Positions 1-35,464 of a DNA stretch of 35,464 nucleotides are shown piece after piece (positions within the stretch are counted from its first letter, which is position 1; every line of letters begins with the position of its first letter). The DNA comes from Desulfuromonas sp. (GTDB lineage: Bacteria > Desulfobacterota > Desulfuromonadia > Desulfuromonadales > Desulfuromonadaceae): NCBI GenBank assembly GCA_002869685.1, contig PKUE01000184.1:1-35464 (forward strand). The letters run 5' to 3'. The notes beneath the pieces were generated by a model. That model had not been told where the DNA came from. It was given only the letters and a program-made list of their open reading frames with translations, and searched no databases. Both the position numbers and the translations under genes were made by a program.

Positions 1-64
1 GTTGCTCAATCGGTTGCTCAATCGGTTGCTCAATCGGTTGCTCAATCGGTTGCTCAATCGGTTG
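1..64. repeat. 12-bp tandem repeat, five perfect copies
   Basis: The unit GTTGCTCAATCG is repeated five times without change (1-60) and continues into a sixth partial copy (GTTG). The array starts at the window edge, so its full copy number is unknown. The unit is a multiple of three and, on the minus strand, adds one IEQP tetrapeptide per copy to the overlapping gene, so copy-number change would keep the frame. Confidence 0.95.
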
Positions 65-361
65 CGACTCGGTAACCTCTTCGGCAGCACCACAACCCAT
101 GGCGTTAATCCGATCATCGAAACCACCGTTCTTCAAATCCCGCAGCATCTGTTTATGCTGCTCTTTCATCCGGGCTTCAACTTCTTCAAGCACGTCGGCC
201 TGTTCGACGATATCGGCATAGGATGAGGTCTGCCGCGCAAGAATAGTGCCCCCATGATAAAGCAATGAGGTAATTTCAGCCTTTTTGACCCCGCTGTCTT
301 CCGTTTGCACATGAAAGACCTGATCTCTATAGCGGAAATTGTGATTAAATCCTCCGACCAT
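1..361 (-). CDS. Conserved hypothetical protein, partial (C-terminus off left edge), with IEQP repeats
   Basis: An open frame of 120 codons runs on the minus strand from ATG at 361 to the window edge with no stop. AAGGAG lies 8 bases upstream of the ATG, supporting the start. It begins MVGGFNHNFRYRDQVFHVQT and continues with a soluble, charged sequence ending in GCGAAEEVTESQ, followed by at least five IEQP tetrapeptides encoded by a perfect 12-bp tandem repeat. The first ~100 residues resemble a small conserved protein I recall from Geobacter-type genomes (start MxGGFNHNFRY), but I know no function. It lies 51 bp downstream of metH and is probably the last visible gene of the murI-GerMN-metH operon. 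The plus-strand frame over this region (MLNRLLNRLL...) is a low-complexity shadow. Confidence 0.8.
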   Translation of the reverse strand, partial: MVGGFNHNFRYRDQVFHVQTEDSGVKKAEITSLLYHGGTILARQTSSYADIVEQADVLEEVEARMKEQHKQMLRDLKNGGFDDRINAMGCGAAEEVTESQPIEQPIEQPIEQPIEQPIEQ

Positions 362-412
362 CAGCACATCTCCTTGTGTGATTGACGTCCATCTTGATCG
401 CGACCCAACATC

Positions 413-2818
413 TTATTTTTTCAGCAATTTCTTAATTTTCGCCACGGCTTCCAGAGCATCTTCAGCGTACAGATCGGCGCCAATTTCATCGGCATAGGCT
501 TGAGTGACAACCGCTCCACCAACCATGGTGAACACTTTGACCCCCGCCGCTTTAAGTGCATCAATGGTGACTTGCATCTGCTGCAACGTCGTGGTCATCA
601 GGGCCGACAGCCCTACGGCATCGACCTTGGTCTCCAGCGCCTGTTCGACAATCCGTGCCGAGGAAACATTTTTCCCCAGATCGATCACCTCGTAGCCATG
701 ATTCTCCAGCAGGGTACAGACGATATTTTTACCGATATCGTGAATATCCCCCTCCACCGTCGCCATCATGATTTTACCCTCTGAGGCCATGGTCGCACCG
801 GCCATCTCCTGCTTCAAGCGACCAAAGGCTGTTTTCATCGTCTCGGCACTAAGCAACACCTGAGGCAGGAAAATACGATTCTCGCCAAAGCGCTGACCGA
901 CAACTTCCAGCCCGGCTAACAGACCTTCATTACTGATTTGTAGAACATCGAGCCCTTCGCCAAGAGCCTGCTCGACCAGGACAACGACACCATCTTTATC
1001 GCCGTCGATGATCGCCTGAGCCAAACGCTCGCGCATGGTTTGCGCTTGTTTATCAACCACTGTGGCCGTCGCCGTCTCCTGCACATCGGCATACGCGTTA
1101 ATATAACGCTCGGCACGCAGATCTTTGCCCAGCAATACCATGGCGGCACGAAATGCATCCATCATCGGCTGGTCTTTGGGATTGATAATCGCCGCACTGA
1201 GCCCGGCCTGCAACGCCATGGCAAAGAAGGTTGCCGACATCAGTGGACGTCGTGGCAGACCAAAGGAGATATTGCTGACGCCCAGGACCGTGGCCATCTC
1301 TTGCTCCTGAGTCAAGGTACGGATTGCCTGCAGGGTTTCAATCGCCTGGTCCTGCTCTGCGGAAACCGTCAGGGCCAGACAGTCGACAACGATGTCACAA
1401 CGGGGAATTCCAACCGCTTCGGCACGAGAGATAATCCGCTCGGCAATCGCCAGGCGTCCAGCAGCGGTTTTGGGAATGCCCTGGCCATCGAGGGTCAGAG
1501 CGATCACGGCTGCACCATATTTTTTGGCCAGCGGCAAAATGGTGGTCAAGCTCTTCTCTTCGCCATTGACCGAATTAATCAATACTTTTCCATCCGCCGC
1601 CTTGAGTCCCCGCTCAAGGGCAACAGGGTCGGAAGAATCCAACACCAGGGGAGTGCCAACGACACCGCTGATGGCGTGAACCGCTCGTTCCAGAGCCAGA
1701 GGTTCATCGGCTCCGGGGGCACCACAGTTAACATCAAGCAAAGCGGCACCGGCATCGGTCTGCTGCTGGGCCTCACGACGAATATATGCAGTTTTCCCTT
1801 CGCGCAGTTCGGCGCTGTAGGCTTTTTTACCCGTCGGATTGATCCGTTCGCCGATAATGGCACAGGGCTGTTGCGGACCGATTTCAACCACCTGGGTACG
1901 ACTTGACAACATGCCGCGGCGGCGTGGTGCCGTCCAGCTTTGCTCCCGCTCATCCATGGCCTGACGCATCACGCGGATATGTTCCGGTGTGGTACCGCAG
2001 CAGCCGCCCAACACCCGGACCCCCAGTTTGATCAGATGATCGTGATGGCTGGTAATCTCCAGTGGAGTGGCCGGAAAAATGGTTTCACCATCCTTGAGGA
2101 TCGGCAACCCGGCATTGGCCTGAGCGATCAGTGGGCAGGAACAGACCGCACGCATCTCGGCGAGGATCTCATACATACCGTCGATGCCCAAACCGCAATT
2201 GGTGCCAACAATATCAACATTCAACCCTTCGAGCATAACCGCAGCGGCGGCTGGAGGGGTTCCCAACACGGTGCGCCCGCCGTCATCAAAGGTCATCATC
2301 GCCATGACCGGCAGGTCGGAATATTCACGACACGCCATCACAGCAGCTTTAAGCTCACGAATATCGAGAAAGGTTTCACAGGTCAGCAGATCAACCCCGC
2401 CGGCAACCAGCGCCTTGACCTGCTCGGCATAAATATCAACCATCTCGTCGAAGCTGGCATCGCCTACGGGTTCAACAAATCGGCCCGTGGGGCCAATGCT
2501 GCCGGCAACAAAATCGTTGGCGGGATCATTCAGGGCAGAACGGGCCAGTTTGGCAGCCTGGACATTGATCTCGTAAACCTTGTCTTCCAGACCGTAATGT
2601 TCCAGCTTGCTGCGAGTCCCACCAAAGGTGTTGGTGACAATAATCTGGGCTCCGGCCTGAGCATAATCGCGATGAACACTCGCGACGACTTCCGGCTTTT
2701 CAAGGTTCATCAATTCCGGACAGCCACCGGGTTCAAGACCACGTGCCTGCAACATGGTTCCCATGGCACCATCAAGGATCAATACGCGGTATTGAAGCGT
2801 TTCGAGAAATCTATTCAT
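413..2818 (-). CDS. metH: Cobalamin-dependent methionine synthase, short form without reactivation domain
   Basis: Transfers a methyl group from methyltetrahydrofolate via cobalamin to homocysteine, making methionine in the cytoplasm. The 801-residue protein has the homocysteine-binding barrel (about 1-290), with zinc ligands C208 and the C273-C274 pair in GGCCGT. A pterin-binding domain follows (about 315-570, with GERINPTG and DVNCGAP), then the B12 cap (about 595-680) and the B12 domain with D691-x-H693-x-x-G696, where H693 is the lower cobalt ligand. Full-length enzymes run to about 1200 residues; the C-terminal AdoMet reactivation domain is absent here. ATG 2818 was chosen because MNRFLETLQ is the usual kind of N-terminus and GGTGGAGGG lies upstream. 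It overlaps the GerMN gene by 8 bp (ATGAATAG). No riboswitch was recognised. Confidence 0.95.
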   Translation of the reverse strand: MNRFLETLQYRVLILDGAMGTMLQARGLEPGGCPELMNLEKPEVVASVHRDYAQAGAQIIVTNTFGGTRSKLEHYGLEDKVYEINVQAAKLARSALNDPANDFVAGSIGPTGRFVEPVGDASFDEMVDIYAEQVKALVAGGVDLLTCETFLDIRELKAAVMACREYSDLPVMAMMTFDDGGRTVLGTPPAAAAVMLEGLNVDIVGTNCGLGIDGMYEILAEMRAVCSCPLIAQANAGLPILKDGETIFPATPLEITSHHDHLIKLGVRVLGGCCGTTPEHIRVMRQAMDEREQSWTAPRRRGMLSSRTQVVEIGPQQPCAIIGERINPTGKKAYSAELREGKTAYIRREAQQQTDAGAALLDVNCGAPGADEPLALERAVHAISGVVGTPLVLDSSDPVALERGLKAADGKVLINSVNGEEKSLTTILPLAKKYGAAVIALTLDGQGIPKTAAGRLAIAERIISRAEAVGIPRCDIVVDCLALTVSAEQDQAIETLQAIRTLTQEQEMATVLGVSNISFGLPRRPLMSATFFAMALQAGLSAAIINPKDQPMMDAFRAAMVLLGKDLRAERYINAYADVQETATATVVDKQAQTMRERLAQAIIDGDKDGVVVLVEQALGEGLDVLQISNEGLLAGLEVVGQRFGENRIFLPQVLLSAETMKTAFGRLKQEMAGATMASEGKIMMATVEGDIHDIGKNIVCTLLENHGYEVIDLGKNVSSARIVEQALETKVDAVGLSALMTTTLQQMQVTIDALKAAGVKVFTMVGGAVVTQAYADEIGADLYAEDALEAVAKIKKLLKK

Positions 2819-3428
2819 GGCTCTGTCCCTCCACCGGTGCTGAAGGGTCTTCAACAACCGGCACATCCAGTTCACGTTTTACCAAAGAAAAATCAGCTGT
2901 CACCGGCTCACGCAGGTCCACATGGCCTCCGAGAGTGTCGATATTCGAGCCATCCACCTGCAGTGCCAGTTTGCGTACATAAGGGAAATTTGCCGCCAAC
3001 GTGTTGACCAATGCATGGACAGTCAGCAATTCTGAACTGCTCCCCACCGGATGCTGACGAACCAAGGCCTCGTTAAAATTGAGCACGACAACATCTTCAT
3101 CGATCTGCACACCGAGCAGCAGAGCCTGCGGCGGCAACACTGGCACCAGATCGGTTTCCGGCCCGGCAATCAGCGTCTGCACGACGGCTTCGACACAATC
3201 GAGATCATTGTCGCATTCGTCGATCTCTCGCTCTTCCTGGGCCAGAAACGGTGTATTCGGATCGCCGAAATAGACCATCACCTCCCGCTGGACCGTTTCT
3301 TCAACGACCGGCGCAGCCGTCTCGACAACCGGTTCCGGTTCACGGTTAAAGGGGTTAAACACCGCGGCCATGCCGGCAAGAAACGCCACCAGTGCCAGCA
3401 ACCCGAACCAGCGCAACATTTTTTTCAC
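2811..3428 (-). CDS. GerMN-domain protein, membrane-anchored
   Basis: A 205-residue protein starting MKKMLRWFGLLALVAFLAG, a single N-terminal hydrophobic segment without a lipobox cysteine, so probably a membrane anchor or signal. A Pro/Glu/Val-rich linker (about 30-48) leads to a GerMN domain (about 50-195), recognised from the order VMVYFGDPNTPFL, the LIAGP turn, LNFNEAL and a valine/leucine-rich end. GerMN domains occur in spore-germination GerM and in cell-envelope proteins of non-sporulating bacteria, and are thought to bind envelope ligands. The gene overlaps murI by 4 bp (ATGA) and metH by 8 bp, so the three are co-transcribed. The pairing with murI fits an envelope role, but this is inference. 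Confidence 0.8.
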   Translation of the reverse strand: MKKMLRWFGLLALVAFLAGMAAVFNPFNREPEPVVETAAPVVEETVQREVMVYFGDPNTPFLAQEEREIDECDNDLDCVEAVVQTLIAGPETDLVPVLPPQALLLGVQIDEDVVVLNFNEALVRQHPVGSSSELLTVHALVNTLAANFPYVRKLALQVDGSNIDTLGGHVDLREPVTADFSLVKRELDVPVVEDPSAPVEGQSHE

Positions 3429-4255
3429 GAAGTCAACTCCTGCTCACAACTTGGACATATCGGTAAGCTCACCCGTGTCACCGGTTCGATAGGTTCGCCG
3501 AGAAATCCCTGTCCCACCTGAACAAAACGGGTCGGTACATCCGTCACATAAAATTTCCACTGCCCGCGCGTGCCGGGATTCAACTGGCCTAGATCACTTA
3601 AGCGCATCTTCACCTCTAGAGCGGTCTCCTCGGCGGAATCCACCAGCGCCACACTCGGCGGCAACACCGCCCGCAGCGTCGGCTTGAGCAGAGGATAGTG
3701 GGTACAGCCCAGCACCAGGGTATCGATCTGTTTTTCCAACAACGGCGCCAGATATTCCTGAGCCACCAGATGGGCCACGGGATGCTCGGCCCAGCCCTCT
3801 TCGGCCAGAGGCACGAACAACGGGCAGGGAGCAGAAGCGACGGTGATCTCCGGCACCAGCGCCCTCAGTGCGCGTGGATACGCTTCGCTACTCACCGTTC
3901 CATGGGTACCGATCACGCCAACCACCTTGCCTCGGCTCAACCGCGCTGCCCGGCGAGCACCGGGAAGAATCACCCCCACCACCGGAATGGACAACATCTG
4001 CTGCAGATGATCCAGGGCAAATGAGGACGCGGTGTTGCAGGCGACGACAATCATCTTGACCCGCTCACCGAGAAGGAATTCCGCCGCCTGCACCGCATAG
4101 GAGCAGACGGTCTCAGGGCTTTTCGTCCCGTAGGGCACCCGGGCCGTATCGCCCAGATAGACCAGATTTTCCCCCTGCAGCAACCGTCGCAATTCATGCA
4201 ATACGGTCAGACCGCCAACCCCCGAGTCAAAAACCCCGATCGCTTGTTCAGACAA
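3425..4255 (-). CDS. murI: Glutamate racemase
   Basis: Interconverts L- and D-glutamate to supply D-Glu for peptidoglycan precursors. The 276 residues match the family length. Visible are GVFDSGVGGLTVL (D10, S11), GDTARVPYG, the first catalytic cysteine C73 in VACNTASS, and the second, C184, in LGCTHYPLL. The start codon is TTG at 4255, preceded by a modest GGGAA element; no ATG lies nearby in frame that would fit the family N-terminus. It is the first gene of a minus-strand operon and overlaps the GerMN gene by 4 bp. The C-terminus ends in CPSCEQELTS, a slightly unusual Cys-containing tail. Confidence 0.95.
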   Translation of the reverse strand: MSEQAIGVFDSGVGGLTVLHELRRLLQGENLVYLGDTARVPYGTKSPETVCSYAVQAAEFLLGERVKMIVVACNTASSFALDHLQQMLSIPVVGVILPGARRAARLSRGKVVGVIGTHGTVSSEAYPRALRALVPEITVASAPCPLFVPLAEEGWAEHPVAHLVAQEYLAPLLEKQIDTLVLGCTHYPLLKPTLRAVLPPSVALVDSAEETALEVKMRLSDLGQLNPGTRGQWKFYVTDVPTRFVQVGQGFLGEPIEPVTRVSLPICPSCEQELTS

Positions 4256-4383
4256 AGATATTCCCGTTTATAGCGAATCGTTCCATTTCTGACACAACAT
4301 CACCTCCCGCCCGCCAACAAGGGGAGCGAAGCACGGCACGCGAACCAGAAGCAATTACAGAACGGAAGTTAATAAAAGAAAAA

Positions 4384-4402
4384 TTGCGACACACCGTCGC
4401 AA
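4384..4402 (-). terminator. Hairpin with T-run on the minus strand, upstream of murI
   Basis: TTGCGAC and GTCGCAA form a 7-bp stem with a 5-base loop. Read on the minus strand it is followed by TTTTTCTTTT, which looks like a short intrinsic terminator. It sits about 130 bases upstream of the murI start on the same strand, so it may stop leftward transcription entering murI or act as a leader attenuator. Confidence 0.4.
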
Positions 4403-4485
4403 CAAAATAGCGCCATCAATCTATCAGCGCTGCTGATGATAGGCGTAAAGCCACGAGTAGTCAAGGTTTTCAGAGTATTTCACGC

Positions 4486-4513
4486 TTGTATTTCTCTTTA
4501 AAAATGCTATCTT
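4486..4513 (+). promoter_or_regulatory. Possible sigma-70 promoter for the membrane protein/cytochrome pair
   Basis: TTGTAT and TATCTT are separated by 16 bases in an AT-rich stretch about 145 bases upstream of the first gene. The match to consensus is only partial. Confidence 0.3.
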
Positions 4514-4657
4514 TTGTGAGCAGTTTTATGAGGAGTTATTCAAATTTGCAATTCCGTGGGTAACGGGTTATTAAGCGACTGATTACATTGTTCATCAATC
4601 ACCGCCAACGCCAGGCCATGCGCCAATCTGCAGAGCATTGAAATCCCGTAGACAGGA

Positions 4658-4984
4658 ATGGGGCACATTATGGAAAATTTCATGGAGTGGCTTGGCATGT
4701 TCGAAACCAAGCATGTCGTCGGCTACATCACCGAACTGGACCTGCTGCACGATCCATGGTTTATCGCCGGCGCCATCCTGTTTATTGTGGTCAGCCTGTT
4801 TCTCAAATGGCACCTGCTGCTGTCCTGCACCCTGAGCCTGGGCGGCATGATCGCTCTGGTTACATTCATCCATCAACGGGGAACAAGCCTTGACAACTCC
4901 TCCGATAGTTTGTTTATGTTTATCGGAGGCGGGGGAATCATCGTTTTCTTCCTGATCTACATGCTTTTTCTCCGCAGTGAATAG
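4658..4984 (+). CDS. Small membrane protein with three predicted helices, unknown function
   Basis: A 108-residue protein (or 104 if ATG 4670 is used). AGGA sits directly before ATG 4658 and GGGG lies about 8 bases before ATG 4670, so the start is uncertain. After an amphipathic N-terminus (MEWLGMFETKHVVGYITELD) three hydrophobic segments follow at about 37-56, 58-76 and 86-105. No catalytic motif or Cys motif is seen. The next gene, 98 bp downstream on the same strand, is a membrane-anchored diheme cytochrome, and no terminator separates them. A role as a membrane partner of that cytochrome is inference only; I do not recognise the family. Confidence 0.75.
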   Translation: MGHIMENFMEWLGMFETKHVVGYITELDLLHDPWFIAGAILFIVVSLFLKWHLLLSCTLSLGGMIALVTFIHQRGTSLDNSSDSLFMFIGGGGIIVFFLIYMLFLRSE

Positions 4985-5082
4985 CTGCGTCTGATGCCTG
5001 CCCTGCCATAACAGCTTCAAGCTGTCACCATGACACAAAACCGACAACCGCCTGAATCTCTACAACCAAAGGAATCGTATCA

Positions 5083-5337
5083 GTGAGCAAACGTGACATT
5101 ATCATGATTGTCCTCGGGCTTGTTGTGGTTGCCGTCCTCTGGGCTGCACCCGACGAAACCACCCCCCATCTCCCCATGGACGACACCCATAAGGAGTTCC
5201 ATCAGATATTCAAACAGGACGGTAAAAAAGCCGCCGAAAAATTCTGCAAGGACTGCCACGGTCAGCCCGGCATGGAATTTCCAGCAACCCACCCCGACCC
5301 TAACCGTTGCCTGTTCTGTCATAAGGCCACGCCTTAA
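5083..5337 (+). CDS. Membrane-anchored diheme cytochrome c
   Basis: An 84-residue protein starting at GTG 5083, with AAAGGA 9 bases upstream. One N-terminal hydrophobic segment (about 6-21, IIMIVLGLVVVAVLWAA) should anchor or export it. Two heme c motifs follow, CKDCH and CLFCH, giving two covalently bound hemes; several further histidines (HKEFHQ, THPDP) could be distal ligands. It is far shorter than typical cytochromes and has no other domain. It probably carries electrons at the periplasmic face of the inner membrane, and sits downstream of a small membrane protein with which it may be co-transcribed. A strong terminator follows within 30 bp. Confidence 0.85.
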   Translation: MSKRDIIMIVLGLVVVAVLWAAPDETTPHLPMDDTHKEFHQIFKQDGKKAAEKFCKDCHGQPGMEFPATHPDPNRCLFCHKATP

Positions 5338-5362
5338 CCGATCAACAGACAGCGCTCAAAAT

Positions 5363-5397
5363 AAAAAACGCCCGGTTTTTACCGGGCGTTTTTTTTT
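5363..5397. terminator. Bidirectional intrinsic terminator
   Basis: AAAAAACGCCCGGT and ACCGGGCGTTTTTT form a long GC-centred stem with a 4-base loop, flanked by A-run and T-run, so it works on both strands. It lies between the convergent cytochrome (plus) and aldolase (minus) genes. Confidence 0.93.
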
Positions 5398-5418
5398 GCG
5401 CAGATAGAAGCAACAACA

Positions 5419-6075
5419 CTATTTCCGGCCATTGTCCTGTTGACCGTAGGTGCGAAATTTCTCCACCACCCGATCCATTTCGTCATCATGGACCAGCACC
5501 GGCTCACCAATTGAACAGGCCTGATAATAGATACGCGCCACCAGTTCAATTTCTTCGGCAACGTTGAATGCCTGTGGCAGGTCCGCGCCGACGGCCACCA
5601 GACCGTGATTAGCCAGCAACAGGGCGTTACTGTCACCGATGTGTTTTTTCACCGACTCGGCCAGTTGCGGTGTTCCAAAGGTGGCATAAGGTGCCAGAGG
5701 CACTTTTTTGCCGGCAAAGGCGACCAGATAATGCACTGCGGGAATTTCACGATGCAAACAGGCCATGGTGGTCGCATAAACCGAATGGGTATGTACCACC
5801 GCCTGAACATCGGCACGTTGATCATACAGGGCAAGATGAAAACTCAGTTCACTCGAGGGTTTCCACCGCCCCTCAACAATCGCACCGCGCCGATCGACAA
5901 CGACCACATCCTGTGCTGAAACATCGGCATAATCGATGCCGCTGGGTCCAATGGCGATCAGGTTTTCTTCACGATTGAGAAGACTCAGATTCCCGCCGCT
6001 GCCCGTTGTCAGCCCGGACTGAACCAATTTGCGGCCGTAATCGGCAATCAGCTGACGTTCAAAAGAGAGTCTCAT
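5419..6075 (-). CDS. Class II aldolase/adducin family protein (fuculose-phosphate aldolase-like)
   Basis: A 218-residue metal-dependent aldolase-fold protein. The glycine loop TTGSGGNLS (about 23-31), the acidic residue E76 in SSELSFH, the zinc ligands H95 and H97 in HTHS, and H157 in LLANHG match the L-fuculose-1-phosphate / L-ribulose-5-phosphate 4-epimerase family at about the normal length. These enzymes cleave or epimerise sugar phosphates; the true substrate cannot be told from sequence, and methylthioribulose-phosphate or tagatose-type substrates are also possible. It overlaps the upstream PHP-domain gene by 4 bp (ATGA), so the two form an operon. No sugar kinase or transporter is nearby. 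Confidence 0.85.
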   Translation of the reverse strand: MRLSFERQLIADYGRKLVQSGLTTGSGGNLSLLNREENLIAIGPSGIDYADVSAQDVVVVDRRGAIVEGRWKPSSELSFHLALYDQRADVQAVVHTHSVYATTMACLHREIPAVHYLVAFAGKKVPLAPYATFGTPQLAESVKKHIGDSNALLLANHGLVAVGADLPQAFNVAEEIELVARIYYQACSIGEPVLVHDDEMDRVVEKFRTYGQQDNGRK

Positions 6076-6806
6076 ACCTCTTCCTCTCCATCCAGACCGA
6101 GAAACGCCAGGGTTGATTCCAGCGTACGATTGACAATCTGCTCAGCAGCAATCCCCACCTTGGTCAACGCTTCGAGCGAGTCGCTGAACTCACCCACGCC
6201 CTGAGCAATATGAGCGTCACTGCCAATGGAGACCAACGCCCCCTGCTCGGCACACAGTCGGGCAATCTCCATACAGTTGGGAGCACTGCCGCGTCGCGCC
6301 CGCCGGAATGAAGAACTGTTGATCTCCAACGCGGTCCCGGTGGCCACCGCCTGCCGGACAACGGCGTAGTAATCGACGGGAAATTCCGGATTACCCGGAT
6401 GGGAGATAATGTTGACCAACGGGTTTTCCATGGCCAGCATCATAGTGCGGGTGTGATCCTGGCGGGTAGTGCCGCTATAGCCGCAATCGGCATGGAACCC
6501 GGCCAGAACCACATCGAGATTATGCAGATAGCTGTCATCGAGATCGACCCGGCCATCGTTGAGCAGATTGGCCTCCACCCCGCGAAAAATACGCACACCA
6601 CACAGCGTGTCGGGAATGAAGCCCAACACCATAAAGTGATACAGATGGGGAGCCGCGGGCATCGATGGACCGTGATCGGTCATACCGATCCCTTTCAGTC
6701 CACGTTCAGCAGCGGCGCGGGCATTTTCCTCGATAGTACTAAAGGCATGCCCTGAAGCGATGGTATGCACATGCAAATCCACCTCGGGGCGTAACAGTTC
6801 GGACAT
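6072..6806 (-). CDS. PHP-domain phosphoesterase (YcdX-like)
   Basis: A 244-residue protein of the polymerase-and-histidinol-phosphatase fold. It shows the first metal motif VDLHVHT (about 9-15), TDHGP (about 43-47), the H/D-rich ISHPGNP and a final GSDAHIA, which together make a trinuclear metal site. These resemble the YcdX subfamily of phosphatases. ATG 6806 was preferred over the upstream ATG 6836 because GAGGAGGG lies 7 bases before it and the sequence then begins MSELLRPEVDLHVHT. It overlaps the aldolase by 4 bp. The aldolase pairing suggests sugar-phosphate turnover, but the substrate is unknown. Confidence 0.85.
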   Translation of the reverse strand: MSELLRPEVDLHVHTIASGHAFSTIEENARAAAERGLKGIGMTDHGPSMPAAPHLYHFMVLGFIPDTLCGVRIFRGVEANLLNDGRVDLDDSYLHNLDVVLAGFHADCGYSGTTRQDHTRTMMLAMENPLVNIISHPGNPEFPVDYYAVVRQAVATGTALEINSSSFRRARRGSAPNCMEIARLCAEQGALVSIGSDAHIAQGVGEFSDSLEALTKVGIAAEQIVNRTLESTLAFLGLDGEEEV

Positions 6807-6968
6807 GGGGGAATCCCTCCTCGAAACGAAAAACAAAAAGACTTGTCAGTGCCGCAAGCGACATTGTAGATTGCGTGGGCTGCCCCGACGAACAGAAAAA
6901 TCTCGACACGTTGTCGCCAAGCACCCTTGAAAGCAGCCCTTAATTTAACACGACACCCCTGAAAGACA

Positions 6969-9491
6969 ATGATGAATTCCTGTGACGCCCTGCTGCACAT
7001 CAACCGCCCGGCCCGCTATATCGGTGGCGAGGCGGGTAGTATCCATAAAGACATTGATCAGGTCGATATCCGCTTTGCTCTGGCCTTTCCCGACACCTAT
7101 GAAATTGGCATGAGCCATCTGGGTTCAGCCATCCTCTATCAGGCCCTTAACAGTCAACCCTGGATTGCTGCCGAGCGCTGCTATGCCCCGTGGCCCGATA
7201 TGGCCGACGAAATGCAGGCGCAAAACATTTCGCTGGTGGCTCTGGAATCCCAAACCCCCCTGGCTGAATTTGATCTGGTGGGCTTCAGCCTGCAATATGA
7301 GTTGTGTTATACCAACGTTCTGACAATGATGAAGCTGGCGGGCATCCCATTACGCCGTGATGAGCGCGATGCCAGCCATCCGCTGATTATCGTCGGCGGC
7401 CCCTGCGCCTACAACCCCGAGCCCCTGGCTGACTTTATCGACCTGGCCCTGATCGGCGACGGTGAAGAGGCCATTATTGAGCTGTGCCAGGCCCTGCGTG
7501 ACAGCCAGCAGGCCGGAGAAACCCCTGTGCAACGGCGTGAGCGGTTCAAACAAATCGACGGTATCTACCTGCCCGAACTGTTTGAGTTCCGCTACGACAG
7601 CGAAGGCCATATCAGCGAACGGATCGCCCTCGATCCCGACTACACCAGCATCAAACGCCGCTTTGTTGCCGATCTTGACCGGGCCGCTTATCCAGACAAA
7701 CCACTGATCCCGTTCATGCACACCGTACACGATCGCGTTGCCCTGGAGATTGCCCGCGGCTGCACCCGCGGCTGCCGCTTCTGCCAGGCCGGGTACATTT
7801 ACCGCCCGGTGCGGGAACGCAATGCCGACACCATTGCCGAGTTGATTGACGCCTCGCTGCGTCACAGCGGTTACGATGAAGTGTCACTGCTGTCGCTGTC
7901 GAGCGGCGATTACACCGCCATCGAACCGTTACTGAAACACCTGATGAACCGCTATGCCGAAGAACGGGTCGCCGTATCTCTGCCCAGTCTGCGCGTCGGT
8001 TCTCTGACCAGTGAACTGATTGAAGAGATTCGCAAAGTGCGTAAAACGGGCTTTACCCTCGCCCCTGAGGCTGGCACCGACCGGCTGCGCGATGTCATCA
8101 ATAAAGGGATCAAAGCCGACGATCTGCTCGAAACAGCCCACACCATTTACACCCTGGGCTGGCGACTGATCAAATTGTACTTCATGATGGGGTTGCCGAC
8201 CGAAAGCCGTGAAGACCTTGACGGCATCGTCGAACTGGCCCGCCAGGTCAAACGGTGCGCCAAAGGAACCGAAGGGGGAGGTGACGTCAATGTCGCCGTA
8301 TCGACCTTCGTCCCCAAAGCCCACACACCGTTCCAGTGGGAAGCCCAGTTGAGCATTGAGCAAACCCTCGACCGTCAACGCTATCTGCGCGACGAACTCA
8401 GCCGCAAAAAACTGCGTCTTAAATGGCACGAAGCCCAACTGTCCTACCTCGAAGGGGTTTTTGCCCGTGGCGACCGCCGCCTCGGTCAGGTGTTGCAGCG
8501 GGTTGTCGAATTGGGCTGTTGTTTTGACGGCTGGCGCGAGCACCTTCACTTTGACCGCTGGCAGCAGGCGTTCAGCGAATGCGGTATCGACAGCGATTTC
8601 TACCTGCGCCAGCGCAACGACAATGAAATTTTACCCTGGGATCACATCAGCTGTGGCATCGACAAAGCGTTCTTCCTTGCGGAACGACGCAATGCCCTGG
8701 CTGAGCACTACACCCCGGACTGCCGTACCGGCCCCTGCAGCGGCTGCGGCGTGTGCGACTTTGACCAGCTGCGCATGCGCTATGCCAGTGCACAGCCGGA
8801 ATTTCCAGCACCACCGCAAACCGTCGTGCAGGGGGAAGAACGCTTTAAAGTACGCCTGCGGTTACATAAGACCGATCAGGCCCGCTTTGTCAGTCATCTT
8901 GAGTTTATGACCGTGTTGCAACGCGCCTTGCGTCGCATTTCTGCGCCGGTCCGTTTTTCTCAAGGATTTCATCCCCATCCGCGCATTTCGTTTCCCGATG
9001 CGTTGCCCACCGGGGTGGAAAGCATCACGGAAATCGTTGATGTCGAGCTCTTTCAAGAGGTGGACAGCAACGTCTTTTTGCAGCAATTAAAGGCAGAAAT
9101 GCCGGCAGGATTTACCGTTGCAGATGCCGAAATGGTTCACTGGCGTACCCCTTCGCCCGGAGCATGTATTGTCACCAGCGACTACCGTGTCCCCCTGGAT
9201 GAGGAGCGCATGACCATAGTGAAACAACAAATTGATCCATTTCTTGCCGCCGAGCATGTTATCGTTACACGACAAAAGGGCAAAACCACCCTCGATGTTG
9301 ACATCCGCAGTGATGTGGAAGCGTTGCGAATCGAGGATAACACCCTGATCATGACGTTGCGCAAAGGCAGCCCGGTTGCCGTGGCCGCTCACCTGCTCAA
9401 CCTTGACAGTCACCTTGTACGCAGCCTGCGCATCTGCAAGATCGCCGTGGCGCTTGAGGTTCCGCCCATCGTGACGGAGGAAACACACTAA
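6969..9491 (+). CDS. Fused radical SAM protein (TIGR03960-type) with C-terminal DUF2344 domain
   Basis: An 840-residue protein. The N-terminal part (about 20-180) looks like a B12-binding-type fold (FALAFPDTYEIGMSHLG, VGFSLQYELCYTN, IVGGPCAYNPEP). The radical SAM core follows with C265-x3-C269-x2-C272 (GCTRGCRFC), which should hold a 4Fe-4S cluster. A Cys-rich link GPCSGCGVCDF lies near residue 585, and residues about 620-830 form the DUF2344 domain (RLRLHKTDQARFVSHLE). In many bacteria this protein is encoded beside ribonuclease G and rplU/rpmA, as here, which suggests a role linked to RNA or ribosome maturation; its reaction is not known to me. Two adjacent ATGs (6969, 6972) could start it; no strong ribosome site decides between them. 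Confidence 0.88.
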   Translation: MMNSCDALLHINRPARYIGGEAGSIHKDIDQVDIRFALAFPDTYEIGMSHLGSAILYQALNSQPWIAAERCYAPWPDMADEMQAQNISLVALESQTPLAEFDLVGFSLQYELCYTNVLTMMKLAGIPLRRDERDASHPLIIVGGPCAYNPEPLADFIDLALIGDGEEAIIELCQALRDSQQAGETPVQRRERFKQIDGIYLPELFEFRYDSEGHISERIALDPDYTSIKRRFVADLDRAAYPDKPLIPFMHTVHDRVALEIARGCTRGCRFCQAGYIYRPVRERNADTIAELIDASLRHSGYDEVSLLSLSSGDYTAIEPLLKHLMNRYAEERVAVSLPSLRVGSLTSELIEEIRKVRKTGFTLAPEAGTDRLRDVINKGIKADDLLETAHTIYTLGWRLIKLYFMMGLPTESREDLDGIVELARQVKRCAKGTEGGGDVNVAVSTFVPKAHTPFQWEAQLSIEQTLDRQRYLRDELSRKKLRLKWHEAQLSYLEGVFARGDRRLGQVLQRVVELGCCFDGWREHLHFDRWQQAFSECGIDSDFYLRQRNDNEILPWDHISCGIDKAFFLAERRNALAEHYTPDCRTGPCSGCGVCDFDQLRMRYASAQPEFPAPPQTVVQGEERFKVRLRLHKTDQARFVSHLEFMTVLQRALRRISAPVRFSQGFHPHPRISFPDALPTGVESITEIVDVELFQEVDSNVFLQQLKAEMPAGFTVADAEMVHWRTPSPGACIVTSDYRVPLDEERMTIVKQQIDPFLAAEHVIVTRQKGKTTLDVDIRSDVEALRIEDNTLIMTLRKGSPVAVAAHLLNLDSHLVRSLRICKIAVALEVPPIVTEETH

Positions 9492-9495
9492 ATGA

Positions 9496-9524
9496 CGCCG
9501 CCCCCTCGACGGGGCGCCGTTTTC
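9496..9524 (+). terminator. Hairpin with T-run between the radical SAM gene and rng
   Basis: The segment just after the radical SAM stop codon folds into a GC-rich stem (CGCCGCCCC against GGGGCGCCG, one mismatch, 6-base loop) followed by TTTT and, after a break, TTTTT. It may be a leaky terminator or an RNA element in front of rng. Confidence 0.45.
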
Positions 9525-9553
9525 ACATTTTTGATTCAACAAAGGAGCCCCTT

Positions 9554-11062
9554 ATGACCAAAAAACTGGTCATCAACACCACCTCGCGCGAAACCCGCGT
9601 TGCCCTGCAGGAGAACGGCCATATTGCCGAGCTCTATATCGAACGCTGCTGTGAACGGGGAATTGTCGGCAATATCTACAAAGGCAAGGTGATCCGGGTT
9701 TTACCGGGCATGCAGGCCGCCTTCGTCGATATCGGCCTGGAAAAAGCCGGTTTCCTGTACGTGGCAGATGTGATCGACGAGATGGATGCCGTGGTCGATT
9801 ATGTCGATGGGCGCAGCTCCAGCGCGGACCCCGGCGATGAAAACATCGAGGAAAAACCGCTGCCCCCCATCGAAGACCTGTTACAGGAAGGTCAGGAGAT
9901 TCTCGCCCAGATCGCCAAAGAACCCCTCGGCACCAAAGGCGCGCGGATTACCTCACACATCTCGCTGCCGGGACGCCATCTGGTTTATATGCCGACCATC
10001 GATCATATCGGCATCTCGCGTCGCATTGAAAATGAAGAGGAAAAGGAACGGCTACGGATGACCGTTGAAGCGATCCGTCCTCCCGGCACCGGCTTCATCG
10101 TCCGCACCGCCGCCGAAGGCAAAAGCGAAGAGGACCTGCGGGCCGACATGCTCTACTTGTCGGAATTGTGGAAGGATATCGACGCCCGGCAGAATGAAGC
10201 CACGCCCCCCTGCCTGATCCACTCCGATCTCGATGTGACCAGCAAGGTCTTGCGCGATATCCTCACTGAGGACATTCGCCACATCGTTGTCGACTCGCAG
10301 AGCGAGTATAATAAGATCGTCCAGTTTCTCGGCACCTACATGCCGAAGCAGGAATACACTATTGAACTGCACGACAAGGATGAGCCACTGTTCGACGCCT
10401 ACGGTCTGGAAGTGGAGATCGCCCGCGCTCTGGGGCGCAAAGTCTGGCTGAAAAGTGGTGGCTACATCATCATTGAGCAAACCGAGGCGTTAACCGCCGT
10501 GGATGTCAACACCGGTCGTTTCGTCGGCAAGCGCAACCTTGAGGACACCATCCTCAAGACCAACCTTGAGGCCGTGCGCGAGGTTGCCTACCAGCTGCGC
10601 TTGCGCAACATTGGCGGCCTGATCATCATCGACTTCATCGATATGGAGAAAGAAGCGCACCGCGAACAGGTGCACAGCGCTCTGGAAGAGGCGTTGAAAA
10701 ACGACAAGAGCAAAACCAACATCCTGAAAATCTCCGAACTCGGCCTGGTCGAGATGACCCGCAAACGGGTCCGAGAAAGCATCGGGCGCACGCTGTGTGA
10801 ACCGTGCCCCTACTGCGAGGGAACCGGCTACATCAAGAGCCGCACCACCATGGTGTTCGAGATTTTCCGCAAACTCAAACGGGAGATGCGCGACCTGCCC
10901 GGTTACCGCATCAATCTGCAGGTGCATCCCGATGTGGCCGCCCTGCTTTATGACGAAGAGAGTGGCGTGATTGACGAGTTGGAAAAGCACCACGAAAAGC
11001 AGATCACCATTATTGCCCGGCCCAATTTCCATATCGAGCAATTTGAGATCGGCGCAGGCTAG
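9554..11062 (+). CDS. rng: Ribonuclease G
   Basis: A 502-residue endoribonuclease of the RNase E/G family that processes the 16S rRNA 5' end and degrades mRNA. It starts MTKKLVINTTSRETRVAL with AAAGGAG 7 bases upstream. An S1-like domain covers about 38-130 (GNIYKGKVIRVLPGMQAAFVDIG motif region). The magnesium-binding aspartates lie in TAVDVNTG (about 316) and IIIDFIDM (about 359). The zinc-link motif CEPCPYC is at about 416-422. It lacks the long C-terminal degradosome scaffold of RNase E, so RNase G is the better name. It sits 62 bp after the radical SAM gene and 14 bp before the sigma-54 activator gene. Confidence 0.95.
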   Translation: MTKKLVINTTSRETRVALQENGHIAELYIERCCERGIVGNIYKGKVIRVLPGMQAAFVDIGLEKAGFLYVADVIDEMDAVVDYVDGRSSSADPGDENIEEKPLPPIEDLLQEGQEILAQIAKEPLGTKGARITSHISLPGRHLVYMPTIDHIGISRRIENEEEKERLRMTVEAIRPPGTGFIVRTAAEGKSEEDLRADMLYLSELWKDIDARQNEATPPCLIHSDLDVTSKVLRDILTEDIRHIVVDSQSEYNKIVQFLGTYMPKQEYTIELHDKDEPLFDAYGLEVEIARALGRKVWLKSGGYIIIEQTEALTAVDVNTGRFVGKRNLEDTILKTNLEAVREVAYQLRLRNIGGLIIIDFIDMEKEAHREQVHSALEEALKNDKSKTNILKISELGLVEMTRKRVRESIGRTLCEPCPYCEGTGYIKSRTTMVFEIFRKLKREMRDLPGYRINLQVHPDVAALLYDEESGVIDELEKHHEKQITIIARPNFHIEQFEIGAG

Positions 11063-11076
11063 ATGGGGGAGTCAGC

Positions 11077-12459
11077 ATGGCCGGTGACAGCGACACTACT
11101 CTGACCACATCGACAGATGCGATCCTCGAAAGCATCAGCGACGGCGTCTTCACCGTCGATGACCAGTGGCGGATCACCTCGTTCAACCGCGCCGCCGAAG
11201 AGATCACCGGAACCTCGCGTCAACAGGCCATCGGCCAGCTGTGCTCCGAAGTGTTCCGCTCCAGCATGTGTGAAAACCACTGCGCCCTGCGTCAGACCCT
11301 GGCCGACGGCAAACCGATCATCAACCGCACCGGCTATATGATCAATGCCTCCGGCCAGCGCATCCCCATCAGCATCTCCACGGCCGTACTGCGCGACCAT
11401 CAGGGGCGCATCATCGGCGGTGCCGAAACCTTCCGCGATCTCAGCGAAGTGGAAGCCCTGCGCAAACAACTCAGCGGCCAACGCCAGCTCGGCGATCTGG
11501 TCAGCCATAGTCCGGCCATGCACGACATCTTTCAACTGATCACGGCGGTCGCTGCCAGCAGCAGCACCGTCTTGATCCAGGGGGAAACCGGCACCGGCAA
11601 AGAGCTGGTCGCCCGCGCCATCCACAGCCTCAGCGACCGCAGCAATCAGCCCTTCGTTGCCCTTAATTGCGGCGCCCTGCCCGACAATCTGCTCGAATCG
11701 GAACTGTTCGGCCATAAAAAAGGGGCGTTCACCGGCGCCATCGCCGACAAACCCGGTCGTTTTTCCCTGGCCGGTCGAGGCACCCTGTTTCTCGACGAGA
11801 TCGGTGAAATCAGTCCAGCCCTGCAGGTGCGTTTACTGCGCGTTTTGCAGGAACATCAGTTTGAACCCCTCGGCGCCCGCCATAGTGAACCGTGTCGGGC
11901 GCGCATTCTTGCCGCCACCAACCGCCATCTCGACCAGCTGGTAAAAGACGGCTCTTTTCGTCAGGATCTGTTTTACCGCATCCAGGTGGTACAGATCGAC
12001 CTGCCACCCCTGCGCCAGCGCATGGAAGACCTGCCGTTGTTGGTGGAACATTTCATCCTGCGCTTTAACCAGCTGCAACACAAAACCATCACCGCCGTGA
12101 CGCCAAACGCGCTGGCGGCACTCCTCGCCCATGACTGGCCGGGCAACGTGCGCGAATTGGAAAACGTCATGGAACGCGCTTTTGTCCTGTGCCAGCGCAA
12201 TGAAATCGACCTGGAGCATCTGCCCGCGACATTTCAGCGACAAAGTGAACAAGGCCCTACCCAGGCCATGGCTGCCAGCCGTCAGCAGCATGAGCGCCAG
12301 GTGATTATCGCCGCCCTCAAGCGCAATCATGGCAATCGTGCTGCCACCGCCCGCCAACTCAACATCCACAAAGCCACCCTTTACCGCAAGATGGCCCGAC
12401 TCAACATCACGCTGCCCAAGCGCGATGGCCGCCAGACACCGTCGCACAACGACGACTGA
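11077..12459 (+). CDS. PAS-domain sigma-54-dependent activator (NtrC family)
   Basis: A 460-residue enhancer-binding protein. It has an N-terminal PAS domain (about 12-125) containing a C-x3-C pair in [14 protein letters not shown] that could sense redox state or metal. The AAA+ domain (about 145-385) has Walker A GETGTGKE (about 168), the sigma-54 contact loop GAFTGA (about 216) and Walker [10 protein letters not shown] Fis-type helix-turn-helix lies near 410-445 ([20 protein letters not shown]). There is no receiver domain, so the signal is probably bound directly by the PAS domain. GGGGGAG precedes the ATG. It lies directly upstream of an operon with a near-perfect -24/-12 promoter and is its likely regulator, as the Desulfovibrio orp activator is for the orp genes (inference). 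Confidence 0.93.
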
Positions 12460-12576
12460 CCTCACCGCTACCGTCGCAGAACAGCAACCAAGCGCAACTC
12501 TGCCAACCTCCGACCTGCCGCGAATTTCCTTTTAATTTTAAACTGTTACAAACATAATTACATCACCATCCACCCT

Positions 12577-12592
12577 TGGTATCACCCTTGCT
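12577..12592 (+). promoter_or_regulatory. Sigma-54 (-24/-12) promoter of the ORP-like operon
   Basis: TTGG (GG at 12578-12579) is followed after exactly 10 bases by GC (12590-12591) in TTGCT, a close match to the TTGGCAC-N-TTGCT consensus. Transcription should start near 12603, about 37 bases before the first gene, whose ribosome site GGGAGG lies at about 12627-12632. The AT-rich stretch 12523-12565 upstream could hold activator sites, but I see no clear dyad. Confidence 0.88.
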
Positions 12593-12639
12593 CTATCTCC
12601 CCACAGACAAACGAACCCAACAATCCGGGAGGCTTATAG

Positions 12640-13032
12640 GTGGCAACGGCAGGTTTCACCATTTGGAATGAACGTATTGCGCCGGTGTTTGATGTGGCCG
12701 GGCAACTGCTCATTGTCGATGAACGCCCCGACGTCGCCTGGCAGCGCCTGACACTTCCAGAAGGATCGGCACTCGACAAGCTGTGGTTTCTGCGCCAACA
12801 ACAGGTAACGATACTGGTGTGCGGCGCCATGACCTGCAGCAGCTATTACGCCGCATGCGGATATGGCATGACCGTCTACCGTTTTGTCGCCGGCCCCTGT
12901 GACCAGGTGATTGACGGTTGGCGCCACCAGCTACCTCTGGAATCCCACTTCCCCATGCCGGGATGCGGCCGGGGCAAAGGTCACGGCCAGGGAAGACAAC
13001 GACGCAACCACCCCTCCCATTCACCCCGATGA
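12640..13032 (+). CDS. NifX/MTH1175-like protein with basic Gly/His/Arg tail
   Basis: A 130-residue protein starting at GTG 12640, with GGGAGG 7 bases upstream. The body resembles the dinitrogenase iron-molybdenum cofactor family (NifX/NifB C-terminal/MTH1175): FTIWNERIAPVFDVAGQLLIVD is the typical first strand-helix unit, and VTILVCGAMTC the second half. Members bind Fe-S or Mo-Fe-S clusters. C-terminal PMPGCGRGKGHGQGRQ gives a flexible Gly/His/Arg-rich tail. Cysteines in CGAMTCSS, ACGYG, GPCD and PGCG could bind metal. It is the first gene of the sigma-54 operon. It lies among other members of the same family, so it may serve the ORP-like complex; the cluster carried is unknown. Confidence 0.75.
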   Translation: MATAGFTIWNERIAPVFDVAGQLLIVDERPDVAWQRLTLPEGSALDKLWFLRQQQVTILVCGAMTCSSYYAACGYGMTVYRFVAGPCDQVIDGWRHQLPLESHFPMPGCGRGKGHGQGRQRRNHPSHSPR

Positions 13033-13047
13033 GACAAGGAGTTGAAC

Positions 13048-13299
13048 ATGCCAAATCAAAATGGAACAGGCCCCTTCGGTGGAGGCCCCCGCTCAGGACG
13101 TGGCGCTGGTCGCTGCGGACGTAGCAACCGCGCAATGTCTGGCCGCCAGAACGGTGCCCAGCAAGAGATGATGCAACAGGGCTTTCGCCGCCTCGACGCC
13201 AGCGAAGACAACTCGCTGCAGCAGCAGATGGCCGACCTCAAGCAACAACTGGCCACCATGAGTCAAACACTGCAGGAACTCAGCCGTCAACGCGACTAA
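13048..13299 (+). CDS. DUF5320-type small Gly-rich protein with coiled coil
   Basis: An 83-residue protein. ATG 13048 has AAGGA 7 bases upstream; a TTG two codons earlier is a less likely start. The N-terminus MPNQNGTGPFGGGPRSGRGAGRCG matches the pattern seen in DUF5320 proteins (M-P-x-x-DGTGP-x-GxGPxTGRGxGxC). The C-terminal half (about 45-83) is a glutamine-rich coiled coil (LQQQMADLKQQLATMSQTLQEL). Such proteins are often encoded beside NifX-like and MinD-type genes in anaerobes; their function is unknown. It lies 15 bp after the first gene of the operon, so it is co-transcribed. A small assembly or partner protein is plausible. Confidence 0.8.
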   Translation: MPNQNGTGPFGGGPRSGRGAGRCGRSNRAMSGRQNGAQQEMMQQGFRRLDASEDNSLQQQMADLKQQLATMSQTLQELSRQRD

Positions 13300-13324
13300 G
13301 TTCCCCACCTCTTCACCACTAAGG

Positions 13325-13355
13325 CACCGTGCCGTTCATCGTGAACGGCACGGTG
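13325..13355 (+). promoter_or_regulatory. Perfect 14-bp hairpin in the operon leader of the third gene
   Basis: CACCGTGCCGTTCA and TGAACGGCACGGTG form a perfect stem with a 3-base loop. It lies between the DUF5320 gene and the next NifX-like gene, ends 13 bases before the ATG at 13369, and is not followed by a T-run. An mRNA-stabilising or translation-controlling structure, or a protein-binding dyad, fits better than a terminator. Confidence 0.7.
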
Positions 13356-13368
13356 AAAATGGATACTT

Positions 13369-13737
13369 ATGAAAATAGCCTTCAGTACCAATGGCACCAA
13401 TCGTGAAGATCTTGTCGACAGCCGCTTCGGACGAGCCGAGCGCTTTGTCATCATCGATTCCATCAGCGACGAATTACAGGTGGTCGACAACATCCAGAAC
13501 CGCCAATCGAGCCAGGGCGCCGGAATCCAAAGTGCCACGACGCTGATCAATCAGGGTGTCGGAGCCGTGGTTACCGGACAATGCGGCCCCAAAGCCTTCA
13601 CCCTGCTGGAGCGTTCAGGAATCCGTGTTTACCCGTGCCCCGCCATCACCATCGCCGAAGCGTTCCGGCAGGTACAGCAGAACAAACTCAGCGCAACCAC
13701 ATCTGCCACGGTTGAAGGACATTGGGGCGAGGTATGA
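13369..13737 (+). CDS. NifX/MTH1175-like protein
   Basis: A 122-residue protein of the dinitrogenase iron-molybdenum cofactor family: MKIAFSTNG, DSRFGRAERFVIID and GAVVTGQCGPKAFTLLERSGIRVY follow the family order. It resembles the MTH1175-like proteins next to the ParA/MinD-type ferredoxin ATPases in many anaerobes. The single GQCGP cysteine and one later (PCPAI) could be cluster contacts. Only a weak ribosome site (ATGGA) precedes the ATG, and a strong hairpin lies just upstream, so translation may be controlled. The stop overlaps the next gene by 4 bp (ATGA). Its partner ATPases follow directly. Confidence 0.83.
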   Translation: MKIAFSTNGTNREDLVDSRFGRAERFVIIDSISDELQVVDNIQNRQSSQGAGIQSATTLINQGVGAVVTGQCGPKAFTLLERSGIRVYPCPAITIAEAFRQVQQNKLSATTSATVEGHWGEV

Positions 13738-14582
13738 AACTGGCCATCGCTTCCGGGAAAGGGGGGACAGGGAAGACCACGCTGACGGTCGCTCTGGCCC
13801 AAGCAGCCCAGGCTCCCGTGCAACTGCTCGATTGTGACGTGGAGGAGCCCAACAGCCATCTGTTCTTCACCAAAGGCGACTCAAAACGCGACGTGGTAAC
13901 GGTCGCCGTTCCCCATATAGATCCGCAACGCTGCACACATTGCGGTCTGTGTGGCGACTTCTGTGCCTACAACGCTCTGGCCTGTCTGCCGACGGAAACC
14001 ATTCTGTTTGAGGGCTTATGCCACAGCTGCGGTGGCTGCATGCGACTGTGCCCCCATCAGGCGATCAGCGAACGCCAACAGCGGATCGGCTACATTGACC
14101 AGTGGCGCCACGGACAGATTGACCTGTTCAGTGGCGTCCTCGATGTGGGCCAAGCGATGTCTCCCCCGTTGATCCGTGCCGTCAAACGCCATCAACAGGC
14201 AGACAAGCTAATTCTGCTCGACTGTCCGCCGGGAACCTCGTGTCCTCTGACGACCACAATCCACGATGCGGATGTGGTAATTCTGGTCACTGAGCCCACC
14301 CCGTTCGGCCTGCACGATTTACAGATTGCCGTCGAGACCGTCCGGCAACTGAACCGCCCCGTGGCTGTCATCATCAACCGCAGCGACCTGGGGGACCAGA
14401 GTATCCACGACTATTGCCGCAGCAAAAAAATCCCCATCCTGCTGCAGATTCCGTTTGAAAAGCGGATTGCCGTGGCCTATTCCCGTGGCGACGGCCTGCT
14501 CGACGCCCTGCCGGGATTACAACCGCAGCTGGCACTGGTCCTAAATCAGGCCAGAAAACTTTATCGGGAGAACCTGACGTGA
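13734..14582 (+). CDS. MinD/ParA-type ATPase with inserted 2x4Fe-4S ferredoxin domain (first)
   Basis: A 282-residue P-loop ATPase. The deviant Walker A SGKGGTGKTTL is at about 8-18, DCDVEEPNSH follows at about 36-45, and the C-terminal half carries the remaining ATPase motifs (LLDCPPGTSCP, VTEPTPFGLHDL). Inserted at about 60-110 are two ferredoxin motifs (CTHCGLCGDFCAYNALAC and CHSCGGCMRLCPHQAI), each expected to hold a 4Fe-4S cluster. This architecture occurs in the DVU2103/DVU2104-type proteins of Desulfovibrio orp clusters. ATG 13734 overlaps the previous stop (ATGA), supporting coupled translation. It probably acts as a pair with the following paralogue. Cluster delivery or septum/cell-positioning roles are suggested by the family, not proven here. 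Confidence 0.88.
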   Translation: MKLAIASGKGGTGKTTLTVALAQAAQAPVQLLDCDVEEPNSHLFFTKGDSKRDVVTVAVPHIDPQRCTHCGLCGDFCAYNALACLPTETILFEGLCHSCGGCMRLCPHQAISERQQRIGYIDQWRHGQIDLFSGVLDVGQAMSPPLIRAVKRHQQADKLILLDCPPGTSCPLTTTIHDADVVILVTEPTPFGLHDLQIAVETVRQLNRPVAVIINRSDLGDQSIHDYCRSKKIPILLQIPFEKRIAVAYSRGDGLLDALPGLQPQLALVLNQARKLYRENLT

Positions 14583-15451
14583 AAGAACTGATTGTCATCA
14601 GTGGCAAAGGGGGAACGGGGAAAACCAGCCTGACCGCCTGCCTGGCAACCCTGGCAGAGCAGTGCGTCATCGCCGATTGCGATGTCGATGCCGCCAATCT
14701 TCATTTGCTGCTTTCGCCCCGTGTCCACCACCGCACACCGTTCGTCAGTGGTGAAATGGCCGTGATCGATGAAACCCGTTGTAACCAGTGCGGCCACTGC
14801 CAACAGTTGTGCCGCTTTGAAGGGATCAGCCCGACACCGCCCTATACCATTCTGCCTTCCGGGTGTGAAGGGTGCCGGGTCTGCGCCCATTTCTGCCCGC
14901 AACAGGCCATCTCCATGGTGCCACGCCAATGTGGCGAGTGGTACCGTTCGGTGAGTTCAGCCGGTCCGATGATCCATGCCCGCATCAACGTCGGTGCCGA
15001 AAACTCCGGGAAATTGGTCAGCCTGTTCCGGCAGCAGGCCCGGCAACTAGCCGAAGAACAGCAATCTCCCTGGCTGCTGGTGGATGGTCCTCCGGGTCTC
15101 GGTTGTCCGGTAATCGCTTCGGTCACCGGTGCGGACGCCGTTTTGATCGTCACTGAACCAACCCTGGCCGGACAACACGACATGGTACGGATCATTGACT
15201 TACTGGAGCACTTTTCCATGACCGGTTACATCTGCATCAATCGCTGGGATATCAACCCGGAGATGACGCGCACCATCCGCCAGATTGCCGAGCAACGTGG
15301 TGTGAGCTGCGTCGGTCTGATTCCGTTTGACCGCCAGGTGGTTTCTGCCCAGCTCAAGGCACGGCCGGTCATCGACCAGCCAGACAGCATTGCCGCCATG
15401 GCCATTAAAGATTTATGGGACAACGTGCACGCCATCTTGTCCACCCCGTAA
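14579..15451 (+). CDS. MinD/ParA-type ATPase with inserted 2x4Fe-4S ferredoxin domain (second)
   Basis: A 290-residue paralogue of the preceding gene, starting at GTG 14579 in a GTGA overlap with its stop. It has the same order: Walker A SGKGGTGKTSL (about 8-18), DCDVDAANLHLL (about 36-47), ferredoxin motifs CNQCGHCQQLC and CEGCRVCAHFCPQQAI (about 64-110), then DGPPGLGCP and VTEPTLAGQHDM. The first ferredoxin motif reads LCRFEGI rather than LCPxxAI, so the usual proline after the fourth cysteine is replaced by arginine; the cysteines are kept. The paired, overlapping genes suggest a heterodimer. Other details are as for the first ATPase. Confidence 0.88.
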   Translation: MKELIVISGKGGTGKTSLTACLATLAEQCVIADCDVDAANLHLLLSPRVHHRTPFVSGEMAVIDETRCNQCGHCQQLCRFEGISPTPPYTILPSGCEGCRVCAHFCPQQAISMVPRQCGEWYRSVSSAGPMIHARINVGAENSGKLVSLFRQQARQLAEEQQSPWLLVDGPPGLGCPVIASVTGADAVLIVTEPTLAGQHDMVRIIDLLEHFSMTGYICINRWDINPEMTRTIRQIAEQRGVSCVGLIPFDRQVVSAQLKARPVIDQPDSIAAMAIKDLWDNVHAILSTP

Positions 15452-15497
15452 ACCACAACCCGTATTTCGTTATTTGAACACTTCACAGGAGTTTGAC

Positions 15498-15833
15498 ATG
15501 AGAATTGCCATCCCTACATCCCAAGGGAAATTAACCCCCCATTTTGGCCATTGCGAACAATTTGCCCTGATCGACGTCACGGACAACACCATCGACGGGC
15601 AACCGAACTACATTGATCCACCACCCCACGAACCGGGTCTGCTACCCCGCTGGCTGGCCGAGCAACAGGTCAACCTGATCATCGCCGGCGGCATGGGGCA
15701 ACGGGCCAAGCAACTGTTTGACAGCCACGGGATTGAGGTGATCACCGGTGCTCCGGCAGAGCCGCCACAACTGCTGGTGGAACGCCACCTCAGCAACACA
15801 CTGACCACCGGGATCAACCTCTGTGACCATTGA
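15498..15833 (+). CDS. NifX/MTH1175-like protein, candidate orange-protein homologue
   Basis: A 111-residue protein starting MRIAIPTSQGKLTPHFGHCEQFALIDV, the typical beginning of MTH1175-like and orange-protein family members, with HFGHC where family proteins often have HFGRC. IIAGGMGQRAKQLFDSHGIEV and the C-terminal GINLCDH follow family order. AGGAG lies 8 bases before the ATG. D. gigas orange protein carries a Mo-Cu-sulfide cluster; whether this one does cannot be seen. It lies 46 bp after the second ATPase and overlaps the thioesterase by 11 bp. Of the three NifX-like proteins in this operon it looks closest to the plain single-domain type. Confidence 0.83.
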   Translation: MRIAIPTSQGKLTPHFGHCEQFALIDVTDNTIDGQPNYIDPPPHEPGLLPRWLAEQQVNLIIAGGMGQRAKQLFDSHGIEVITGAPAEPPQLLVERHLSNTLTTGINLCDH

Positions 15834-16281
15834 TCTGCGACAAACCACCGGCGAAGGACACGGTCACCAGCATTGCATCATGTGTGGTGACCACAATCCC
15901 CTGTCGCTGAAACTGTCCTTCGATAAAAATCCTCAGGGTGGTGTCTGCACCACCTTTCAGGGTTCGCCCTGGCTGCAGGGCTACCAGAGCCTGCTTCATG
16001 GCGGCATTATCTGCTCGCTACTCGACAGCGCCATGACCCATTGCCTGTTTGCCGAACAGATCAAGGCTGTGACCGGAGAGTTGAAGGTACGTTTTTTACA
16101 TCCGGTTCCCGCCCAGGCCAGCCTGGCATTGTCGGCCAGAATCACCGACAGCCTGCCGCCAGTGTATCGGGTGGAAGCTCTGCTGCACCACGGCACCCGG
16201 CTCATGGCCCGGGCCGACGCCAAATTTATGCAATTCGCCACCTTGTCGCCAACATCGATGGAAAAGGAAAAATCTCCTTGA
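15823..16281 (+). CDS. Hot-dog fold thioesterase (PaaI-like)
   Basis: A 152-residue protein starting at GTG 15823, overlapping the previous gene by 11 bp. The N-terminal CIMCGDHNP resembles the CxxCGxxNP signature of many PaaI-like thioesterases, and LLHGGIICSLLDSAM is the hot-dog central helix with the catalytic region; VTGELKVRFLHPVP follows. It likely hydrolyses acyl-CoA thioesters in the cytoplasm. The substrate is unknown. It is the last gene of the sigma-54 operon and its stop codon is embedded in the rplU promoter. A link to cluster metabolism is not obvious, so it may be an adjacent passenger. Confidence 0.83.
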   Translation: MTIDLRQTTGEGHGHQHCIMCGDHNPLSLKLSFDKNPQGGVCTTFQGSPWLQGYQSLLHGGIICSLLDSAMTHCLFAEQIKAVTGELKVRFLHPVPAQASLALSARITDSLPPVYRVEALLHHGTRLMARADAKFMQFATLSPTSMEKEKSP

Positions 16282-16306
16282 CACGTATCACGTCAGCGGA
16301 TAAAGT
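16278..16306 (+). promoter_or_regulatory. Sigma-70 promoter of the rplU-rpmA operon
   Basis: TTGACA (16278-16283) and TAAAGT (16301-16306) are separated by the optimal 17 bases. The -35 element is perfect and overlaps the TGA stop of the thioesterase gene. A start near 16313 leaves a leader of about 43 bases before rplU. This lets the ribosomal protein genes be transcribed independently of the sigma-54 operon upstream. Confidence 0.8.
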
Positions 16307-16355
16307 GCGCCGTTACTGAAACATCAAAAATACGTTGAAAAGCGAGGTGAAGTAC

Positions 16356-16664
16356 ATGTATGCGGTGATCAAGACCGGAGGAAAGCAATACAAAGTATCC
16401 GAAGGTGACACAGTCAAAATTGAAAAAATCGCCGGTTCTGTTGGTGAAACCATCGAACTGAGCGAGGTCCTCATGGTCGGCGGAGAAGAGGTAAAAATCG
16501 GAGCACCTCTATTGCCAGGCGCAAAGGTCACAGCTCGTATCGTCGAGCAGGGCAAGGACAAAAAAGTTCTCGTCTTTAAATCCAAGCGTCGCAAGGGCTT
16601 TCGCAAGACCTATGGACACCGTCAACCCATCACTCGTCTGATGATTACAGGCATTGAGGCTTAA
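16356..16664 (+). CDS. rplU: 50S ribosomal protein L21
   Basis: A 102-residue protein starting [18 protein letters not shown], with [12 protein letters not shown]-type core and the C-terminal [19 protein letters not shown] that contacts 23S rRNA. The length is standard. ATG 16356 was chosen because GAGGTG lies just upstream and the family begins MYAVI; an upstream TTG frame extension adds nothing conserved. It is followed 11 bp later by rpmA, as in most bacteria. Its own sigma-70 promoter lies at 16278-16306. Confidence 0.97.
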
Positions 16665-16675
16665 GGAGGCTACTC

Positions 16676-16930
16676 ATGGCTCACAAAAAAGCGGGCGGCA
16701 GTTCCAAGAACGGTCGCGACAGTGTTGGTAAGCGCCTTGGCGTCAAGCGATTCGGTGGTCAGGAAGTGACGGCCGGTTCTATTCTGGTACGTCAGCGTGG
16801 TACCACGTTCCACCCAGGTAACAACGTTGGTTGCGGCAAGGATTATACCCTGTTCGCACTGATCGACGGTGTTGTCACGTTTGAGCGCAAAGACAAAAAG
16901 CGTCAGAAAATTTCTGTTTACGCAAACTAG
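16676..16930 (+). CDS. rpmA: 50S ribosomal protein L27
   Basis: An 84-residue protein starting [25 protein letters not shown], the canonical L27 N-terminus reaching the peptidyl-transferase centre, with the remaining conserved [10 protein letters not shown] and [17 protein letters not shown]. There is no N-terminal extension of the type cleaved in Firmicutes. GGAGG lies 6 bases before the ATG. It is co-transcribed with rplU and ends at a terminator before obgE. Confidence 0.97.
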
Positions 16931-16956
16931 TCGCTCTAACCACACACAACAAAAAG

Positions 16957-16991
16957 CCCGGAGTTCAGTTATTAGAACTTCGGGTTTTTTT
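16957..16991 (+). terminator. Intrinsic terminator after rpmA
   Basis: CCCGGAGTTC and GAACTTCGGG pair over 10 bp (one G-U) with an 8-base loop, followed by seven T residues. It closes the rplU-rpmA unit, so obgE must be reached by readthrough or its own promoter in 16992-17104. Confidence 0.9.
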
Positions 16992-17104
16992 ATGGTAGAT
17001 TAGCCTGCTGGCACACGGCAAACTGCCGCGTTGTCGCAACGGCCTTCTTACCCAAACAGTGCGACCATGCGCACACTAAGGTCGCAAGAGAGAATTACAA
17101 GATC

Positions 17105-18139
17105 ATGCGTTTCGTTGATCAGGTAAAAATCAATGTCAAAGCTGGTGACGGCGGGCGTGGCTGCCTGTCTTTTCGCCGTGAAAAATTTATCCCGCGCGGC
17201 GGCCCTGATGGGGGTGACGGCGGCAATGGCGGCGACGTCTATCTCCACACCGATTCCAGCCTGACCACCCTGCTGGACTTTCGCTACAACGCGCACTACA
17301 AGGCGGCCAACGGCATGCACGGCATGGGCAAGAATATGCACGGCAAAGCCGGGGACGCCCTGACCATCCATGTTCCGCCCGGCACCCTGGTTTACGACGC
17401 TGAAACCGACGAACTTCTGGTCGACCTGGTTGAGCCGGGAGAGACCTACAAGCTGCTCAACGGCGGCCAGGGCGGTCGCGGTAATGCCCGCTTTGCCACC
17501 AGCACCAATCGTGCACCGCGCCACACCCAACCCGGCACTCCCGGCGAAACCCTGACCCTGCGCCTGGAATTGAAACTGCTCGCAGACGTCGGTCTGGTCG
17601 GCATGCCCAATGCGGGGAAATCCACCCTGATCCGTGCTGTTTCCGCAGCACGGCCCAAAGTGGCCGATTATCCGTTCACCACCCTGGTCCCCAACCTTGG
17701 CGTGGTCCGTTATGGCGGCTTTAAGAGCTTTGTCATGGCTGACATCCCCGGCCTGATCGAAGGGGCCAGCGACGGGCAGGGACTCGGTACGCGCTTTTTG
17801 CGCCATGTCGAGCGCACTGACTTCTTTCTCCACCTGGTCGACCTGACCAGCGCGCCGGAAGACGACTACCTGCACCACTTTGACATCATCAACGCGGAAC
17901 TGGAGCGCCACGACGCCACCCTTGCAGGCAAACCACAGCTGGTGGTGCTGACAAAAAACGATGTCACCGACGTTCGCGAACGGGCCGAGATCGCCCGCCC
18001 CCTGTTTGAAGAACGCGGCTACGATGTGTTTATTATTTCCGCCATCAGCGGCGACGGCATCAAAGAGCTGATTGAAGAAGTCGGCTCACGTCTTGACGCC
18101 CAGCGCGAAGCAAACGCCGATGATGGCACGACGGATTAA
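17105..18139 (+). CDS. obgE: Obg family GTPase
   Basis: A 344-residue GTPase involved in 50S ribosome maturation and stress signalling. The glycine-rich Obg fold (about 1-158; GGPDGGDGGNGGDVYL) precedes the G domain with G1 GMPNAGKST (about 165-173), G2 YPFTTLVPN, G3 DIPGLIEG, G4 TKND and G5 SAISG. It ends soon after the G domain, so it lacks the longer C-terminal OCT domain of some homologues. The start ATG 17105 has a loose AAGAGAG upstream. Its terminus runs to within 4 bp of proB. Confidence 0.96.
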   Translation: MRFVDQVKINVKAGDGGRGCLSFRREKFIPRGGPDGGDGGNGGDVYLHTDSSLTTLLDFRYNAHYKAANGMHGMGKNMHGKAGDALTIHVPPGTLVYDAETDELLVDLVEPGETYKLLNGGQGGRGNARFATSTNRAPRHTQPGTPGETLTLRLELKLLADVGLVGMPNAGKSTLIRAVSAARPKVADYPFTTLVPNLGVVRYGGFKSFVMADIPGLIEGASDGQGLGTRFLRHVERTDFFLHLVDLTSAPEDDYLHHFDIINAELERHDATLAGKPQLVVLTKNDVTDVRERAEIARPLFEERGYDVFIISAISGDGIKELIEEVGSRLDAQREANADDGTTD

Positions 18140-18143
18140 GACC

Positions 18144-19292
18144 ATGCGCAAAACCCTGATCGCTCCGGCAAAACGGGTGGTGATTAAAATCGGCAGCGCC
18201 GTTATCTCAGATCGTGAGGGCCTCAACCACGACCACCTGGAGGCACTGGCCGACGACATCTGTACCCTGAAACAACGGGGCTATGAAGTCATTCTGGTTT
18301 CCTCCGGCTCCGTTGCCGCCGGCAAAGGGGACCTGGGCATTACCGGACGGCCGAAAACCATCCCGCTGAAACAGGCTGCCGCCGCCATTGGCCAGAGTCG
18401 CCTGATGCGCTGCTACCGCAGTGCATTTCGCAACCGTAATGAGAATGTGGCCCAGGTTTTATTGACACGCGACGACCTGGCCAACCGCCGTCGCTACCTG
18501 AACGCCCGCAATACCCTGATGACCCTGCTCGAATACGGCATCGTACCGATCATCAACGAAAATGATACCGTTGTCGTTGACGAAATCCGTTTCGGCGACA
18601 ACGACAATCTGTCAGCTTTGGTTACCAATCTGGTGGAAGCCAACCTGCTGGTGATCCTGTCCGACGTCGATGGCCTTTACGACAAAGACCCGCGCAAACA
18701 CGCCGATGCCTGCTTGTTGCATGAAGTCGAACGCATCAACGAAAAAGTCAAGGCCATGGCCGGCGTCGATGACACTGAACTGGGCACTGGGGGGATGGCA
18801 ACCAAACTTAAGGCAGCCAAACGTGCCACCATGCACGGTGTCGGCACAGCCATTATCAACGGCTTGACTCCCGGCAATCTGCTGCGGCTGTTCGATGGTG
18901 AGGACATCGGCACATACTTCTTCCCCAGCACCTCGCGCATGGCGGCAAAAAAACACTGGATCGCTTTCACCAAAAAGCCACGCGGCAAACTGTTCGTCGA
19001 TGACGGTGCGGTCAACGCCATCGTCAACAATGGTCGCAGCCTGTTACCATCGGGCATCAAAGGGGTGGAAGGCGGCTTTGATCGTGGTGACGCTGTACGC
19101 CTGTGCGATGAACAGGGCATTGAGTTTGCCAAGGGGGTCACCAATTACGCCCTGGCCGAACTGCTGCAGATCATGGGCAAAAAAAGCGCTGAAATCGCCG
19201 AGGTTCTCGGCTATAAATATGGTGACGAGATCATCCACCGCGACAACCTGGTCCTCACGGAAGCTGATGGCGACGAAAACGCGGAATCATAG
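18144..19292 (+). CDS. proB: Glutamate 5-kinase
   Basis: A 382-residue enzyme phosphorylating glutamate in the first step of proline synthesis. The amino-acid kinase domain (about 10-260) has VVIKIGSAVIS, SSGSVAAGKG, NENDTVVVDEIRFGDNDNLSALV and GTGGMATKLKAA; a PUA domain covers about 285-375 (GKLFVDDGAVNAI, GITEFAKG-type end). ATG 18144 starts just after the obgE stop. Earlier in-frame ATGs at 18120 and 18123 overlap obgE and extend the protein with nothing conserved. It is followed 18 bp later by proA. Confidence 0.95.
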   Translation: MRKTLIAPAKRVVIKIGSAVISDREGLNHDHLEALADDICTLKQRGYEVILVSSGSVAAGKGDLGITGRPKTIPLKQAAAAIGQSRLMRCYRSAFRNRNENVAQVLLTRDDLANRRRYLNARNTLMTLLEYGIVPIINENDTVVVDEIRFGDNDNLSALVTNLVEANLLVILSDVDGLYDKDPRKHADACLLHEVERINEKVKAMAGVDDTELGTGGMATKLKAAKRATMHGVGTAIINGLTPGNLLRLFDGEDIGTYFFPSTSRMAAKKHWIAFTKKPRGKLFVDDGAVNAIVNNGRSLLPSGIKGVEGGFDRGDAVRLCDEQGIEFAKGVTNYALAELLQIMGKKSAEIAEVLGYKYGDEIIHRDNLVLTEADGDENAES

Positions 19293-19310
19293 AATCAAGG
19301 AGTGGTAGTC

Positions 19311-20567
19311 ATGAATGTTGCAGAACAGATGAAACGACTGGCCCTGGAGGCCAAACAGGCGGCAAATACAATGGCCGAGCTGTCCTCAGCGGTCAAAAAC
19401 GACCTGCTCACCCGCATGGCCCAGGCCCTCGAAGACCAGGCACCACTGCTGCAACAGGAAAACGAAAAAGATCTGCAAACCGCGCGTGACAACGGTCTGG
19501 CTGCAGCCATGATTGATCGCCTGGTATTGAATGAAGAGCGCATCAAGGCCATGGCCGACGGCCTGCGCGAAGTTGCCGCCCTGCCCGACCCGGTAGGTGA
19601 AGTCACCGGCATGTGGCGCCGCCCTAACGGTATCCAGGTGGGACGCATGCGCATTCCGCTGGGCGTCATCGGCATTATTTTCGAGTCACGCCCCAACGTT
19701 ACCGCTGATGCAGCAGGATTGTGCCTGAAAAGCGGCAATGCCGTCGTTCTGCGTGGCGGGTCTGAAGCAATCCACTCCAACACGGCAATCGGCACGATCC
19801 TCAAAAACGAACTGAAACGCATGGGATTGCCGGAAGCAGCCTTGCAGGTCGTGACCACAACGGATCGTCAAGCGGTCACCGAACTGCTTAAGCTGGATGA
19901 AGAGATTGATCTGATCATCCCGCGTGGTGGCGAAGGGCTGATCCGCTTTGTCAGTGAAAATTCCCACATCCCGGTGATCAAACACTACAAAGGGGTCTGC
20001 CACACCTTTGTCGACGCTGATGCCGACACCGACATGGCCACGGAAATCTGCCTCAACGCCAAAGTACAGCGCCCGGGGGTATGCAATGCCATGGAAACCC
20101 TGCTCATCCACAAGGACATTGCTGAAACCTTTGTCCCGCACATTGCCTGTGCCATGAAGAAGCACAAGGTGGAGTTGCGCGGCTGCCCGGTCACCTGTGC
20201 CCTGACCAACGAGGCGATTGCCGCGACGGAGGCCGACTGGGATGAGGAATACCTCGATCTGATCCTTGCCGTGCGTGTGGTTGACAGCCTGGATGAGGCC
20301 ATCGCCCACATCCGCCGCCACACATCACTGCACACTGAAGTAATTGTCACCAACAGCTACGCCAACTCGCAGAAGTTTGTTCGCAGCGTCAATTCCAGTG
20401 TCATCATGGTCAACGCGTCATCACGCTTCTCCGACGGCAACCAACTGGGGCTGGGCGCCGAAATCGGCATTTCTACCACCAAACTACACTCGTTCGGCCC
20501 CATGGGACTTGAGGACCTGACCACACGCAAGTTTGTCGTCTTCGGTGACGGACAGATCCGCTCCTGA
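19311..20567 (+). CDS. proA: Gamma-glutamyl phosphate reductase
   Basis: A 418-residue NADPH-dependent aldehyde-dehydrogenase-fold enzyme making glutamate-5-semialdehyde in proline synthesis. IPLGVIGIIFESRPNVTADAAGLCLKSGNA and the catalytic cysteine in VQRPGVCNAMETLL (about 258) are visible, as is the C-terminal GPMGLEDLTTRKFV. ATG 19311 was chosen: AAGGAG lies 8 bases upstream and the protein then begins MNVAEQMKRLA. A GTG three codons earlier is too close to that site. It is paired with proB. Confidence 0.96.
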   Translation: MNVAEQMKRLALEAKQAANTMAELSSAVKNDLLTRMAQALEDQAPLLQQENEKDLQTARDNGLAAAMIDRLVLNEERIKAMADGLREVAALPDPVGEVTGMWRRPNGIQVGRMRIPLGVIGIIFESRPNVTADAAGLCLKSGNAVVLRGGSEAIHSNTAIGTILKNELKRMGLPEAALQVVTTTDRQAVTELLKLDEEIDLIIPRGGEGLIRFVSENSHIPVIKHYKGVCHTFVDADADTDMATEICLNAKVQRPGVCNAMETLLIHKDIAETFVPHIACAMKKHKVELRGCPVTCALTNEAIAATEADWDEEYLDLILAVRVVDSLDEAIAHIRRHTSLHTEVIVTNSYANSQKFVRSVNSSVIMVNASSRFSDGNQLGLGAEIGISTTKLHSFGPMGLEDLTTRKFVVFGDGQIRS

Positions 20568-20578
20568 GAAAGCCTGCC

Positions 20579-21232
20579 ATGAAGACGGGAATCATCGGTG
20601 GCACCTTTAACCCGATCCATCTGGGGCACCTGACTATTGCCCGCGAGATGCGCGACAGCCTGGGGCTTGACCGGGTCCTGTTCATCCCGGCGGCAACGCC
20701 GCCCCACAAATCGGATCTCGGGCTGGCACCGTTCGAACAGCGGCTGGCCATGGTGGAATGTGCCATCCAGGACGACCCTGCTTTCGCCACCAGCGACATC
20801 GAGAATCGCCGTCAGGGGAAAAGCTATTCGGTTGACACCCTCAAACTGCTACACCGCCAATACCCGGAAGACAGTTTCTATTTTCTCATCGGCATGGACT
20901 CCCTGAATGGTCTGCACAGCTGGTACCATTTTGAAGAAATTTTCCCCCTGTGCCATCTTGTCGTTGCGCGACGCCCCGGCGTGGAAACGCCGCATTCGAC
21001 AGATGCTCTGCCCGTTGCTATCCGCGGGCAGTTCTGTTATGATTCCGTACTTAAAACTTTTTGCCACACCAGTGGCACGTCTCTGTATTTTCTCAAGGAA
21101 GCATTTATCGATATCTCTTCCACCGAAATACGGAACACCATTGCAGAAAACGGCAGTGTCAGGGAGATGATTCCCGCTGCCGTTTATGAATATATCAAGA
21201 CGCATCAACTGTATGCGTCCGGGAAAGGTTAG
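20579..21232 (+). CDS. nadD: Nicotinate-nucleotide adenylyltransferase
   Basis: A 217-residue enzyme joining nicotinate mononucleotide with ATP in NAD synthesis. The nucleotidyltransferase motif GGTFNPIHLGHL (about 6-17) carries the HxGH pair, and the second motif ISSTEIR is near 183-189. FIPAATPPHKS and DSLNGLHSWYHFEEI also match. The length is typical. The start is ATG 20579, 11 bp after proA, with only a weak ribosome site. It belongs to the proBA-nadD-rsfS-rlmH run. Confidence 0.95.
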   Translation: MKTGIIGGTFNPIHLGHLTIAREMRDSLGLDRVLFIPAATPPHKSDLGLAPFEQRLAMVECAIQDDPAFATSDIENRRQGKSYSVDTLKLLHRQYPEDSFYFLIGMDSLNGLHSWYHFEEIFPLCHLVVARRPGVETPHSTDALPVAIRGQFCYDSVLKTFCHTSGTSLYFLKEAFIDISSTEIRNTIAENGSVREMIPAAVYEYIKTHQLYASGKG

Positions 21233-21237
21233 TTATT

Positions 21238-21603
21238 TTGCAATCAGATCAACGCGCCCTGCTGTGTGCTGAATACGCTCTGGACAGAAAAGCCCTGGAT
21301 GTCAAAGTACTCCACATCAGCGAGTTATCCTCTCTGGCCGACTACCTGCTGCTCGCCACCGGCACTTCCGACCGTCAGGTTCAGGCCATTGCCGAATCCG
21401 TACGCCTCGGGCTGAAACAAAACTACGACCTGCAACCACTGGCCGTTGAGGGAATGAATGAAGGTCGCTGGGTACTGCTCGACTATGGCGATGTCATGGT
21501 GCATGTCTTTCAGCAGGATGTCCGCACGTTCTACGACCTCGACGGGTTGTGGTCTGAAGCCGCGGAAGTTGCGGTTCCAAATCAGCAACCGGACAACGGC
21601 TAG
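21238..21603 (+). CDS. rsfS: Ribosomal silencing factor RsfS
   Basis: A 121-residue protein that binds L14 and blocks subunit joining when nutrients are low. ALDVKVLHISELSSLADYLLLATGTSDRQVQAIAE and GRWVLLDYGDVMVHVFQQDVRTFYDLDGLW are the family hallmarks. The start is TTG 21238, six bases after the nadD stop, with AAAGG about 11 bases upstream. The neighbours nadD and rlmH are its usual ones. Confidence 0.95.
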   Translation: MQSDQRALLCAEYALDRKALDVKVLHISELSSLADYLLLATGTSDRQVQAIAESVRLGLKQNYDLQPLAVEGMNEGRWVLLDYGDVMVHVFQQDVRTFYDLDGLWSEAAEVAVPNQQPDNG

Positions 21604-21612
21604 ACTTGCCTC

Positions 21613-22089
21613 GTGAAACTGACGGTGCTGTGCGTCGGCAAGCTGTCGATTCCCTTTTTGCGCGAAGGCGCAGAAGAATACCGCCAGCGGCTCAAACGGT
21701 ATCTACCCGTTGAAGAGATTGAGCTGAAAGAGGAAAAACGCGGCGGCAAAAAGGCCCGCGCCGACTTTGTGCGCAACAGTGAAGCTGAGGCACTCCTGGC
21801 AAAGATACCGCCCAGCAGTTATGTGATCGGCCTAGACGAAAAAGGTCGCCGTGCCAGTTCTGAACAACTGGCCACGACCCTCGACAAACATATGACAACC
21901 GGCACAAACAACCTGTGCCTGTTGATTGGTGGTGCCTACGGCCTCACAGACGAACTGCGCCGACAGTGCGACAGCCTGCTGTCCCTGTCGGATATGACCA
22001 TGACTCACCAGATGGCCCGCATGTTCCTCTACGAGCAACTCTACCGGGCCATGACCATTATTCGCGGTGAGCCGTATCACAACAGCTGA
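21613..22089 (+). CDS. rlmH: 23S rRNA pseudouridine-1915 N3-methyltransferase
   Basis: A 158-residue SPOUT methyltransferase acting on the 70S ribosome. KLTVLCVGKL, YVIGLDEKGRRASSEQLA, LCLLIGGAYGL and LSDMTMTHQMARMFLYEQLYRAMTIIRGEPYH are the conserved knot and C-terminus. The start is GTG 21613, 9 bp after rsfS. The length is standard. It is the last gene of the run that began with obgE/proB. Confidence 0.96.
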   Translation: MKLTVLCVGKLSIPFLREGAEEYRQRLKRYLPVEEIELKEEKRGGKKARADFVRNSEAEALLAKIPPSSYVIGLDEKGRRASSEQLATTLDKHMTTGTNNLCLLIGGAYGLTDELRRQCDSLLSLSDMTMTHQMARMFLYEQLYRAMTIIRGEPYHNS

Positions 22090-22090
22090 C

Positions 22091-22133
22091 ATCAGCCCGG
22101 CCCTACCGCTGCCCGCAATCGGGCCGCTGATTT
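22091..22133 (+). terminator. Probable weak intrinsic terminator after rlmH
   Basis: ATCAGC-CC-GGCCC pairs with GGGCC-GCTGAT (two-base bulge), followed by only a short T-rich run (TTTAT). The stem is good but the tail is poor. Confidence 0.45.
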
Positions 22134-22178
22134 ATCCGGCAAACGTTATCATCTTCGACAACGCAAGCCGGAAAATAT

Positions 22179-22207
22179 TTTAAAATCTGGTATGTTGTAC
22201 ATATTAT
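22179..22207 (+). promoter_or_regulatory. Likely sigma-70 promoter of the LapA-LapB fusion gene
   Basis: TTTAAA (22179-22184) and TATTAT (22202-22207) are spaced by 17 bases in an AT-rich stretch, 35 bases before the ATG at 22242. Confidence 0.55.
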
Positions 22208-22241
22208 ATTTATGTCGGGTGTTTCCCCGCAGGAGGACCTT

Positions 22242-23597
22242 ATGACTCTCATGTCATTTCTCTTAGTTGTCATCATGTTCCTGGCCTTTTTTGTCTTCTT
22301 CTCAGGCATCAACCCCCAGGAAATGACCATCTTTTTCCTGCCGGACAGCTCTGTCACCTATCCGGTGACCGTTGTTGTCATCGGCTGTATTCTCGTTGGT
22401 CTGTTCATCGGCTACGGTTTCCACCTTTATGGTGCCGTCAGCTACGGCCTGCGCAGCTGGCTGCGTGGTCGCGGCGAGAAAAAGAACAAAGAGATTGACA
22501 CCATCTACCGCGATGGCGTCGGTCGCCTGCTGTCGGGCGACATCAAACGCGCTCATGACCTGCTGCAAAAAGCCATCGACAAAGACCCCAACAAGGTGGA
22601 GAGCTATATCGCCCTGGCCAGCGTCAACAGCCAGGAAGGCGACCCGCAAGGCTCCATCACCCTGCTGCGCAAGGCAAAGAGCATTAACGGCAAAAGCCTT
22701 GAAGTCCTGTTCAAGCTCGCTGCAACCTATGAAGAGCTGGGTGAAGACGACTCCGCCTGCAAGGAATACGAAGAGATCCTTGAACTGGAAAAAGATAACC
22801 GCAAGGCGATTCGCGCTCAGCGCGATCTGCATATGAAACACCAGCGCTGGGAGCAAGCGTATGAACTGCAGAAACGCCTGCTCAAGGCCGGGCCGAGCGG
22901 CAACCGCATTCAGGAAGAAAAAGAGAAAATTCTCTCCATCCGCTACGAAGTGGCACGCCAGAAACTGGCGAACAACGATGAAGACCAGGCTGTCTCAGCC
23001 TTGAAACAGATCATCAAGGAAGCTCCGGAGTTCACAGCTGCCCGCGTCACCCTCGGCGATGCTCATGTTCAGCAAGACAACATTGAGGACGCCGCGATTA
23101 TCTGGCAAGACAGCTACAAGAAGCTGGGTCGCAGCGTATTTCTGTCGCGTCTGGAGAACCTGTACATCCAGCAGGAAGACCCTCAGTCTCTGTTGGCATT
23201 TTACAGCAATGCCCTGATGGCGCGCAGCAACGACCTGGTCCTGCGTTTCTTCTACGGCAAACTGTGCCTGCGTCTGGAAATGGTTGATGAGGCTCTGGAG
23301 CACATTTACACGGTCGAAAGCTCTGCACCTGACTTCCCGCAGATCCACCTGCTGCTGGCGGAAGCCCACCGTCGTCGCAACCGGATCGACGAAGCTATTG
23401 AGGAATATCAAAAAGCTCTGGGCGTTGACAATCAGCTCAGCCTTGGTTATGTCTGCGACTGTTGTGGCACATCCTCACGCGAATGGACGAGCCGCTGCGA
23501 AAACTGCGGCACATGGGGTAGTTACAGCATTGCTTTCCGTAAGCTAATCGAAGACCGCAAGGTCGTTGAGCCGGTGATCCCGCAGGCGGGAGCATAA
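22242..23597 (+). CDS. lapB: LapA-LapB fusion: two-helix membrane anchor, TPR repeats and rubredoxin-type zinc domain
   Basis: A 451-residue protein. ATG 22242 was chosen because AGGAGG lies 6 bases upstream; an earlier ATG (22212) would precede that site. Two membrane segments lie at about 4-21 and 40-62, separated by a short loop, which resembles LapA. A long run of TPRs (about 85-390) follows, and the C-terminus has C404-x2-C407 and C418-x2-C421 (approximate), a rubredoxin-like metal site as in LapB/YciM. In E. coli, LapA and LapB are separate; LapB drives FtsH-dependent turnover of LpxC and so sets lipopolysaccharide synthesis. Here both parts are in one chain. It sits between rlmH and gpmI. 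Confidence 0.85.
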   Translation: MTLMSFLLVVIMFLAFFVFFSGINPQEMTIFFLPDSSVTYPVTVVVIGCILVGLFIGYGFHLYGAVSYGLRSWLRGRGEKKNKEIDTIYRDGVGRLLSGDIKRAHDLLQKAIDKDPNKVESYIALASVNSQEGDPQGSITLLRKAKSINGKSLEVLFKLAATYEELGEDDSACKEYEEILELEKDNRKAIRAQRDLHMKHQRWEQAYELQKRLLKAGPSGNRIQEEKEKILSIRYEVARQKLANNDEDQAVSALKQIIKEAPEFTAARVTLGDAHVQQDNIEDAAIIWQDSYKKLGRSVFLSRLENLYIQQEDPQSLLAFYSNALMARSNDLVLRFFYGKLCLRLEMVDEALEHIYTVESSAPDFPQIHLLLAEAHRRRNRIDEAIEEYQKALGVDNQLSLGYVCDCCGTSSREWTSRCENCGTWGSYSIAFRKLIEDRKVVEPVIPQAGA

Positions 23598-23602
23598 CCA
23601 CC

Positions 23603-25144
23603 ATGAGCCAGCCCGCCCATCGCCCTGTTGTCCTCACCATCCTTGATGGTTGGGGCATCAACCCGGATTCGACGGCCAATGCCGTCGCCATGGCGAACAC
23701 CCCCTTTCTGGACAGTTTATTTCACGACTATCCGAACAGCCGCCTGGAAGCCTCGGGATTGGCGGTCGGACTCCCTGAAGGGCAAATGGGCAACTCCGAA
23801 GTCGGCCACCTCAACATTGGTGCGGGACGGATCGTTTATCAGGACTTGACGCGGATCAGCAAAAGCATCACCGATGGCGATTTTTTCACTAACGACGTGC
23901 TGTGCAATGCCATCGAGCAGACCAGAGAAAAGGGCGGCGCTCTCCACTTGATGGGCCTGCTTTCCGATGGTGGCGTCCACTCCCTCAACACGCACCTTTA
24001 CGCACTGATCAAATTGGCTGCCGACAAGGGCCTCAAAGAGATTTATATCCATGCCTTCATGGATGGTCGCGACACCCCACCGCGTAGCGGCGCCATGTAT
24101 CTGCAGCAACTGGAAGAGCAACTGCAACAACTGGGCTGCGGCAGCATCGCAACCGTTTCAGGGCGTTTCTACGCAATGGATCGTGACCAACGCTGGGAGC
24201 GCGTCGAACAAACCTTTCGCGCCATGGTTGAGCGGCAGGGACAAACTTTTGCTTCCAGCAGTGTGGCCATGGAAACATCCTACGCCAACGATGTCAGCGA
24301 TGAGTTTGTAGTGCCATGTCTGATCGAAGGTGGCAAGGCAGTCAGTGACGGCGACAGCATCATTTTCTTCAATTTTCGTGCGGATCGGGCCAGAGAAATC
24401 TCCCGCGCCTTCACGACCAGTGATTTCAACGGTTTTGACTGCAGCGCCAGGCCGACTCTGACACACTTCATCTGCATGACCGAGTACGAAGAGCAACTGT
24501 CCCTGCCCGTAGCATTCCCGACCGAGAGCTATCCGAACATTCTCGCCCAGACCGTTGCCGCAGCAGGAATGAAACAACTGCACATTGCCGAAACGGAGAA
24601 ATACGCCCATGTGACGTTCTTCTTCAATGGCGGCAACGAAAACAGCTATCCAGGTGAGGACCGTATCCTGGTGCCATCCCCCAAAGAGGTAGCCACCTAC
24701 GACCTCAAACCGCAGATGAGCGCCGCGGAAGTTACCCGCCAGGTGACCGAGCAAATCGCTGCGGACAAATACGATCTGATCATTCTCAACTTTGCCAACC
24801 CTGACATGGTCGGTCATACCGGCGTTCTTGATGCGGCCATCGCCGCGATGGAAACCATCGACCAGTGCGTCAAACAGGTGGTTGAAAGCACTCTTCATGC
24901 TGGAGGCTGCCTGCTGATTACAGCAGATCACGGCAACTGTGAACAGATGGTTGACGCCAACGGCACTCCCCATACGGCTCACACCAACAACCCGGTTCCC
25001 CTGCTGTACATCAGCGACAAACAGCGCAACATCACGTTGCAGCAAGGAAAACTGGCTGACCTTGCGCCAACGTTGCTCTACCTGCTTAAACAACCACAAC
25101 CGCAGGAAATGACCGGGCACAACTTGATCAGACCGGAGAACTAA
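23603..25144 (+). CDS. gpmI: 2,3-bisphosphoglycerate-independent phosphoglycerate mutase
   Basis: A 513-residue metal enzyme interconverting 3- and 2-phosphoglycerate in glycolysis and gluconeogenesis. It has VVLTILDGWG (metal Asp), the catalytic serine in GQMGNSEVGHLNIGAGR (about 60-75), DGRDTPPRSG, the middle GRFYAMDRDQRWER, FFNFRADRARE, and TADHGNCEQM plus HTAHTNNPVPLLY at the C-terminal metal sites. The length is typical. It begins 6 bp after the LapAB fusion and is probably co-transcribed with it. comF follows 15 bp later. Confidence 0.97.
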   Translation: MSQPAHRPVVLTILDGWGINPDSTANAVAMANTPFLDSLFHDYPNSRLEASGLAVGLPEGQMGNSEVGHLNIGAGRIVYQDLTRISKSITDGDFFTNDVLCNAIEQTREKGGALHLMGLLSDGGVHSLNTHLYALIKLAADKGLKEIYIHAFMDGRDTPPRSGAMYLQQLEEQLQQLGCGSIATVSGRFYAMDRDQRWERVEQTFRAMVERQGQTFASSSVAMETSYANDVSDEFVVPCLIEGGKAVSDGDSIIFFNFRADRAREISRAFTTSDFNGFDCSARPTLTHFICMTEYEEQLSLPVAFPTESYPNILAQTVAAAGMKQLHIAETEKYAHVTFFFNGGNENSYPGEDRILVPSPKEVATYDLKPQMSAAEVTRQVTEQIAADKYDLIILNFANPDMVGHTGVLDAAIAAMETIDQCVKQVVESTLHAGGCLLITADHGNCEQMVDANGTPHTAHTNNPVPLLYISDKQRNITLQQGKLADLAPTLLYLLKQPQPQEMTGHNLIRPEN

Positions 25145-25158
25145 CCTCACTAAGGCAC

Positions 25159-25953
25159 ATGCCGGAGCAAAACCAGCCTATGGCAACACTCCACCCCGGC
25201 TGCACGCCGATAACTATGCTGATCCGGTCCTGTTCGCACCTGCTAACAATTGCCGACCGACTTCTATTTCCCCCATCCTGCTATCATTGTCAGCACTTAC
25301 TGGCAGCGGAGGAACAGTTCCTCTGTCACGACTGTCAACAGCGCTGCCTGCAACAACCCCATCACTGCTGTCCCTGTTGCGATCACCCGCTACCGTCCAC
25401 CAGCACCTCTGACCATCTTTGCCACAGCTGCCTGAGCGATCCACCCCCGTTCCTCTGGCTGAAAACTGCCGGGATTTACACGGACCTACTTAGCGAATTA
25501 CTCCAACAGGTCAAATTTCATGGCCGCCCTGGACTGGCAGCACCACTGGGAGAATTAATCCTGGAACAGCATCTTGACACGTTGCAACAGTTCTCCCCAC
25601 ACATGATCATTCCGGTCCCTCTTCACCGTCAACGGTTGCGTGAGCGCGGTTACAATCAGGCGCAATTGATCTCCACCCACATCGCCAAAGCATTGCATGT
25701 TCCCTTAGCGACCACCATATTGACGCGCCACCGTGCCACCCAGCCCCAACCGACACTGACATTTACACAACGCCACACCAATCTGCGTGGCGCATTCACG
25801 GCAGCCCGGCACCCGCCTCAACGCATACTACTGGTTGATGACATTGTCACCACCACGGCCACAGCCAGAGCCTGCAGTCGCCTGTTAACCCGCCATGGCC
25901 ATCAGGTCGGCGTTGTGGCCGTCGCCCGTGCCAGACTCGACTCCTCACGTTAG
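25159..25953 (+). CDS. comF: ComF-family phosphoribosyltransferase-like protein
   Basis: A 264-residue protein with an N-terminal zinc-type Cys cluster (CYHCQHLL, CHDCQQRC, CCPCCDHP, CHSC; about 42-95) and a C-terminal type I phosphoribosyltransferase domain with the PRPP loop RILLVDDIVTTTATARA (about 223-240). ComF is needed for DNA uptake in competent bacteria; many non-competent species also have homologues. The start is uncertain: ATG 25159, 25180 or 25216 could serve, and the last begins with MLIRSCSHLLTIADRLLFPP. I list the longest. It is the last gene of the gpmI unit. Confidence 0.85.
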   Translation: MPEQNQPMATLHPGCTPITMLIRSCSHLLTIADRLLFPPSCYHCQHLLAAEEQFLCHDCQQRCLQQPHHCCPCCDHPLPSTSTSDHLCHSCLSDPPPFLWLKTAGIYTDLLSELLQQVKFHGRPGLAAPLGELILEQHLDTLQQFSPHMIIPVPLHRQRLRERGYNQAQLISTHIAKALHVPLATTILTRHRATQPQPTLTFTQRHTNLRGAFTAARHPPQRILLVDDIVTTTATARACSRLLTRHGHQVGVVAVARARLDSSR

Positions 25954-25980
25954 CGACAGCGTCTTAGGCCGAGCAACGCC

Positions 25981-25996
25981 ATACCACAGGTGGTAT
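25981..25996. promoter_or_regulatory. Candidate operator: 16-bp dyad upstream of the small-protein promoter
   Basis: ATACCAC-AG-GTGGTAT has 7-bp arms and a 2-bp centre. It ends 8 bp before the -35 box at 26005. It has no T-run, so it is not an obvious terminator of comF. Confidence 0.5.
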
Positions 25997-26004
25997 TATA
26001 TTCC

Positions 26005-26032
26005 TTGACTGAACCCTCAGAGGTGCTAGGAT
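26005..26032 (+). promoter_or_regulatory. Sigma-70 promoter of the 55-residue protein gene
   Basis: TTGACT and TAGGAT are spaced by 16 bases, 28 bases upstream of the ATG at 26061. Five of six -35 positions match. Confidence 0.55.
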
Positions 26033-26060
26033 CAACACAGACACCATGAGGAGTTAGACC

Positions 26061-26228
26061 ATGAACAAAAAGCACCAGACCCCATCCTCGGCACAATTGG
26101 ACAAACAGGCCAAAGAGGCGGAAAAAAATCGTCACAGCCGCTCTTTCAGCAATGAAGAACAGCAACGCAACCTGAAGAACCTTCTGTACGGCGTCCTTAC
26201 GGATAACGAATCCTCCGACAACAGCTAG
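26061..26228 (+). CDS. Small hydrophilic hypothetical protein (55 residues)
   Basis: ATG 26061 is preceded by GAGGAG at a good distance (8 bases) and runs to TAG at 26226-26228. The protein begins MNKKHQTPSSAQLDKQAKEA and continues highly charged and Gln/Asn-rich (FSNEEQQRNLKNLLYGVL), with no hydrophobic segment, Cys or recognisable domain; it is probably mostly helical. A consensus-like promoter and a dyad lie upstream, supporting a real gene. Its neighbours are comF and ilvE on the same strand. I do not recognise the family. Confidence 0.7.
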   Translation: MNKKHQTPSSAQLDKQAKEAEKNRHSRSFSNEEQQRNLKNLLYGVLTDNESSDNS

Positions 26229-26273
26229 TCGCCAGCCGCGAACCATTCGCTTCCGTACCACCGCACAATCTCC

Positions 26274-26304
26274 TTGCCCACCCCAAGTCAATGTGCTAGA
26301 TAAT
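26274..26304 (+). promoter_or_regulatory. Possible ilvE promoter
   Basis: TTGCCC (26274-26279) lies 17 bases before TAGATA or 19 before GATAAT, with an upstream TGC that could act as an extended -10. It lies about 50 bases upstream of the ilvE ATG. The match is moderate. Confidence 0.4.
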
Positions 26305-26353
26305 TTCTTTGCGTTTACAACGCGCTCATTCAATTTTTTGTAAGGAGTTCACT

Positions 26354-27421
26354 ATGCAGGACATCCAGATTCTCCCTGTAGACGAAGCAAAACAACCAGT
26401 CAGCGACGAAACGAAACTGGTTTTCGGAAAAGAATTTACCAACCGGATGTTCGTGATGGACTACAAAACCGGCCAGGGCTGGCATTCTCCCCGTATTCAG
26501 CAATACGGTCCGTTCAGCCTCGATCCGGCCGCACTGGTCCTTCACTACGCCCAGGAAATCTTTGAAGGCCTCAAGGCTTTTCGTCGGGCTGATGGTCAGA
26601 TTGCCCTGTTCCGCCCCCGCGACAACTTCGAGCGATTCAACCTCAGCGCGCGGCGCATGTGCATGCCGGAACTGGATGTCGATTTTTGCCTCAAAGCATT
26701 ACGCGAATTGCTGACACTCGAACAACACTGGGTTCCGAAAAGTGAAGGAACCAGTCTGTATATTCGTCCGACAATGATCGCTACAGAACCCGTCCTCGGT
26801 GTCAAACCGTCGGATCAGTACCTGTTTTACATGATCCTCTCCCCGGTTGCTGCCTATTACAAAGGTGGATTAAAACCGGTCAAAATCTGGGTTTCCGATG
26901 AATATATCCGCGTTGCCACGGGTGGCACCGGCGAAGCAAAAACCGGCGGCAACTACGCCTCCAGCCTCTACGCTTCAGCGCTGGCGGCAAAAAAAGGCTA
27001 CGATCAGGTTTTATGGCTGGATAGTGTTGAGCGCAAGTACGTTGAAGAAGTTGGCAGCATGAACATCTGCTTCCTCTATGATGGCAAAGTCGTTACCTCT
27101 CCGCTGACGGGTTCAATTCTCAACGGCATCACCCGTCGCTCAATCCTCACCCTGGTCAAAGAACTGGGTTACGAGGTTGAAGAACGCGCCTTGAGCATTG
27201 ATGAGATTCTTGAAGGAGCCAAAAGTGGTCGCCTCACCGAAGCCTTCGGCACTGGAACCGCGGCCGTTGTCTCTCCGGTCGGTCATTTCACGTACCGTGA
27301 TCACGAAGTTGATTTCGGCGACGGCCAGGCTGGAGAACTGACAATGAAGCTCTATGACACCTTGACCGGCATCCAGTATGGCCGCCTTGAAGATAAGTAC
27401 AACTGGGTAGAAACCCTGTAA
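26354..27421 (+). CDS. ilvE: Branched-chain amino acid aminotransferase (class II BCAT)
   Basis: A 355-residue PLP enzyme performing the final transamination in leucine, isoleucine and valine synthesis. ATG 26354 has AAGGAG 6 bases upstream; an upstream in-frame start would add nothing conserved. Visible are VMDYKTGQGWHSPRI, LHYAQEIFEGLKAFR, the PLP lysine region EAKTGGNYASSLYA (Lys about 195) and the C-terminal EAFGTGTAAVVSPVG. The eukaryote-like class II form is longer than E. coli IlvE (about 309). A strong terminator ends the unit. Confidence 0.95.
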   Translation: MQDIQILPVDEAKQPVSDETKLVFGKEFTNRMFVMDYKTGQGWHSPRIQQYGPFSLDPAALVLHYAQEIFEGLKAFRRADGQIALFRPRDNFERFNLSARRMCMPELDVDFCLKALRELLTLEQHWVPKSEGTSLYIRPTMIATEPVLGVKPSDQYLFYMILSPVAAYYKGGLKPVKIWVSDEYIRVATGGTGEAKTGGNYASSLYASALAAKKGYDQVLWLDSVERKYVEEVGSMNICFLYDGKVVTSPLTGSILNGITRRSILTLVKELGYEVEERALSIDEILEGAKSGRLTEAFGTGTAAVVSPVGHFTYRDHEVDFGDGQAGELTMKLYDTLTGIQYGRLEDKYNWVETL

Positions 27422-27442
27422 ATTCAACCACTGACAGCATAC

Positions 27443-27472
27443 AGCCCCCGATCGCGATCGGGGGCTTTTTTT
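27443..27472 (+). terminator. Intrinsic terminator after ilvE
   Basis: A perfect palindrome, AGCCCCCGATCG-CGATCGGGGGCT, is followed by seven T residues in all. It separates ilvE from the glutamate synthase operon. Confidence 0.95.
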
Positions 27473-27611
27473 GTATACGCTTAACTATGTACACACATCA
27501 ACACACAAAGACTCACACCAAACTGACACCCTCAGCACATCAAGCACTAATAAAATAATATTACCACACCAATTCAGCCAGTTAGCCAGCCTCAATATTA
27601 AAAAACACTTT

Positions 27612-27628
27612 AGGCATATTGTTTGCAT
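27612..27628 (+). promoter_or_regulatory. Sigma-54-type (-24/-12) promoter of the glutamate synthase operon
   Basis: AGGCA (GG at 27613-27614) and TTTGCAT (GC at 27625-27626) are spaced by exactly 10 bases, matching GG-N10-GC with conserved GGCA and TTGCA. Transcription should start near 27638, before the ribosome site at about 27661-27666 of the gene at 27676. The upstream stretch 27473-27610 is AT-rich and holds no gene; activator sites there were not recognised. Confidence 0.72.
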
Positions 27629-27675
27629 ATAAGTCGTGTCGGTCGAAAAATTTCTTTGATTGGAGGACAAGGCCA

Positions 27676-28782
27676 ATGTGTCGAATTGGAGCCATCAAAA
27701 GTAAAAACTATACTCACCCGAGCAAAGCGTTACAGCTGATGCAATCCCAGCAGAAGGGACATGACAACTCGGGATTCGCCATGGTCATGCAAGACCTTGG
27801 CGGCATTTTTGAAGGGTATAAACACCTGCCCACTTTATCCATGGCCTGCACAGATGAAGGCTTGAATCTGGCAGAAAACATTCTGCATGAAGCGGGTTTC
27901 CGCCGCGTTCTGCAATGGGTTCCGGATACGTTCCCCAACGACGATCTGGACATCAACGCCATGCCCAACTACGTGTTTGAAACCTTCAGCTATCCGAAGA
28001 GCTACAAACACGCTACCGAAGAAGAAAAGGAAGAGCTGCTGCTCGATATGCGCCTTAAAATGCGTGCAGCACTGGAGCCAAACGAGCAAGGCTTTGTCTA
28101 CTCTTTCTGGCCCGATGTCGTCACCCTGAAAGAGATCGGTGACCCGCGCGATATCGGCACATTCTTCAACCTGTGGCAGGAAGACGAAAACTTCACCGCC
28201 AAGGTGATTACAGCCCAGTGTCGTCAGAACACCAACTACGATATTGTCCGCTATGCCGCGCATCCCTTCTTCCTGCAGGGCTACACCGGACTGGCGAATG
28301 GCGAAAACACCTTCTACCAGAAGAATAAAGAGATACAAAGCAAACTGCATCGTGGCTACATTGGCTTCGAATCGGATTCTCAGTGCTTCCTCTATACACT
28401 GCACTACATCCATCGTCAGCTAAAATGGCCGCTGCAGTACTTCAAACACGTCATTACGCCACTGCCGTTTGATGAACTGCAGAGCCGTGACGATGCCGAC
28501 CAGTTGCGCAGCATCCGTCAATCACTGTCACACCTGGAGATCAACGGCCCCAACACCATCATCGGTGTTCTGCCCGACAACACGCTGTTCACCTGCTGCG
28601 ATGCAAAGAAACTGCGCCCGGTCGTCATCGGCCGAACCGAGGATACCATTGCGATTGCATCAGAAGTGTGCGGCATCAACGAGATCCTGCCGGATCGGCA
28701 GTGGTCCACGGATATTTACCCCAACGAACGCGAAATCGTCGTGATCAATGATGAGCTGGAGGTTGCACGATGGAAACAGTAA
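27676..28782 (+). CDS. Glutamate synthase, separate glutamine amidotransferase (class II) subunit
   Basis: A 368-residue protein starting MCRIGAIKSKNYTHPSKALQLM; Cys2 becomes the N-terminal nucleophile of class II (Ntn) amidotransferases after Met removal. Conserved QQKGHDNSGFAM and the later FESDSQCFLYTLHY/EIDGPN-type region support this. It releases ammonia from glutamine for the synthase subunit. ATG 27676 is fixed by the catalytic Cys2 and by GGAGG about 9 bases upstream; earlier in-frame ATGs bury the cysteine. It overlaps the next gene by 13 bp. In most bacteria this domain is fused into one large GltB chain; here it is separate, as in archaeal-type enzymes. Confidence 0.9.
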   Translation: MCRIGAIKSKNYTHPSKALQLMQSQQKGHDNSGFAMVMQDLGGIFEGYKHLPTLSMACTDEGLNLAENILHEAGFRRVLQWVPDTFPNDDLDINAMPNYVFETFSYPKSYKHATEEEKEELLLDMRLKMRAALEPNEQGFVYSFWPDVVTLKEIGDPRDIGTFFNLWQEDENFTAKVITAQCRQNTNYDIVRYAAHPFFLQGYTGLANGENTFYQKNKEIQSKLHRGYIGFESDSQCFLYTLHYIHRQLKWPLQYFKHVITPLPFDELQSRDDADQLRSIRQSLSHLEINGPNTIIGVLPDNTLFTCCDAKKLRPVVIGRTEDTIAIASEVCGINEILPDRQWSTDIYPNEREIVVINDELEVARWKQ

Positions 28783-30413
28783 AAATACAGGACATCACCC
28801 CCAATGACCTGCCCTGGAAGCTGCGCTACGACGCCAGCCGCTGCACCCTGTGCGGTTCCTGCGTCGCCGCATGTTCTTTCCGCGCCATCGAGCCTAAAAT
28901 CGAGCGCCGTCGCATGGTGTTCTCCGAAGGAGATCTACCCGACCCTCGCGCCCGTTTTTCTGCGGTCCCTGTGATCCAGCAGGTCAACTCACTGAAAAAC
29001 TACTGCCGCGGTTGCGGCATCTGCGAAAAGGTCTGCCCCAACGATGCCATCGCACCGGTGCGCAACCCCGACACACGCCATCCGATTGTCACCCGCTGTT
29101 CAGCAGGGGATTCAATCAAACGCGGTGGCCGCAAAAACTTGACTGGCAGCACCCGCACTCTCGACCAGATCCGCGTTGGCCGTATTTCCCAGATGACGGA
29201 CCCGAGCCTCGACGCTCAGCGCCATACGTTTGACATGCTGGCGCCGTTTGGTCGGATCCTGCCTGCGGACGAACTGTCCATGACTCTCGACAGCAACGGC
29301 AAGCTGATCAGCAACGGCCAGACGCCGCCTGTCAACTGGATCTACCCCGTCATCATCGGCGACATGTCGATCGGCGCCCTGTCCTGGCGGATGTGGGAAG
29401 GTGTGGCTATGGCCGTCGCCTACCTCAACGAGGAATGTGGCCTGCCGGTGCGCATGAGCTCCGGTGAAGGTGGCGTCCCCATGCGCCTGCTCAAGAGCCG
29501 CTACCTCAAATACCTGATCCTGCAAATCGCTTCCGGTCACTTTGGCTGGAACCGAATCGTCAAGGCCATGCCGGACATGATCGAAGACCCGGCGGGCGTT
29601 CTGATCAAAATCGGTCAGGGTGCCAAGCCCGGTGACGGCGGCCTGCTCCAGGCTCAGAAAGTTGCCGAGCACATCATGGCGATCCGCGGTGTCCCTAAAG
29701 CCGACCTGCTCAGCCCCCCGAACCACCAGGGACTGTACTCCATCGAGGAGAGCGTTCAGAAAATGTTCCTCTCTTTCAATGCGGCATTCAAATTCCGTGT
29801 TCCCGTGGCCATCAAGGTTGCGGCATCGGCGACCAGCGTCTCGGTGTTCAACAACCTGGTGCGCGACCCCTACAACATTGTCGGCGGATTCTTCCTCGAC
29901 GGCATCGACGGCGGTACCGCAGCAGCCCACGAGGTTTCACTCGATCACACCGGCCATCCGATCGTCAGCAAACTGCGTGACTGCTATCTCGCCGCAGTAA
30001 CCCAGGGACGCCAGGGTCAGATTCCGCTGTGGGCCGGCGGCGGTCTGGGCAAAACCGGCGACCTTGCTGCGGACGCTTTTAAAATGATGTGCCTGGGCGC
30101 CAACGGCGTCTTCACCGGCAAACTGATTTTGCAAATGGCTGGCTGCGTCGGCAACGACCTCGGTCGCTGCAATGCCTGCAACACCGGCCTGTGCCCGGCA
30201 GGAATCACCTCACAGATTCCCGCCCTGGCCCATCGTCTGGACCCGGAAAAAGTTGCCGAAAACATCGTCAACTACTTCCTGGCCATGGACCAGGAGCTCA
30301 AAAAGCTCATGGCCCCCATCGGCAACTCGTCGCTGCCCATCGGCCGTTCGGATGCGCTGGTCAGCGTGGACAAATCTGTCGCCGACCGTCTGCAAATTCA
30401 GTACGTGTGTTAA
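28770..30413 (+). CDS. Glutamate synthase, FMN-binding synthase subunit with N-terminal ferredoxin domain
   Basis: A 547-residue protein. Two ferredoxin motifs at about 25-42 (CTLCGSCVAACSFRAIEP) and 77-95 (CRGCGICEKVCPNDAIAP) should hold 4Fe-4S clusters. The glutamate synthase barrel (about 180-530) has SSGEGGVPMRL, IKIGQGAKPGDGGLLQAQKV, HQGLYSIEE, DGIDGGTAAAHEVSLDH and WAGGGLGKTGDLAADAFKMM. The cluster motif CNACNTGLCPAGITSQ near 470 corresponds to the 3Fe-4S site of GltB. It makes glutamate from 2-oxoglutarate and the ammonia passed from the amidotransferase subunit, with electrons through the ferredoxins. It starts inside the end of the previous gene and is followed 11 bp later by the third subunit. 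Confidence 0.93.
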   Translation: METVKIQDITPNDLPWKLRYDASRCTLCGSCVAACSFRAIEPKIERRRMVFSEGDLPDPRARFSAVPVIQQVNSLKNYCRGCGICEKVCPNDAIAPVRNPDTRHPIVTRCSAGDSIKRGGRKNLTGSTRTLDQIRVGRISQMTDPSLDAQRHTFDMLAPFGRILPADELSMTLDSNGKLISNGQTPPVNWIYPVIIGDMSIGALSWRMWEGVAMAVAYLNEECGLPVRMSSGEGGVPMRLLKSRYLKYLILQIASGHFGWNRIVKAMPDMIEDPAGVLIKIGQGAKPGDGGLLQAQKVAEHIMAIRGVPKADLLSPPNHQGLYSIEESVQKMFLSFNAAFKFRVPVAIKVAASATSVSVFNNLVRDPYNIVGGFFLDGIDGGTAAAHEVSLDHTGHPIVSKLRDCYLAAVTQGRQGQIPLWAGGGLGKTGDLAADAFKMMCLGANGVFTGKLILQMAGCVGNDLGRCNACNTGLCPAGITSQIPALAHRLDPEKVAENIVNYFLAMDQELKKLMAPIGNSSLPIGRSDALVSVDKSVADRLQIQYVC

Positions 30414-30424
30414 GGAGGATCTCA

Positions 30425-32737
30425 ATGGCTGCAAAAATCACTGGATTCGACGCCAACAACCGACGTCTCTCCACGCAAATATTACTGCAAAAAATTTATT
30501 CGGCTCTCGAAGAAGGGGAAACTCAGTTCGAAGTTCTCTCCTCCGGCCATCACAATATTGGCGGTCCTCTGTGGACGGAAGATGGCACACCGCTCAAGTT
30601 TCGGGTTAAAAACCCAGGACAACGCGTTGGTTCATTCGGCCTCGAAGGGACCGATATCATCGTTGACGGTTCTGCTCCGGCGGATGCCGGCTGGCTCAAT
30701 GCCGGTGCAACCCTGACCATCCTTGGCGACAGCGGCGACACCACCGCGCACTGTGCTGCCAGCGGCAAAATTTATGTCGCAGGCCAGGTTGGCACCCGCA
30801 GCGGTTCCTTAATGAAGCACGACCCGGCATTCGACGCGCCCGAACTGTGGGTTCTGAAGAAAACCGGCTCATTCTCATTTGAGTTCATGGGCGGCGGCAT
30901 CGGCGTCATCTGCGGGATCGACTGCGAAGAGGAAGAGTCCATCCTCGGCGATCGCGGTTGCGCCGGCATGGTTGGTGGCTCTCTGTACATCCGTGGTCCT
31001 GTCACCGGACTGTCCAACGATGTCTGGCTGCTTGACCTTGATGAAGCGGACCAGACATTCCTCGGCACCGGCTTGCCGGAGTTTCTCAATCGTATCGAGC
31101 GTCCGGAACTGCTCGACACCCTGAGCGACATGAGCCAATGGAAGAAGATCGTCGCCAAAACCTACGAAGAGCGCAACGCCAAAGGACGCATCTCCATGCA
31201 CGAATTCCGCCTGGGCAAATGGGTGGAAGGGGGCATCTTCGGCGATATCGTCAACGACGACTACAGCCATGTCGCTGGACTGGTCAACGCCGGTGATGAT
31301 CGCCTCAAAGTTCCCCATTGGATGGAAAAGCGTTACGCAGCGCCCTGTCAGTCTTCCTGCCCGTCGTTCATTCCGACCCAGGACCGACTTAAGCTGCTGC
31401 GCGAGGGCAAAGAGAAAGAAGCGATGGAACTGGTATTGCGCTACTCGCCATTTCCGGCCAGTGTCTGCGGCCAGGTCTGCCCGAACCTGTGCATGGACGC
31501 CTGCAGTCGTCGCTTCCTCGATTCACCCGTCTCCATGAAGCAACTTGGCGCTCTGTCCGTCGGCACCCCGGCCCCCGAATGCGCTCCCGACACCGGCAAA
31601 AAAGTTGCCGTCATCGGTGGCGGCCCCGGCGGCCTGTCGGCAGCTTGGCAACTGCGCCTCAAAGGGCACGACGTCACGGTTTATGAAGCGGATCAACGCC
31701 TCGGCGGGAAGCTCTATCAGGCCATCCCGACGGAACGTCTTCCCGAAGAGATCCTCCAGGGAGAGATCGACCGCCTGCTCAGCAGCGGCATCAAAGCCAA
31801 AACCGGTACCAAGGTTGACGCTCCGCTATTTGACCAGATCCGCCAGGAACATGATGCCGTGGTCATCGCCAGCGGCGCCCACAATCCGGTGGTTATCCCC
31901 TTCCCCGGCCATGAATTGATGGTCAAGGGGCTGGATTTCCTGAAAAAGATCAATGCCGGTGAAAAACCCGCCATTGGCAAAAAAGTTGTCGTCATCGGCG
32001 CCGGCAATGCCGGCATGGACGTCGTTCTTGGCGCGTACGCCATGGGCGCAGAGAAAGTAGTCGCTATCGACGTTCAACGCCCAGCGGCATATCAGAAAGA
32101 GATCGATCACGTCAAAGCACTGGGTGGCGAAATTCGCTGGCCGATCTTCACCGATCACATCAGTGAAAAAGGATTGCACACCAAGGATGGCGAACTGATC
32201 GAAGCAGACGATGTCATCATCTCCATCGGTGAGCGTCCCGACCTGTCCTACCTCCCCAGCGAGTGGCTGACAGATCGTGGCATGATGGATGTCAACGGCT
32301 GCTGGCAGGTCAAAGGCCAGGAAAACATCTTTGCCATTGGCGATACCACCCGCCCTGGTCTTTTGACCAACGCTATCGGTCACGGCCACGAGGCTGCCGA
32401 CTACTGCAGCGACTGGCTCAACGGCCTTGAAGTGGTCGAGCGAAAAAAACTCGAAGTCATTCCGCAACACCGCCTAAGCAAAGAGCTGTTCCGTCCGCGC
32501 AATCGTGGTCGCCTCAACATCACCGATGGTCGCGAGGAAACCACCCGTTGTATCTCCTGCGGAACCTGTCGTGACTGCTCCATGTGCCTTGAAGCGTGCC
32601 CGGAAGCGGCCATCCGTCGCATTGAAGGCCCCAACGGCTCCTTCGAGTACGTCTCAGACGATCATGTCTGCATCGGTTGCGGCATCTGCTCCGGCATCTG
32701 TCCATGCGGCATTTGGACGATGGAGCAGGTGGTCTAA
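30425..32737 (+). CDS. Glutamate synthase GXGXG domain fused to NADPH-oxidoreductase (GltD-like) and ferredoxin
   Basis: A 770-residue fusion. Residues about 1-250 are the GXGXG beta-helix domain (VGSFGLEGTDIIVDGSAPADAGWLNAGATLTILGDSGDTTAHC, DRGCAGMVGGSLYIRG). About 300-670 is the GltD-like FAD/NAD(P) reductase with the CQSSCPSFIPTQD and VCGQVCPNLCMDACSR cluster cysteines, the first dinucleotide motif GGGPGGLSAA and the second GAGNAGMDV. Two ferredoxin motifs at the C-terminus are CISCGTCRDCSMCLEACPEAAI and CIGCGICSGICPCGIW. ATG 30425 has AAGGAGG upstream. It completes the synthase and supplies electrons. A strong terminator follows. Confidence 0.92.
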   Translation: MAAKITGFDANNRRLSTQILLQKIYSALEEGETQFEVLSSGHHNIGGPLWTEDGTPLKFRVKNPGQRVGSFGLEGTDIIVDGSAPADAGWLNAGATLTILGDSGDTTAHCAASGKIYVAGQVGTRSGSLMKHDPAFDAPELWVLKKTGSFSFEFMGGGIGVICGIDCEEEESILGDRGCAGMVGGSLYIRGPVTGLSNDVWLLDLDEADQTFLGTGLPEFLNRIERPELLDTLSDMSQWKKIVAKTYEERNAKGRISMHEFRLGKWVEGGIFGDIVNDDYSHVAGLVNAGDDRLKVPHWMEKRYAAPCQSSCPSFIPTQDRLKLLREGKEKEAMELVLRYSPFPASVCGQVCPNLCMDACSRRFLDSPVSMKQLGALSVGTPAPECAPDTGKKVAVIGGGPGGLSAAWQLRLKGHDVTVYEADQRLGGKLYQAIPTERLPEEILQGEIDRLLSSGIKAKTGTKVDAPLFDQIRQEHDAVVIASGAHNPVVIPFPGHELMVKGLDFLKKINAGEKPAIGKKVVVIGAGNAGMDVVLGAYAMGAEKVVAIDVQRPAAYQKEIDHVKALGGEIRWPIFTDHISEKGLHTKDGELIEADDVIISIGERPDLSYLPSEWLTDRGMMDVNGCWQVKGQENIFAIGDTTRPGLLTNAIGHGHEAADYCSDWLNGLEVVERKKLEVIPQHRLSKELFRPRNRGRLNITDGREETTRCISCGTCRDCSMCLEACPEAAIRRIEGPNGSFEYVSDDHVCIGCGICSGICPCGIWTMEQVV

Positions 32738-32758
32738 CCGCCTCCATGACAAAAATAC

Positions 32759-32788
32759 AAAAAAGGCGAGCCTCGGCTCGCCTTTTTT
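32759..32788 (+). terminator. Intrinsic terminator after the glutamate synthase operon
   Basis: AAAAAAGGCGAGCC and GGCTCGCCTTTTTT pair perfectly with a 2-base loop and end in a T-run. Confidence 0.95.
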
Positions 32789-32949
32789 ATTGTATGCAGT
32801 ATAATCTTCGGATGAAAAGATACATGGTCATTTTACGAAACCGGAGTCGCCATATCACCTAACCTGGCACTAATTTATAGACTAATCTCCCCCAAGAAAA
32901 CAAGAAGAGACACAAAAACCGTCAGTTACAAAATATGGCACACATTGTG

Positions 32950-32961
32950 ATATGCGCATAT
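32950..32961. promoter_or_regulatory. Candidate operator: ATATGCGCATAT palindrome
   Basis: A perfect 12-bp palindrome about 185 bases upstream of the porin ATG, preceded by TTGTG. It could be a regulator site, but no specific family is assigned. Confidence 0.35.
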
Positions 32962-33064
32962 AAGGACATAACATTGTCAATATTCATCTAGAACAAAGAT
33001 TCGATTTAGAAAAGGGCGTGTTTTCACTGTCACAAACAGTCCTTTCCCGACAATCGTCTTAGCT

Positions 33065-33085
33065 CACAGCAGACGGTCTGCTGTG
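33065..33085 (+). promoter_or_regulatory. Porin leader hairpin 1
   Basis: CACAGCAGAC-G-GTCTGCTGTG forms a 10-bp inverted repeat about 60 bases before the porin ATG, without a T-run. It is a likely mRNA-stabilising or protein-binding element. Confidence 0.55.
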
Positions 33086-33096
33086 TAACGATTTCA

Positions 33097-33112
33097 TGGA
33101 GCGAACGCTCCA
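33097..33112 (+). promoter_or_regulatory. Porin leader hairpin 2
   Basis: TGGAGCG-AA-CGCTCCA forms 7-bp arms just upstream of the AAGGAGG ribosome site. Together with hairpin 1 it gives a two-stem leader. Confidence 0.5.
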
Positions 33113-33145
33113 ACTAAATCAAACGCACCACAAGGAGGCAACAAC

Positions 33146-34897
33146 ATGGTGAAAAGAACACTGGGTCTGATCCTGGCTGCTCTGATGCTCCTGCCCGCAG
33201 GCGCATTTGCGGCTCCCACGACGGCAGATCTCGCTCGTCAGATTGAGATGCTGACTCAACAGCTGAACACTCTGCAAGAGCAACTGAGCGAAGTTCAGGA
33301 GACAACGAACGACAATGCTGATTCCGTAGAACTGCTGGAAAGCAGCTCGGCCAAATGGGACGAGCACAGCCGCTTTGAATTTACCGGCGACTACCGCTTC
33401 CGCATGGATTACAGCGACACCGACACTGAAGCATTTTGGAGCGCAGGTGATATTGCAAGTGCAGTCAGCGACATGCAAGCCGTTACCGGCATGGACGTTC
33501 AATCGATCCTTGAAGTGATGGGTTCTTATTCCGCTGCTGACCGCAAAATGATGATGGAAAACCTCCCATACGCTCTGGCAGGGATGCTTGCTTCAAACCC
33601 TATGTCTCCCGTTTACGGTGATATGACTGCAGCCCAATCCTACGTAACCAGCGCTGGCGTTACCAGTGGCTACAACATGGTTCCCAAGGATAACTACGAA
33701 AACGACATCCTGTACACCAACCGTTTCCGTCTGGGCATGAAAGCCAAGGTTTCTGACAACCTGGAATTCAAAGGTCGTCTGGCCATGTACAAAGCCTGGG
33801 GCATGCAGTCCAACCCCACCTCCAACGGTCCTTACATGTTCAACAGCTTCACCGAGATGGACGGTGCTACCACTCGTCAACCTTCTGACAGCATTGTCCG
33901 TGTTGACCGCGCCTACATCAACTGGACCGGCGTAGCGGATCTGCCGGTATGGTTCTCCATCGGTCGCCGTCCGACCACCGATGGCCCCCCGGCTCACCTG
34001 CGTATGGGTACCGGCAAGCGCATGGCAACCCCGGTTAACTTCATGGACTACGCTTTTGACGGCGCCACTTTGGGTGCAGTTTTCGAAAATCCTTTCGAAT
34101 TCATGGGCTACAGCAAAATCCGCTTCTGCTATGGCCGTGGTTTCGAGGCAGGCCCGACCGAGAACGGCAACGAGCTTGACGACATGGACTTCGGTGGTCT
34201 GAGCTGGGACCTGATCAACAAAGGCCCCCGTTTCATGAACATCCAGGCTTTCCTGGCTGCTAACATCGTCAACGTTCCTGATGGCGTTGATTTCATGAAC
34301 CCCCTCGAAGCATATGGTGTCGTTGAAGGCGACGGATACCTGGACACTGAAAACCTCGGCGATATCTACCACACCTCTTTTGTCTACATGGACAAATACG
34401 CTGACCTCAACTACTTCCTCGCAGGTGGTTGGAGCCGCACCGATCCTGATGGCGTTGACGAGATGGGTTCCACCCTGCTCGGTTCCTGGTGGGAAGATCC
34501 CGGCCAGAAAGACGGCTACTGCATCTACGGCGGTATCCGCTACGACATGCCTGACCAAGGCCTGAAGTTCGGTCTTGAGTACAACTACGGCACCAAAAAC
34601 TGGATCTCTATGACTCCGGCACACGACGACATGACCCAAGCCAAACTGGCAACCCGCGGTCACGTTGGTGAGGCGTATGTGATCTGGGACCTGCCTGTTG
34701 GTGACATGCTCAGCAGCAAGTGCAAAGCATTCATGCGTCTTGGCTACCAGCACTACGAGTACGAGTACACCGGCAGTGGCAACTGGCTGGGTGCTCCTGT
34801 TGATATCGATGAACTGGACGATCCTCTCAATGCTCAGTTCTTCGCTCCGATCGACAGCATGGATCAAGTTTACCTGACCATGGAAGCGTTCTTCTAG
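33146..34897 (+). CDS. DUF3373-type outer-membrane porin-like protein
   Basis: A 583-residue exported protein. The signal peptide (about 1-22, MVKRTLGLILAALMLLPAGA then AFA) precedes a short coiled coil (about 28-58, QIEMLTQQLNTLQEQLSEVQ) as in many porins of Geobacter-type bacteria. The rest is rich in alternating aromatic strands (FEFTGDYRFRMDY, NRFRLGMKAKV, VDRAYINWTG, GGIRYDMPDQGLKFGLEYNYG) typical of a beta-barrel, ending in LTMEAFF, a C-terminal aromatic as BAM recognises. I recognise the DUF3373-type pattern; ligand and ion preference are unknown. AAGGAGG sits 8 bases before the ATG, and a structured leader and possible regulator sites lie upstream. A small exported protein follows 43 bp later. 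Confidence 0.85.
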   Translation: MVKRTLGLILAALMLLPAGAFAAPTTADLARQIEMLTQQLNTLQEQLSEVQETTNDNADSVELLESSSAKWDEHSRFEFTGDYRFRMDYSDTDTEAFWSAGDIASAVSDMQAVTGMDVQSILEVMGSYSAADRKMMMENLPYALAGMLASNPMSPVYGDMTAAQSYVTSAGVTSGYNMVPKDNYENDILYTNRFRLGMKAKVSDNLEFKGRLAMYKAWGMQSNPTSNGPYMFNSFTEMDGATTRQPSDSIVRVDRAYINWTGVADLPVWFSIGRRPTTDGPPAHLRMGTGKRMATPVNFMDYAFDGATLGAVFENPFEFMGYSKIRFCYGRGFEAGPTENGNELDDMDFGGLSWDLINKGPRFMNIQAFLAANIVNVPDGVDFMNPLEAYGVVEGDGYLDTENLGDIYHTSFVYMDKYADLNYFLAGGWSRTDPDGVDEMGSTLLGSWWEDPGQKDGYCIYGGIRYDMPDQGLKFGLEYNYGTKNWISMTPAHDDMTQAKLATRGHVGEAYVIWDLPVGDMLSSKCKAFMRLGYQHYEYEYTGSGNWLGAPVDIDELDDPLNAQFFAPIDSMDQVYLTMEAFF

Positions 34898-34940
34898 GCC
34901 GAACTTCCTGGTTTTATTTAATCACTTAAGGAGAAGCAAA

Positions 34941-35174
34941 ATGAAAAAAATGATCGTTCTGATGGCTGCCGCTGCATTTATTGGTGGTCTGAGCTGTGCA
35001 GCATTCGCTAGCGTTAAAGGCGAAGTAGTTAAAGTCAAAGGCAACAAAGTGACTGTAGAAGTTTCCAAATCTGACGCTAAGGGCATTGCCGAAGGCGCTA
35101 AGGTTGAAATGGACGTTGAAAAGGGCGCTGCTGCAGCTCCTAAAGCTGGCAACGACATGCTGACCGGCTGCTAA
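34941..35174 (+). CDS. Small exported protein with C-terminal cysteine
   Basis: A 77-residue protein. The signal peptide MKKMIVLMAAAAFIGGLSCA leads to AFA, so the mature part begins near SVKGEVVKVKGNKVTVEVSK. A cysteine at about residue 19 is in the signal but not in a typical lipobox. The mature part is a small beta-rich domain (alternating V/K) with an Ala/Lys-rich stretch and a terminal MLTGC. It lies between the porin gene and a cytochrome gene, has AAGGAG upstream, and is closed by a strong terminator. The family is not recognised; it may be a small periplasmic partner. Confidence 0.8.
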   Translation: MKKMIVLMAAAAFIGGLSCAAFASVKGEVVKVKGNKVTVEVSKSDAKGIAEGAKVEMDVEKGAAAAPKAGNDMLTGC

Positions 35175-35201
35175 GATCTTTTACGATCATAGCTCAACAC
35201 T

Positions 35202-35233
35202 GAGACCCGCATCGCAAGATGCGGGTCTCTTTT
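35202..35233 (+). terminator. Intrinsic terminator after the small exported protein
   Basis: GAGACCCGCATC and GATGCGGGTCTC pair perfectly (12 bp) with a GCAA tetraloop, followed by TTTT. It separates the porin/small protein unit from the cytochrome gene. Confidence 0.93.
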
Positions 35234-35257
35234 ACGCACATTCAATAGGAATACACT

Positions 35258-35464
35258 ATGAAATCAATCAAGAATATCAGCCTTTCATTGCTGATTGTGC
35301 TGCTCAGCGCAACCTTCGTCTTCGCTATCGGCGCAGGCGTTGGTCGTGACGGCACCATTGCAGCAACCAAAGGCAAGGCCAAGACCCTGGCAGAGCTGAT
35401 TGAGATGTATGACTCAACCGCTTGCATCGACTGCCACGAAGAGATCCACAACGACTGGGCTGAA
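35258..35464 (+). CDS. Cytochrome c-type exported protein, partial (3' end off right edge)
   Basis: ATG 35258, with an AGGA site 8 bases upstream, opens a frame of 69 codons to the window edge without a stop. The N-terminus MKSIKNISLSLLIVLLSATF is a signal or anchor segment extending to about residue 27. A heme c motif CIDCH appears at about residues 55-59, in the context CIDCHEEIHNDW, which in other cytochromes of this group starts a multiheme chain. Only one motif is visible, so the heme number is unknown. It starts 25 bases after the terminator of the previous gene and probably has its own promoter or uses readthrough. Confidence 0.85.
   Translation, partial: MKSIKNISLSLLIVLLSATFVFAIGAGVGRDGTIAATKGKAKTLAELIEMYDSTACIDCHEEIHNDWAE

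Follow-up and report, generated by a model that had tools for sequence, protein, structure and literature searches.

An operon of the orange-protein (ORP) type in Desulfuromonas sp. with three NifX-fold proteins, a DUF5320 protein and paired ferredoxin-MinD ATPases

Introduction

What is the task of an operon that combines NifX-like proteins with a sigma-54 activator and two ferredoxin-MinD ATPases? The locus in question occupies positions 11077–16281 of a 35,464-nucleotide stretch of Desulfuromonas sp. DNA (the window); all features given below lie on the + strand. Systems of the orange-protein (ORP) kind are already known, their role being proposed and unproven in the literature. Membership of the present locus in this family is well supported by sequence comparison, and the locus is probably an ORP system in which a redox-sensing activator controls a sigma-54 operon for ATP-driven loading or unloading of clusters on three NifX-fold carriers.

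Results and Discussion

Gene set and gene order

The activator, the NifX-like proteins X1–X3, the DUF5320 protein, both ATPases and a thioesterase were all located at 11077–16281 by open reading frames and profile searches; the gene list of an earlier sequence-only reading was thus confirmed, coordinates included, as was its placing of three NifX-like proteins, DUF5320 and a hot-dog thioesterase in one operon, X1 being recognised by predicted fold (its PF02579 match was sub-threshold). The open-frame layout was collinear throughout, one operon, with no divergent operons around the activator. The order from activator to X3 was conserved in all same-family loci reaching that far; X1 and DUF5320 were present in the same order in 12/12 relatives' loci reaching them (13 fetched), a co-occurrence that is more than chance. 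The 80 titled loci found with ORP were ORP-type, their record titles mostly Desulfo- and delta-proteobacterial; X2-MinD1-MinD2-NifX order was seen in 54 and both ATPases in 68. Since the core is collinear in those 54 loci too, divergent operons do not define the ORP kind.

Activator and promoter

The first gene (11077–12459) encodes, by Pfam, an OrpR-type one-component sigma-54 activator of PAS-AAA+-Fis HTH architecture with a GAFTGA loop (Sigma54_activat, E 2.4e-68, plus PAS and Fis HTH). Its PAS cysteines 56, 65 and 69 form a C-x8-C-x3-C motif, conserved without exception in the 26 aligned sequences that cover it; of the titled-locus frames, those above 500 bits entered this alignment (15, motif in all); among 11 further titled-locus frames at 200–500 bits, the motif was found in 5 and missing in 6. 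The PAS-region model had a mean pLDDT of 83.8, loop 61–70 being at about 69. OrpR reportedly carries an Fe-S cluster (a 2021 paper); among the literature matches listed, none concerned OrpR in the sense of an Fe-S activator.

A strict sigma-54 -24/-12 match, TGGTATCACCCTTGCT, at 12577–12592 was the sole one in the window (0.11 expected; at least one in 10/100 shuffles), and TGG-N9-TGC stood at the aligned position in 11/11 family regions, the window counted in. The pairing of a cognate sigma-54 activator with a sigma-54 promoter, a feature of ORP systems, is thereby present as far as sequence can indicate. The imperfect palindrome GTCGCA-N4-AGCAAC (12473–12488), picked by eye for its likeness in aligned family regions, is a weak candidate for the activator site: 2 matches occurred in the window against 0.29 expected (4/100 shuffles reached 2), and TTGCA half-sites numbered 27 against 10 expected (mononucleotide shuffles, 24 regions), the half-site being absent from 13 of the 24 regions, among them all of L038–L043.

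X2 and the nif question

X2 (13369–13737) is the ORP-type Di-Nase protein of the set (Orp8/D. gigas ORP type; PF02579, E 2.1e-21). Its best PDB match was D. gigas ORP, 2WFB (66.7 bits), with which it formed one clade (UFBoot 98), the genome's own NifX lying outside. With this grouping and the core order shared with titled ORP loci, the proposal that the cluster follows ORP logic stood. The Cys of GQCGPKAF was found in 13/13 family X2 proteins; 2WFB and most titled-locus ORPs have Val there (7 of the 83 X2 frames from titled loci did not fit the loop pattern). Out of 214 sequences, 110 entered the tree (X2 and X3 of titled loci thinned, domains cut by HMM envelope, midpoint rooting); of the 18 titled-locus frames labelled X1, one (L118, scoring for X1 and X2) fell inside the X2 clade.

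NifX-fold proteins could also belong to a nitrogenase FeMo-cofactor accessory set, and nif genes do occur in this genome: a separate cluster (G000:C19; nifH, D and K named by eye) carries its own nifX. That cluster thus has its own NifX, X1 and X3 were not grouped with it but lay on another side of the tree, X2 sided with the ORPs, and the loci found were of ORP type under mostly Desulfo- and delta-proteobacterial titles; X1–X3 showed neither grouping with NifX nor location in the nif cluster, and the accessory-set explanation is accordingly rejected as very improbable. The ORP reading therefore survived the nif-type phylogeny that the sequence-only reading had named as its refutation. Immediately outside the ORP/MTH1175/1RDU clade came the own nifX with the C77 pair (support 71), so these are not remote from X2.

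Between DUF5320 and X2 an RNA hairpin with a 14-bp stem (13325–13355; z -4.3) was predicted by folding against shuffles. A stem before X2 was reached by at most 1/100 shuffles in 10/11 measured family gaps; two of 13 loci (L042, L048), for which an X2 start was not obtained, were not included. The control was not clean: one of three control gaps, rpmA-obgE, also folded strongly (z below -2.5 in 10/10), and activator-X1 gaps gave z below -2.5 in 2/10. A terminator was rejected, as the hairpin has no U tract and was missing from the terminator-like matches.

MinD1 and MinD2

MinD1 (13734–14582) and MinD2 (14579–15451) are ATPases of Orp3/Orp4 type by Pfam and motifs (CbiA, E 1.1e-16 and 1.4e-12, respectively, each plus Fer4); X2 and MinD1 overlap by ATGA, MinD1 and MinD2 by GTGA. 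Two 4Fe-4S motifs and a deviant Walker A were present in 13/13 full-length family MinD1 and 13/13 MinD2 proteins, and in 68/68 full-length titled-locus frames of each; the ATPase pair with two [4Fe-4S] ferredoxin motifs apiece that marks ORP systems is thus found here, adjoining X2. MinD1 was detected in 14/14 family genomes, and MinD1-type ATPases in 76 of 118 phylum genomes at E<=1e-30, a threshold that admits MinD2 too (among the 76, G146 had only a 133-bit match and G121 a partial one of 162 bits).

The sequence-only reading had also raised septum positioning; such a role, in which the MinD-like pair would act as a spatial regulator of septum or chromosome position, has been published as a proposal for the D. 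vulgaris ORP complex (available portions of PMC3897727 and PMC4672049). The ATPases do belong to the MinD/ParA class and the genome is without MinC; the accessible text of PMC6345978 states a C-terminal amphipathic helix for Orp3/Orp4 and a polar MrpORP. By hydrophobic moment the C-terminus took first place among 272 windows in MinD1 (0.75) and 18th among 280 in MinD2; the yardstick, E. coli MinD, itself scored low (0.27), so the measure speaks neither for nor against a membrane helix. The MinC survey did not bear the suggestion out: PF03775 gave 0 matches in the own genome (94.8% complete), a control search being positive in 6/14 named genomes, and MinC and MinD1 showed no sign of replacing each other in the sample of 118 phylum genomes, where MinD1 was present in 4/6 genomes with MinC and 72/112 without, 40/112 having neither. 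MinC is rare in genomes with and without MinD1 alike, so the ORP system does not generally take the place of Min; with an operon otherwise made largely of cluster-chemistry proteins, a positioning role is regarded as improbable. Reports that DVU2103 co-elutes with DnaK (PMC3125180, in part) and that DVU2109 is lowered upon DsrC perturbation (PMC6470260, in part) were of no help in assigning a role.

X3, MrpORP and the thioesterase

X3 (15498–15833; PF02579, E 5.1e-18) is by profile and motifs (HFGHCE, PPPHxPGxxP, CDH) a free-standing relative of the Di-Nase domain at the MrpORP C-terminus, matching NF041136 at model positions 265–365 (E 2.4e-37). Thr replaces the first Cys of CXHFGHCE in X3, which has two cysteines where the MrpORP domain, so far as described, conserves three. 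X3 was also considered to be the same gene as the NifX that follows MinD2 in titled loci; this was rejected, the two forming separate groups (support 99 and 98), so that genes in the same position may be of different subfamilies.

MrpORP itself (Mrp fused to Di-Nase), a feature of the cluster in D. vulgaris and D. alaskensis in the sources as available, was absent from this cluster, which holds only the Di-Nase part as X3; the best match in the own genome (385 bits; cut-off 450) was an Mrp-type protein without Di-Nase (G000:C1). Above the cut-off, MrpORP was found in 71/395 phylum genomes. According to the available text of PMC6345978, its Di-Nase domain has been reported with [3Fe-4S], and in vitro MrpORP delivers Fe-S to the ORP complex. 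With no MrpORP in the operon, that Desulfovibrio maturation step would either be lacking or fall to a separate protein.

The last gene (15823–16281), overlapping the X3 stop by 11 bp, encodes a hot-dog thioesterase of 4HBT/PaaI type (Pfam 4HBT, E 2.2e-6; NCBIfam below cut-off). It was present in 6/11 relatives' loci extending past X3 and near X3 in 3/80 titled loci.

X1 and DUF5320

The motifs of X1 (12640–13032) are RIAPVFDVA, CGA and, at the C-terminus, MPGC; its basic tail was modelled with low confidence. Its PF02579 match was sub-threshold (E 0.12); the AlphaFold model (mean pLDDT 86.4) had the NifX (PF02579) fold, and ten Foldseek matches at E<=0.001 comprised 2YX6 (four chains), 1RDU, 1O13, NifX in 9IAN (chain F), NafY in 1P90, ORP in 2WFB, and 2QTD. 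X1 is, on the predicted structure and alignments, a divergent NifX-fold protein. Its tail has a net charge of +4 to +9 in 13/13, a length of 20–30 residues and, by eye, few aromatics. The Gly/Arg-rich DUF5320 protein (Pfam E 7.3e-9; relatives, alignment), open from TTG 13042, probably starts at ATG 13048 and ends at 13299, because relatives' proteins begin MP; its net charge is +4 to +12 in 13/13. Among the papers listed in a literature search for DUF5320, none was on this subject to judge by its title. Either X1 or DUF5320 could be the counterpart of the small [2Fe-2S] protein Orp5.

Both proteins combine conserved Cys with cationic Gly/Arg-rich stretches in the alignments, which favours a store of iron sulfide or thiometallate of the IssA kind, where X1 and DUF5320 would nucleate anionic metal-sulfide polymers for the ATPases to mobilise in Fe-S assembly. 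In IssA, a protein of PF02579 type, the Gly-rich, cationic tail has been proposed as a binding site for thioferrate (PMC5524996, in the portions available). The X1 tails, however, are short against the 70 residues given for IssA and poor in aromatics, and the same portions mention neither sigma-54 control nor paired ATPases for IssA; storage is rather unlikely.

Proposed mechanism

Under the ORP reading, the most likely function is to assemble and carry an Fe-S or thiometallate cluster at the expense of ATP, under control of a redox-sensing activator; we infer the identity of the cofactor, the direction of cluster transfer, the signal sensed and the physiological target. A one-component activator, whose three PAS cysteines probably hold an Fe-S or another redox-sensitive centre, would drive the single sigma-54 operon when anaerobic or redox conditions are right. 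MinD1 and MinD2 would work as a pair that uses ATP to handle electrons and clusters, placing a metal-sulfide cluster on three small NifX-fold carriers or taking it off them, with X2 as ORP, X3 as MrpORP-C-like and X1 as MPGC-tailed protein. To judge by composition, the cationic stretches of X1 and DUF5320 may hold anionic thiometallate or iron-sulfide material. As the GPKAF loop of X2 is not that of D. gigas ORP and X3 has two cysteines for three, a Mo-Cu cluster cannot be assumed. A fuller version is offered tentatively, as a speculative possibility: ORP of this lineage would hold a Cys-anchored Fe-S or thiometallate cluster, not a non-covalent Mo-Cu one as in D. gigas, with MrpORP-free maturation by cluster exchange between MinD1/MinD2 and the free-standing X3, the X1 and DUF5320 tails as a scaffold that holds thiometallate, and a paralogous OrpR-type activator controlling a second, lone carrier (C122 locus).

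ORP MinD1-type ATPases are widespread in the phylum sample, yet their role is still only proposed. The present variant keeps apart what Desulfovibrio has fused or in divergent operons, has Cys against Val at the ORP loop and leaves MrpORP out; it thus allows clean comparisons as to which cofactor is made, which protein matures it, and chemistry versus positioning.

Comparison with known systems

NifX and NafY resemble X1 in fold; X1–X3 differ from them in forming no single clade with the own nifX and in lying at a separate locus. IssA of Pyrococcus furiosus shares with X1 a PF02579-type fold and a cationic Gly-containing tail, which in IssA, as far as its description is available, is much longer (about 70 residues, Gly/aromatic) than in any of the 13 X1 proteins. 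MrpORP (NF041136, Orp9) is akin to X3 through its C-terminal domain, X3 being without the Mrp ATPase domain. D. gigas ORP is the nearest solved sequence to X2, differing in Val for the family's Cys; ORP of Orp8 type has been reported to bind S2MoS2CuS2MoS2 non-covalently (PMC6345978, in part).

The ORP complex of D. vulgaris Hildenborough, DVU2103–DVU2109 with activator DVU2106, was compared by its published description (PMC6345978, PMC3897727 and PMC4641369, as available in part), Orp numbers being assigned by feature, not alignment. Common to both are a pair of MinD-type ATPases with ferredoxin motifs, a NifX-fold protein of ORP type, a sigma-54 activator together with a sigma-54 promoter, and a Di-Nase domain of MrpORP type. 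In that description D. vulgaris has two divergent operons, an Mrp–Di-Nase fusion and GAFTDA in its activator, as against one collinear operon, X3 alone and GAFTGA here, where DUF5320 and the thioesterase lie inside the operon. The "different arrangement" claimed from sequence alone was therefore only partly right: the core order is shared with 54/80 titled loci and the block is conserved in the family, whereas the absent MrpORP fusion, the operons that are not divergent, the X2 Cys, and the DUF5320 protein and thioesterase inside the operon are real differences, and by sequence the present lineage departs consistently from the studied Desulfovibrio ORP lineage.

Identity of the operon

The operon at 11077–16281 is genuinely of the orange-protein (ORP) type, and its order and location are kept within its family. 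Among solved proteins, 2WFB, the orange protein of D. gigas, was the best match to X2 (66.7 bits; MTH1175, 54 bits). The ORP locus scan was seeded with a 2WFB fragment and eight family X2 sequences; 537 places were confirmed, of which the best 80 were kept (titles mostly Desulfo- and delta-proteobacterial; most metagenome-assembled), and these titled loci were scored with HMMs built from the family proteins. Found among these best 80 of 537: MinD1 – at least 69; MinD2 – at least 70; both – at least 68; order X2-MinD1-MinD2-NifX – at least 54; activator (>500 bits) – at least 15; X1 – at least 20; DUF5320 – at least 19; thioesterase – at least 3; the counts are lower bounds because contig ends cut many loci.

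In the NifX-fold tree, which covered 110 of 214 domains, a single clade (UFBoot 98) united 2WFB with the X2s of the family and of the titled loci; MTH1175 and 1RDU were placed just outside it, and the genome's own nifX with two paralogues from contig C77 (88) outside MTH1175/1RDU (71). The sequence-only reading of an ORP-like cluster was borne out by this clade, with nifX outside, and by the shared gene order. Family X3 (99) formed a group apart from the NifX gene 3' of MinD2 in titled loci (98). The curated MrpORP cut-off was reached in 71 of 395 phylum genomes; in the own genome the best match was 385 bits (cut-off 450), covering positions 2–249 only.

Gene layout

All genes are read in the same direction: rng, 9554–11062; sigma-54 activator (PAS-AAA+-HTH), 11077–12459; X1, 12640–13032; DUF5320, 13048–13299; X2, 13369–13737; MinD1, 13734–14582; MinD2, 14579–15451; X3, 15498–15833; hot-dog thioesterase, 15823–16281; then rplU, rpmA, obgE, proB and proA in that order; the housekeeping names, rng included, were assigned by us from the translations. 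Overlaps of X2/MinD1 (4 bases), MinD1/MinD2 (4) and X3/thioesterase (11) make translational coupling likely. No plus-strand terminator-like site was listed at 16281–16353, the operon–rplU interval, and transcripts started at the sigma-54 promoter may therefore continue into the genes for ribosomal proteins; a sigma-70-like match at 16278–16306 was at chance level (2 found, 2.1 expected). Judged by eye from their first 60 residues, the frames at 27619–32737 resemble a glutamate synthase that is split and includes a ferredoxin part.

Conservation

MinD1 was found in 14 of 14 same-family genomes, own genome counted. In 13 fetched loci of relatives, tallied by us from the gene table, rng preceded the activator in 9/9 loci reaching that far, X1 and DUF5320 were present in 12/12 (L047 ends before both), rplU lay 3' of the operon in 10/11 (exception L049), and the thioesterase was present in 6/11 extending past X3. 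MinD1 was patchy in the wider class (24/98 genomes, E ≤ 1e-45) and common in the phylum sample (76/118, E ≤ 1e-30; G146 among them at a MinD2-like score only).

A thioesterase next to the NifX gene of an ORP locus is a recurrent association: the hot-dog domain also lies 3' of that gene in three distant loci (two Holophaga-type, one other), L144 11131–12439, L152 12103–13393 and L108 11024–12400; in L144 the frame that encodes it is extended by a long stretch at the N-terminus.

Proposed role in septum positioning

MinC (PF03775) gave no match in the own genome and was found in 6/118 phylum genomes; MinD1 was found in four of these six (G050, G101, G119, G130; G027 and G086 not among the matches) and in 72 of the 112 phylum genomes without MinC. 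Both searches had the same settings and sample size (n = 118), and the comparison applies to listed matches. This co-occurrence, an indirect gauge of a positioning role, gave no sign in the phylum samples (n = 118) of ORP replacing Min.

X1

X1 fell below the Pfam cut-off (E 0.12). A structure model derived from 16 X1 sequences had a mean pLDDT of 86.4, with residues 112–125 below 50, and matched solved PF02579-type proteins, NifX, NafY and ORP among them; the earlier count of three NifX-like proteins therefore holds, X1 having this fold in the predicted model. X1s from family and titled loci grouped together (support 83; 90 with the C122 protein described below), the exception being the mixed frame L118. 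In L090, L105, L116, L099, L146 and L092 the X1 relative is extended at its C-terminus by a module whose paired Cys, judged by eye, resemble those of a rubredoxin or zinc ribbon.

Promoter and activator

The single strict sigma-54 match of the window lies at 12577–12592, in the activator–X1 gap (0.11 expected in the window; one present in 10 of 100 shuffles), and TGG-N9-TGC was aligned in 11/11 family regions, the window included, 8 of them with TTGC. Activators of the window, its C122 paralogue, 9 family loci and 15 titled loci (picked by score >500 bits) were aligned; the PAS cysteines C56-x8-C65-x3-C69 were invariant in 26/27, the remaining one (L042) ending short of the region. Lower-scoring titled-locus frames had the motif in 5/11 and lacked it in 6/11; two further own-genome matches that span a PAS region (C143 and C39; the pair inspected by eye among 23 matches) lacked it. 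OrpR, the one-component activator of ORP systems, reportedly carries an Fe-S cluster (a 2021 paper).

Second activator locus

On contig C122 (L009, minus strand) a lone, His-rich NifX-like protein (4461–4847) and a second OrpR-type activator (5069–6379; 45% identical, same PAS cysteines) were found, with no MinD-type gene seen beside the pair. The lone protein occurs in 11/14 family genomes, and of 8 loci inspected, among them that of the own genome, 7 have the two genes side by side. Between them, by eye and without chance control, at least one perfect GTTGCA-N(1-2)-TGCAAC palindrome was seen in each of the 7 adjoining loci, and a TTGGCAYTGCTYTTGTA-like promoter in the 5 loci with the full gap printed. 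On C77 (L007, 8467–9760) two further NifX-like genes, grouping with nifX in the tree and not with the window's X proteins, precede a gene for a small HTH protein that is rich in Cys and looks like DUF134.

RNA hairpin

An RNA hairpin with a 14-bp stem (13325–13355, z −4.3) lies in the DUF5320–X2 gap. In the 11 measurable family gaps of 13 (two without a located X2 start), which include close relatives and are not independent observations, perfect stems of 8–15 bp persist though the sequence varies; the stem beat all 100 shuffles in 9/11 (matched by 1 shuffle in L049, 12 in L044), and fold z was below −2.5 in 9/11. Control gaps with z < −2.5: activator–X1, 2/10; X3/thioesterase–rplU, 0/11; rpmA–obgE, 10/10, so that strong stems occur elsewhere in the region too. 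The hairpin may be an mRNA-processing or stabilising element separating X1-DUF5320 from the ATPase half.

Comparison with known systems

The ORP kind is already known and the window's operon is a variant of it, with cofactor and role proposed only. At position Z of the GxZGPKAF loop 2WFB has Val, whereas Cys stands in 13/13 family X2s; 83 X2 frames of the titled loci (best 80 of 537 places) gave 70 Val, 6 Cys and 7 without a match. The X1 tail and the DUF5320 protein each have a positive net charge in 13/13 family loci, recalling the IssA tail, proposed in PMC5524996 to bind thioferrate; the X1 tail is shorter. The activator loop is GAFTGA in the window, in contrast to GAFTDA given for D. vulgaris DVU2106 (PMC4641369) and found in 11/15 titled-locus activators. 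For MrpORP, an Mrp ATPase fused to a Di-Nase domain, PMC6345978 reports a [3Fe-4S] cluster in that domain and in vitro Fe-S passage to the Orp3-Orp4-Orp8 complex; the first Cys of its CXHFGHCE motif is replaced by Thr in the window's X3.
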